A stretch of 41,178 nucleotides of DNA. It comes from Clostridia bacterium (GTDB lineage Bacteria > Bacillota > Clostridia > Oscillospirales > Acutalibacteraceae). Shown piece after piece: positions 1 through 41,178 of the stretch (its first letter is position 1; each line of letters begins with the position of its first letter). The stretch covers positions 1 to 41,178 of the forward strand of contig JAFXBF010000024.1 of the NCBI GenBank assembly GCA_017516745.1, written 5' to 3'. The translations under genes and the position numbers were made by a program. Under the pieces are notes generated by a model, which ran no database searches, was not told the DNA's origin, and saw nothing but the letters and a program-made list of their open reading frames with translations.

Positions 1-46
1 ACTCTTAATCAGGGTGTCCAGGGTTCGAGTCCCTGAAGGTGTACCA
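1..46 (+). tRNA. tRNA-Lys (CTT), 5' end cut by window
   Basis: Only the 3' part is present. The seven-base anticodon loop CTCTTAA gives anticodon CTT. It is followed by a T-arm (CAGGG / CCCTG around TTCGAGT), the 3' acceptor strand AAGGTGT, discriminator A and an encoded CCA. It lies 5 bases before the next tRNA, so the two are probably co-transcribed. Confidence 0.85.
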
Positions 47-51
47 AATAT

Positions 52-127
52 GGCCCGTTGGTCAAGTGGCCTAAGACTCCGGCCTCTCACGCCGGCAACA
101 GCGGTTCGAATCCGCTACGGGTCACCA
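52..127 (+). tRNA. tRNA-Glu (CTC)
   Basis: This is a complete cloverleaf. The acceptor GGCCCGT pairs with ACGGGTC, the anticodon stem is CCGGC/GCCGG, and the loop CTCTCAC gives anticodon CTC. The T-arm is GCGGTTCGAATCCGC and the CCA is encoded. CTC reads GAG codons. Confidence 0.93.
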
Positions 128-187
128 TATTTGACTTCTTGCTTCTTTGAAGCTTGAGTATATAATTATGTGCCACGGTGCATAACA

Positions 188-303
<116 letters not shown>

Positions 304-309
304 ACAATA

Positions 310-331
310 AGCCGGACAAAATTGTCCGGCT
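310..331 (+). terminator. Hairpin after 5S rRNA (weak terminator or processing site)
   Basis: AGCCGGACAA pairs perfectly with TTGTCCGGCT around a two-base loop 6 bases after the 5S gene. There is no U-tract downstream, so it may be a processing or pausing signal rather than a true terminator. Confidence 0.5.
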
Positions 332-395
332 GAATTGATAACATCAGCGTTTCGCTGATTTGATATAGTTTAGCATTAAGCTAAACGCTTTATAT
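332..395 (+). repeat. Short palindromes separated by TTGATATA
   Basis: Two small hairpins, ATCAGCG-TTT-CGCTGAT and GTTTAGC-ATTA-GCTAAAC, are separated by TTGATATA between the 5S and tRNA-Asn genes. They share the layout of the larger palindrome array at 508-655, with short stem-loops joined by an A/T-rich GATAT-containing spacer. They look like members of one intergenic repeat family. Confidence 0.5.
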
Positions 396-471
396 GCCCT
401 AATAGCTCAGTCGGTAGAGCACGCGGCTGTTAACCGCGGTGTCACAGGTTCGAGTCCTGTTTGGGGCGCCA
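396..471 (+). tRNA. tRNA-Asn (GTT)
   Basis: This is a complete tRNA. The acceptor GCCCTAA pairs with TTGGGGC, and the anticodon stem CGCGG/CCGCG encloses the loop CTGTTAA, giving anticodon GTT. The T-arm is ACAGGTTCGAGTCCTGT, and CCA is encoded at 469-471. Confidence 0.93.
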
Positions 472-473
472 AA

Positions 474-506
474 AAATTCCAAGTCTTTTTGACTTGGAAT
501 TTTTTT
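474..506 (+). terminator. Intrinsic terminator of the RNA cluster
   Basis: AAATTCCAAGTC pairs with GACTTGGAATTT around a short T-rich loop and is followed by a run of T. It starts 2 bases after the CCA of tRNA-Asn, so it ends the stable-RNA transcript. Confidence 0.9.
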
Positions 507-507
507 A

Positions 508-655
508 TCCAAGCCGACAGGCTTGGTATATCATCGCCATAGGTGTATATCATCACACAAGTGTGTATTAATGTCGGCTTGATGATATATAAAACTTGCG
601 TTTTGATGATATGCAATTTCTACGAAATTGATTATTTACAAAGCCTTTGGATTTG
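508..655. repeat. Tandem short palindromes with GATGATATG-type spacers
   Basis: At least four short inverted repeats follow each other: AAGCCGAC/GTCGGCTT with inner hairpins such as ACACAAGTGTGT, then AAAACTTGCGTTTT, CAATTTCTACGAAATTG and CAAAGCCTTTGGATTTG. They are joined by ATATCATC or GATGATAT spacers. Similar palindrome chains are common between genes in gut clostridia (recalled, not searched). No coding sense is seen. Confidence 0.6.
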
Positions 656-943
656 ATAATGTTTTAAATAGTTTGATTTCCGTTACATTCTCACAGCAAT
701 AACAATCATCCAAACGGGTGGGTGTTTTTGTTTTCTCTTGAATATGATTTTAACCTGAGACACCGTGCTTCGGCAGATGCGTTGCGGCTGTTAACTGGTT
801 CGCAGGCTTGCGATTCCTGTGGAAGATTTAGTGAGCCGAGAACAGGAAGAAATAGGAAGTATCACGAAGCGCTCCAAGCGAGTGAGACGACCATATTTCT
901 GACCGATGGTGTAACACGACTCGAACCGGCAATTTTATCAATG
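656..943. other. Gene-free stretch before the M16 gene
   Basis: I see no convincing gene here. An 80-codon open frame at 722-964 lacks a ribosome binding site and looks like chance. At 701-729 there is a degenerate terminator-like hairpin, AACAATCATCC against GGGTGGGTGTT with G-T pairs, followed by T-rich sequence. It resembles a decayed version of the perfect terminator at 2312. The stretch may be the remains of a lost gene. Confidence 0.4.
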
Positions 944-972
944 TTGAAAATTATTTCAAGTTGATATATAAT
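944..972 (+). promoter_or_regulatory. Promoter of the M16 peptidase gene
   Basis: TTGAAA (944-949) and TATAAT (967-972) are separated by 17 bases, a near-consensus sigma-70-type promoter. It lies about 35 bases before the coding start. Confidence 0.7.
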
Positions 973-1006
973 AAAAATATATCGTTACCAAAGGGGTGAA
1001 TTCTTT

Positions 1007-2275
1007 GTGAAAGAGCAAATGTTTGACGTGAACGGAGTAAAAGTTTGTTCAACGGTCAATGCTAATCTTAATAGCTTTTGTTTGTCTTTATATATCAGAG
1101 CCGGAAGTTTGTTTGAAAATTCATTGAACAACGGAATCAGCCACTTGTTTGAACATGTTGTTTTCAGAAATCTTAAAAATAAATATGATAATTTTTATGA
1201 GCTTCTTGCACTTCACGGTATTGACTTTCAGGGCTATACTTATAAAGAATTTATCCGATTTACATTAAACGGACCAAGTCGGGAGTTTGAATTTGCATCT
1301 GAAATTCTGTGTGGGATTTTTGATTGTATACATTTATCCGGAAATGAATTTGACAATGAAAAAAGGCGTATTAAAGCAGAAATAAGAGAAAGAGATGAAC
1401 GAGCTTCATTAGACTATTTGTTTAACAGAATTGTCTGGAAAGACAGTGAAGCAGAAAAAACTGTGTTAGGATACTGTAAAATTCTTGATAGTATTTCTGT
1501 TAAAAAATTGAACGATTTCAGAAATGAATGTTTTTGCCAAGGAAATTGCTTGATCTATATTACCGGAAATGTAAATAAAAATGATATTGATAAATTAAAA
1601 GAAAGAATCAGTACGATTGATATTCACAATAATAAATCTTTACGTACTAACACCGTTTCTGTTAATAGTGATTTCTTTCACAGAAACTGTACTGTAAAAG
1701 TTAAGGATGATTATTGGCATTATGTCAAAATGGGCTTCGATATAGATACTTCAAAATATTCGAATGCAGTTTTGGATTTGCTTTATGCAATATTATTTAA
1801 GGGCGATAAAGCTCTGGTACATAATTATTTATCTGAAGAAAATCCGATTATTTACTCTTATGACAGTACTCTTGAACTGTATGACAATATAGGTAATATA
1901 AATTTTAAATTTGAGATTGATAAAAATAAAATTGATGAGGCAATAACAGTTGTTGTAAAATTATTGAACGATATCAAATCCGGGTGATTTAATTTCGAAG
2001 CTAATTTAAAAGCTGAAATTTACAATGATGAAATGGAAGTTGACAGGCCTGATGATTTGAATTGGAGTATGGCATATTATAACCATATATTGAAAACGCA
2101 GCCTATTGATTATTCGGATGAATTTTACGGTAGGTTCAGAGTAACAAAAGAACAAGTGATTGATGCAGCAAATGAAATTTTTCAAGTAAGAAATATGACT
2201 GTTGCAATTAAATGCAATAAGAGAAAAATTAATGTAAAAAACATAGAAGACATCTTGAAAACTCTTGATAAATAA
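1007..2275 (+). pseudogene. M16 family zinc peptidase, interrupted by in-frame TGA
   Basis: This is a predicted insulinase-like (M16) zinc endopeptidase. The inverted zinc motif HxxEH is seen as HLFEH (residues 46-50), and the third ligand region NEKRRIKAEI follows about 75 residues later, as expected for the family. Codon 327 is TGA (1985-1987). The same frame then stays open for 96 more codons, ending at TAA 2275 with family-like sequence (DDLNW...). Without the stop the protein would be about 422 residues, the usual size of a two-lobed M16 subunit. The GTG start at 1007 follows AAGGGGTG; an ATG at 1019 is the alternative. The gene is monocistronic, with its own promoter and terminator. It may be a nonsense pseudogene, a sequencing error or UGA readthrough; I favour the first two. 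Confidence 0.8.
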
Positions 2276-2311
2276 CATTTTTTATTGGGGATTATTCCGT
2301 CCTGTAAAGAC

Positions 2312-2343
2312 AAAAACAACCATCCGATCGGATGGTTGTTTTT
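2312..2343. terminator. Bidirectional intrinsic terminator
   Basis: A perfect 32-base palindrome, AAAAACAACCATCCGA and its complement, lies between the convergent M16 gene and the minus-strand acyl-CoA synthetase fusion. The A-run and T-run flanks let it serve both strands. Confidence 0.9.
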
Positions 2344-2349
2344 GCTCAT

Positions 2350-4878
2350 TTATGCGGTCTCAACACTGTTTGCTTTTTGAAGTCCGTATTTTTCTATGGC
2401 GTTTTCACGCATTTTGTATTTAAGGATTTTACCTGCGGCATTCATCGGGAAAGAGACAACAAAGTCAATGTATTTCGGAACCTTATGGCGAGCCATATTA
2501 TCCATAATATATTGCTTCATTTCTTCTATAGTCATTTCTACGCCTTCTTTGAGAATAACACAAGCGCAAATTTCTTCACCGTACTGTTCATCGGGTACAC
2601 CGATAACCTGAACGTCATTTACCTTCGGATGAGTATAAATAAATTCTTCAATTTCCTTGGGATAAATGTTTTCACCGCCACGGATGATCATATCCTTAAG
2701 TCTGCCTGTGATACGGTAGTTGCCGTCTGCCGTTCTGCAGGCAAGGTCGCCCGTGTGAAGCCAACCGTCTTTATCAATTGTAGATGCAGTAGCCTTGGGC
2801 ATTTTGTAATAGCCCTTCATAATGTTGTAGCCACGTGCAACAAATTCACCGGTAACCTCGTCAGGACAGTCTTCACCGGTTTCGGGGTTAACAATTTTAC
2901 ACTCAATTTCGGGAAGTGCACGGCCGACTGTTGCAACACGAACCTCCAACGGGTCATCTGTTGAACTCATTGTGCAGCCGGGTGAAGCTTCGGTCTGTCC
3001 GTAAACAATGGTGATTTCCTTCATATTCATTTTATTAACAACGTCTTGCATAACAGAGATGGGGCAAGGACTGCCTGCCATAATACCTGTTCTCATATAT
3101 GAGAAGTCTGTTTTGGGGAAGTCCGGATGCTCAAGAAGAGCAATAAACATTGTCGGAACGCCGTGGAAAGCGGTAATTCTTTCGTTGTTGATGCAGGCAA
3201 GTGACGGCTTGGGTGAGAAGTAGGGGAGGGGGAATATTGTGCCGCCGTGTGTCATTGTTGCAGTCATGGCGAGCACCATGCCGAAGCAATGGAACATGGG
3301 CACCTGAATCATCATTCTGTCAGCAGTTGAAAGATCCATTCTGTCGCCGATGTTTTTGCCGTTATTAACTATGTTGTAGTGGGTAAGCATAACACCCTTT
3401 GGGAAGCCTGTTGTACCCGAGGTGTACTGCATATTACATACGTCATTTACGTCAACCGTAGCTGCAATTCTGTAGACCTCTTCAACGGGAACCTCGGAGG
3501 CTCTTGCAATAGCCTCATCCCAGGTAAGGCAACCTTTTTTCTTGAAGCCGACTGTAATAACGTTTCTCAGGAACGGAAGTCTCTTTGAGTGAAGAGGCTC
3601 GCCGGGTACTGTGTTTTCAAGCTCGGGACAAAGCTGACCGATTATTTCGTTGTAGTTTGAATCTCTCCAGCCGTCAATTAAAATAAGCGTATGAGTGTCG
3701 GACTGCTTGAGCAGATATTCAGCTTCTGCAATTTTGTATGCGGTGTTCATTGTAACAAGCACGGCACCGATTTTTGTTGCTGCCCAGAAAGCAATATACC
3801 ACTGAGGAACGTTCGTTGCCCATACAGCGACATGGCTGCCGGGCTTTACGCCCAATGCAAGGAAGGCTCGGCAGCACTCGTCAACGTCATCACGGAATTG
3901 TGAATAAGTCCTTGTATAATCAAGCGTTGTGTATTTGAAAGCGTATTGATCGGGAAATTCCTCAACCATTTTATCAAGCACCTGCGAGAAGGTCTTTTCA
4001 ATAAGAGTCTCCTTTTTCCAGATGTAGTTGCCTGTATGTGCCTTGTTCCAGAAAAGGTTTTTCTTGCCTCTTGAGGTGTTGCCGAAGCGAGCCATAAAGC
4101 TTACGTAGTGAGAGAAGATGATTTCCATATCGTCGAGCTCAGGCATCCATTTGGGGTCCCATTCGATAGATGCGTAGCCGTTATAGTTAACGGACGTAAG
4201 AGATAACACAACCTCGTCAATGGGAAGCTCGCCTTCACCGATAAGACAAAACGTGAGAGAGCCGTCTTCACAAACTGCATCTTTAACGTGTACATGCTTT
4301 ACGTATGCGCCTAAGTTTTTGATTGTAATTTCCGGCTCTTCTTTAGCTATAAAGTACGTTGAGTAAACGTCCCACAATGCGGCAAGACTGTCGCAGGCGA
4401 AGGTGTTAAGCACTTCAAGCAGCCTTGCCGAGTCTGCAAAAATGCCTGCCGTTTCAACGATGATTGTAACACCCAGCTTCTCGGCCTTGGGGATTATTGC
4501 GGAAAGAACGCTTATAACCTCGTTTTTCTGTGTGTCGTAATCTGCGCCTGTGTCAGTTGCCTTGATGCGCACGTAAGGGATATGAAGAGTACAGGCGATC
4601 TCAAGGCATTTATCAAGCTCTTTTGTGAAAGCCTCTCTGTCCTCTACACAGGCAGGGTTTGCAAGGGTATCAATACAAGGAATTCTCAAATTCTTCTCGT
4701 ACATATTTCGGACTGTTGCCTGAGCAGATGTTGAATAAAATGCACCGTTTTTTTCGTTGAAGGAAGAGTTGTTGATATTATGGAGCTCAATACCGTTGAA
4801 GCCTTGCTTTTCTGCTATATGGCAGAATTCATCCCATGAATATCCGTGCCAACCCTTGGTTGAAAAAGAAAGCTTCAT
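2350..4878 (-). CDS. Sugar-isomerase-like TIM barrel fused to AMP-forming acyl-CoA synthetase
   Basis: This is an 842-residue two-domain protein. Residues 1-270 resemble the xylose isomerase-like/AP-endonuclease-2 TIM barrel, with candidate metal ligands E142 (VETAG), D170 (LWDVYST), H197 (KHVHVKD) and E239 (IEWD). Residues 290-842 are a complete ANL-family acyl-CoA synthetase: YTSGTTGFPKG (485-495), YGQTE (626-630), TGD (709-711), GRLKDMIIRGGENIYP (725-740) and the adenylation lysine K817 in NAAGKILK. The acid is therefore activated by ATP to an acyl-AMP and then a CoA thioester. It lies 5 bases after the isopropylmalate-synthase-like gene, under the T-box read as Leu-specific. From this I infer that isovalerate, the leucine carbon skeleton minus carboxylate, is the substrate. 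The role of the barrel domain is unknown. The start ATG at 4878 is preceded by GAGGAG. Confidence 0.85.
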   Translation of the reverse strand: MKLSFSTKGWHGYSWDEFCHIAEKQGFNGIELHNINNSSFNEKNGAFYSTSAQATVRNMYEKNLRIPCIDTLANPACVEDREAFTKELDKCLEIACTLHIPYVRIKATDTGADYDTQKNEVISVLSAIIPKAEKLGVTIIVETAGIFADSARLLEVLNTFACDSLAALWDVYSTYFIAKEEPEITIKNLGAYVKHVHVKDAVCEDGSLTFCLIGEGELPIDEVVLSLTSVNYNGYASIEWDPKWMPELDDMEIIFSHYVSFMARFGNTSRGKKNLFWNKAHTGNYIWKKETLIEKTFSQVLDKMVEEFPDQYAFKYTTLDYTRTYSQFRDDVDECCRAFLALGVKPGSHVAVWATNVPQWYIAFWAATKIGAVLVTMNTAYKIAEAEYLLKQSDTHTLILIDGWRDSNYNEIIGQLCPELENTVPGEPLHSKRLPFLRNVITVGFKKKGCLTWDEAIARASEVPVEEVYRIAATVDVNDVCNMQYTSGTTGFPKGVMLTHYNIVNNGKNIGDRMDLSTADRMMIQVPMFHCFGMVLAMTATMTHGGTIFPLPYFSPKPSLACINNERITAFHGVPTMFIALLEHPDFPKTDFSYMRTGIMAGSPCPISVMQDVVNKMNMKEITIVYGQTEASPGCTMSSTDDPLEVRVATVGRALPEIECKIVNPETGEDCPDEVTGEFVARGYNIMKGYYKMPKATASTIDKDGWLHTGDLACRTADGNYRITGRLKDMIIRGGENIYPKEIEEFIYTHPKVNDVQVIGVPDEQYGEEICACVILKEGVEMTIEEMKQYIMDNMARHKVPKYIDFVVSFPMNAAGKILKYKMRENAIEKYGLQKANSVETA

Positions 4879-4883
4879 AGTTA

Positions 4884-6287
4884 TCAGTTCTCCTCAAAAA
4901 TAATCTTGTTGATAGCGTTGATATATGCCTGGATACTTGCGCCGATAATGTCTGTTGAAATGCCCTTGCCTGCATAAAGCTTGCCGTTTGAACGGAGTCT
5001 TACAATAGCGGAGCCGACAGCTTCTCTGCCCTCGGTAACGGATTGAATCTGGAAATCGTCAAGCTCGTAATGGTGGCCTAAAATCTGCTCAATGGCGTTG
5101 AATGCGGCATCAATGGGGCCGTCACCGATGGCAATGGCGTTTTTCTCCTGCTCGTCCTTTTCCAGAGTAATCTGAGCGGATGAATTTATAATGTTACCCG
5201 AGTTGATAACGTAGTTAATGAGCTTGTATGAAGGTGTAACCTGAAGGGCACTTGTAGCAACAATGGCATCAAGCTCTTTGTTTGAAACAGGTTTTTTCTT
5301 TGCAAGAGCCTTGAAGGCTTCGTAAACCTTTGCGTTGTCATCCTCTGAAAGGTCATAGCCCAGCTTTTTAACAGCGTTTGCAACAGTCTGAGCGTCATCG
5401 TTTTCCGTAAGGTTAAATTCCGAGTAGGGAACTGTAACGGAGGTGTCGTCTGCTGTAGGTTTGCCGTCTGTAATATTGGAAACCTGAGAAATAATTCTTG
5501 AAAATTCCGTGTAGTTAAGGTCAGCGTTAATTCCTAATTTGTCGCCGCTGTTTCTTATGATGTTGGAAACTGTAAGAAGCGGAGCGATTCCAATATTGCT
5601 GCCGCTTGCTGCCTTTATTTCGTCTGCACCTGCTGCGAGAGCCATCATTGAAGCGGCTGCGGAGCAACCGTTTTTATTGTCGCACATTACGCCAAGCTTA
5701 ACGTTTTGTAATGCGGGAACGTTTTCTTTGGTTTCTTTAATGAAGCTCACAAAAGTATCGGGGAGCATAGATGCTTCGTCATCGCAGATTGTGACGGTTT
5801 TTGCGCCTGCATTGATGGCTGTGTTAATTGCCTCGTAAAGAAAATCCTTTTCAGCTCTTGTTGCGTCAAGTGCAACGAACTCAACGTCACTGCAAAGTGA
5901 AGCAGCTTTCTCAACAAGTGAGGTGATAAGCTCAAGCATTTTAGGTGCTTTTTTGTGGCAAACGTATTCCATCTGAACAGGGGAAAGAGGAAGAGCAACA
6001 GAAAGACGGGGCTTGGAGGCAGAAGAAATTGCGTTCCATGCGTTGTCAACGCCCTGCTCAGTCATACCTGTGCATACACTCATTGTGCTGTTTTTCAAAA
6101 AAGCACAGATTGTTTTCAGAAGGAGAGTATCGATTTTGACGTTTTCAATCACAGGGAATTCTACAACCTGAACCTTTGCGCTTTCAAGAAGTCTTGCGAT
6201 TTCAACCTTTTCTTTAAAGCTGAGAGATGTGTCCTTTGATTGTGATTTAAGAACAACGGTACGGTCTGCAATAATGATTTTTCTCAT
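4884..6287 (-). CDS. Isopropylmalate-synthase-like protein with degenerate active site and intact leucine-regulatory domain
   Basis: The 467-residue protein is colinear with LeuA-type 2-isopropylmalate synthase but lacks catalytic residues. The family start pattern FDTTLRDGEQ reads ADRTVVLKSQ (residues 7-16), so the catalytic Arg and the metal-binding Asp are Val12 and Leu13. The HxHND metal motif is MCDNKNG (201-207), losing both His. The middle keeps a family-like segment (DATRAEKDFL, 141-150). The C-terminal LeuA dimer/regulatory domain, about residues 345-465, is well kept, with GDGPIDAAFNAI and GKGISTDIIGASIQAY. It is the first gene after the Leu T-box, followed by the acyl-CoA synthetase fusion. 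I infer a leucine-sensing or scaffold role rather than synthase activity; binding of leucine is unproven. Automated annotation would probably call it leuA. Confidence 0.8.
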   Translation of the reverse strand: MRKIIIADRTVVLKSQSKDTSLSFKEKVEIARLLESAKVQVVEFPVIENVKIDTLLLKTICAFLKNSTMSVCTGMTEQGVDNAWNAISSASKPRLSVALPLSPVQMEYVCHKKAPKMLELITSLVEKAASLCSDVEFVALDATRAEKDFLYEAINTAINAGAKTVTICDDEASMLPDTFVSFIKETKENVPALQNVKLGVMCDNKNGCSAAASMMALAAGADEIKAASGSNIGIAPLLTVSNIIRNSGDKLGINADLNYTEFSRIISQVSNITDGKPTADDTSVTVPYSEFNLTENDDAQTVANAVKKLGYDLSEDDNAKVYEAFKALAKKKPVSNKELDAIVATSALQVTPSYKLINYVINSGNIINSSAQITLEKDEQEKNAIAIGDGPIDAAFNAIEQILGHHYELDDFQIQSVTEGREAVGSAIVRLRSNGKLYAGKGISTDIIGASIQAYINAINKIIFEEN

Positions 6288-6341
6288 TTTACTCGTCCTT
6301 TCGTAAAATAAATAAAGTAATGTGATTGTTTGAAGAAAATA

Positions 6342-6376
6342 AAAAACCTGAGGTCAAAGCACTATGACCTCAGGGA
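6342..6376 (-). terminator. T-box-controlled terminator (Leu leader)
   Basis: On the minus strand CCTGAGGTC pairs with GACCTCAGG, followed by a T run. It lies just after the T-box sequence and before the isopropylmalate-synthase-like gene. It is the terminator that the antiterminator conformation would prevent. Confidence 0.88.
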
Positions 6377-6612
6377 CGAATTTCAAATCCGCGGTACCAC
6401 CCCGGTTACTGCAAAAGCAGTCACTCATTAAGACTCTATAAAGTCTGTAGCCATGATAACGGGGCGTCCGTAGCTCCTTACATGCCAAAAGCGGTTGGGG
6501 AGCTCTGCTCCGGAACGAGACCGAATTTTTGTAACAGATTGACTTGCACCTGCCGTCAACTCTCTGAACTGCCGTACCAAAAAGACGTAATTCCTTCGTA
6601 GCATTTAACAAA
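6342..6612 (-). promoter_or_regulatory. T-box riboswitch, specifier CTC (Leu)
   Basis: Minus-strand features in order are a Stem I with AGAGAG bulge and GGCAGGTGCAAG distal loop, the T-box TGGTACCGCGG (complement of 6389-6399) and a terminator. The specifier was placed by comparing the three leaders in this window. Six bases before the conserved GAG at the Stem I base lies CTC (complement of 6517-6519), a leucine codon. The shared spacing in all three leaders supports this reading. Uncharged tRNA-Leu should switch on the two downstream genes. Confidence 0.85.
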
Positions 6613-6623
6613 TATTGAAGAAA

Positions 6624-6652
6624 ATGATATCACCAAAACGAATTTTTGTCAA
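6624..6652 (-). promoter_or_regulatory. Promoter of the Leu T-box operon
   Basis: On the minus strand TTGACA (complement of 6647-6652) and TATCAT (complement of 6624-6629) are 17 bases apart. The promoter faces away from the Ile T-box promoter about 70 bases further right, so the two leaders are divergently transcribed. Confidence 0.8.
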
Positions 6653-6722
6653 CAGTTTTTTGCGATTTTGTTTAATGTTTATGCTTGGCTTTTGTTGGAA
6701 ATGATTTTTTTGCCAAAAACTA

Positions 6723-6751
6723 TTGACACAAAGCTATTGTTGTGCTAACAT
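6723..6751 (+). promoter_or_regulatory. Promoter of the Ile T-box transcript
   Basis: TTGACA (6723-6728) and TAACAT (6746-6751) are spaced by 17 bases, just before Stem I of the T-box leader. Confidence 0.75.
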
Positions 6752-6771
6752 ATATCAAAACAAAATATCGC

Positions 6772-7040
6772 AAATAAAAACTGTGACGAAGACGGTTGAA
6801 ACTATGGTCTTTCAGAGAGTTGGCGGTTGCTGCGAGCCAACAGTACCTTGTTTTAAGAACCTATCCCTTCCGAGTTGAAGAACCGAACGAATTTCCAGTA
6901 GGCTTCTTCCGAGTATGCTGCGTTAGTGCAAAGGGGTTGATAGACCCTTGAGAGGCAAGTTTTCTTGCAATTTGAGTGGTACCGCGGATTTTATATTCGT
7001 CTCAAAGAGAAACGTAAGAGTTTCTTTTTGGGGCGTTTTT
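6772..7040 (+). promoter_or_regulatory. T-box riboswitch, specifier ATC (Ile)
   Basis: Visible elements are a Stem I base with GACGAAGA, AGAGAGTTGGCGGTTGC bulge and distal loop, the T-box TGGTACCGCGG (6977-6987) and a terminator. The codon six bases before the Stem I GAG (6872-6874) is ATC (6863-6865), an isoleucine codon. Uncharged tRNA-Ile is expected to allow read-through into the XRE-cupin-acyl-CoA synthetase gene at 7084. Confidence 0.83.
6998..7040 (+). terminator. T-box-controlled terminator (Ile leader)
   Basis: CGTCTCAAAGAGAAAC pairs along its full length, with G-T pairs, with GTTTCTTTTTGGGGCG and is followed by five T. The 5' arm follows the T-box, as in standard T-box attenuators. 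Confidence 0.88.
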
Positions 7041-7083
7041 ATTTGCGTTTTTTGCTTAACTATTTTCCTGAAAGGGTGAGATT

Positions 7084-9369
7084 ATGGTTAACAATTCTTA
7101 TGAAAACAAATTAGTAGAGGTGTCCGAGCGAATTAAAGAGCTTCGCAACATTTACAACCTATCCGATGTTGAAATGGCTGAAAAAACAGGTGTAAGCCTT
7201 GAAGAATATCTTGCATATGAAAAAGGTATGGAAGATATGCCTTTCTCATTTGTTCATAAGTGCGCAATGGCCTTTGGCGTTGAGCTTACAGACCTTCTTG
7301 AGGGTCAGAGCGCAAAGCTCACAACCTATAACGTTACAAGACGCGGTCAGGGCCAGGTAACCGCTAATGAAGAAGGTATTCTCATTCAGAACCTTGCTCC
7401 AAAGTTCAAGAATAAGCTTGCTAATCCCTATTGGGTAAAATACGAATATTCAAGCGAGCTGCAGACAAAACCGATTGAGGTTACAACTCACTCCGGTCAG
7501 GAATTTGACCTTGTTGTCAAGGGCTCTCTTAAAATCCGTGTCGGCGACCACGTGGAAATTCTTCACGAGGGCGACAGTATATTCTATAACAGCTCAATTC
7601 CTCACGGTATGATAGCTGTTGACGGTGAGGACTGTTTGTTCCTTGCTATGGTTATGGCTGAAGACGAAAAGCTTGCAGATAACCATATGAGCACTGTCAA
7701 TACAGGCAAATCCACCGCAGAAGAAAAGCTTATCTGCGATAAATTCATTACAACAACGGTTGATGAAAACGGTGTTTGTAATCATATTAAGTTCAATAAC
7801 GAAGATAAATTCAACTTCGCATTTGATGTTATTGATGAAATCGGCAGAAACTATCCCGAGAAGGTGGCTATGATACATATCGCAGAGGATATGACAGAGC
7901 GTAAATTCACCTTTAAAGATATAAAAGAATATTCTTCACAGGCAGCAAACTATTTTAAATCCTTAGGCATCAAAAAAGGTGACAGGGTTCTTCTTGTGCT
8001 AAAACGCAACTATCAGTTCTGGTTTGCTATCCTCGGTCTTCATAAGCTCGGTGCAATTGCAATCCCTGCGACAAATCAGCTTGTTGTTCACGATTATGAA
8101 TACCGTTTCAATGCAGCCGGTGTAAGTGCAGTTGTAGTTACTGCAGACGGTAAAGCAACCGATTACATTGACGAGGCTCAGAAAAACTGTCCTACCCTTA
8201 AGACGAAAATTGTTGCTAACGGCTCAAAAGAGGGCTGGCATAATTTCGATGAAGAGTTCGGTCTTTTCAGCAGAAGATTCGTTCGTGAGGCTGATTCAGC
8301 CTGCGGTGATGACCCGATGATTATGCTCTTCACCTCGGGCACAACGGGATATCCGAAAATTGCGGCTCACAGCCATAAATATCCTTTGGGACATTTCATT
8401 ACGGCTAAATACTGGCACTGCGTACAGCGTGACGGCGTTCATTTCACAATTTCGGAAACAGGCTGGGGCAAGGCACTGTGGGGTAAGCTTTACGGTCAGT
8501 GGCTTTGCGAGGGCTGTGTATTCGTATATGACTTTGAGCGCTTTGATGCTTCAAAGATTCTTCCGATGTTTGCAAAATACAACATCACAACCTTCTGTGC
8601 ACCGCCCACAATGTACAGAATGCTTATCAAGCAGGATATTTCGCAATACGATTTATCCTCAATAAAACACGCAACTACTGCCGGTGAAGCTCTTAACCCG
8701 GAGGTTTTCAAGCAGTTTGAAAAAGCAACGGGCTTAAGAATTCACGAGGGCTTCGGTCAGACCGAAACAACCCTTTCCATTGCAAACCTTAACGGCACGA
8801 AAATCAAAATCGGTGCTATGGGTAAGCCTACACCGCTTTATGATATTGATGTTGTTGACCCTGACGGCAATTCCGTTGCAGACGGTGAAACCGGCGAAAT
8901 CGTTGTAAGATTAGGCGATAAAAATCCGTGCGGACTCTTCCTGGGCTATTATATGGGCTCTTATGTGGATGAGGAAAAAACCGGGGAGGCTATGCACGAC
9001 GGCCTTTATCACACCGGTGATACCGCCTGGCGTGATGAAGACGGATATCTCTGGTACGTCGGCCGAGTTGATGACGTTATCAAATCATCAGGCTACCGTA
9101 TCGGCCCGTTTGAAATAGAAAACGTTATTATGGAACTTCCGTATGTTCTTGAATGCGGTGTTTCCGCTGCTCCCGATGAGGTTCGTGGTCAGGTTGTCAA
9201 AGCAAGCATTGTTCTTACAAAGGGCACGGAGCCGACGGAGGAGCTCAAGAAAGAAATTCAGGAATACGTCAAGAAAAATACAGCTCCCTATAAATATCCG
9301 AGAATTGTTGTCTTCAGAGATGAGCTTCCGAAAACAATCAGCGGAAAAATCATGAGAAACAAGCTTTGA
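7084..9369 (+). CDS. XRE-cupin-acyl-CoA synthetase fusion (candidate 2-methylbutyrate-CoA ligase)
   Basis: The 761-residue protein has three parts. Residues 15-73 are an XRE-type helix-turn-helix (LSDVEMAEKTGVSLEEYLAY). Residues 100-192 are a cupin barrel (GQEFDLVVKG, HEGDSIFY, PHGMIAV). Residues 235-761 are an AMP-forming acyl-CoA synthetase of the medium-chain (MACS) type, with FTSGTTGYPK (416-425), GWGKALWGKLYGQW, GFGQTE, the YVGRVDDVIKSSGYRIGP hinge region and lysine K755 in ISGKIMRNKL. The start ATG follows GAAAGGGTG. It is transcribed alone from an Ile T-box leader, with a separate promoter before the next gene. From the specifier I infer 2-methylbutyrate, the isoleucine skeleton, as substrate. 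XRE-cupin proteins are normally stand-alone regulators, so this may combine sensing, DNA binding and catalysis; that is inference. Confidence 0.88.
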   Translation: MVNNSYENKLVEVSERIKELRNIYNLSDVEMAEKTGVSLEEYLAYEKGMEDMPFSFVHKCAMAFGVELTDLLEGQSAKLTTYNVTRRGQGQVTANEEGILIQNLAPKFKNKLANPYWVKYEYSSELQTKPIEVTTHSGQEFDLVVKGSLKIRVGDHVEILHEGDSIFYNSSIPHGMIAVDGEDCLFLAMVMAEDEKLADNHMSTVNTGKSTAEEKLICDKFITTTVDENGVCNHIKFNNEDKFNFAFDVIDEIGRNYPEKVAMIHIAEDMTERKFTFKDIKEYSSQAANYFKSLGIKKGDRVLLVLKRNYQFWFAILGLHKLGAIAIPATNQLVVHDYEYRFNAAGVSAVVVTADGKATDYIDEAQKNCPTLKTKIVANGSKEGWHNFDEEFGLFSRRFVREADSACGDDPMIMLFTSGTTGYPKIAAHSHKYPLGHFITAKYWHCVQRDGVHFTISETGWGKALWGKLYGQWLCEGCVFVYDFERFDASKILPMFAKYNITTFCAPPTMYRMLIKQDISQYDLSSIKHATTAGEALNPEVFKQFEKATGLRIHEGFGQTETTLSIANLNGTKIKIGAMGKPTPLYDIDVVDPDGNSVADGETGEIVVRLGDKNPCGLFLGYYMGSYVDEEKTGEAMHDGLYHTGDTAWRDEDGYLWYVGRVDDVIKSSGYRIGPFEIENVIMELPYVLECGVSAAPDEVRGQVVKASIVLTKGTEPTEELKKEIQEYVKKNTAPYKYPRIVVFRDELPKTISGKIMRNKL

Positions 9370-9390
9370 TTTATATATAAAAAATTACTA

Positions 9391-9419
9391 TTGACTTTTC
9401 AATATAATTGTGGTATCTT
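9391..9419 (+). promoter_or_regulatory. Promoter of the Val T-box operon
   Basis: TTGACT (9391-9396) and TATCTT (9414-9419) are 17 bases apart, right after the first fusion gene and before the second T-box. The long downstream operon therefore has its own promoter. Confidence 0.7.
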
Positions 9420-9424
9420 TGAGT

Positions 9425-9697
9425 GAGTTGAATATTAAAGGCGTTGAAGAAAAGGGCACGGTATACCGAGCTTTCAGAGAAATGACGGTCGGTGCAAGTC
9501 ATAGCAAGGTTTCCGGTGTTTGTAGTTTCCGAGCCGGGAGGAAGAAAGGCGTTTGTGCTCAGTAGAACCTCTCCGTGATTGCTGCGTAAATGCATAGAGG
9601 TTGACAGACCTTGAGAGGGGCAGTTCTTACTGCAATTTGAGTGGTACCGCGGGTTAGCTATAACTCGTCTCAAAGAATATCTTTGGGACGGGTTTTT
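9425..9697 (+). promoter_or_regulatory. T-box riboswitch, specifier GTA (Val)
   Basis: The leader has a Stem I with an AGAGAAATGACGGTCGGTGCAAG bulge and distal-loop region, CTCAGTAGAACCTCTCC in the middle, the T-box TGGTACCGCGG (9642-9652) and a terminator. Six bases before the Stem I GAG lies GTA (9522-9524), a valine codon. It would place the second fusion, the VOR complex and the aminotransferase under control of uncharged tRNA-Val. Confidence 0.82.
9665..9697 (+). terminator. T-box-controlled terminator (Val leader)
   Basis: CGTCTCAAAG pairs with CTTTGGGACG (one G-T pair) and is followed by GGTTTTT. It lies between the T-box and the ribosome binding site of the second fusion gene. Confidence 0.88.
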
Positions 9698-9730
9698 ACG
9701 TTTTGTCCCATAAAACAGGAGGATAAATCA

Positions 9731-12022
9731 ATGGAGAAAATGACGGGTCTTGATTATAAAATCAAGGAAATGGCCGCCAGAATCAGAGAGCTTCGTGAAA
9801 TTGAAGGGTATACCGCTGTTCAGATGGCGGAGAAAACAGGCGTTTCCGAAAGTGAATATCTTGCTTGCGAAAACGGTGAAAGCGACCTTAACTTTGCTTT
9901 TATTTACCGTTGTGCATTGGCATTCAACGTTGACGTTTCAAGTATCATTGAGGGTAGCACACCCAAGCTTACAAACTATGTTTTCACAAAATCAGGCAAG
10001 GGTCAGAAAATTGAAAAAGCGCACGGTATGACATATTTCAACCTTGCCGCAAAATTCAAAAACAAAATTGCCGAGCCTCTTTTTGTTGAAGCTACATACA
10101 GCGAAGAAAACCAGAACAAGGATATTGAGCTTACGTCTCACGACGGTCAGGAGCTTGATATTGTTATTGAAGGCAAGCTCAAGGTTCAGGTTGGCGAACA
10201 CTCGGAAATTCTCGGCCCCGGCGACAGCATATATTACGACTCGCTTACTCCTCACGGTATGATTGCCGTTGACGGTAAGGATTGTACCTTCTACGCTATC
10301 GTTCTTAATCCGTCAGGTGAGCCTATCCCTGAGCTTCAGCCTGCAAAAACCGTTAAAGATACAAAGTCGGCAACGGTTAAGGATACCAAAGAGCGTATTT
10401 ACAAAAATTATGTTGATGTTGTTGAAAACGAAAACGGAACTCCGACATCAATTAAATTTAAAAATACGGAAAAGTTTAATTTTGCTTTTGACCTTGTAGA
10501 TGAGCTTGCAGACAAAGAGCCGGAAAAGCTTGCAATGCTTCACATCTCACGTGATAAAACAGAAAGACGAATCACATTTAAGGATATGAAAAAGGGCTCT
10601 GCTCAGGCAGCTAACTATTTCAAATCCCTTGGTATTAAAAAAGGCGACAGAGTTATGCTCGTTCTCAAGCGCCATTATCAGTATTGGTATGCTATGATTG
10701 GCCTTAATAAGCTCGGTGCCGTTGCAATTCCCGCACCTAATCAGCTTCAGGAGCACGACTTTGAGTACCGTTTTCAGGCGGCAGGCGTAAAGGCTATTCT
10801 TTGCACTGCAGATGGTGATACTGCCCATCAGGTAGATTTGGCTGCCAAAACCTGTCCTTCACTTGAACACAAAATTATTGTCAACGGTGAAAGGGAAGGC
10901 TGGAGAAACTTCGACGAGGAAAGAGTTCTTTACAGCACTCACTACGAAAGAGCCGAGAATGCTCCCGGCGGAGATGACCTTATGCTTATGTTCTTCACAT
11001 CGGGCACAACAGGCTATCCGAAGATTGCAGCTCACAACTATAAATATGCTTTAGGTCATTTCCATACGGCAAAGTATTGGCACAATGTTGACCCCGACGG
11101 TCTTCATTTTACAATTTCCGATACGGGCTGGGCTAAGTCAATGTGGGGCAAGCTTTACGGCCAGTGGCTTTGTGAGGCGGCAACCTTCGTTTACGACTTT
11201 GACAGGTTTGATGCAGCAGATATTTTACCGATGTTTGCAAAGCATCATATCACATCGTTCTGCGCACCGCCGACGATGCTCAGAATGATGATAAAGCAGG
11301 ATATTTCAAATTACGATTTCTCATCTGTCAAGCATATGACAACGGCAGGTGAGGCTCTTAACCCCGAGGTTTACCGCCAGTTTGAAAAAGCAACAGGTCT
11401 TCAGATTCTGGAGGGCTTCGGTCAGACCGAAAGCACAATGATTATCGGCAATATGACCGGCGCAGACCATAAAATCGGCTCAATGGGTAAACCTGCTCCG
11501 ATTTATGACGTTAAGCTTGTTGATAACGATGGCAATGAGGTTCCCGTCGGTGAAAACGGCGAAATCGTTGTCAACGTCAAGGACGGCGCTCCCTGCGGCT
11601 TGTTTACTGGCTATTATAACGATGAAGCCAAAACCAAAGAAGTCTGGCATGACGGCTTCTATCATACCGGTGACGTTGCTTGGCGAGATGAAGACGGCTT
11701 CTATTGGTACGTCGGCCGTGTTGATGATGTTATCAAATCCTCCGGTTACCGCATCGGCCCGTTTGAAATTGAAAGCGTTATTATGGAGCTTCCTTACGTT
11801 CTTGAGTGCGGTGTTTCAGCCGCTCCCGATGAGGTACGTGGTCAGGTTGTAAAGGCAAGCATAGTTCTTGTCAAGGGCACGGAGCCGACAGAAGAGCTTA
11901 AAAAAGCTATTCAGCAGTACGTTAAGGAGAAAACTGCTCCTTACAAATATCCGAGAATTGTTGTATTCAGAGACGAGCTTCCGAAAACAACAAGCGGTAA
12001 GATAATGAGAAACAAATTATAA
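9731..12022 (+). CDS. XRE-cupin-acyl-CoA synthetase fusion (candidate isobutyrate-CoA ligase)
   Basis: This 763-residue protein is a paralogue of the protein at 7084, with the same order: helix-turn-helix (about 17-72), cupin (about 105-195), a linker with repeated VKDTK units, then a MACS-type acyl-CoA synthetase (FTSGTTGYPK, GWAKSMWGKLYGQW, GFGQTE, K757 in TSGKIMRNKL). The open frame runs upstream into the T-box terminator, so the start is the ATG at 9731 after AGGAGG. The last 100 residues are almost identical to the paralogue at the protein level, while the acyl-pocket region differs (GWAKSMWG against GWGKALWG). It is the first gene of an operon with VOR and branched-chain aminotransferase genes under a Val T-box. 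I infer isobutyrate, the valine skeleton, as substrate. Confidence 0.88.
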   Translation: MEKMTGLDYKIKEMAARIRELREIEGYTAVQMAEKTGVSESEYLACENGESDLNFAFIYRCALAFNVDVSSIIEGSTPKLTNYVFTKSGKGQKIEKAHGMTYFNLAAKFKNKIAEPLFVEATYSEENQNKDIELTSHDGQELDIVIEGKLKVQVGEHSEILGPGDSIYYDSLTPHGMIAVDGKDCTFYAIVLNPSGEPIPELQPAKTVKDTKSATVKDTKERIYKNYVDVVENENGTPTSIKFKNTEKFNFAFDLVDELADKEPEKLAMLHISRDKTERRITFKDMKKGSAQAANYFKSLGIKKGDRVMLVLKRHYQYWYAMIGLNKLGAVAIPAPNQLQEHDFEYRFQAAGVKAILCTADGDTAHQVDLAAKTCPSLEHKIIVNGEREGWRNFDEERVLYSTHYERAENAPGGDDLMLMFFTSGTTGYPKIAAHNYKYALGHFHTAKYWHNVDPDGLHFTISDTGWAKSMWGKLYGQWLCEAATFVYDFDRFDAADILPMFAKHHITSFCAPPTMLRMMIKQDISNYDFSSVKHMTTAGEALNPEVYRQFEKATGLQILEGFGQTESTMIIGNMTGADHKIGSMGKPAPIYDVKLVDNDGNEVPVGENGEIVVNVKDGAPCGLFTGYYNDEAKTKEVWHDGFYHTGDVAWRDEDGFYWYVGRVDDVIKSSGYRIGPFEIESVIMELPYVLECGVSAAPDEVRGQVVKASIVLVKGTEPTEELKKAIQQYVKEKTAPYKYPRIVVFRDELPKTTSGKIMRNKL

Positions 12023-12041
12023 TTCATAAGAGGTGATTAAG

Positions 12042-12704
12042 GTGCAAAGCAAGCGTATAACGTTATTCGCAGGTCATTACGGCTCGGGCAAAACAAACAT
12101 AGCGGTAAACTTCGCTTTCTATCTTAAAAATCTCGGTAAGGATGTTGTCGTTGCAGACCTTGATATTGTTAACCCTTATTTTCGCACAAGAGACAGTATT
12201 GACGAGCTGACTAAGGCAGGAATACGTCTTATATCCTCGGCGTTTGCTTCATCCAACGTGGATTTACCTGCGTTGCCCCAGGAAGTTTATTCAATTTTTG
12301 ACAAACAGGGAGAAAGTGCTATAATGGATATCGGCGGCGATGACCGTGGCGCTTATGCTTTAGGCCGTTATGCCGATTACATCAAAAACGAGAACGACTA
12401 TGAAATGCTTTTCGTTTTTAATAAGTACAGACCTCTTACTCCTACGGCAGAGGATGCTCTTGAAATTATGCGGGAGATAGAAGCGGCCTGTAAAATCAGC
12501 TTCACCGCCATTGTTAACAATTCCAACCTTGGTGAAATTACAACAGCAGAAGATGTTTTAAGCTCTGTTGAGGAGGCGGAGAGGTTAAGTGAAATTTCTC
12601 AGCTTCCCGTAAAAATGACAACGGTAACGGCGAATTTAGTTAATAATCTCAACGGAAAGATTTCAAACCTGTTTCCGCTGACTTTACAAAATAAGATAGT
12701 ATAA
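12042..12704 (+). CDS. ParA/MinD-like P-loop ATPase of unknown role
   Basis: This is a 220-residue P-loop protein with Walker A GHYGSGKT (residues 11-18), a Walker B-like DLDIVNPYF segment, and the MDIGGDDRGAYAL and FVFNKYRPLT segments expected of SIMIBI-class ATPases. The lysine typical of the deviant Walker A (KGGxGKT) is missing. I prefer the GTG at 12042, spaced 6 bases from AGAGGTGA, over the GTG at 12033 that lies inside that site. It lies between the acyl-CoA synthetase and the ferredoxin genes in the Val operon. A role in iron-sulfur or cofactor assembly for the oxidoreductase is possible but is only inferred from position. Confidence 0.75.
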   Translation: MQSKRITLFAGHYGSGKTNIAVNFAFYLKNLGKDVVVADLDIVNPYFRTRDSIDELTKAGIRLISSAFASSNVDLPALPQEVYSIFDKQGESAIMDIGGDDRGAYALGRYADYIKNENDYEMLFVFNKYRPLTPTAEDALEIMREIEAACKISFTAIVNNSNLGEITTAEDVLSSVEEAERLSEISQLPVKMTTVTANLVNNLNGKISNLFPLTLQNKIV

Positions 12705-12733
12705 GAGATTTTTTCTTGAATGGAGGCAAAAAA

Positions 12734-12940
12734 ATGGCAAAAGTAACATTCGCAGAAAATGTGTGCAAGGGCTGTGGCTTATGTGTCACGGTTTGTCCTA
12801 AAAAAATAGTAGAGCTTGACTCTGCAAAGCTTAATGCAAAAGGGCATCATCCTGCTCATTGTATTGATGAGAGTCAGTGCATCGGTTGTGCTTTCTGCGC
12901 AACAATGTGCCCTGACTGTGCAATTACGGTTGAAAGGTAA
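12734..12940 (+). CDS. 2x[4Fe-4S] ferredoxin subunit of the 2-oxoacid oxidoreductase (VOR delta-like)
   Basis: The 68-residue protein has two classical cluster motifs, CKGCGLCVTVCP and CIGCAFCATMCP. This matches the small ferredoxin-like subunit of VOR/KOR-type 2-oxoacid:ferredoxin oxidoreductases, which passes electrons between the thiamine-diphosphate centre and external ferredoxin. The ATG at 12734 follows TGGAGG; the earlier TTG in frame has no such site. It is 11 bases before the alpha-type subunit gene, so the four VOR genes form one translational block. Confidence 0.88.
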   Translation: MAKVTFAENVCKGCGLCVTVCPKKIVELDSAKLNAKGHHPAHCIDESQCIGCAFCATMCPDCAITVER

Positions 12941-12951
12941 GGTGAAAACAA

Positions 12952-14016
12952 ATGGGTGAGAAAGTATTGATGAAAGGTAACGAAGCTATTGCTGAAGCCG
13001 CAATCAGAGCAGGCTGTATGCATTACTTCGGTTATCCTATTACACCTCAGACAGAAATCGCTGCTTATATGGCAAAGCGTATGCCGAAGATTGGCGGTGT
13101 ATTCCTCCAGGCAGAAAGTGAGATTGCTGCCGTTAATATGGTTCTTGGCGTTGCCGCAACAGGTAAACGTGTTATGACGTCCTCGTCAAGCCCCGGAGTA
13201 TCTCTTAAGAGTGAAGGTATTTCATACCTTGCAGGCTCGGATCTTCCTGCTCTTATAGTTAATGTTCAGCGTGGCGGCCCCGGCCTTGGCGGTATTCAGC
13301 CTTCACAGTCGGATTATTTCCAGGCTGTTAAGGGCGGCAGCCACGGTGACTTCAAGAAGATTGTTCTTGCACCGTCATCGGTTCAGGAAATGGCCTCTCT
13401 GACTTCAACAGCATTTGACCTTGCAGATAAGTACAGAATGCCTGCCATGATTCTTGCAGACGGTACTATGGGTCAGATGATGGAGCCCGTTGAGCTGCCC
13501 GAGCCGAACGCAAAATCATTTGATAAGCCCTGGGCACTTACAGGCACAAAGGGCGAGAGAAAGCACAATATCGTCAACTCTCTTTACCTTAAGCCCGAGG
13601 AGCTTGAAAAGACAAACTTTGAGCGTTATGAGCGCTATAAGGAAATAGAAGAGAACGAGGTTCTTTACGAAGAGTACTTAATGGAGGATGCAGAAATCTG
13701 CGTTGTTTCTTTTGGCATCACAGCCCGTGTAGCCAAGAATGCAATCGTAGAAGCAAGAGCAAAGGGCATCAAGGTAGGTATGATTCGTCCTATCACACTC
13801 TGGCCGTTCCCCAACAAGGCTCTCAGAGCCGCTGCAGATAAATGCAAGGCATTTATTTCTGTAGAAATGAATATGGGTCAGATGATGGAAGATGTTCAGC
13901 TTGCAATCGAATGCAAGAAGCCCGTATATCTTTGCAACCGTGTAGGCGGTATGATTCCTTCCCCCGAAGAGGTTCTTGCAAAGATTGAAAGTGTCAATGA
14001 AGGAGGCGACAAATAA
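12952..14016 (+). CDS. vorB: 2-oxoacid:ferredoxin oxidoreductase, VorB/alpha-type subunit
   Basis: The 354-residue protein carries the pyruvate:ferredoxin oxidoreductase alpha-type domains: N-terminal [27 protein letters not shown], then [26 protein letters not shown] and [10 protein letters not shown], and a C-terminal domain II. It resembles 3-methyl-2-oxobutanoate (2-oxoisovalerate) oxidoreductase subunit VorB. With the next two subunits it interconverts branched 2-oxoacids and acyl-CoA plus CO2 with ferredoxin. In this context, between an acyl-CoA ligase and an aminotransferase under a T-box, the reductive carboxylation direction is more likely. Its stop TAA overlaps the next start by one base. 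Confidence 0.9.
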
Positions 14017-14774
14017 TGGCTGTTGTATTTGAAAAACCCAAGTCATTAACTGATGCAACTCTTCACTATTGCCCGGGTTGCACACACGGTATTATTCACA
14101 GACTTGTTGCCGAGGCAATTGATGAGCTCGGTATTCAGGGCAGAACAATCGGTGTAGCACCCGTTGGCTGCTCGGTTATGGCTTACGATTATTTTGATGT
14201 AGATTTTGTTCAGGCTCCTCACGGCAGAGCACCGGCTGTTGCAACAGGTGTTAAGCGTGCAGACCCTGAAAACAATATTGTATTTACATACCAGGGCGAC
14301 GGTGACCTTGCTGCTATCGGTACTGCAGAGACAGTTCATGCGGCGGCAAGAAGAGAAAATATTACGGTTATTTTCGTCAACAACGCTATTTACGGTATGA
14401 CAGGCGGCCAGATGGCTCCGACGACTCTTCCCGGTCAGGTAACCCAGACCTCTCCTTATGGCAGAGACGTTGAAACAGTAGGCTATCCCATCAAGGTCTG
14501 CGAGCTCCTTTCACAGGTAGACGGTGCGGTATATCTTGAAAGAGTTTCGGTTAACAACCCTGCAAACATCAAAAAGGCAAAGAAGGCAATTAAAAAGGCT
14601 TTCCAGAACCAGATTGAGGGCAAGGGCTTCTCACTTGTTGAGGTTGTTTCAACCTGTCCCACAAACTGGGGTATGACACCGGTAAAGGCACTTGAGTGGG
14701 TTGAGGAAAATATGCTTCCTTACTATCCTCTCGGTGTTTATAAAGATATCTATGCAGAAGAGGAGGCAAAATAA
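14016..14774 (+). CDS. vorA: 2-oxoacid:ferredoxin oxidoreductase, thiamine-diphosphate-binding beta subunit
   Basis: This is a 252-residue thiamine-diphosphate subunit. [16 protein letters not shown] near the N-terminus is the typical cysteine-containing start. The cofactor-binding signature is GDGDLAAIG followed by [17 protein letters not shown]. Substrate annotation as branched-chain type comes from the operon context; this subunit alone does not separate VOR from KOR. AAGGAGG lies inside the end of the preceding gene. Confidence 0.9.
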
Positions 14775-14775
14775 T

Positions 14776-15306
14776 ATGAGCTGTAATATTCTTTTTGCCG
14801 GCTTCGGCGGTCAGGGTATCCTTTTTGCAGGTAAATTTGTTGCATACAAGGGTCTTCTTGAAAATAAGCAGGTTTCCTGGCTTCCTTCCTACGGCCCTGA
14901 AATGCGTGGCGGTACAGCAAACTGCAGCGTTATCGTAAGTGATGAACCCATCGGTTCGCCAATCGTCAGCAATCCCGACGTTCTTGTGGCAATGAACCTT
15001 CCCTCGCTCGACAGATACGAAAACGAGGTCGTTTCCGGCGGTAAGATTTTTGTTGATTCAACACTTATTTCCCGTAAGGTTGAAAGAACGGATGTTGATG
15101 TCTACTACATTCCCGCAACGGAAATTGCAAACGAAAAAGGTATCAGTACACTTGCAAATATGATTATAACCGGCAAGCTTCTCAAGGAAGTTCCGTCACT
15201 CGGCTTTGACGGTATTGACGCACCCTTGGCAAAGGTTGTTTCTGCCCGCCATCAGGATCTTCTTGAGGTTAACAAAACAGCACTCAAGCTCGGCTATGAT
15301 TATTGA
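14776..15306 (+). CDS. vorC: 2-oxoacid:ferredoxin oxidoreductase, gamma subunit
   Basis: The 176-residue protein is of the POR/KOR gamma family, with [12 protein letters not shown] near the start and [18 protein letters not shown], both highly typical. The open frame extends upstream into the preceding gene, but the ATG at 14776 follows AGGAGG and gives the family's normal N-terminus. It completes a four-subunit VOR complex together with the ferredoxin subunit. Confidence 0.9.
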
Positions 15307-15332
15307 GATTAATTGAAAAGAGGTATTTTTCA

Positions 15333-16409
15333 ATGAGCTACGATTTTAAAATAGAAAGAACAACCGCTCCCAAGGCAAAGCCGGCAGACGAAAGCAAGCT
15401 CGGCTTCGGCAAAATCTTTACAGACCACATGTTCGTAATGAATTACGACGAGGGTCAGGGCTGGCACGACGGCAGAATTGTTCCCTACGGCCCGCTTTCT
15501 CTTGACCCGTCTTCAATGGTTTTCCACTACGCACAGGAGCTTTTTGAGGGCCTTAAGGCATACAGGGTTGCTGACGGCAGCATTCAGCTTTTCCGTCCCC
15601 AGAAGAACATTGAAAGAATGAACAATACCTGTGACCGTCTTTGCGTTCCTCGTATTGACCCCGACCTTGCACTTGAAGCTATCAAGGCAGTTGTTGACGT
15701 TGATAAGGACTGGGTTCCCCACAGCGACGGAACATCTCTTTATATCCGTCCGTTCATCATCGCAACAGATGCTTTCCTCGGCGTTCATGCTTCTCACAGC
15801 TATATTTTCTGCATTATTCTTTCACCTGTCGGCTCATACTACGCTAACGGTATGGATCCGGTCAAGATTTACATTGAAAGAGAATATGTCCGCTGTGTAA
15901 AGGGTGGTACAGGTATGGCTAAGGCAGGCGGTAACTACGCTGCATCCCTTATCGGTCAGGAAAAGGCAGACAGAATGGGCTATGCTCAGGTTCTCTGGCT
16001 TGACGGCGTTGAAAGAAAGTATATCGACGAAGTCGGCGCTATGAACGTTTTCTTTGTAATTGATGATGTTGTAATCACTCCCACCCTTGAGGACGGTAAC
16101 ATTCTTCCGGGTGTAACAAGAGCATCCTGTATTGAAGTTCTCAAGGCAAACGGCTACAAGGTAGAAGAAAGAAAGCTTTCTGTTGACGAGGTTAAAGAGG
16201 CCTACAAGGCAGGCAAGCTTACAGAGTCCTTCGGTACAGGTACAGCAGCTGTTATTTCACCTGTCGGTGAATATATTGACGGCGAGGAGCACCTCGTTAT
16301 CAACGATTCTAAAATCGGCCCTGTTGCTCAGTTCCTTTATGACGAGCTTACAGGCATACAGTGGGGCAAGAAGGAAGATAAGCTGGGCTGGATTGTTAAG
16401 GTTAACTGA
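15333..16409 (+). CDS. ilvE: Branched-chain amino acid aminotransferase
   Basis: This is a 358-residue fold-type IV PLP enzyme. The cofactor lysine is K197 in AKAGGNYAAS, followed by ERKYIDEVGAMN and the phosphate-binding ESFGTGTAAVISP region. It transfers amino groups between glutamate and the 2-oxoacids of Val, Leu and Ile. The ATG at 15333 follows AAAAGAGG. As the last gene of the Val T-box operon, it would convert the oxoacids made by VOR into amino acids, which supports a biosynthetic direction for the operon. Confidence 0.95.
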   Translation: MSYDFKIERTTAPKAKPADESKLGFGKIFTDHMFVMNYDEGQGWHDGRIVPYGPLSLDPSSMVFHYAQELFEGLKAYRVADGSIQLFRPQKNIERMNNTCDRLCVPRIDPDLALEAIKAVVDVDKDWVPHSDGTSLYIRPFIIATDAFLGVHASHSYIFCIILSPVGSYYANGMDPVKIYIEREYVRCVKGGTGMAKAGGNYAASLIGQEKADRMGYAQVLWLDGVERKYIDEVGAMNVFFVIDDVVITPTLEDGNILPGVTRASCIEVLKANGYKVEERKLSVDEVKEAYKAGKLTESFGTGTAAVISPVGEYIDGEEHLVINDSKIGPVAQFLYDELTGIQWGKKEDKLGWIVKVN

Positions 16410-16438
16410 TTAACCCCAAAAATTAAATAACCGACATA

Positions 16439-16473
16439 CTGACTTCGTCTTTGAGGCGGAGTCAGTTTTGTTT
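16439..16473 (+). terminator. Terminator of the Val/VOR operon
   Basis: CTGACTTCGTC pairs with GGCGGAGTCAG through Watson-Crick and G-T pairs around TTTGA and is followed by TTTTGTTTT. It ends the operon 30 bases after the aminotransferase gene. Confidence 0.88.
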
Positions 16474-16494
16474 TACTGTTCATTAAATTGTATC

Positions 16495-16524
16495 TTGTTT
16501 TTTATTTTCTTAATATGATATAAT
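16495..16524 (+). promoter_or_regulatory. Promoter before the acetyltransferase gene
   Basis: TTGTTT (16495-16500) and TATAAT (16519-16524) are spaced by 18 bases, upstream of the hexapeptide acetyltransferase. Confidence 0.6.
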
Positions 16525-16561
16525 TTATTTAATAAATATGAAATATAACGAGGTGCTGTTT

Positions 16562-17191
16562 ATGCTCGATAACGGTAAAGGTCTGATGTTTATGCCGGGC
16601 GAAGACTGGAGAAAAGAAATCAAGATGAGAACTCATGCGCTCAATCAGAAATATAATGCGCTTACGGAATATGAGCCCGAGAAAAGAAAGGAAGTTCTGC
16701 GTGAAATTCTCGGTGAACTCAATGAAAATGTTACTCTGCAGGGGCCGATAACGTTCCATTACGGAATACACACAAAGATAGGCAAAAACACTTTTATTAA
16801 TTTCAATTTCACCTGTCAGGATGATACTGAGGTTGTTATCGGCGAAAACTGCGATTTCGGCCCGAATGTAACAATAACAACTGCTCTTCATCCCATGCTT
16901 GCGCACGAAAGACGAGCTCTTATGTGTCCCGACGGAGTTGCTCGTCGCCTTTGCTATGCTCTTCCCGTGAAAATCGGCAAAAATTGCTGGATAGGCGCAA
17001 ATGTTACTATTCTTCCCGGTGTTACCATAGGTGACGGCTGCGTTATCGGTGCAGGAAGCGTTGTTAACCGTTCGATTCCCGAAAACAGCTTTGCTGCGGG
17101 TAATCCCTGCCGTGTCAAGCGCACATTAAGCGAAGCCGATTCGATGGCAAATAAACCCGAAATCCTCGGCGATTGCTCTGTGATATTGTAA
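16562..17191 (+). CDS. Maltose/galactoside O-acetyltransferase family protein (left-handed beta-helix)
   Basis: This is a 209-residue hexapeptide-repeat acetyltransferase. The N-terminal mac-type helical cap (MFMPGEDWRKEIKMRTHALN) is followed by repeats such as IGKNTFINFNFT, IGENCDFGPNVTI, IGKNCWIGANVTI and IGDGCVIGAGSVV, and the catalytic-site HP in ALHPM. Such enzymes transfer acetyl groups from acetyl-CoA to sugars. I chose the ATG at 16562, preceded by CGAGGTG, over the ATG at 16538. The C-terminus (about 190-209) extends beyond the usual end after GNPCRVKR. The acceptor is unknown. Confidence 0.88.
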   Translation: MLDNGKGLMFMPGEDWRKEIKMRTHALNQKYNALTEYEPEKRKEVLREILGELNENVTLQGPITFHYGIHTKIGKNTFINFNFTCQDDTEVVIGENCDFGPNVTITTALHPMLAHERRALMCPDGVARRLCYALPVKIGKNCWIGANVTILPGVTIGDGCVIGAGSVVNRSIPENSFAAGNPCRVKRTLSEADSMANKPEILGDCSVIL

Positions 17192-17227
17192 TTATTTATC
17201 TTTAATTTAAATTCGGAGGTCATTTTT

Positions 17228-18400
17228 ATGAAATACCGATTGGATAAAAACGGCAACGAGCTGTCTGTTCTGGGCTTCGGCTGTATGCGTTTTAAGAAAA
17301 GGCTGGGCAGAATTGAAATGGCGGATGCAGAGCGTCAGGTAATGACGGCTTATAATAACGGCGTGAATTACTTTGACACCGCTTTTATCTATCCCGGAAG
17401 TGAAGCGGCGATAGGTGAAATTTTTGAAAAGAACAACATCCGTGACAAGGTTTATATTGCCACAAAGCTCCCTCCGCAGCTTATGCGAAGCACGGAAATT
17501 CTCGATAAGCTTTTGGGTGAGCAGCTCAAAAGACTGCGCACAGACCACGTCGATTTTTTTCTTTTCCATATGATGGCGGATATCAAGGTGTGGGAACGCC
17601 TTAAAACTATCGGCATTGAAAAGTGGATAGAGGATAAAAGGGCGAGCGGTACAATCCGTCAGTTCGGTTTTTCTTACCACGGAAAATCTGATATGTTCTG
17701 CAAAATTGTGGATGCTTACGATTGGGATATGTGCCTTATTCAGTACAACTATATGGATGAACACACTCAGGCAGGGCGCAAGGGCTTGAACCACGCCCAC
17801 GAAAAGGGTATTCCCGTTATGATTATGGAGCCTCTGCGTGGCGGCAGACTTGTAAACAATCTTCCGCAGGAAGCAAAGGATATTTTTGCAAAGCACCCTG
17901 TAAAGCACACTCCTGCGCAGTGGGCTTTCCGCTGGCTGTTCAATCAGCCCGAGGTTACCGTTGTGCTTTCGGGTATGAATTCCGATGAAATGGTAGCCGA
18001 TAATATCAAAACCGCCTGCGAAACCGAAATCGGTGAACTGACTGCCAACGATGAAGCGATGCTGAAAAACGTTGTAAGTGCTATCAATTCAAAAATGAAG
18101 GTAGGCTGTACAGGCTGTGAATACTGTATGCCGTGCCCCCAAAATATCAACATAAGCGGTACTTTTTCCGCATACAACCGACATTTTGCCGACGGCAGCT
18201 TTGCAGGCTTCAAGGAATATGTCAAGTGTACAGCTAAATATGCACCTGCTTGTGTTTGTATAGGCTGCGGAAAATGCGAAACCCACTGTCCGCAGGGAAT
18301 TGAAATAAGAAAAGAGCTTAAAGAAGCCGCAAAAGTGCTTGAAACCCCTGCCTACAAAGCGGTTTATAAGGTTACATCGGTGTTCAAAAAGAAAAAGTAA
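17228..18400 (+). CDS. Aldo/keto reductase with C-terminal ferredoxin domain
   Basis: This is a 390-residue protein. The AKR barrel (about 1-290) has the tetrad pattern: Asp and Tyr in YFDTAFIYPG, Lys in ATKLPP and His in FFLFHMM. The C-terminal 100 residues hold cysteine motifs CTGCEYCMPCP and CIGCGKCETHCP, typical of the 4Fe-4S-containing AKR subgroup of anaerobes. The ATG follows GGAGGT. A methyltransferase gene begins 16 bases downstream, suggesting co-transcription. Its substrate is unknown. Confidence 0.92.
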   Translation: MKYRLDKNGNELSVLGFGCMRFKKRLGRIEMADAERQVMTAYNNGVNYFDTAFIYPGSEAAIGEIFEKNNIRDKVYIATKLPPQLMRSTEILDKLLGEQLKRLRTDHVDFFLFHMMADIKVWERLKTIGIEKWIEDKRASGTIRQFGFSYHGKSDMFCKIVDAYDWDMCLIQYNYMDEHTQAGRKGLNHAHEKGIPVMIMEPLRGGRLVNNLPQEAKDIFAKHPVKHTPAQWAFRWLFNQPEVTVVLSGMNSDEMVADNIKTACETEIGELTANDEAMLKNVVSAINSKMKVGCTGCEYCMPCPQNINISGTFSAYNRHFADGSFAGFKEYVKCTAKYAPACVCIGCGKCETHCPQGIEIRKELKEAAKVLETPAYKAVYKVTSVFKKKK

Positions 18401-18415
18401 ATTTGAGGAAGTTTT

Positions 18416-19015
18416 ATGAACGATGTTTCAAAACACTATGATAATCTCATTGACGAAGGTCAGGACCCTGTACACGACCCGAAGCCGCTTAAGGAATATA
18501 TGAACAAGTGGGACGGTCAGATTTTTATTGATAAAATGCAGCTCGATAAATCAAAATCCGTGCTCGAAATCGGTGTCGGTACGGGCAGAATTGCGGTTAA
18601 CGTTGCGCCCAAGTGCAAGGATTTTACGGGTATAGACATATCCGAAAAAACTATTGCAACTGCAAAGAAAAATATTAAAAGCGGTCTATTCAAAAAGCCC
18701 GTGCTGATTTGTGCCGATTTCCTTGAATATAATTTTGAAAATAAGTTTGACGTGGTTTATTCAAGCCTTACTTTTATGCATATTCAGCAAAAGCAAAAGG
18801 CTTTCGATATTGTTTCAAAAATCCTTAACCCCAACGGAAGGTTTGTTTTGTCAATCGACAAAAACAGGGATGAATTTATTGATATGGGTACCTATAAGGT
18901 CAAGGTGTACCCCGATAATGTAAGCGATATAAAGATGTATGCAAAAAATGCAGAACTGAAGCTGCTTGAAGAAATTGAAACGGAATTTGCATTTATATTT
19001 GTGTTTTCAAAATAA
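18416..19015 (+). CDS. Class I SAM-dependent methyltransferase
   Basis: The 199-residue protein has the SAM-binding motif I VLEIGVGTGRIA, the acidic motif II FTGIDIS and the post-motif segment FDVVYSSLTFMHI. It is a Rossmann-fold methyltransferase of unknown acceptor. TGAGGA precedes the ATG, and it follows the AKR gene closely, probably in the same transcript. Confidence 0.88.
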   Translation: MNDVSKHYDNLIDEGQDPVHDPKPLKEYMNKWDGQIFIDKMQLDKSKSVLEIGVGTGRIAVNVAPKCKDFTGIDISEKTIATAKKNIKSGLFKKPVLICADFLEYNFENKFDVVYSSLTFMHIQQKQKAFDIVSKILNPNGRFVLSIDKNRDEFIDMGTYKVKVYPDNVSDIKMYAKNAELKLLEEIETEFAFIFVFSK

Positions 19016-19036
19016 GGAGAAAAGAGAAGAGTATAT

Positions 19037-19243
19037 ATGTACATTTACGAATACGAAACTGTCAGCTGTGAGTTTGGCGGTTGGGGACTTGGCTCGGGTA
19101 ATATTTATTCTATTGATGACTACCGTTCGATTATAAATGAACGTGCCTCTCAGGGTTGGCGCTTTGTCGGCTCTATCCCCACAAAACAGCGTGGTACGGG
19201 TCATACCCAGGAACTCGATCTGATTTTTGAAAAAGAGATATAA
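19037..19243 (+). CDS. Small DUF4177-like protein
   Basis: This is a 68-residue protein with an aromatic N-terminus (MYIYEYETVS), a YRSIINERASQGWRFVGSIP helix and loop and a terminal LIFEKEI strand. The layout is that of DUF4177-type small proteins, which have no known activity. It lies 21 bases after the methyltransferase and is preceded by a weak GGAGAAAAGAGAAG site. The family call is from pattern memory only. Confidence 0.6.
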   Translation: MYIYEYETVSCEFGGWGLGSGNIYSIDDYRSIINERASQGWRFVGSIPTKQRGTGHTQELDLIFEKEI

Positions 19244-19274
19244 GTTTAATACTAAAACAAAAGCAAAATAAAAC

Positions 19275-19302
19275 TTGCATTTTTATTTAATTGTAGTATA
19301 AT
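19275..19302 (+). promoter_or_regulatory. Promoter of the leader peptide/methyltransferase transcript
   Basis: TTGCAT (19275-19280) and TATAAT (19297-19302) are spaced by 16 bases. The predicted transcript start lies about 25 bases before the leader reading frame. Confidence 0.65.
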
Positions 19303-19333
19303 CAACTCAAATCTTAATCGGAGGAATTTTGGT

Positions 19334-19369
19334 ATGTTCTTTATCTCTGTTCGATGCAGACGAATTTAG
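19334..19369 (+). CDS. Leader peptide MFFISVRCRRI (candidate antibiotic-responsive)
   Basis: This is an 11-codon frame, ATG at 19334 to TAG at 19369, with a strong CGGAGGAA site 7 bases upstream. It contains Arg-Cys-Arg-Arg, an Arg/Lys-X-Arg/Lys motif, the class at which macrolide-bound ribosomes are known to stall. The hairpin ACGAAT/ATTCGT (19360-19380) overlaps its stop codon and is followed by further hairpins and a terminator. That is the architecture of translation-coupled attenuators before antibiotic resistance genes. Macrolide response is an inference from the motif. Confidence 0.55.
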   Translation: MFFISVRCRRI

Positions 19370-19383
19370 CTTGTATTCGTTTA

Positions 19384-19490
19384 TCGGGTACAGGCTTATG
19401 AATGCTTGTGTGCCCGACAGAAAGTAACAGAGAAAAATTTACCTTTCATTTTACTGTCAGTGGCACAAAGCTGTTGACAGTATTTTTTAT
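19384..19490 (+). promoter_or_regulatory. Attenuator: hairpin plus intrinsic terminator before methyltransferase
   Basis: A first hairpin pairs TCGGG (19384-19388) with CCCGA (19413-19417), including inner pairs. A terminator then pairs TACTGTCA (19452-19459) with TGACAGTA (19475-19482) and is followed by TTTTTTATTTTTTT. The terminator lies between the leader peptide and the methyltransferase ribosome binding site, so it would block expression unless the upstream structure changes. Confidence 0.65.
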
Positions 19491-19510
19491 TTTTTTGGAG
19501 GTTATTAAAA

Positions 19511-20260
19511 ATGAACAGTTTTAAATATAAGACGTTATTCAAAGCAATTTCAGACCAAGCAGACTTACCTGATAATGCCGTAATTGCGGATTTAGGATGC
19601 AAGAATGCAACTTTTCTTTTGGCTTTTCAGGAAGCCTTTCCCGATAAAATCAAGTCAGCTGTAGGAGTAGATATAACTGACAAATGGTTTAAGGACGTTA
19701 AATATAAAAAGCCGATTGAGCTTAAAGTGATGAACTGTGCCGAAAAGCTTGAATTTCCCGACAACAGCTTTGATTTTGTTTTCAGCAAGGATATGTTTGA
19801 ATGTGTGTCGGACAAGGATTTTCTTGTAAGTGAAATTTACAGGATTTTAAAACCCGGCGGAACGGTTATCTGCGTAAACTGCGATTGGGACAGCGTTGCC
19901 TATAACGGTGAAAACAAAGCCCTCATTTCAAAAGCCGTTTACGCCTACGCTGTAACAAAACAGCCGTGGATGAACGACCTCGACAGCTGGATAGGCAGGA
20001 GAATGTTCGGCTTCTTCAATAAAACAGGTCTGTTTGAAAGCACGGTAAGCGTTCACAACGTTGTCGAAACCGAATATAAAGAAGGCACATTCGGCTATGA
20101 TTTAAGCGTGGATATCGCCTGGCTTCATAAAGAAAACACGGGAGCATTAAGCCAAAAAGAATATGCCGAATTCATTAATAATCTGAACTCGGCACAGAAG
20201 GAAGGACAATATATTTTCTCAAAGCCGTATTATATTTATAAAGGGATAAAGAGAATTTAA
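19511..20260 (+). CDS. SAM-dependent methyltransferase behind an attenuator
   Basis: This is a 249-residue Rossmann-fold methyltransferase. Motif I is somewhat unusual (IADLGCKNATFLL in place of DxGxGxG). It is followed by AVGVDITDKW, the SFDFVFSKDMFECV segment and ILKPGGTVICVN, typical of UbiE-like small-molecule methyltransferases. It is not a recognisable Erm-type rRNA methylase. GGAGG precedes the ATG. It stands alone behind a leader peptide and terminator, which suggests induction by a translation inhibitor. It could modify a drug or another small molecule, but the substrate is unknown. Confidence 0.8.
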   Translation: MNSFKYKTLFKAISDQADLPDNAVIADLGCKNATFLLAFQEAFPDKIKSAVGVDITDKWFKDVKYKKPIELKVMNCAEKLEFPDNSFDFVFSKDMFECVSDKDFLVSEIYRILKPGGTVICVNCDWDSVAYNGENKALISKAVYAYAVTKQPWMNDLDSWIGRRMFGFFNKTGLFESTVSVHNVVETEYKEGTFGYDLSVDIAWLHKENTGALSQKEYAEFINNLNSAQKEGQYIFSKPYYIYKGIKRI

Positions 20261-20294
20261 AAAAGACAAATTTCGGTTTGTCGAACGCTTTTAC

Positions 20295-20423
20295 ACACCT
20301 CATCCGTCATTTTCTTACGAAAATGCCACCTTCCCCTCAAGGGGAAGGCTATTAACGTAACTACTATATCTAAAGGCTTCCCCTATGAGGGGAAGCTGTC
20401 ACCGCAGGTGACTGATGAGGTGT
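20295..20423. repeat. MITE-like palindromic element A
   Basis: A 129-base element is bounded by terminal inverted repeats ACACCTCATCCGTCA and TGACTGATGAGGTGT (14 of 15 matching). Internal palindromes are TTCCCCTCAAGGGGAA and TTCCCCTATGAGGGGAA. There is no coding capacity. This architecture fits a non-autonomous mobile element or REP-type repeat. Confidence 0.7.
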
Positions 20424-20436
20424 ATGCGGAGCATTA

Positions 20437-20561
20437 ACCTCCTTTTCAAAGGAGGTGGATTTTGACGAAGTCAAAAGACGGAGGATTGAAAATTTTATGT
20501 TGATTAAGTTTTCAACAAGCAACCCTCAGTCACTTCGTGAAAGCTCCCTTGAAAGGGAGCT
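20437..20561. repeat. MITE-like palindromic element B
   Basis: The left side holds CTCCTTTTCAAAGGAG and TTTTGACGAAGTCAAAA. The right side holds CACTTCGTG and CTCCCTTGAAAGGGAG. The two sides are imperfect inverted copies of each other. It lies 13 bases after element A, before the XRE regulator. Open frames across it are not genes. Confidence 0.6.
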
Positions 20562-20646
20562 ATTGACAATCGCTTTTACGCCCGAGAACATCTCGACAAA
20601 CTGCAATTTGTCAACTTACCATAGAACTCACTCCTCAATGCGGTTA

Positions 20647-20675
20647 TTGAACATTACTCAAAATTCCTGTATAGT
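20647..20675 (+). promoter_or_regulatory. Promoter of the XRE regulator gene
   Basis: TTGAAC (20647-20652) and TATAGT (20670-20675) are spaced by 17 bases, about 30 bases before the start codon. It lies just beyond the repeat elements. Confidence 0.65.
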
Positions 20676-20706
20676 AAAATCACAAACCAAAACGGAGGTC
20701 GATTTT

Positions 20707-21447
20707 ATGAATCTTTCAATCGGTGCCAATATCAGACGGATTCGTCTTGAACGAAATCTTACACAGGAAGAGGTTGCAACACACCTTGGCATATCCTTTC
20801 AGGCGATAAGTAAATGGGAGAGGGGAGACGGCTACCCCGATATTGAGCTGCTTCCTGCTTTGGCGCATTATTTTGGTATCAGCGTGGATGAATTGCTCGG
20901 CGTAAGCGAACAAGAGAAGAAAAGCAGATACGATGAAATCAATAATATCTGGGCATCTAACAACAAAAACGGTTTACACAGCGAAAACGTTAAGCTGATG
21001 AAAGGCGCATTAAAAAAGTTCCCGAATGATGCGCTTTTGCTCGTTCAGCTTTCAACCTCGCTTGAAAAAATCGGTACTACGCCTGAGGAAAAAGAGAAAT
21101 ACTTGCGTGAATCAATAGCCGTGCAGGAGCAGATTATCAGCTTTTGCGGTGACTGTGAGGTGCGTGGCGCAACGCTTTACAATATCTGCTTTGCCTATTG
21201 GAAAATAGGCGAGCACGAAAAGGCGATTGCACAGGCGAAAAAGCTATCTAACCTCTATAAGTCACGGGAAAATGCCCTTGTGTATTTTCTTGACGGTGAG
21301 GAGAAAAGAGCAGTTGCAAAGGAAGCGCTCAAGCCCCTTGCGTGGGGAATAACGCATCATCTGACAGCACTCAGCCAAACGGAAAACAATCCCGAATATC
21401 TTGAAAAAGCAAAGCAGATTACGGCTATACTTAACGGCTGTGAATAA
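20707..21447 (+). CDS. XRE-family regulator with helical (TPR-like) C-terminal domain
   Basis: This is a 246-residue protein. Residues 4-60 form an XRE helix-turn-helix (IRRIRLERNLTQEEVATHLG, ISFQAISKWERG). The rest is alpha-helical with TPR-like pairs (SLEKIGTTPEEKEKYLRESI, YNICFAYWKIGEHEKAIAQA). The long open frame extends upstream through the repeat element, but the ATG at 20707 follows CGGAGG and begins the domain directly. It probably regulates itself or nearby genes; the target and ligand are unknown. Confidence 0.88.
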   Translation: MNLSIGANIRRIRLERNLTQEEVATHLGISFQAISKWERGDGYPDIELLPALAHYFGISVDELLGVSEQEKKSRYDEINNIWASNNKNGLHSENVKLMKGALKKFPNDALLLVQLSTSLEKIGTTPEEKEKYLRESIAVQEQIISFCGDCEVRGATLYNICFAYWKIGEHEKAIAQAKKLSNLYKSRENALVYFLDGEEKRAVAKEALKPLAWGITHHLTALSQTENNPEYLEKAKQITAILNGCE

Positions 21448-21585
21448 TTTTTATATGTTGTATTCTTGAGCAAATAATGTTAATATGAAAATGATAAAAT
21501 GTGCAACGAGTTTGGCTGGACAAACGCTGAAATCTTAATGGGGCTTATGCTGCCCGAATTGTTGAAATAAAAGAAGGTTAAAACT

Positions 21586-23202
21586 ATGAGCGATAATCTG
21601 AAACAAGTATCATGGATGAGCTTTTTATACGGTGCTTTGTTTGATCTGAATAACGATGATTTTATTGAACGATTAGAGGAAGAAATGCAGGAAGAGGATA
21701 TTGTAAATGTACTCAGTTCTGCGGATGAAAAAACAAAAAAACTTTTCACCAAGCCCTATGACATTGACGAAATCAAAGCATATCTCAAAGTGCAGAATGA
21801 GGCTTTTGAAAAGAAATGTGCACAAGGTGATAAGCTGTTTTTTAAAGCACTTGAAGAATTTGAAAATTCAGATTACCTGAAGGAATATTTCTCGTCCGAG
21901 ATGAGAGTGTTTGAACCCGAGGTTGACGGTTCGTCTGTTTTTATTGAAGAATTTACATACTGCGTTTTCAGAAAAATAACCTTTGAAAATGCCACGGCTT
22001 GTATTAACGGTAATCCGTTTACCCAAGGGCATTCAGACATATATTATGATTTTATCAGCCTGAAAAAGGAAGACTCGGGATATATTCTGGAAGCGGCAGA
22101 CTATACGATGGATTGTGTTTGCACGGTAAGTTTTTCCGACATTTCCGTCACCTTGAAAGCGTACAGTGCAGACAGCGATTCGAGACACTGGCTTTTTGTA
22201 AATACACCGTGGGACTATCTTTCGGCACTTGCAAACGGTATAAATGCACACCTTAAATACGGACTTGCAAACCCGAAAGAGGAAAAGCTGTTAGGCATAG
22301 TAAAGCACCTGCTTGGTGAGAAAATTGCAGGTATTGAGGCTGTGCCGTCGCAGATTTATCAGCTTATCGAAAAGCATAACCTTAAAAATTCCGCCAAGCC
22401 TCCTTACGATTTTACAAAGCCTTACTTTTGCAAAAAGAAGTTTGAGCCCTTGTGGCGTGAGCTTTTTGCTCTGATTTGCGAAAGTCAGGAGAGTTTGCCT
22501 TCGTATTTTGAGGAAAAGGTTTCAAAGGAAGCGTTTGAAAACCACAAGCAGCTTATAACCGTGCAGATGAACGCTTTGGGCTACACGGGCACATACCCTG
22601 ATTTTTATAAAAAGGACAGCTTAATGAAGCCCACTCTGTTGCGTACATATAATCTGTCCCATATCATAGCCTTTGAAAAATATGCCGAGCATCATCTACG
22701 TTGCTATTCATTCCTGAGTAACGGTGTTATACATACTTCGTTTTTCATCGGTACGGTTTTCAACAAAAATGACACAGCAAAAAGTGACATATATTCGTCA
22801 ATGTTTGATTGCGACGGCAGAGCGGTTTTTTCTATCCTTTCAACGGTGTTTACGGGTAATATGAGCGAGCAAACCTACAAGAGCTGGACTGAAAACGCAG
22901 TTAAAGCGGCTGTCAGAAAGGCCGATTTAAAGAAGGCAGATAAGGATGATTTCCATTTCAAAAGTATTTTTCAGCGTGGAGTCAAGCTCAATTTTGGTAT
23001 CTTGCTGTTGGTGTTTTTAATGTTCTCTGTCGGCTTTTCGTTAATTGCACCGCTGATATTGATTGTTCTTGAAGGGGACACGCTGCCAGAAATATTTGCC
23101 TTTCTCAGATCCGAGCCGTTACTGCTGGCTTTAGGTCCGATAGGCGGCTTGTTGGCAACCGTACTGCTTGCCGTGGTTGAATTGGCGGCAGCAAAGAAAT
23201 AA
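21586..23202 (+). CDS. Uncharacterised protein with C-terminal membrane segments
   Basis: I do not recognise this 538-residue protein. The first 460 residues are soluble-looking and acidic, rich in Phe, Tyr and Glu. Residues about 463-492 (LNFGILLLVFLMFSVGFSLI) and 510-534 (ALGPIGGLLATVLLAVVELA) form two membrane helices at the extreme C-terminus, so the N-terminal part is probably cytoplasmic and membrane-tethered. A GAAGG site precedes the ATG. A short frame ending just upstream (21500-21570) may be the remains of another gene. A bidirectional terminator follows. Confidence 0.75.
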   Translation: MSDNLKQVSWMSFLYGALFDLNNDDFIERLEEEMQEEDIVNVLSSADEKTKKLFTKPYDIDEIKAYLKVQNEAFEKKCAQGDKLFFKALEEFENSDYLKEYFSSEMRVFEPEVDGSSVFIEEFTYCVFRKITFENATACINGNPFTQGHSDIYYDFISLKKEDSGYILEAADYTMDCVCTVSFSDISVTLKAYSADSDSRHWLFVNTPWDYLSALANGINAHLKYGLANPKEEKLLGIVKHLLGEKIAGIEAVPSQIYQLIEKHNLKNSAKPPYDFTKPYFCKKKFEPLWRELFALICESQESLPSYFEEKVSKEAFENHKQLITVQMNALGYTGTYPDFYKKDSLMKPTLLRTYNLSHIIAFEKYAEHHLRCYSFLSNGVIHTSFFIGTVFNKNDTAKSDIYSSMFDCDGRAVFSILSTVFTGNMSEQTYKSWTENAVKAAVRKADLKKADKDDFHFKSIFQRGVKLNFGILLLVFLMFSVGFSLIAPLILIVLEGDTLPEIFAFLRSEPLLLALGPIGGLLATVLLAVVELAAAKK

Positions 23203-23217
23203 TTTCATTAATAACAA

Positions 23218-23253
23218 AAAGATTCCGTTCACGGTTAAGTGTTCGGAATCTTT
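23218..23253. terminator. Bidirectional terminator
   Basis: AAAGATTCCG pairs with CGGAATCTTT around a 16-base loop, between two convergent genes. A- and T-rich flanks serve both strands. Confidence 0.8.
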
Positions 23254-23261
23254 CGCTTTTA

Positions 23262-24605
23262 TTATTCGGGTACTGTAAAATTAATCTTTACCGGCTCGGA
23301 CTTTTTGTGGTAAGCGCTTTCGGCTGTTACGGTGAGCGTGTAATTCTTTCCTGCCTCTAATATGTCCTTTGCCACCGTGAATCCCTGCGTGTCGTCTTCA
23401 TCAACAATGTAATAAGTTGCAATAAACTCGTTGCTGTAAACTTCGTTACTATTCTCGTCTGTTACTGTTACTTCGTAGCTGTGTACGATATATCCTTCGG
23501 GTACTTTCGCCTCGGTAAACGAAATTCTGTAATCACCGTTTTCGGTTGAAGTTACTTCAGCCTTTGTTTCCTCAAATACGGGTGTCTTGTCGTGTGCCTT
23601 CATGTTCTTGTATGTGTAGGCAAAGGTGTCGGGGTTATTCACGTTTTCAATGTAGTAATCGCAGAAATATGTGTCCGACAAAAGGTCGTAGCCTCTTATA
23701 TGTACGGCACCGTTGCTGTCTGCTTCAACAACGCAGAACTGTGCGGCATCCTCATACCTTTCGGGGTGCTGACCGACTATGTAGTTCTTGTCAAGCTCAA
23801 ATCTTGCCATTGCGCCCACACCGACAGAGGTGTATGTAGACTGATTAATGCTTCTCGGGTCATTGAACGGGAAATGAGAGTGTCCCGAAAAATTAATCAC
23901 CTTATTGTGACCTGCAAATACGGGGTTTAACTGCGGTGTGCACCAAACGGTACTTCCGTAAACCGTGCCGAACGGGTGCGGATGCTGGAAAACAAATACG
24001 GGCTTGTTACCCGATGTGTTCTCCGCCTTGTGGATTTCGTCACTTAACCATTTAAGGCTTTTAGGGGTATATGTCCATTCCGTCAGCGAGCGTTCACCCG
24101 AAAAGGCAATGCAGGTAAAGCCGTTGATTTCGGTAACCGTGTCGAGAGAGTGGGGGAAATACTGCTCAAAAAGCTCTTTGTAGTTATCTGCCTTGAATTC
24201 GTGGTTGCCTGCAACGTTTATGCAGACTGTTTCTTCACGCACGTGCTCTTTAAGCGTGTCGGCGTAAGCCTTGTAATCGGGCTCGGTGCCTATACTTGAA
24301 AAATCGCCGAGACCGAAAAATGCGTCTACTCCTGCGTAAACGCTGTCGTTATCAAACAGAGCGTAGGCGGTATCAATTGCATCGGCAACATTTTCGTTTT
24401 CGTTGTGGGTGTCCGTAAAAACAATCAGTCTGATTTCGGGCACAAAATCATCGGGTACTTTGGGTAAGCTTTCCGTCACCGTGCCTCTTGTTGCCTGTAC
24501 CGCACCCCATATGAGGGTTACAACACAGCACAAGGCGAGAAACGATATTACGCTGCCGAGAAAAATGCCGAAGAATTTTGCAACCGATTTAATAACTCTT
24601 TTCAT
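23262..24605 (-). CDS. Membrane-anchored calcineurin-like metallophosphoesterase
   Basis: The 447-residue protein has an N-terminal membrane anchor (about residues 10-35, FFGIFLGSVISFLALCCVVTLIW), then a metallophosphoesterase domain with all ligand motifs: FTDTHNE, GLGDFS, AGNHEF, FQHPHPFG and GHSHFPF. A C-terminal beta-sandwich, about 110 residues, looks like a fibronectin III-type domain (VPEGYIVHSYEVTVTDEN). The catalytic part should lie outside the membrane. I prefer the ATG at 24605 after GGGGTGA over the GTG at 24614 that overlaps that site. It is monocistronic. The substrate (nucleotide, phosphodiester or wall-linked) is not clear. Confidence 0.88.
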   Translation of the reverse strand: MKRVIKSVAKFFGIFLGSVISFLALCCVVTLIWGAVQATRGTVTESLPKVPDDFVPEIRLIVFTDTHNENENVADAIDTAYALFDNDSVYAGVDAFFGLGDFSSIGTEPDYKAYADTLKEHVREETVCINVAGNHEFKADNYKELFEQYFPHSLDTVTEINGFTCIAFSGERSLTEWTYTPKSLKWLSDEIHKAENTSGNKPVFVFQHPHPFGTVYGSTVWCTPQLNPVFAGHNKVINFSGHSHFPFNDPRSINQSTYTSVGVGAMARFELDKNYIVGQHPERYEDAAQFCVVEADSNGAVHIRGYDLLSDTYFCDYYIENVNNPDTFAYTYKNMKAHDKTPVFEETKAEVTSTENGDYRISFTEAKVPEGYIVHSYEVTVTDENSNEVYSNEFIATYYIVDEDDTQGFTVAKDILEAGKNYTLTVTAESAYHKKSEPVKINFTVPE

Positions 24606-24679
24606 ATCTGTCACCCCGATAGAAAATATATATTAATCATATACCTTTATAAAAGCTGTGTCAAATTCTTTTGTAACAG

Positions 24680-24708
24680 TTGAAAAGCAAAAACATTTGA
24701 TATATAAT
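24680..24708 (+). promoter_or_regulatory. Promoter of the PnuC-like gene
   Basis: TTGAAA (24680-24685) and TATAAT (24703-24708) have 17-base spacing, about 35 bases before the start codon. Confidence 0.75.
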
Positions 24709-24742
24709 ATCGTGGTGTTTATTTATTCAAAACGGTGAACTT

Positions 24743-25423
24743 ATGAAAAACTCTAAAAAAATTATCATTGTGTTAACGGGTCTTGCAATCCTTGCCGCAG
24801 GCATTTTGTGCAAGCAGGAATTTTTTCTGATGATACCCCTGTTTGTTTCGCTTTTTGTTATGGCGTTTCAGTCAGAGGCGAACAGGGTAGGTGCTCTTAT
24901 AGGTGCAATAAACTCCGTTGTCTATACGGCAACTTATATCTATATGGGTGTTTACGCTTCTGCTGCCTCTGCCTTGCTTTTCAGCTTCCCGATTCAGCTG
25001 GGCACATTTTTCAGATGGAAGAAGAAGGCGTACAAAAACACGGCTGTGTTCAAGAAAATGTCAAACAAGGTGAGAGCGGTCTTTACCCTCTCGGTGCTTG
25101 CCGCCTGGGCTGTGCTTGCAGGTGTGTTTGCTCACCTTAAATATGAATACGCAATTCTGGACAGCATAACCTTTCTTTTCGGCTTTATCATCCCTGTGCT
25201 GACTATGCTTGCCTATATCGAATATACTTATCTCTGGATTGTTCAGGCGGTTATAGGCCTTTTGCTGAATGTGCAGATGGTGATGAACGACTACAAAGAA
25301 ACAACCTATCTTATTTACGGCGTGTATGCGCTTTACTGCGTAATCGGTGCGTTCATAAACGTGCAAAGGTTTTATAAGGAACAGCAGGAAAACAACGAGA
25401 ATTTCCAAATATCAAAAGCATAA
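24743..25423 (+). CDS. pnuC: PnuC-like nicotinamide riboside/vitamin transporter
   Basis: This is a 226-residue integral membrane protein with about seven hydrophobic segments. Features resembling the PnuC family are INSVVYTATYIYMGVYASAASALL, FSFPIQLGTFFRWKK and the late NDYKETTYLIYGVYALYCVI. PnuC carriers take up nicotinamide riboside or other vitamins that are then phosphorylated. It is a single gene with its own promoter and terminator and a weak GGTGA ribosome site. The exact vitamin cannot be read from the sequence; the family call is from pattern memory. Confidence 0.75.
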   Translation: MKNSKKIIIVLTGLAILAAGILCKQEFFLMIPLFVSLFVMAFQSEANRVGALIGAINSVVYTATYIYMGVYASAASALLFSFPIQLGTFFRWKKKAYKNTAVFKKMSNKVRAVFTLSVLAAWAVLAGVFAHLKYEYAILDSITFLFGFIIPVLTMLAYIEYTYLWIVQAVIGLLLNVQMVMNDYKETTYLIYGVYALYCVIGAFINVQRFYKEQQENNENFQISKA

Positions 25424-25435
25424 AAACATATTCTG

Positions 25436-25473
25436 AGCTATCTGCAAAGAGTTGCGACTCTTGCAGGTGGTTT
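25436..25473 (+). terminator. Terminator after the PnuC-like gene
   Basis: CTGCAA-GAGT pairs with ACTC-TTGCAG and is followed by GTGGTTTTTG. It is a probable intrinsic terminator shortly after the stop codon. Confidence 0.65.
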
Positions 25474-25530
25474 TTGCTTTTTCAGCAGGTAAAAATAAGG
25501 TTAAATCAACACTTGTCAGATTTTGTGTTG

Positions 25531-25559
25531 TTGTTTAAAACCTCAAACGAAAATACAAT
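25531..25559 (+). promoter_or_regulatory. Promoter of the lipase gene
   Basis: TTGTTT (25531-25536) and TACAAT (25554-25559) are spaced by 17 bases, 55 bases before the start codon. Confidence 0.55.
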
Positions 25560-25614
25560 TAATATGTAAAATTGGTTTAAATTGTATTTTCATTTGCTGA
25601 CAAGGAGAAAAAAG

Positions 25615-26778
25615 ATGCTTGACTGTGCAAAAATAAAATACCCTGTGGTTTTTGTCCACGGAATGTTCGGCTGGGGAGATAACGAAGGCATCAATAATCG
25701 CTTGCCATATTGGGGAGCTACAACGGGCAGTATATCTCAATATCTTTCAGATAAAGGTATACAGTGCTTTTGCGCTTCTGTTGGGCCGCTGTCAAGTGCC
25801 TGGGATCAAGCCTGTGAACTTTATGCTCAGCTTAAAGGCACAAGGGTTGATTACGGTGAGGCACATTCCCGCAAGTATGGCCACAAGCGATACGGCAGAA
25901 CATATGAAAAACCATTATTTGAAAACTTAAGCTCGTACAAAAAAGTACATCTTGTCGGACACAGCTTTGGCGGAAATACAATAAGACTTTTGGCACATCT
26001 TTTGAAATACGGCTCACCCGAAGAAAGGCAGGTGAGCGAAAAAAATGTATCTCCGCTTTTTATCGGAGGACAGGAAAACCTTGTTTGCAGCGTTACTGCT
26101 ATTTGTTCACCGCTTAACGGCACAAATGCTTATGAAACCGCACGCAGATATAAATTGATTGCGCCGATGAAATTTCTTTGCTATAATTATGCTGCGGCTC
26201 TGAGCAGAACAAGGCTGCACGGAAGACTTGTTGACTTTCATCTTGAGCAGTTCGGTGTGAATGATATCCCCGGTGAAGACGATAAAAAGGATTTTGTTAA
26301 CGCCGTAAAAACGCTGTTTGCAAACAAAGATAGTATAGAGCACGATATGTCTGAAAAGGGTGCGGCAGAGATTAACCGCATAATAAAAAATGTTCCGGAA
26401 ATTTATTATTTTTCCTACCCTTACAATTGTGTAGAAAGCAATTCGACAGGTAAATCCGTTTCACGAAACGTTAATTTTCCGCTTTTGAAATTTACCTGTG
26501 CGCTGATGCTTTGTAACGCACGGAAAACCGCAAACTCAGCCTTGAAAAACGACGGACTGGTTGATGTTGCATCGGCAGAACACCCGGCAAACGAGCCGTT
26601 CACACGCTTGGGTCAGACCGATGATATTGTTCCCGGCTTGTGGAATGTAATGCCTGTGAGAAGAGGTGACCACGGTACACCGATAGGGCTGTTTTCGCCA
26701 AGGGATGCAACTCACAGCTTTTACGATGAAATAATAAGCGTATTGTCCTGCACTGAAAAAAGTGTATTGCCTGACTAA
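25615..26778 (+). CDS. Triacylglycerol lipase-like alpha/beta hydrolase (family I.5 type)
   Basis: The 387-residue protein has the oxyanion segment VVFVHGMFGWG, nucleophile S117 in VGHSFGG, and the zinc-site region DYGEAHSRKYGHKRYGRTY. The last is nearly the same as that of Geobacillus and staphylococcal lipases, with H84 and H90 as likely zinc ligands and D64 upstream. The family's catalytic Asp and His are probably in the NDGLVDVASAE and GDHGTPIG regions. No signal peptide is seen, unlike secreted homologues, so it may act inside the cell. The ATG at 25615 follows AAGGAG. The stop overlaps the start of the next gene. Confidence 0.87.
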   Translation: MLDCAKIKYPVVFVHGMFGWGDNEGINNRLPYWGATTGSISQYLSDKGIQCFCASVGPLSSAWDQACELYAQLKGTRVDYGEAHSRKYGHKRYGRTYEKPLFENLSSYKKVHLVGHSFGGNTIRLLAHLLKYGSPEERQVSEKNVSPLFIGGQENLVCSVTAICSPLNGTNAYETARRYKLIAPMKFLCYNYAAALSRTRLHGRLVDFHLEQFGVNDIPGEDDKKDFVNAVKTLFANKDSIEHDMSEKGAAEINRIIKNVPEIYYFSYPYNCVESNSTGKSVSRNVNFPLLKFTCALMLCNARKTANSALKNDGLVDVASAEHPANEPFTRLGQTDDIVPGLWNVMPVRRGDHGTPIGLFSPRDATHSFYDEIISVLSCTEKSVLPD

Positions 26779-27679
26779 TGAGGATGGGAATTTTGAAAAA
26801 AGCAATTAAAGCCTTCCTGTATCCCAAGGGTGTGTTTTTGGCTGTGCTTTCTGTGTGCGCCGTTGCTTTTCTCGTTTATACGCTGAGTTGTAAGGCACCA
26901 GGTGAACCTATATCCATTGTTTCTTATGTTCTGTCGGCGTATTCACTGACGGTTTTTTGTCTGAAAACTCCGCAGATTTTTCGTAGCCTTAATCTTTTAA
27001 GGAAAATAATAAATTTATCAGGTGCTGGTTTGATAATGTGCATTTCAGGTCAACGGCTTTGCTGTGTGCTTCGCTTGCAGCAAATTCGGCTTATGCTGTT
27101 TTCCAATTTGTACTCGGCGTTTGGCATCGGTCGTTATGGTTCTGTTTGTTGTCCGGTTATTACGTACTCCTTGTTGTAATAAGGTCATTTTTGCTGAATT
27201 ATATCAGAAAAAACAGGGTTGGCGAAAATGTGAAAGCAGAACTGGAAAAATGCCGTTTGTGCGGAGCGGTTTTTCTTGTGCTGAATGTGGTTTTGTCATT
27301 CATTGTTTTCTTTATGGTGTATCGGAACTACACATTTTTCCGCAGCGAGATTACTACCATAGCAATAGCCGCATATACCTTTACGGCGTTGACGGTAGCT
27401 ATTGTTAATATTGCAAAACAGCGTCGTTTTGACCCGCCGGTTTATTTTGCTCTGAAGGTCTTGGCTTTAGCTGCAGCCAGCGTATCGCTGCTCAACCTTG
27501 AAGCCACGATGCTGACTACCTTCAACGATGGAACAATGACACTTGAATTTCGTCAAATTATGCTTGGTGTAAGCGGCTTTGCCGTATCGGCACTGATTAT
27601 CGGTATGGCGGTATATATGATTTTCGGTGCAGGCAAAAGAATAAAAAAATTTTCCGCTTCCTGTTCCGAAAAAGAATAA
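26778..27679 (+). pseudogene. Polytopic membrane protein gene with a one-base frameshift
   Basis: Two overlapping frames form one gene. The first (26778-27179) starts MRMGILKKAIKAFLYPKG and has two membrane helices. The second resumes in another frame with NNKFIRCWFDNVHFRST and carries several more helices up to 27679. Adding one T to the CTTTT run at 26994-26998 restores a continuous 300-residue protein reading NLFKENNKFIRCWFDN across the junction. The restored protein resembles an unnamed clostridial membrane-protein family, including the LEATMLTTF segment; this is recalled, not searched. It overlaps the lipase stop by one base and may be co-expressed. It may be a true frameshift, slippage or a sequencing error. 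Confidence 0.75.
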
Positions 27680-27774
27680 TATATGTGAAGACAACAGTTT
27701 TTTGATTTTGTGTTGTTCATTCGTAAACTTGAAAAGTGTATAATAACCTTACAAAACAAAAGGAGGTTGTTCGG

Positions 27775-28125
27775 ATGAACACAGATAAAATTTTGGCCGA
27801 GGCTATAGCCAAGGACTATGCACCCAAAGAAAACTCAAAAATCGTAGCACTTAAAAAGCTGGATAATAAGGCAAAAATGCCTGCAACGGTTTTTGCATAT
27901 ACCTTCGGAATAATTTCTGCACTCGTATTGGGAACAGGTATGTCGCTTGCAATGCAGGTTATCGGCAGCGGTACTGCAGGTATGGTTGTCGGAATTATCG
28001 TCGGCATAGTCGGTCTTGTCGGTTGCGGTGTGAATTATCCCATATACAAGAAAAAGCTTGAAAAGGGCAAGGCTAAATATGCCTATGAAATTGTACAGCT
28101 TGCCCGTGAAATAGCTGATAAATAA
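27775..28125 (+). CDS. Small two-helix membrane protein
   Basis: The 116-residue protein has a conserved-looking soluble N-terminus (YAPKENSKIVALKKLDNKAKMP), two membrane helices (about 38-60 and 66-90) and a charged C-terminal tail. Similar proteins are often labelled dihydropteridine reductase in databases, a label that the sequence does not support since there is no nucleotide-binding motif. The ATG at 27775 follows AGGAGG. A TetR gene begins 20 bases downstream, so the pair is probably an autoregulated operon. A TATAAT lies at 27739-27744, with a poor -35. Confidence 0.8.
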   Translation: MNTDKILAEAIAKDYAPKENSKIVALKKLDNKAKMPATVFAYTFGIISALVLGTGMSLAMQVIGSGTAGMVVGIIVGIVGLVGCGVNYPIYKKKLEKGKAKYAYEIVQLAREIADK

Positions 28126-28144
28126 TGAACAGGAGGAGCGGCAG

Positions 28145-28762
28145 GTGAATAAATCCGAAAGCAAGTATTTCAATACGGCAGTTAAAATGGATATGGCACT
28201 TGTATCTTTGCTCGAAAAGAAGCCGTTGAAATATATAACCGTGCGTGAGCTTTGTGAAACGGCAGGTGTCAACCGCTCGACCTTTTATCTTCATTATGAA
28301 ACTATAGGGGATTTGCTTGAGGAAACGACACGCTGTTTGCTTGACGATTTTCTTACTTACTTTTCGTTTGATGAAAAGACAGTTGCTTTTAACATTAATT
28401 CCTACGACCTGAAAGAGCTGTTTTTTCTCACCGACAAATACCTTGTGCCGTATCTCACGTATATACGTGATAACAAAGCGGTCTTTGTAACTGCATTGGC
28501 GCACAAGAAGACCTTCGGCTTTGAAAACGTTTACGACAGACTGTTTAAAAATATATTCAACCCGATACTTGACAGGTTTCACTACCCCGAAAAAGACAGG
28601 GAATATGTAATGATGTATTACCTCAACGGTATCAATGCAATTATCGAGGAATGGCTCAAGAATAATTGCGATAAATCAATTAAAGAAATATCGCAGATAA
28701 TAAATGTGTGTGTTTACGGGCTTGATAATGTCTTGTTAGGACATGAGCGTCTCAACCCGTGA
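28145..28762 (+). CDS. TetR-family transcriptional regulator
   Basis: The 205-residue protein has an N-terminal TetR helix-turn-helix (ITVRELCETAGVNRSTFYLHYETIGDLLEE, about 31-60) and an all-helical ligand-binding C-terminal domain. It starts with GTG at 28145 after AGGAGG. It lies directly behind the small membrane protein gene, which it may control. The ligand is unknown. Confidence 0.9.
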   Translation: MNKSESKYFNTAVKMDMALVSLLEKKPLKYITVRELCETAGVNRSTFYLHYETIGDLLEETTRCLLDDFLTYFSFDEKTVAFNINSYDLKELFFLTDKYLVPYLTYIRDNKAVFVTALAHKKTFGFENVYDRLFKNIFNPILDRFHYPEKDREYVMMYYLNGINAIIEEWLKNNCDKSIKEISQIINVCVYGLDNVLLGHERLNP

Positions 28763-28783
28763 ATAAACTTGTAGGAATAAAGG

Positions 28784-28829
28784 AAAAGCTGCTTCACTTC
28801 GCTTTGAAATGAGGCAGCTTTTTCTTATA
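28784..28829. terminator. Bidirectional terminator
   Basis: AAAAGCTGC-TTCA pairs with TGAG-GCAGCTTTT and is followed by T-rich sequence. It lies between the convergent TetR and sialidase-like genes and overlaps the last codons of the latter. Confidence 0.75.
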
Positions 28830-29895
28830 ATATTTTCCACTTCTGCTGTATGATTTCACACGGGCCGTTTTTGGTGTTCTTTGCATAGAATACGGTTATC
28901 AGCGTGCCGTCGGGTAGTTCAACCGTTGTCGGGTAGCCCAGGTCGTCGCTGAACGGGTTTTCGTAAAGATGAACGTCCTTTTCCCAGGTTTTACCGCCGT
29001 CGGTGCTGAACATTGCCATAATGCCGTAGGGCTTTTTTCTTCTGCCGTAGGTGCAAAGCAGAACACCTTTGCTTGTCATAAACAGGTGCGGCGGTGCACC
29101 GCCTGTTTTATCAAGCAGCATTTCGGGCTGTGTCCACGTCTTTCCGCCGTCATCGGAAACGCTCTGGAAGGTGGTGAAAAGGTGCTCCTTGCCGCCGTCA
29201 AACAGCTCTGAATTTTCGCCTCTGATGTGGCAGATAAGTCTGCCGTCGGGCAGTTCAATCAGGTGCGGCTCGTTGAGCACAACATTTTTGTCCGGACAGG
29301 TTATTTTGCCTATAAGCTCTGTTTTGCAGGTTTCGGTGTCAAGCCTGTGTACCTCAATACCTGCAAAAATATCCCCAAACCTTGTTCCTGCCCACAAAAC
29401 CGTGCCGTCACGAAGCTCAACAGGTCCGTGCGGAGAGGTGACAGGTGAGCGGTGAATCTCGCCGAAGGTAATACCGCCGTCATGGCTTATGCGAAATGTT
29501 GAGCCGAGGTATTTATCCTCATCCTCTTTTGTGATTGTGTTTATGTAATTCTGTACATATCTGTTCTTTGTGTTGTGGTGTCGCTGCATATCGGCAGAGT
29601 TGTTGAACGAGGTGAAAATAACCGAGTTTTCGCCGAAAACACATATACCTGCGTCCCTGTCGTCAAGCGGTGTATCAATAACGGGTGCAGGTCTTGTGTA
29701 AGTTTTGCCGCCGTCGAAGCTGTACGAAATTACAGCCTTGCCGAATGGGCAGATATGCTCAAGCCGAAAGCCCGAAGCGCCTACCGCAATTCTGCCGTCG
29801 GGCAGGGTAACAGCCGTCGGCCAGCCGAAATAGTTGTGCTTGCTGTCGGGGTTGGACATTATTGTTTCGGGTTTTCCGATAAGCTCAAATTTCAT
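28825..29895 (-). CDS. BNR/Asp-box repeat sialidase-like protein
   Basis: This is a 356-residue beta-propeller protein with repeated Asp-box motifs: SYSFDGGKTY, ISHDGGITF, VSDDGGKTW and STDGGKTW. It also has propeller-blade phrases such as LPDGRIAVG, LRDGTVLWAG, LPDGRLICHI and LPDGTLITVFY. This is the fold of exo-sialidases, but Asp boxes also occur in other glycosidases and in non-enzymatic propellers. I cannot assign the full arginine triad, so GH33 membership is uncertain. There is no signal peptide, which suggests cytoplasmic action. GGGAGATG precedes the ATG. The gene stands opposite an SGNH hydrolase gene and both may act on host glycans. Confidence 0.78.
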   Translation of the reverse strand: MKFELIGKPETIMSNPDSKHNYFGWPTAVTLPDGRIAVGASGFRLEHICPFGKAVISYSFDGGKTYTRPAPVIDTPLDDRDAGICVFGENSVIFTSFNNSADMQRHHNTKNRYVQNYINTITKEDEDKYLGSTFRISHDGGITFGEIHRSPVTSPHGPVELRDGTVLWAGTRFGDIFAGIEVHRLDTETCKTELIGKITCPDKNVVLNEPHLIELPDGRLICHIRGENSELFDGGKEHLFTTFQSVSDDGGKTWTQPEMLLDKTGGAPPHLFMTSKGVLLCTYGRRKKPYGIMAMFSTDGGKTWEKDVHLYENPFSDDLGYPTTVELPDGTLITVFYAKNTKNGPCEIIQQKWKIL

Positions 29896-29914
29896 TTAAT
29901 CATCTCCCGAAAAT

Positions 29915-29943
29915 ATTTTACAGCAATGCTGACACTTTTTCAA
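29915..29943 (-). promoter_or_regulatory. Promoter of the sialidase-like gene
   Basis: On the minus strand TTGAAA (complement of 29938-29943) and TAAAAT (complement of 29915-29920) are spaced by 17 bases, just upstream of the start codon at 29895. Confidence 0.7.
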
Positions 29944-29959
29944 GCCCGACATTTATCTG

Positions 29960-29989
29960 TTGCACTTTATTGCGGCATTGTGATATAAT
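29960..29989 (+). promoter_or_regulatory. Promoter of the SGNH hydrolase gene
   Basis: TTGCAC (29960-29965) and TATAAT (29984-29989) are spaced by 18 bases, about 20 bases before the start codon. It is back to back with the minus-strand sialidase-like promoter. Confidence 0.65.
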
Positions 29990-30011
29990 TTTAAAAAAGG
30001 AGGCTTATAAA

Positions 30012-30797
30012 ATGAACCTTAATTTTATTTTCAATAACGAAAACGAAAAACCGCTAGATAATCTTGTTGCGGACGGCGGCTTTGTCGGAATTATGCGAAC
30101 AATTGCCTGCGTTGGCGACAGCCTTTCATCGGGTGAATTTGAGTCAATGGACGAAAACGGCGTGCGTGGCTACCACGATATGTTCGATTATTCGTGGGGT
30201 CAGTATATTGCCCGAATGGCAGGATGCAAGGTGTATAATTTCTCCCGTGGCGGTATGACCGCAAGGGAATACTGCGCTTCCTTTGCCGAAGAAAACGGTA
30301 TGTGGGACAAGGAAAAGGCTGCACAGGGCTACATAATCGCCCTTGGCGTTAACGACATAATCAACGCAGGTCATCCCATAGGCAGCCTTTCGGATATCTG
30401 CCTTGAGGATTATAACAAAAACGCCGATACCTTTGCAGGCAACTACGGCAAAATTATTCAGCGCTATAAGGAAATTCAGCCCGATGCAAAGTTTTTCCTC
30501 GTCACCAAGCCAAAGGACAGCAGAGATGAGAGAAATCCCGGCGGTGCAGACGATATGTCAGCCCTGCTATATGAAATGGCAGAGCTTTTCCCGAATACAT
30601 ATATTATTGACTGGCGCCAATACGGCCCGGTTTGTGACGAAGAATTCAGAAAGCGTTTCTTTGTCGGCGGTCATATGAATGCCGCAGGCTATCTTTTCTC
30701 CGCAAAGATTATCAGCTCGTATATCGACTATATTATCCGCCACGATTTTGAAGCCTTCTCGCAGATTGGCTTTGTCGGTACACCTTATAAATATTAA
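30012..30797 (+). CDS. SGNH/GDSL-type hydrolase
   Basis: The 261-residue protein has block I GDSLSSG with nucleophile S37, a block II glycine in FSRGGMT, block III GVND, and a C-terminal His in FVGGHMNAAGY. This completes an SGNH esterase set, expected to deacylate a carbohydrate or small ester. No signal peptide is seen. The ATG at 30012 follows AAAGGAGG; the open frame upstream is not used. The next gene starts 2 bases after the stop, so the two are translationally close. Confidence 0.87.
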   Translation: MNLNFIFNNENEKPLDNLVADGGFVGIMRTIACVGDSLSSGEFESMDENGVRGYHDMFDYSWGQYIARMAGCKVYNFSRGGMTAREYCASFAEENGMWDKEKAAQGYIIALGVNDIINAGHPIGSLSDICLEDYNKNADTFAGNYGKIIQRYKEIQPDAKFFLVTKPKDSRDERNPGGADDMSALLYEMAELFPNTYIIDWRQYGPVCDEEFRKRFFVGGHMNAAGYLFSAKIISSYIDYIIRHDFEAFSQIGFVGTPYKY

Positions 30798-30798
30798 T

Positions 30799-32025
30799 AT
30801 GAAAAGATACAGGTTTTATATTGCTTTCTTCTTCGCTGTGCTTGCCGTGCATTTTTTCTTGCCGCTTAACTGGGCGGACGATGCCGTATTTTACGAAAAG
30901 GCGGCTTCAACCTCGCTTGACGATTTTCTTTTAACAAGTGCCCGACCGCTGACCGATGCCGCAACCTGGCTTTTTGCAAAGGTTAACCTTGCGTGGCGTA
31001 TTTCAAATCCGCTTGTGCTGACTGTTTTTTTAGCGGCCGTTGAAGAAATATTACCCATACGCAAAAGTAAAGTGACAAAGGCGGTTTTATTATTTGCCGT
31101 TTTCCCGTCAATGGTGCTTGTTGATGCGGGCTTTATTGCAACCACGGTCAATTACCTTTGGCCGATAACCTTCGGTTTACTGTGTCTTTTCCCGATAAGG
31201 AACAAACTGCTTAAAGTAAAAACACCGCTTTGGTATAAACTTGCAATAATTCCGTTGCTTGCTTATGCCTGCAATATGCAGCAGATGTGTGCCGTTTTGT
31301 TAGGTGTTTTGCTTTGCACAAATGTTTATATATGGACTGTCAGAAAAGAGTTTGATTTGTACGTTCTTTTTCAGAATGTTGCCGTAGCTGCAATGGCTGT
31401 GTATTCGTATTCGCTCAATGTCTTTTCCGACAATTCAAGAATGCTGCGTGAAACGGCACGGTATTTCCCCGGTTTCGGAAGTCTGAATATTTTTGAAAAA
31501 GCGGAACTCGGCTTTTCATCAACGTTTTACTGTATGACTATGGAGCTGCGTTTAGCCTTTGTCGGGTTTATAATCTTTGCGTTGTTTCTTGCTGTCTGTG
31601 GTTTAAGGCTGAACATAAAGCCTGCACTCAAAGCCGCAAGTGTATTTCCGTTTGTCTTTTCACTTGGCTTCGGTGCATTGGCACTTGTTAAGCCCGAGTG
31701 GGTAAAGGCTGTCTGCGGCGGTATGGTAAACGGTGGTGTCGGCAAGGCAGACTATGTTTTCAGCCCTGTTTCGGATTTGCTGTTTCTGCTTGTTCTTATA
31801 TGTTTTGCCGTTTCGGTTGTGTCGCTTCTTAAAACTAAAACCTCTCGTATGATAAGTGCGCTCATACTTGCCGCAGGCTTCGGCAGCCGCATACTTATGG
31901 GCTTTTCGCCGACTGTATGGGCTTCGGGCTACAGAACCTTTGCGATACTGTTTGTTTCATTCATACTTGCCGCTTTACTGATAATAAACGAAAGCTCCGG
32001 ACTATCGAAAGATAATCCGGAGTAG
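30799..32025 (+). CDS. Polytopic membrane protein (glycosyltransferase-like, DUF6056-type)
   Basis: This is a 408-residue protein with about ten hydrophobic segments. It has an early LNWADDAVFYEKA segment after the first helix and a later VNYLWPITFG. An acidic motif after helix 1 and the NYLWP phrase recall polytopic GT-C-like proteins of the DUF6056 type; this is a pattern impression only. The start is the ATG at 30799, 2 bases after the SGNH gene stop. No strong ribosome site is visible, so translation may be coupled. The function is unknown. Confidence 0.7.
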   Translation: MKRYRFYIAFFFAVLAVHFFLPLNWADDAVFYEKAASTSLDDFLLTSARPLTDAATWLFAKVNLAWRISNPLVLTVFLAAVEEILPIRKSKVTKAVLLFAVFPSMVLVDAGFIATTVNYLWPITFGLLCLFPIRNKLLKVKTPLWYKLAIIPLLAYACNMQQMCAVLLGVLLCTNVYIWTVRKEFDLYVLFQNVAVAAMAVYSYSLNVFSDNSRMLRETARYFPGFGSLNIFEKAELGFSSTFYCMTMELRLAFVGFIIFALFLAVCGLRLNIKPALKAASVFPFVFSLGFGALALVKPEWVKAVCGGMVNGGVGKADYVFSPVSDLLFLLVLICFAVSVVSLLKTKTSRMISALILAAGFGSRILMGFSPTVWASGYRTFAILFVSFILAALLIINESSGLSKDNPE

Positions 32026-32033
32026 TTTTTATA
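31991..32033. terminator. Terminator between convergent genes
   Basis: CTCCGGACTATC pairs with GATAATCCGGAG around GAAA, with one mismatch, and is followed by TAGTTTTT. It overlaps the last codons of the membrane protein gene. Confidence 0.85.
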
Positions 32034-32775
32034 TTATTCCCGTTATTCTTCTGAGTGCTTGTGCCTCTCGGCTCAAAGTTTCTATATCGTCATCGGGCAT
32101 AAATTCGAGCAGCAAAGCTCTCTCACCCTTGAATTTTTCAAGATATTTCTGCCAAATTTCAATGCTTTCTTCAAGCGGATATCTCTCATCACCCGACCAG
32201 TTGAAAACGTGAATGTGACGTGTGTATTCCGAAATACTCTCGGCATAATTTATATTTTGCTTTAATTGCTTAAACTGATTGGGCTGCCAGTACATTCTGA
32301 ATGCAGGAGAATTCACCGACTGCATCAGCTCGAGTGCTGCTTCAATTTCATCCGTAAACGTATGGTTGTGGCACTCCATACAAAGCGTGACATTGTTGTT
32401 TTCTGCAATTTCTGCTGCCTTTCTGCACTCGGCAAAAAGCAGCTTCTTTTCTTCTTCGGTATATTCGGCATAAGCCTTGTCACCGCACCACAGTCTTAAA
32501 ATACTTGTGCCGAGTGTTTTGGCTGCGGTGATATATTGCGGCAATTCTTCCGTACTGCTTACGCCCAATCGGAAATATGTACCGTAAGATGAGCAGTATA
32601 TACCGTGTTTCTTTTGCAAGGCAACAATTTCTTCAAGCTTTGTCGTATCGTTACACGGTGCGTGCACATCGCTGCCCCATTCGATACACTCAAGCCCTGC
32701 CTTTTTTGCGGCAAGGATGATTTCCAAAGGGCTGTGCTTTCGGAAGGATATTGAAACAAGACCCAATTTATACAT
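32029..32775 (-). CDS. Sugar phosphate isomerase/epimerase-like TIM-barrel protein
   Basis: The 248-residue protein is of the xylose isomerase-like/AP-endonuclease-2 superfamily. It has GLECIEWGSDVH at strand 2, LRLWCGD, and candidate metal or catalytic residues in LCMECHNHTF, MYWQPNQF, RHIHVFNW and LLLEFMPDD. Such enzymes isomerise or epimerise sugars, inositols or oxo-sugars. GGGAGAG precedes the ATG. It is the last gene of the minus-strand redox operon, so its substrate is probably a sugar-like product of the upstream oxidoreductases. Confidence 0.85.
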   Translation of the reverse strand: MYKLGLVSISFRKHSPLEIILAAKKAGLECIEWGSDVHAPCNDTTKLEEIVALQKKHGIYCSSYGTYFRLGVSSTEELPQYITAAKTLGTSILRLWCGDKAYAEYTEEEKKLLFAECRKAAEIAENNNVTLCMECHNHTFTDEIEAALELMQSVNSPAFRMYWQPNQFKQLKQNINYAESISEYTRHIHVFNWSGDERYPLEESIEIWQKYLEKFKGERALLLEFMPDDDIETLSREAQALRRITGII

Positions 32776-32786
32776 ATCGGCTCTCC

Positions 32787-34652
32787 CTAAAATATGTTTT
32801 TGTTTTCTCTGTAGCTTCGCCAGACGTTTTCAAAAAAGTCGTTATCATCGGGCAGGGGACGAACATCACGCCACAGAATTTCAAACCTGCCGTCGGAAAA
32901 TTTTATCTGCTGAATTTTATCGGCGGCATTTGCTCCTGCTGAAGAAAAACGGAAAATTTCGTCAAGACTTTTTCTTAACTTGCCGTTTTCAGCTGTATAA
33001 ATTGCGCTTCCTCTGCTTATGTTCATATCAGCCGCACATATAAGCACAGCCGCCTGTGTCAGCAGAATATCACGTAGTTTAAATGTGTTCCAACGCTCTT
33101 TGGCTGAACAATCAACGGTTTCAAATCCGTCAAGCGCACAGAGCGTTTCTTCAAGAGCGGTCTGTATGCTTTGGTTATTTCTTATTGCGGCACAGGAATT
33201 GCTCATGCGGCTTTGCGCTTTTATAATTTTCTCTTTTGCATCGGGATAAAAAATATATTGCTCTTTTAAAGCGGATTCGGAAATTTTTTCAAATTCTTCT
33301 TCGCAGACATATTCTTTATTCTGTGCGGATATATACTGTGCCGCCCTGTGTGAGCCGACCTGACCTGCGTTGAGTGCGCTTCCGCCGGGTCTGCTGATGC
33401 CGTGTGTGCCTGCACATTCGCCTGCGGCAAACAGGCCCTTTACATCACTTTGCCACCATAAATCCACGGCAATACCGCCGTTGTTGTGCTGTGCGCAAAG
33501 CGCAATTTCAAGCCTTTCTCGAGCTATATCAACACCCTTCGAGCGGTACAGTTCAACCGCAGGAGCGTTCATTTTTGTAAGCCTTTCAATCGGTGTACCG
33601 AAGCACGCAAATGCATTGTTCAGATATGAATACGCTTCTGCTGACAGCTTTTCAAATTCGATTTTTTCAAGAGCAAACGGATTTTTAGTGAAATCAAGAT
33701 AGACCCTGCGCTTTTTTATTGCAGTTTCACGGTAGACGAGCAGGTCGATTACCGACGAGCCTTCAAGTACCTTTTTGCTGTCAAACGGCCATTGATAGCC
33801 CTTTAAAAATACAAGCGAAAGTGCTTCATAAATATCCTCGAAAAAGTCAGCTAAAAATTCGTGCTCGCTGCCGTTTTCGTCAACCGAAACAAAGCAAGGT
33901 AGGCACTGCATATACGTGCCCGAAACGTTCCACCTTGGTCTTGTTGATGCAAGTCCGTACTGCCACTCGGTCATATTCTGCAAACTTGCACCTGCTTTAA
34001 TCGCAAGTCCTGTTGAGCCCGTGTGTCCCTCGGGGTAAACACTGTGTGCGTAAATTCCTGCAGGGCCGCCTGTGGCAAGAATTATATCCGTGCAGCGGAA
34101 AACCTTAAAATTACCCGTAGCCTTTTCAAGGCAGATAAGTCCGCAGACCTCACCGTTATGCTTTAATATTTCAACGGCAAGAAGTCCGTCAAATATCGGC
34201 ACTTCAAGCCTTTTTGCCTCTTGTTCAAGTGCGTTTGTCATATAGTGAGAGGTGAGAGGGCCTGCACTTGTTGCCCGGGCATACGGGTCGTGGTCGGTTT
34301 TGTAGCCGACATATTCACCGTAACGGTTGCAGGGGAATTCTACGCCCAGCTCACAAAGGTGCATAAAGCATTTCACCGAAAGTGCCGCCTCGCAAAGAGC
34401 CGTGTCACCGTCGGTGCATCCGCCCGCAAAAAGATTCTGCGCCATTTTTCTCACGCTGTCGGGGCTGTCACCGCCAAGACCCAGCTTGTAATAGGTCTGC
34501 TTGTCGCTGCCCGTGTTGCGTGAGGTGCCGCAGTTTACGCCCTCCGTAATAAGTGCAACGCTCTTTCTGCCGAGCTTCTTTATTGTGTTTGCGGCGTTGA
34601 AGCCTGCTGCTCCGCTGCCGATAACAAGTGCGTCAAAGGTTAAAAAATCCAT
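32787..34652 (-). CDS. FAD-dependent oxidoreductase of the fumarate reductase/succinate dehydrogenase flavoprotein type
   Basis: The 621-residue protein has an N-terminal dinucleotide-binding VIGSGAAGFNAANTIK, then CGTSRNTGSDKQTYYKL, GYKTDHDPYARATSAGPLTS and DIILATGGPAG, and C-terminal FAD-contact GTHGISRPGGSALNAGQVG. It lacks the standard active-site His-Pro-Thr-Gly context of fumarate reductases, showing YPEGHTGSTGLA instead, so the substrate is probably not fumarate. I use the ATG at 34652, 2 bases after the SDR stop codon; the TTG two codons earlier overlaps that stop. GAGAAGG upstream serves as ribosome site. No haem or Tat signal is seen, so it should be cytoplasmic. Confidence 0.87.
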   Translation of the reverse strand: MDFLTFDALVIGSGAAGFNAANTIKKLGRKSVALITEGVNCGTSRNTGSDKQTYYKLGLGGDSPDSVRKMAQNLFAGGCTDGDTALCEAALSVKCFMHLCELGVEFPCNRYGEYVGYKTDHDPYARATSAGPLTSHYMTNALEQEAKRLEVPIFDGLLAVEILKHNGEVCGLICLEKATGNFKVFRCTDIILATGGPAGIYAHSVYPEGHTGSTGLAIKAGASLQNMTEWQYGLASTRPRWNVSGTYMQCLPCFVSVDENGSEHEFLADFFEDIYEALSLVFLKGYQWPFDSKKVLEGSSVIDLLVYRETAIKKRRVYLDFTKNPFALEKIEFEKLSAEAYSYLNNAFACFGTPIERLTKMNAPAVELYRSKGVDIARERLEIALCAQHNNGGIAVDLWWQSDVKGLFAAGECAGTHGISRPGGSALNAGQVGSHRAAQYISAQNKEYVCEEEFEKISESALKEQYIFYPDAKEKIIKAQSRMSNSCAAIRNNQSIQTALEETLCALDGFETVDCSAKERWNTFKLRDILLTQAAVLICAADMNISRGSAIYTAENGKLRKSLDEIFRFSSAGANAADKIQQIKFSDGRFEILWRDVRPLPDDNDFFENVWRSYRENKNIF

Positions 34653-34654
34653 AA

Positions 34655-35392
34655 TCAAAGCCTTCTCAGGTGGAATCCGCCGTCAACATCAAACGACTGA
34701 CCCGTGATATAGGGGAGAGACCCGTTGCAAAGCGCAATTACGCACGCCGCAACATCCTCGGGTGTGCCCCAACGCTTAATCGGCAGTAAGCCGCCGTCAA
34801 TAAGCGTGTCGTATTTTTCTTTTACGCCCGATGTCATATCCGTTACGATTATGCCGGGGCGTATCTCATTGACGGGTATTCCGTATTCAGCCAGCCTGTC
34901 GGCAAACAGCTTGGTTATCATCGAAACGCCTGCCTTTGAAATGCAGTATTCACCTCTGTTTGGCGAGCTTGTATAAGCGGAAATCGAGGATATGTTGACA
35001 ATCACACCCTTGCTGTCACCCTCGTTTTTAATCATTTCGTTAGCAACAAGCTGTGTGAGGAAAAGCGTGCCCTTGGTGTTGATACCCATAACACGGTCGT
35101 AGCTTTCCTCGCTCATTGTCAGCACGTCTGCCCTTACCTTGGGCGCAACACCTGCGGCATTTACGAGCACGTCAATTCTTCCGTATTTGTCCAGAGCGGT
35201 TTTTACAAACCTTTCTCTGTCGGCGCCTTCGGCTATACTGCCCGAAACATAAGTAAACTCTCCGCCGAGAGGGTCGGTTTCCTTTTCTCTTGTGCCCATA
35301 CCTATTACGGCATATCCACTGTCAAGCAGTGCCTTTGCCGAGGCTCTGCCTATGCCTGCGGAAGCCCCCGTTACCAATGCGATTTTTTTCAT
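34655..35392 (-). CDS. Short-chain dehydrogenase/reductase
   Basis: This is a 245-residue classical SDR with cofactor motif TGASAGIG (residues 8-15), the NAAG structural motif (VLVNAAGVAP), catalytic Ser in ISSISAYTS and YCISK as the Tyr-x-x-x-Lys pair. The C-terminus GQSFDVDGGFH is typical of FabG-like members. The ATG follows the OYE stop codon directly, with GGAGG inside the end of that gene. It is part of a tight four-gene operon; the substrate is probably an alcohol or sugar. Confidence 0.93.
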   Translation of the reverse strand: MKKIALVTGASAGIGRASAKALLDSGYAVIGMGTREKETDPLGGEFTYVSGSIAEGADRERFVKTALDKYGRIDVLVNAAGVAPKVRADVLTMSEESYDRVMGINTKGTLFLTQLVANEMIKNEGDSKGVIVNISSISAYTSSPNRGEYCISKAGVSMITKLFADRLAEYGIPVNEIRPGIIVTDMTSGVKEKYDTLIDGGLLPIKRWGTPEDVAACVIALCNGSLPYITGQSFDVDGGFHLRRL

Positions 35393-36718
35393 TTATCCGT
35401 TACCTCCGCAAAGCTTTTTATATATCGGCAGATAAACATCCTTGTCCCTGATTACACAGCCCGGTGTACCGCCGGGACAGCGCATAATGTGCGTGCACTT
35501 TGAACAGCAGATGCATAATTTTTCTTTTTTCATTGAGCCGTCATTTATAATGTCCTTTGCAAAATCGGGGTAGGCGAATACCGTCCTGCCGAAACCTGCA
35601 ATATCAAAGCTGCCTTTTTCAATATATCCTGCCGCAACATTGGGTGCAGCAACACCGAGGTAGGAAAGAGCGGAGCTTATTATTTTAATGTTAGGCACTT
35701 GTTTTTTCAGCTCAGCCGTACCGTTGAGCATTCTTGCAACGCCTTCAAGAGGATGCTCGTCAATTTCATAACCGCCGCTTGCAAACGGACGGTTGACGTG
35801 CGGATTGAAATAGGGGTTGCCCATTGTGATGTTAAGTAGCTCAACTCCCGATTTTTCAAGCTCTTTGAGCAGCCATATCGGCTCTGTCGGGTCAAAAGCA
35901 GTTGAACCGTCGTTGCTCACTCCGAAGCCGTAGGGGTAGGGGAAGCCATCGTAAACATTCAGCCTTGACGAAACGATAAAATCTTTGTTACAGACTTCCT
36001 TTGCGCCCGAAATACTCTCTCTTAAAAGCCTTGTTCTGTTTTCAAGGCTTCCGCCGTATCTGCCCTCACGGGTATAGGCGGAAAGCAGCTCGCAGTTGAG
36101 GTATCTGTGGCACGCCTTTATGTCAACGCCGTCAAAGCCAGCCTTTTCGGCAAGCAGAGAAGCCTCAATCAACGCTTCCTTTACCGTGTCTATGTATTCG
36201 TCGGTAACAATACGGCTTTTGTCAATAGGGTTATCTTTTTCGAAAATGGGGTTGTTATACGCAATAAGCGGTGCAGGTGCACCGTCGGGCTTTGAATATC
36301 TGCCCGAATGCGTTGCCTGCATTATTACAAGCGGCTCAAAGCCGTTTTCCTTTACGGCTGTCTGCTTTATCCGTTCAACCTCACGCTGAAAATCGTTAAT
36401 ATTGTTTTGGTGTATCCAGAGCTGTCTGGGGTTAGCTCTGCCCTCACGCATAACTGCGGTGGCCTCAAACCATATTACGCCTGCACCGCCCTTTGCAAAG
36501 CGGTCGTAACGGCGTACCGTCAGCTCGTCGGGTGAGCCGTCGGCCGTGCCGTCGCAGCCCTCCATGGCCTGGCAGGCAAGGCGGTTTTGTACAGCCTTTT
36601 TGCCGATTTGTACAGGTGTATTGAGCACGGAAACATTCTCGGCGTACGGTATATTGAGTTTCAATTCATCACGCTGGGAAGTGAATTCCTCCCTGCTTGT
36701 GTAAACCTTGCGAATCAT
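35393..36718 (-). CDS. Old yellow enzyme-family NADH:flavin oxidoreductase with 4Fe-4S motif
   Basis: This is a 441-residue protein. The FMN barrel shows NRLACQAMEG, GGAGVIWFEATAV, LVIMQATHSGRYS, GFDGVDIKACHRYL and the REGRYGGSLENRTR signature typical of OYE and 2,4-dienoyl-CoA reductases. The C-terminal cysteines CICCSKCTHIMRCPGGTPGC fit the iron-sulfur motif of the larger family members. However, the NAD(P)H-binding domain found in full-length dienoyl-CoA reductases (about 650 residues) is missing. It is the first gene of the minus-strand operon, and likely reduces an activated C=C bond. Bile-acid or enoate-type substrates are possible but cannot be told from the sequence. Confidence 0.88.
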   Translation of the reverse strand: MIRKVYTSREEFTSQRDELKLNIPYAENVSVLNTPVQIGKKAVQNRLACQAMEGCDGTADGSPDELTVRRYDRFAKGGAGVIWFEATAVMREGRANPRQLWIHQNNINDFQREVERIKQTAVKENGFEPLVIMQATHSGRYSKPDGAPAPLIAYNNPIFEKDNPIDKSRIVTDEYIDTVKEALIEASLLAEKAGFDGVDIKACHRYLNCELLSAYTREGRYGGSLENRTRLLRESISGAKEVCNKDFIVSSRLNVYDGFPYPYGFGVSNDGSTAFDPTEPIWLLKELEKSGVELLNITMGNPYFNPHVNRPFASGGYEIDEHPLEGVARMLNGTAELKKQVPNIKIISSALSYLGVAAPNVAAGYIEKGSFDIAGFGRTVFAYPDFAKDIINDGSMKKEKLCICCSKCTHIMRCPGGTPGCVIRDKDVYLPIYKKLCGGNG

Positions 36719-36748
36719 GGCAATTCTCCGTATAGTTATTTGATTTTT

Positions 36749-36777
36749 ATATTAAACTATTAACACGGCAAATTCAA
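36749..36777 (-). promoter_or_regulatory. Promoter of the OYE-SDR-flavoprotein-isomerase operon
   Basis: On the minus strand TTGAAT (complement of 36772-36777) and TAATAT (complement of 36749-36754) have 17-base spacing. It diverges from the two-component system promoter about 40 bases away. Confidence 0.7.
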
Positions 36778-36814
36778 TAAAAACATTAAATAAACTAAAT
36801 TTATTTTTTCTGTG

Positions 36815-36843
36815 TTGTTTCAAAAAGTATAATGTGGTATAAT
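36815..36843 (+). promoter_or_regulatory. Promoter of the two-component system
   Basis: TTGTTT (36815-36820) and TATAAT (36838-36843) have 17-base spacing, about 35 bases before the response regulator start. The shared intergenic region could hold binding sites that control both directions. Confidence 0.7.
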
Positions 36844-36879
36844 ACAAAATTGAAATTATAAACGGGTGAGGTGAACAGG

Positions 36880-37572
36880 GTGAGGCTTCTCCTTGCGGAA
36901 GACGAAAAAGAGCTTTCAAACGCAGTTGTTGCGGTGCTCAAGCACAACAACTATTCAGTCGATGCCGTTTATGACGGTCAGTCTGCTTTTGACTGGGCAG
37001 TAACGGGGAATTACGACGGAATACTGCTTGATATTATGATGCCGAAAATGAACGGCATAGAGGTGCTGCAGGGTATCAGGGCAAGGGGAATAAACACGCC
37101 TGTCATGATGCTTACCGCAAAAGCGGAAATTGAGGATAAAATCCAGGGGCTTGACGCAGGTGCGGACGATTACCTGACAAAGCCGTTTGCAATGGGCGAG
37201 CTTCTTGCCCGTGTAAGAGCAATAACACGCAGAAGGACGGACTATCAGCCCAATGTAATTACCCTCGGCAACCTTACGCTTAACCGAGAAACCTACGAAA
37301 TTTCCGCTCCGAAAGGCAATTTCAAGCTGGCAGGCAAGGAGTTTCAGATGCTTGAAATGCTGATGACCGCACAGGGCAGAATAATCTCCGTCGAGCAGTT
37401 TATGGAGCATATATGGGGCTACGACAGCGAAACGGAAAGCAGCGTTGTGTGGGTTTATATATCATACCTTCGAAAAAAACTCTCGCTGATTGAGGCTGAT
37501 GTCGAAATCAAGGCTACAAGAGGTGTCGGCTATTCCGTAGAAAAAAGAAACGGCGGTGAAGCAGGGCTATGA
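36880..37572 (+). CDS. OmpR-family response regulator
   Basis: The 230-residue protein has a receiver domain with acidic pocket EDE (7-9), phospho-acceptor D51 in LLDIMMP, MLTAKA and TKPF. It is followed by an OmpR/PhoB winged helix (FQMLEMLMTAQGRIISVEQF, YISYLRKKLS, TRGVGYSVEK). I place the start at the GTG at 36880, spaced correctly from GAGGTGA; the GTG at 36871 lies within that site. It overlaps the kinase gene by four bases (ATGA). It stands opposite the redox operon and upstream of GH95, either of which may be its target. Confidence 0.92.
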   Translation: MRLLLAEDEKELSNAVVAVLKHNNYSVDAVYDGQSAFDWAVTGNYDGILLDIMMPKMNGIEVLQGIRARGINTPVMMLTAKAEIEDKIQGLDAGADDYLTKPFAMGELLARVRAITRRRTDYQPNVITLGNLTLNRETYEISAPKGNFKLAGKEFQMLEMLMTAQGRIISVEQFMEHIWGYDSETESSVVWVYISYLRKKLSLIEADVEIKATRGVGYSVEKRNGGEAGL

Positions 37573-38783
37573 TTAAAAAACTGCGCAGACAGTTTATTGT
37601 AAGCATTACCGCCTCTGCCTTTGCACTGCTTATGGTTGTTGTGTGTGCAATAAACTTTGTCAATATAATCAGTATGGACCGGCGTACGACAGAGCTTCTT
37701 GAGCATATCTGCGAAAACGGCGGTGTGTTCAATATTGACGAGTATGACGACCCTCTGTTTATTAACTACAAGGAAATCTCCTATATAACACGCTTTTTCT
37801 ATGTTGAGTTTTCTCACGGCGGTGAGGTTGCTGCAGTCAACACGCAGAATATAGCGGCGGTTGACGATGCGGCAGCCGTTGAATACGCAAAAGCGGCACT
37901 GTCTTCGGGCAAAGCAGACGGTTACGGCGAAGAAATGTACAGATACACCGTAAAGGAAATCGGCAGCGGCAAGAGGGTTTGCTTTCTTGACGTGCAAGAG
38001 GAGCTTATGTATATCGGCTCAATGATAACTATTTCAATAACGATAGCTCTGTTTTTCTTCTTGCTGCTTACAGTCGTTGTTGTTCTCGTTTCAGGGTACT
38101 TTATCCGTCCTGTTGAGGAAAATTCACTGAAGCAGAAGCAGTTTATTGCCGATGCGGGTCACGAGCTCAAAACCCCTCTTGCCATAATTTCCGCTAACAC
38201 CGAGGTGTTGGAAATGACCTGCGGCGAAAACGACTGGACAGCTTCAATCCGCAAGCAGACGGGCAGAATGGCAGACCTTGTCAACCAGATGCTTGTGCTT
38301 GCACGAATGGAAGAACGTATCGACAAAAAGAATTTCAGAACAATTTCACTCAGCGAAATTGCAGAAAATGCGGCAGATGCTTTTGCGATACTGGCAGAAA
38401 AGGACGGTAAGAAAATCAAGCTCTCCGTCTGGCCGGGTATAAGGGTTTACTGCGATGAAAAAAGTGTCAGCGAGCTTGTCAACATTCTCATTGACAATGC
38501 CGTGAAATATTCTCCGCCCGAGTCACAGATTGATATTCGCCTTAAAAAGAAAAACAAGTCCGTGGTTTTCGAGGTTGAAAACAGCCTTATTCAGGGCGAA
38601 GCCGTTGATACGAAACGGTTGTTTGACCGCTTTTACAGGGCGGATAAATCACGCTCCCGTGAGGCAGGCAGCCACGGCCTCGGCCTTTCAATCGCAAAGG
38701 CGGTTGCCGAAAAGCACAGGGCAGATATTTCTGCTCACACTCAGAACGACAAAATTATATTCACCGTAATATTCAATAAGTGA
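37569..38783 (+). CDS. Sensor histidine kinase
   Basis: The 404-residue membrane kinase has a first membrane helix at about 9-33, an extracytoplasmic sensor of about 115 residues and a second helix at about 150-177. The HisKA domain carries H198 in AGHELKTPLA, and the HATPase domain has the N-box ILIDNAVKYS and G-box HGLGLSIAKAV. The spacer after the second helix is short, without a clear HAMP domain. It is translationally coupled to the response regulator. The sensor domain has no motif I recognise, so the signal is unknown. Confidence 0.92.
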   Translation: MIKKLRRQFIVSITASAFALLMVVVCAINFVNIISMDRRTTELLEHICENGGVFNIDEYDDPLFINYKEISYITRFFYVEFSHGGEVAAVNTQNIAAVDDAAAVEYAKAALSSGKADGYGEEMYRYTVKEIGSGKRVCFLDVQEELMYIGSMITISITIALFFFLLLTVVVVLVSGYFIRPVEENSLKQKQFIADAGHELKTPLAIISANTEVLEMTCGENDWTASIRKQTGRMADLVNQMLVLARMEERIDKKNFRTISLSEIAENAADAFAILAEKDGKKIKLSVWPGIRVYCDEKSVSELVNILIDNAVKYSPPESQIDIRLKKKNKSVVFEVENSLIQGEAVDTKRLFDRFYRADKSRSREAGSHGLGLSIAKAVAEKHRADISAHTQNDKIIFTVIFNK

Positions 38784-38793
38784 GGTTAGTTTT

Positions 38794-41001
38794 ATGAACA
38801 AACTCTGGTACAAGAAACAGGCAAAGCTCTGGAATGAAGCGCTTCCGCTCGGTAACGGTCACACAGGCGTTATGGTCTGGGGCGGCAGAAAAAAAGAAAC
38901 ACTCTGCTTTAACGATGTAACGCTCTGGTCGGGCTTTCCGAAGAATCAGGACAACCCCGAAAGCCTTGAAAACCTTGAAAAGGTACGTGAGCTTATTTTT
39001 GCAGGCAAGCCCGATGAGGCTCACGAAATAGTTGAGCATAAGCTTCTCGGCGGCTACAGCGAGGCTTATACACCCCTTGGTGACCTTAAAATCAGCTTCT
39101 CTTCTCTTTGCACAAAGGGCTACAGGAGAGAGCTGGATATTGATAACGCAGTACATACAGTTTCCTTCAAGGGCGAAAAGCGCACAGCCTTTGCCTCTTA
39201 CCCCGACGATGTTGTAGTATATAAGAGCGAAAGCGAAAAGCCGATTAACATAACACTCGAAGCAATGTCAAAGATTAAGTCAAAGACTGTCGTTAAGGAC
39301 GGTTATCTCTGCCTTTGCGGCAATGCACCCGATATCTCTATGCCAAGCTATCTGGGCAAAATCCCCGATGCCGTTATTTACGGAGATAAGGGTATGGCCT
39401 TCTGCCTTGCAGTCAAGGTTGTAACAGACGGTGAGGTCGTATATTCCGACAAGAAAATCACAGTTAAGAATTCCACATCAACCGTGCTTCTTGCCTCAAC
39501 AGCTACAGGTTTTATTGCTTACGACAAAATGCCCGAAACCGACCGTGAGGTTGTCAGAAAGCAGTGTATAAAGAAGCTGTCAAAGGTAAAGGCAGATTAC
39601 GATAAGCTCCTTAAAAAGCACGTTGCCGACTACAGGAAGATTTTTGACAGACAGAGCTTTTCAATCGGCGGCACAAGCGAGGAAGAAACCGTCAAGCTCC
39701 TTGCAACCGCAAAGAAGGGAAAGCCTGACCCCAAGCTTGTTGAACTTTTCTATAACTACGGCAAGTATCTTATGATTGCAGGCAGCCGCAAGGGCGGTCA
39801 GCCGCTTAACCTTCAGGGTATATGGAATGCAAGAGTACGTCCGCCGTGGAGCAGTAACTACACGGTAAATATCAACACCGAAATGAACTACTGGCCCGTA
39901 TCAAAGAGCAATATGGCAGAGTGTGCCGAGCCCTTTGTAAATATGGTATGGGAGCTTATGCAGGTCGGCGAAAGCACGGCAAAGACAAACTACGGCTGCA
40001 AGGGTGCCTGCTGCAACCACAACACAGACCTCTGGCGCAAGACCTCTCCCGTTGAGGGCGGTCCCTGCTTTATGTATGCTCCGCTTTGCGGTGCCTGGCT
40101 TGTAAACGAGGTTTACGGCCACTATAAAAACGGCGGCCTTGATGAATACAAGGACAAGATTTTTGAAAGCGTAAAGGCTTCCGCAGAGTTTATCAACGAT
40201 TATCTTGTAGAGTTTAACGACGAATACGTTGTTGCTCCTTCAACCTCACCCGAAAACGAATTCCGTTTTAACGGCAAGGCTGTCGCTGTCGATTACGCCT
40301 CTGCCTTTGATATGGAGGTTGCAAGAAAGGGTATGCTTGCTTACCTCGATTTTGAGTCCGAGGGTGAGCTTGCAGAGCAGATTAAGGAAAAGCTCGCAAA
40401 ACTCCGTCCGCTTCAGAAGGGTGAATACGGCATAGTCGAGTGGTCAAAGGACTATGAGCTTCACGAGCCGGGTCACAGACATTTCTCACCTCTTTACGGT
40501 CTTTACCCCTCGGATACAATCAAGTACTATGAAAACGCTCAGCAGCGTGAGTGGGTACGTGAGCTTTATCACTTCCGCAAGAAGAATTGGGAGCACTATA
40601 TCGGCTGGTCTGCCGCCTGGGCAATCTGCCTTGCAGGTACTCTCCACGAGCCCGAAACAGCCCGTGAGATTATTGCAAATATGCTCACTTACTCCGTATT
40701 CTCCAACCTTTTCGATACTCATCCGCCTTTCCTTTTCCAGATTGACGGTAACTTCGGCTTCACCGCCGGTGTAAACGCTCTGCTTGTTTACAGCGAAAAC
40801 GGCAGAAACGAGCTTCTGCCTGCACTTCCCTCGGATTGGGAAAACGGCGAAGTCAAAAATATGCTCATTAACGGCGCACAGCTTTCCTTCAAGTGGAAAA
40901 ACGGCAAGGTCGTATCCGTATCTGCCGATAAGCCCGTAACCCTTATGAACCTCAACCTTGCAGAAAATTGCAAGATAGGTAAAACCATAGCAGTAGAATA
41001 A
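38794..41001 (+). CDS. GH95 family glycoside hydrolase (probable alpha-L-fucosidase)
   Basis: The 735-residue protein begins with the GH95 N-terminal pattern WNEALPLGNGHTGVMVWGG and NDVTLWSGFP. The residues known to act in the family are present: the paired Asn at N359 and N361 in NINTEMNYWP, the acid E487 in STSPENEF and D651 in QIDGNFGFTAG. GH95 enzymes release alpha-1,2-linked L-fucose from glycans such as H-antigen and human milk oligosaccharides, and some act on alpha-L-galactose. There is no signal peptide, so oligosaccharides must be imported first. It starts 10 bases after the kinase gene with a GAGGT site, which suggests a shared transcript with the two-component system. Confidence 0.93.
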   Translation: MNKLWYKKQAKLWNEALPLGNGHTGVMVWGGRKKETLCFNDVTLWSGFPKNQDNPESLENLEKVRELIFAGKPDEAHEIVEHKLLGGYSEAYTPLGDLKISFSSLCTKGYRRELDIDNAVHTVSFKGEKRTAFASYPDDVVVYKSESEKPINITLEAMSKIKSKTVVKDGYLCLCGNAPDISMPSYLGKIPDAVIYGDKGMAFCLAVKVVTDGEVVYSDKKITVKNSTSTVLLASTATGFIAYDKMPETDREVVRKQCIKKLSKVKADYDKLLKKHVADYRKIFDRQSFSIGGTSEEETVKLLATAKKGKPDPKLVELFYNYGKYLMIAGSRKGGQPLNLQGIWNARVRPPWSSNYTVNINTEMNYWPVSKSNMAECAEPFVNMVWELMQVGESTAKTNYGCKGACCNHNTDLWRKTSPVEGGPCFMYAPLCGAWLVNEVYGHYKNGGLDEYKDKIFESVKASAEFINDYLVEFNDEYVVAPSTSPENEFRFNGKAVAVDYASAFDMEVARKGMLAYLDFESEGELAEQIKEKLAKLRPLQKGEYGIVEWSKDYELHEPGHRHFSPLYGLYPSDTIKYYENAQQREWVRELYHFRKKNWEHYIGWSAAWAICLAGTLHEPETAREIIANMLTYSVFSNLFDTHPPFLFQIDGNFGFTAGVNALLVYSENGRNELLPALPSDWENGEVKNMLINGAQLSFKWKNGKVVSVSADKPVTLMNLNLAENCKIGKTIAVE

Positions 41002-41012
41002 GACTTTTTCAA

Positions 41013-41043
41013 AACGCCTGCGGTTTTACCGTGGGCGTTTTTG
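41013..41043 (+). terminator. Terminator after the GH95 gene
   Basis: AACGCC and CGGT pair with ACCG and GGCGTT, followed by TTTTTG. It lies just after the GH95 stop codon. Confidence 0.82.
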
Positions 41044-41054
41044 TTGTATATGAA

Positions 41055-41077
41055 AACCCCTGGCTGTGCCAGGGGTT
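41055..41077. terminator. Second hairpin, perfect 10-bp palindrome
   Basis: AACCCCTGGC and GCCAGGGGTT form a perfect hairpin with a TGT loop. Upstream AAA and downstream AAAAAA suggest that it terminates minus-strand transcription arriving from the right, or backs up the preceding terminator. Confidence 0.6.
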
Positions 41078-41110
41078 CAAAAAAGCTTAAGCGGTGAGTG
41101 AAAAATAAAA

Positions 41111-41178
41111 CTCCTTTTGGTAAAATAGAAGTGCGGCTACCAACTGCACAAAAACCAAAAGGAGGACATTCAAATGAA
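41111..41178 (+). promoter_or_regulatory. RBS-sequestering inverted repeat and start of a gene cut by the window end
   Basis: CTCCTTTTGG (41111-41120) is the exact complement of CCAAAAGGAG, which contains the ribosome binding site AGGAGG just before an ATG at 41174. The transcript could fold to hide its own ribosome site. Only five bases of the coding sequence are visible, so the gene cannot be named. Such a structure is known to dampen transposase translation in some insertion sequences, so an IS edge is possible. Confidence 0.5.

Follow-up and report, generated by a model that had tools for sequence, protein, structure and literature searches.

A candidate tRNA-controlled locus for valine, isoleucine, and leucine synthesis from branched short-chain acids in an uncultured Clostridia bacterium

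We estimate at a little over 80% the probability that a locus in an Acutalibacteraceae genome encodes a complete, tRNA-controlled, salvage-type synthesis of Val, Ile, and Leu in place of the acetohydroxyacid and isopropylmalate routes, together with a LeuA pseudoenzyme that most likely senses leucine. The locus lies in a 41,178-nucleotide stretch of a Clostridia bacterium assembly (GCA_017516745.1, contig JAFXBF010000024.1; hereafter the window). In the proposed pathway, isobutyrate, 2-methylbutyrate, and isovalerate would be taken from the gut and each converted to its CoA thioester by its own AMP-forming ligase. One 2-oxoacid:ferredoxin oxidoreductase (VOR), common to all branches, would reductively carboxylate the acyl-CoAs to 2-oxoacids, and IlvE would transaminate these to Val, Ile, and Leu. 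Each ligase would be transcribed only when the tRNA of its own product amino acid is uncharged, and a catalytically dead LeuA with a leucine-binding domain would most likely sense leucine and feed back on the adjoining isovaleryl-CoA ligase. The core of this interpretation comes from a preliminary description of the window and is supported by specifier codons conserved in each ligase clade and by our failure to find the canonical genes. The features of the locus are collected in Table 1.

Table 1. Features of the locus, with window positions, strand, and the evidence for each assignment.
Feature	Position	Strand	Evidence
Leu-branch acyl-CoA synthetase, N-terminal AP_endonuc_2-type TIM barrel; proposed isovaleryl-CoA synthetase	2350..4878	-	PF01261 + PF00501 + PF13193
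LeuA-like pseudoenzyme (proposed), catalytic residues lost, LeuA_dimer domain kept	4884..6287	-	PF00682 + PF08502; alignment to solved isopropylmalate synthase (IPMS)
Leu operon T-box leader	6369..6608	-	RF00230, 100.3 bits; specifier CTC 6519-6517
Ile ligase T-box leader	6774..7007	+	RF00230, 106.6 bits; specifier ATC 6863-6865
Ile-branch ligase, XRE-HTH + cupin + AMP-forming acyl-CoA synthetase; proposed 2-methylbutyryl-CoA synthetase	7084..9369	+	Family models, ligase tree
Val operon T-box leader	9435..9675	+	RF00230, 77.9 bits, E 3.9e-17; specifier GTA 9522-9524
Val-branch ligase, XRE-HTH + cupin + AMP-forming acyl-CoA synthetase; proposed isobutyryl-CoA synthetase	9731..12022	+	Family models; 3etc 617.6 bits
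ParA/CbiA-like P-loop ATPase	12033..12704	+	PF01656; sits between ligase and vor genes in relatives
VorD-type ferredoxin subunit, 68 aa	12734..12940	+	Read from translation; matched in relatives
VorB, 2-oxoacid:ferredoxin oxidoreductase subunit	12952..14016	+	NF005507, 558 bits vs cut-off 399
VorA, thiamine-diphosphate subunit	14016..14774	+	PF02775; GDGD...NN stretch
VorC, gamma subunit	14776..15306	+	PF01558; start from ribosome-binding site
IlvE, branched-chain aminotransferase	15333..16409	+	NF009897, 497 bits vs cut-off 307

The three leaders in the window are T-boxes. Those of the Ile ligase (106.6 bits) and the Leu operon (100.3 bits) exceed the 93-bit gathering score of the Rfam model RF00230. 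The Val leader (77.9 bits; E = 3.9e-17 in the whole-genome search) falls below this score and for that reason does not appear in a gathering-level listing of T-boxes. Read as the codon six bases 5′ of the Stem I GAG (the GAG-6 rule), the specifiers are CTC, ATC, and GTA; each matches the gene that it controls, and the same codon is kept for that gene in relatives. The Rfam scores and specifier readings thus agree with the preliminary description, which had reported three T-boxes with these codons in this position. It had further stated that each T-box leads into a ligase gene, which holds for Ile and Val; the Leu leader reaches the LeuA-like gene first and the ligase second. Folding of Stem I bore out the Ile specifier loop in part: the loop was absent from a single-sequence fold and present in an alignment fold, with covariation around it. 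Most of Stem I was recovered in the Leu alignment fold, with the lower helix beside the specifier missing. The Val specifier loop lacks RNAalifold support because the alignment fold returned only the top hairpin.

Specifier codons are conserved per ligase clade in relatives. Under a first reading rule, the expected codon was found in 69 of 76 Ile leaders and 31 of 37 Leu leaders, and Val codons in 87 of 117 leaders, a total that includes a third ligase clade. A second rule, which adds a score for the lower Stem I helix and was devised after the results of the first, does not use the expected codon; it gave 75/76 for Ile, 96/102 for Val, and 36/37 for Leu. Once identical stretches were removed, ATC was read in 69/70 distinct Ile leaders, a Val codon in 90/96, and CTC in 34/35 Leu leaders. 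These counts omit three T-boxes (two after removal of identical stretches) with no assigned gene nearby. The Ile exception is a low-scoring leader (L115) that reads GCT, and the Leu exception (L067) was assigned no codon. Among the six Val exceptions, four received no codon under the second rule (L046, L055, L058, and L106); L046 is truncated at a contig end, and L058 reads GTA under a cruder rule. The remaining two read AAT (L136) and ATC (L119), the latter, at 67.9% identity, looking like an Ile paralogue counted under Val. On the ligase tree, in which 78 of 84 rows carried a label, the Ile/Val label switches once, against a mean of 22.5 for shuffled labels, and none of 500 shuffles gave so low a value.

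Each ligase has additional domains at its N terminus: an XRE-HTH and a cupin in the Ile and Val enzymes, and an AP_endonuc_2-type TIM barrel in the Leu enzyme. Judged by ribosome-binding sites, likely starts are ATG 9731 for the Val ligase, ATG 14776 for VorC, and ATG 15333 for IlvE. The core motifs of the Leu ligase are invariant in 22 rows. In its TIM barrel, E142, H195, and E239, likely metal-ligand positions by comparison with the fold family, are conserved in part (33, 22, and 8 of 35 rows); these counts carry no claim. Among NCBIfam models, the Ile and Val ligases match MbcS (NF047394) best, at 433 and 440 bits, about half the equivalog cut-off of 850 bits, and by this score we class them as relatives of MbcS, not as MbcS itself. 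The nearest solved structure to the Val ligase is 3etc (MacsMa, 617.6 bits). At the seven core positions that separate the Ile from the Val ligases, the MacsMa residue is of the Ile type in three cases and of neither type in the other four.

Both characterized relatives act on branched acids. MacsMa from Methanosarcina acetivorans (3ETC) prefers 2-methylbutyrate according to an excerpt of PMC10455477, and MbcS from Staphylococcus aureus prefers 2-methylbutyrate and isobutyrate and is poor with isovalerate according to an excerpt of PMC10026030. The window enzymes differ from these two in their N-terminal XRE-HTH and cupin domains and in lying below the MbcS cut-off. The poor use of isovalerate by MbcS fits the presence of a separate type of ligase in the Leu branch. 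We infer that isobutyrate, 2-methylbutyrate, and isovalerate are the substrates of the Val, Ile, and Leu ligases, respectively. The excerpt of PMC10026030 also assigns MbcS a role in branched fatty acids, which, with the MbcS match, could mean that the ligases chiefly make branched acyl-CoA primers for membrane fatty acids and that amino acids are a by-product. We give this little weight, as control by T-boxes for Ile, Val, and Leu and the operon that encodes VOR and IlvE fit amino-acid supply; the ligases may have a secondary lipid role.

The Val operon contains VorD, VorB, VorA, VorC, and IlvE, as the preliminary description had held, with VorD recognized by reading and the others by family models; the ParA/CbiA-like ATPase is encoded in this operon as well. 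VorB exceeds its curated cut-off, and the beta, gamma, and ferredoxin subunits are encoded in the same operon. The beta and gamma subunits have Pfam matches yet remain under the cut-offs of their matched NCBIfam models. The GDGD...NN stretch of VorA is presumably the thiamine-diphosphate motif. IlvE likewise scores above the cut-off of NF009897. Of the 79 matches with sufficient sequence 3′ of the Val ligase (75 distinct), 12 do not have VorB there (also 12 when counted as distinct), so the operon is not always intact. We infer that VOR runs in the reductive direction, toward branched 2-oxoacids. Both VOR and IlvE can run in either direction, and amino-acid fermentation is found in many gut Clostridia, which would allow the module to operate in reverse: amino acids would be transaminated, VOR would oxidize the products to acyl-CoA, and branched fatty acids would be released to yield energy. 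Such a role is very unlikely here: T-boxes turn genes on when their amino acid is scarce, the ligases belong to the AMP-forming class, which spends ATP, and key genes of the usual biosynthetic route were not found.

Of the canonical genes that the preliminary description did not see in the window, five (ilvB, ilvC, ilvD, leuB, and leuC) were also not found in the 97%-complete genome, by searches that were positive for all five in 14/14 control genomes. There were no matches to ilvD. The only ilvC match, at 30 bits, was to a protein that we read as SpoVFA-like. Nothing exceeded the ilvB cut-off; two matches below it were distant TPP enzymes, one adjoining genes read as IolE- and IolG-like (inositol). 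The genome has no separate leuC and a single aconitase-length gene. For leuB, it has a single IDH-like gene, under the leuB cut-off, with an S-x-N-x-x-R stretch that we take to be an isocitrate-type motif. The aconitase and IDH-like genes are side by side.

Across 245 genomes of the order, with relatedness ignored, the Val ligase is anti-correlated with both ilvC and leuB. Genes over the cut-off occur in 3/34 genomes with the Val ligase versus 114/211 others for ilvC, and in 2/34 versus 140/211 for leuB. The 34 genomes are those with a full-length match of at least 66% identity, a threshold of our own; two with partial matches were left out (G171, 75%, residues 24-665; G185, 68%, residues 377-790), and neither has ilvC or leuB over the cut-off. 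In the family of the window, ilvC is present in 0/4 genomes with the Val ligase and in 15/15 without it. Retention of ilvC in 3/34 Val-ligase genomes means that the replacement is not universal.

The preliminary description did not mention the LeuA-like pseudoenzyme, the sensor-like N-terminal domains of the ligases, or the Phe branch, the fourth, which is encoded in another part of the genome. In the Leu operon, the T-box is followed by the LeuA-like gene and, after a 5-base gap, by the ligase, which lies immediately 3′ of the LeuA-like gene in 48/48 matches (44 distinct). The protein shares the barrel and LeuA_dimer layout of 2-isopropylmalate synthase (LeuA), and its LeuA_dimer domain (PF08502) scores 117 bits against a cut-off of 24.9. 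Unlike LeuA, it has lost from its DRE-TIM barrel the Arg-Asp pair and the Glu needed for catalysis and the HxH motif that binds metal. Among 46 LeuA-like sequences (42 distinct), the HxH pair is intact in none (first His in 1, second in 0), and the catalytic Glu is present in none. The Arg and Asp were counted in a 35-row alignment (A1), with positions set by alignment to solved IPMS, because mechanical alignment to the solved structures was gappy around this motif; Arg is kept in 3/35, Asp in 0/35, and Glu in 0/35. An RDG.Q string in 1/46 sequences lies at residue 177 and is unrelated to the Arg-Asp motif. RDGNQ and HxHNDRG were both found in 12/12 canonical LeuA controls. Since the HxH pair and Glu are absent from every orthologue scored, the LeuA-like protein is not an ordinary isopropylmalate synthase.

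A classical leucine route would start from isobutyrate-derived 2-oxoisovalerate and use an active LeuA, with aconitase and isocitrate dehydrogenase replacing LeuCD and LeuB. The LeuA homologue behind a Leu T-box and the adjacent single aconitase and IDH-like genes could be read this way, but the losses of the HxH pair, Glu, and Asp make the route hardly credible. For the M. tuberculosis isopropylmalate synthase, changes at R80 alone are listed as abolishing activity. Some Val-ligase genomes also have no good leuB/IDH match (best E 1.7e-8 in G206 and 7e-7 in G163, 84% and 87% complete). A working isopropylmalate branch in the Leu operon was therefore rejected, as the catalytic residues are gone and neither leuB nor a separate leuC was found.

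We propose instead, from sequence conservation, that the LeuA-like protein is a leucine-sensing pseudoenzyme. The LeuA_dimer domain is its best-conserved part: identity is 70% in the regulatory domain and 45% in the barrel, the inverse of 12 canonical LeuA proteins (40% and 71%, respectively). This conservation suggests that the domain still binds leucine. Parts of the barrel are also conserved, with S102, M106-E107-Y108, K113, E136, and D141 invariant in 35 rows, and the protein could instead catalyse some new reaction or act purely as a structural partner. We hold this to be possible and somewhat doubtful, since conservation is concentrated in the regulatory domain, opposite to working LeuA, and the Phe ligase that this genome also encodes is followed by an ACT-domain protein, which points to feedback as a shared theme.

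That Phe ligase lies behind one of the eight T-boxes found by a genome-wide RF00230 search. The five outside the locus have specifiers as predicted by their genes: TTC for PheS and ACC for ThrS by the GAG-6 rule and, read by eye, TGG for a TrpB-like gene, TGC for CysE/CysS, and TTC for a PaaK-like ligase. These genes were named from translations, and the PaaK-like one alone was checked against family models. This Phe T-box precedes the phenylacetate-CoA ligase (PaaK-like) and then the ACT-domain protein, the same logic as the Leu operon. The pseudo-LeuA may be a leucine-sensing regulatory subunit of isovaleryl-CoA synthetase, and every acid-activating ligase of these bacteria may be doubly governed by its end-product amino acid, at the RNA level through a T-box specific for one tRNA and at the protein level through a domain that senses the product. 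For Leu this domain would be the pseudo-LeuA, for Phe the ACT pair, and for both Ile and Val the XRE-cupin. We advance this scheme tentatively, at somewhat less than even odds.

Rumen microbes have been known for decades to use branched volatile fatty acids as precursors of Val, Leu, and Ile, and close kin of this bacterium occur in ruminant guts. The rumen work of Allison, Peel, and Robinson reportedly comprised tracer and culture studies. These works are cited in PMC7356843, an excerpt of which describes carboxylation pathways in rumen anaerobes with the same precursors (isobutyrate, isovalerate, and 2-methylbutyrate) and products and presumably the same chemistry. What the locus adds to those studies is a set of likely genes, with a ligase for each branch and control specific to each tRNA; the hosts are uncultured Clostridia represented by MAGs. 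T-boxes of branched-chain amino-acid genes in Firmicutes share the RNA class and the starvation-induced supply logic (excerpts of PMC2494555 and PMC3766115); the targets here are acyl-CoA synthetases and VOR, not ilv/leu genes. “Oxidoreductase” is absent from the main text of both papers and “acyl-CoA” from that of PMC3766115. Among the matches listed from the open-licence literature, neither a LeuA pseudoenzyme nor control of branched acyl-CoA ligases by T-boxes was described in any title or abstract opening.

Overall, the locus supplies candidate genes for every step of the pathway, with three ligases distinguished by their controlling tRNA, so that the pathway can be tested and can be predicted from genome sequences. 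Its presence would indicate which gut Clostridia depend on branched acids from other organisms, a point relevant to fibre digestion and to the feeding of isoacids. If true, a LeuA that has lost catalysis and kept the regulatory domain would clearly exemplify a biosynthetic enzyme that has become a sensor.

Eight T-boxes were found in the genome by a whole-genome covariance search. The preliminary description had claimed three in the window with specifiers CTC, ATC and GTA; two exceed the Rfam gathering score, the third lies under it with a strong E value, and the same codons were found when specifiers were read six bases 5' of the Stem I GAG. Specifiers outside the window also match their own genes: PheS (TTC), ThrS (ACC), TrpB-like (TGG), CysE/CysS (TGC) and a phenylacetate-CoA ligase (TTC), with TGG, TGC and the ligase's TTC read by eye from the sequence and all names except the phenylacetate-CoA ligase read off translations.

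Features of the T-box units (window positions unless a contig or locus is named)
Feature	Position	Strand	Note
T-box, Leu operon	6608-6369	-	Rfam, 100.3 bits (gathering score 93); specifier CTC
LeuA-like	4884-6287	-	
Leu ligase	2350-4878	-	
AP_endonuc_2-type TIM barrel of Leu ligase	4023-4878	-	
T-box, Ile ligase	6774-7007	+	Rfam, 106.6 bits (gathering score 93); specifier ATC
Ile ligase	7084-9369	+	
XRE-cupin part, Ile ligase	about 7084-7770		
T-box, Val operon	9435-9675	+	77.9 bits, under gathering score 93; E = 3.9e-17 (whole-genome search); specifier GTA
Val ligase	9731-12022	+	
XRE-cupin part, Val ligase	about 9731-10430		
ParA/CbiA-like ATPase	12033-12704		
tRNA-Glu, 5S rRNA, tRNA-Asn	52-468		contig end
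Phe T-box (TTC)	contig 13: 113022-113271		106 bits
PaaK-like phenylacetate-CoA ligase, then ACT-domain-pair protein	L195 (contig 13): 8190-9952	-	behind Phe T-box
Ile T-box and ligase before vor genes, genome G098	L174: 5973-11641		
Ile T-box and ligase before vor genes, genome G178	L180: 5895-12768		

The Ile T-box controls a single gene, a ligase, and the Val operon runs ligase, ParA/CbiA-like ATPase, VorD (68 aa), VorB, VorA, VorC and IlvE. The VOR-type oxidoreductase and IlvE described earlier are both present, with VorB and IlvE over their curated cut-offs. The claim that each T-box leads into a ligase gene held for Ile and Val and only in part for Leu, where a 467-residue LeuA homologue comes first and is followed, 5 bases on, by a synthetase that carries a fused AP_endonuc_2-type TIM barrel. 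Family-model searches show that the Ile and Val ligases each join an XRE-type helix-turn-helix and a cupin to an AMP-forming synthetase; this regulator-enzyme fusion is well conserved in its XRE-cupin part (mean identity 63% and 70%). The barrel of the Leu ligase is 46% conserved versus 77% in the ligase part, and its likely metal ligands are kept only in part. In relatives, too, the ATPase gene separates the ligase from the vor genes.

We searched the 2.89 Mb genome (97.16% complete) with models for ilvC, ilvD/edd, aconitase, IDH/LeuB and ilvB, each of which rang in 14/14 control genomes. The preliminary description had proposed to check for genome-wide absence of ilvBCD and leuBCD; for ilvBCD, leuB and a separate leuC this was borne out at the cut-offs used. 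The ilvD/edd model gave zero matches, and the sole ilvC match, at 30 bits, was rejected as a real ilvC because the protein reads as SpoVFA-like. No separate leuC was found with the aconitase model, which returned one 667-residue frame only, and no leuB over cut-off with the IDH/LeuB model, whose one 408-residue frame falls below the leuB cut-off; the two frames adjoin on contig 21, and the latter contains an S-x-N-x-x-R stretch, which we take to be an isocitrate-type motif. Both ilvB matches lie below cut-off, one adjoining genes read as inositol genes. Searching this genome for LeuA recovered the window gene, split into two pieces, and otherwise just one weak match of 23 bits.

Among 245 genomes of the order, 34, including the window's, carry a Val-ligase orthologue (full-length, at least 66% identity, a threshold we set on the listing; two partial matches were left out). 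With the Val ligase as proxy for the module and relatedness ignored in the tests, ilvC passes its cut-off in 3/34 (G014, G089, G192) versus 114/211 others (Fisher p 4e-7), and leuB in 2/34 versus 140/211 (p 9e-12). Eighteen of the 34 are at least 90% complete, and ilvC occurs in 2/18. Within the window's own family, ilvC is present in 0/4 genomes with the Val ligase and 15/15 without; two of these 15 (G189, G227) carry a full-length ligase that is 60-61% identical. The genus of the window also includes G209, in which ilvC, leuB and canonical leuA share a single contig. Across 20 stretches taken around Val or Ile ligases, the three units are found again in several different layouts, and not every stretch is complete; L056 and L057 have the Val ligase alone, other module genes missing, and VorB is lacking within 3.5 kb downstream in 12/79 Val-ligase matches. 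In a scan of named genomes, the 80 best of a longer list of loci are assigned to Clostridia, Clostridiales, Oscillospiraceae, Ruminococcaceae, Ruminococcus or Firmicutes and are nearly all MAGs; the hosts named are goat, sheep, dairy cattle, roe deer, water deer and water buffalo (many name none), and the first locus, a 100% match to the Val ligase, came from sheep rectum. Two genomes that retain ilvC, G098 and G178, have an Ile T-box and ligase ahead of the vor genes and no Val ligase within the stretch. This arrangement is possibly an ancestral state, making Ile alone from 2-methylbutyrate.

Specifiers were counted in the window and loci L043-L142 and L173-L192, with identical T-box stretches removed and near-identical ones remaining. 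ATC is read in 69/70 distinct Ile-ligase T-boxes, CTC in 34/35 from LeuA operons, and GTA or GTC in 90/96 from Val ligases (4 unassigned, 1 ATC, 1 AAT). A third, separate ligase clade has ATC in 15/15 (L173, L176-L179, L181-L189, L191); its members are 59-63% identical to the Val ligase and mostly solitary behind their own T-box. In a FastTree phylogeny built from 84 of the 123 ligases (2 from the window, 12 from L173-L192, 70 random from the rest; 78 labelled), the Ile/Val label changes once, versus a shuffled mean of 22.5, with 0/500 shuffles as low.

The nearest solved structure to the Val ligase is 3etc (MacsMa; 617.6 bits), which is reported to prefer 2-methylbutyrate (PMC10455477). MbcS is the best NCBIfam match of both Ile and Val ligases, yet they reach only half its cut-off; its KM is given as < 10 uM for 2-methylbutyrate and isobutyrate and > 500 uM for isovalerate (PMC10026030). 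For the Leu ligase the best NCBIfam match is a general family of fatty-acid CoA ligases (692 of 832 bits), and a different ligase in the Leu branch fits the poor performance of MbcS with isovalerate. Within the ligase core, just seven positions tell the 70 Ile sequences apart from the 42 Val sequences at >85% (65, 132, 278, 281, 293, 380 and 383 in 3etc chain numbering; 2 sequences left out). The Val type is larger or longer at 278 (A for G), 281 (M for L), 293 (A for G) and 380 (M for L) and smaller at 383 (G for A), a pattern that would fit a smaller acid as Val-ligase substrate. The third clade (n=9) has the Ile-type residue in 9/9 at 132, 278, 281 and 380, the Val-type in 6/9 at 293, and is mixed at 65 and 383; MacsMa agrees with the Ile type at 132, 278 and 383, and its residues at 65, 281, 293 and 380 belong to neither type.

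Aligned with solved isopropylmalate synthases, the window LeuA homologue reads DRTVVLKSQ for DTTLRDGEQ, VALD for SCED and VMCDNK for AHCHND. The comparison took in 46 module sequences, 42 of them distinct, from the window and 45 loci, without matches that were incomplete or interrupted. Among these the first metal His survives in 1/46, the second in 0/46 and the catalytic Glu in 0/46 (two gaps); for the Arg-Asp pair in 35 aligned rows, Asp is kept in 0/35 and Arg in 3/35. R80A and R80K are listed as destroying activity of the M. tuberculosis enzyme (PMC10464499). Canonical LeuA of the same order retains RDGNQ and HxHNDRG in 12/12. In the LeuA-like set, mean pairwise identity reaches 45% for the barrel and 70% for the LeuA_dimer domain; the corresponding canonical values are 71% and 40%. 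The sets differ in depth, so the meaningful comparison is the ratio inside each. The Leu ligase, its own catalytic motifs invariant in 22 rows, lies 5-12 bases 3' (between match ends) in 48/48 matches with room (44 distinct). On this evidence, selection has preserved the regulatory end of the LeuA homologue while its active site was lost.

On contig 13 of the same genome, the PaaK-like ligase behind the Phe T-box scores 533 bits, under the cut-off of 646; an ACT-domain-pair protein comes next, and an indolepyruvate oxidoreductase over cut-off lies about 55 kb away. We regard this unit as a fourth branch of the scheme. Since prephenate dehydratase is also encoded in the genome, there are two possible phenylalanine routes.

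The best reading is a path from ligase to shared VOR to IlvE with tRNA-specific ligase control. Each branched acid would be activated by its own ligase, the activated acids are predicted to undergo reductive carboxylation by the common VOR, and IlvE would transaminate the products to the amino acids; each ligase gene would be transcribed in response to its own tRNA through the T-box. Rumen studies describe the same pairs of precursor and product (PMC7356843); literature searches covered open-licence papers. We infer that feedback may be exerted by product-sensing domains: the pseudo-LeuA, the ACT pair and perhaps the XRE-cupin.
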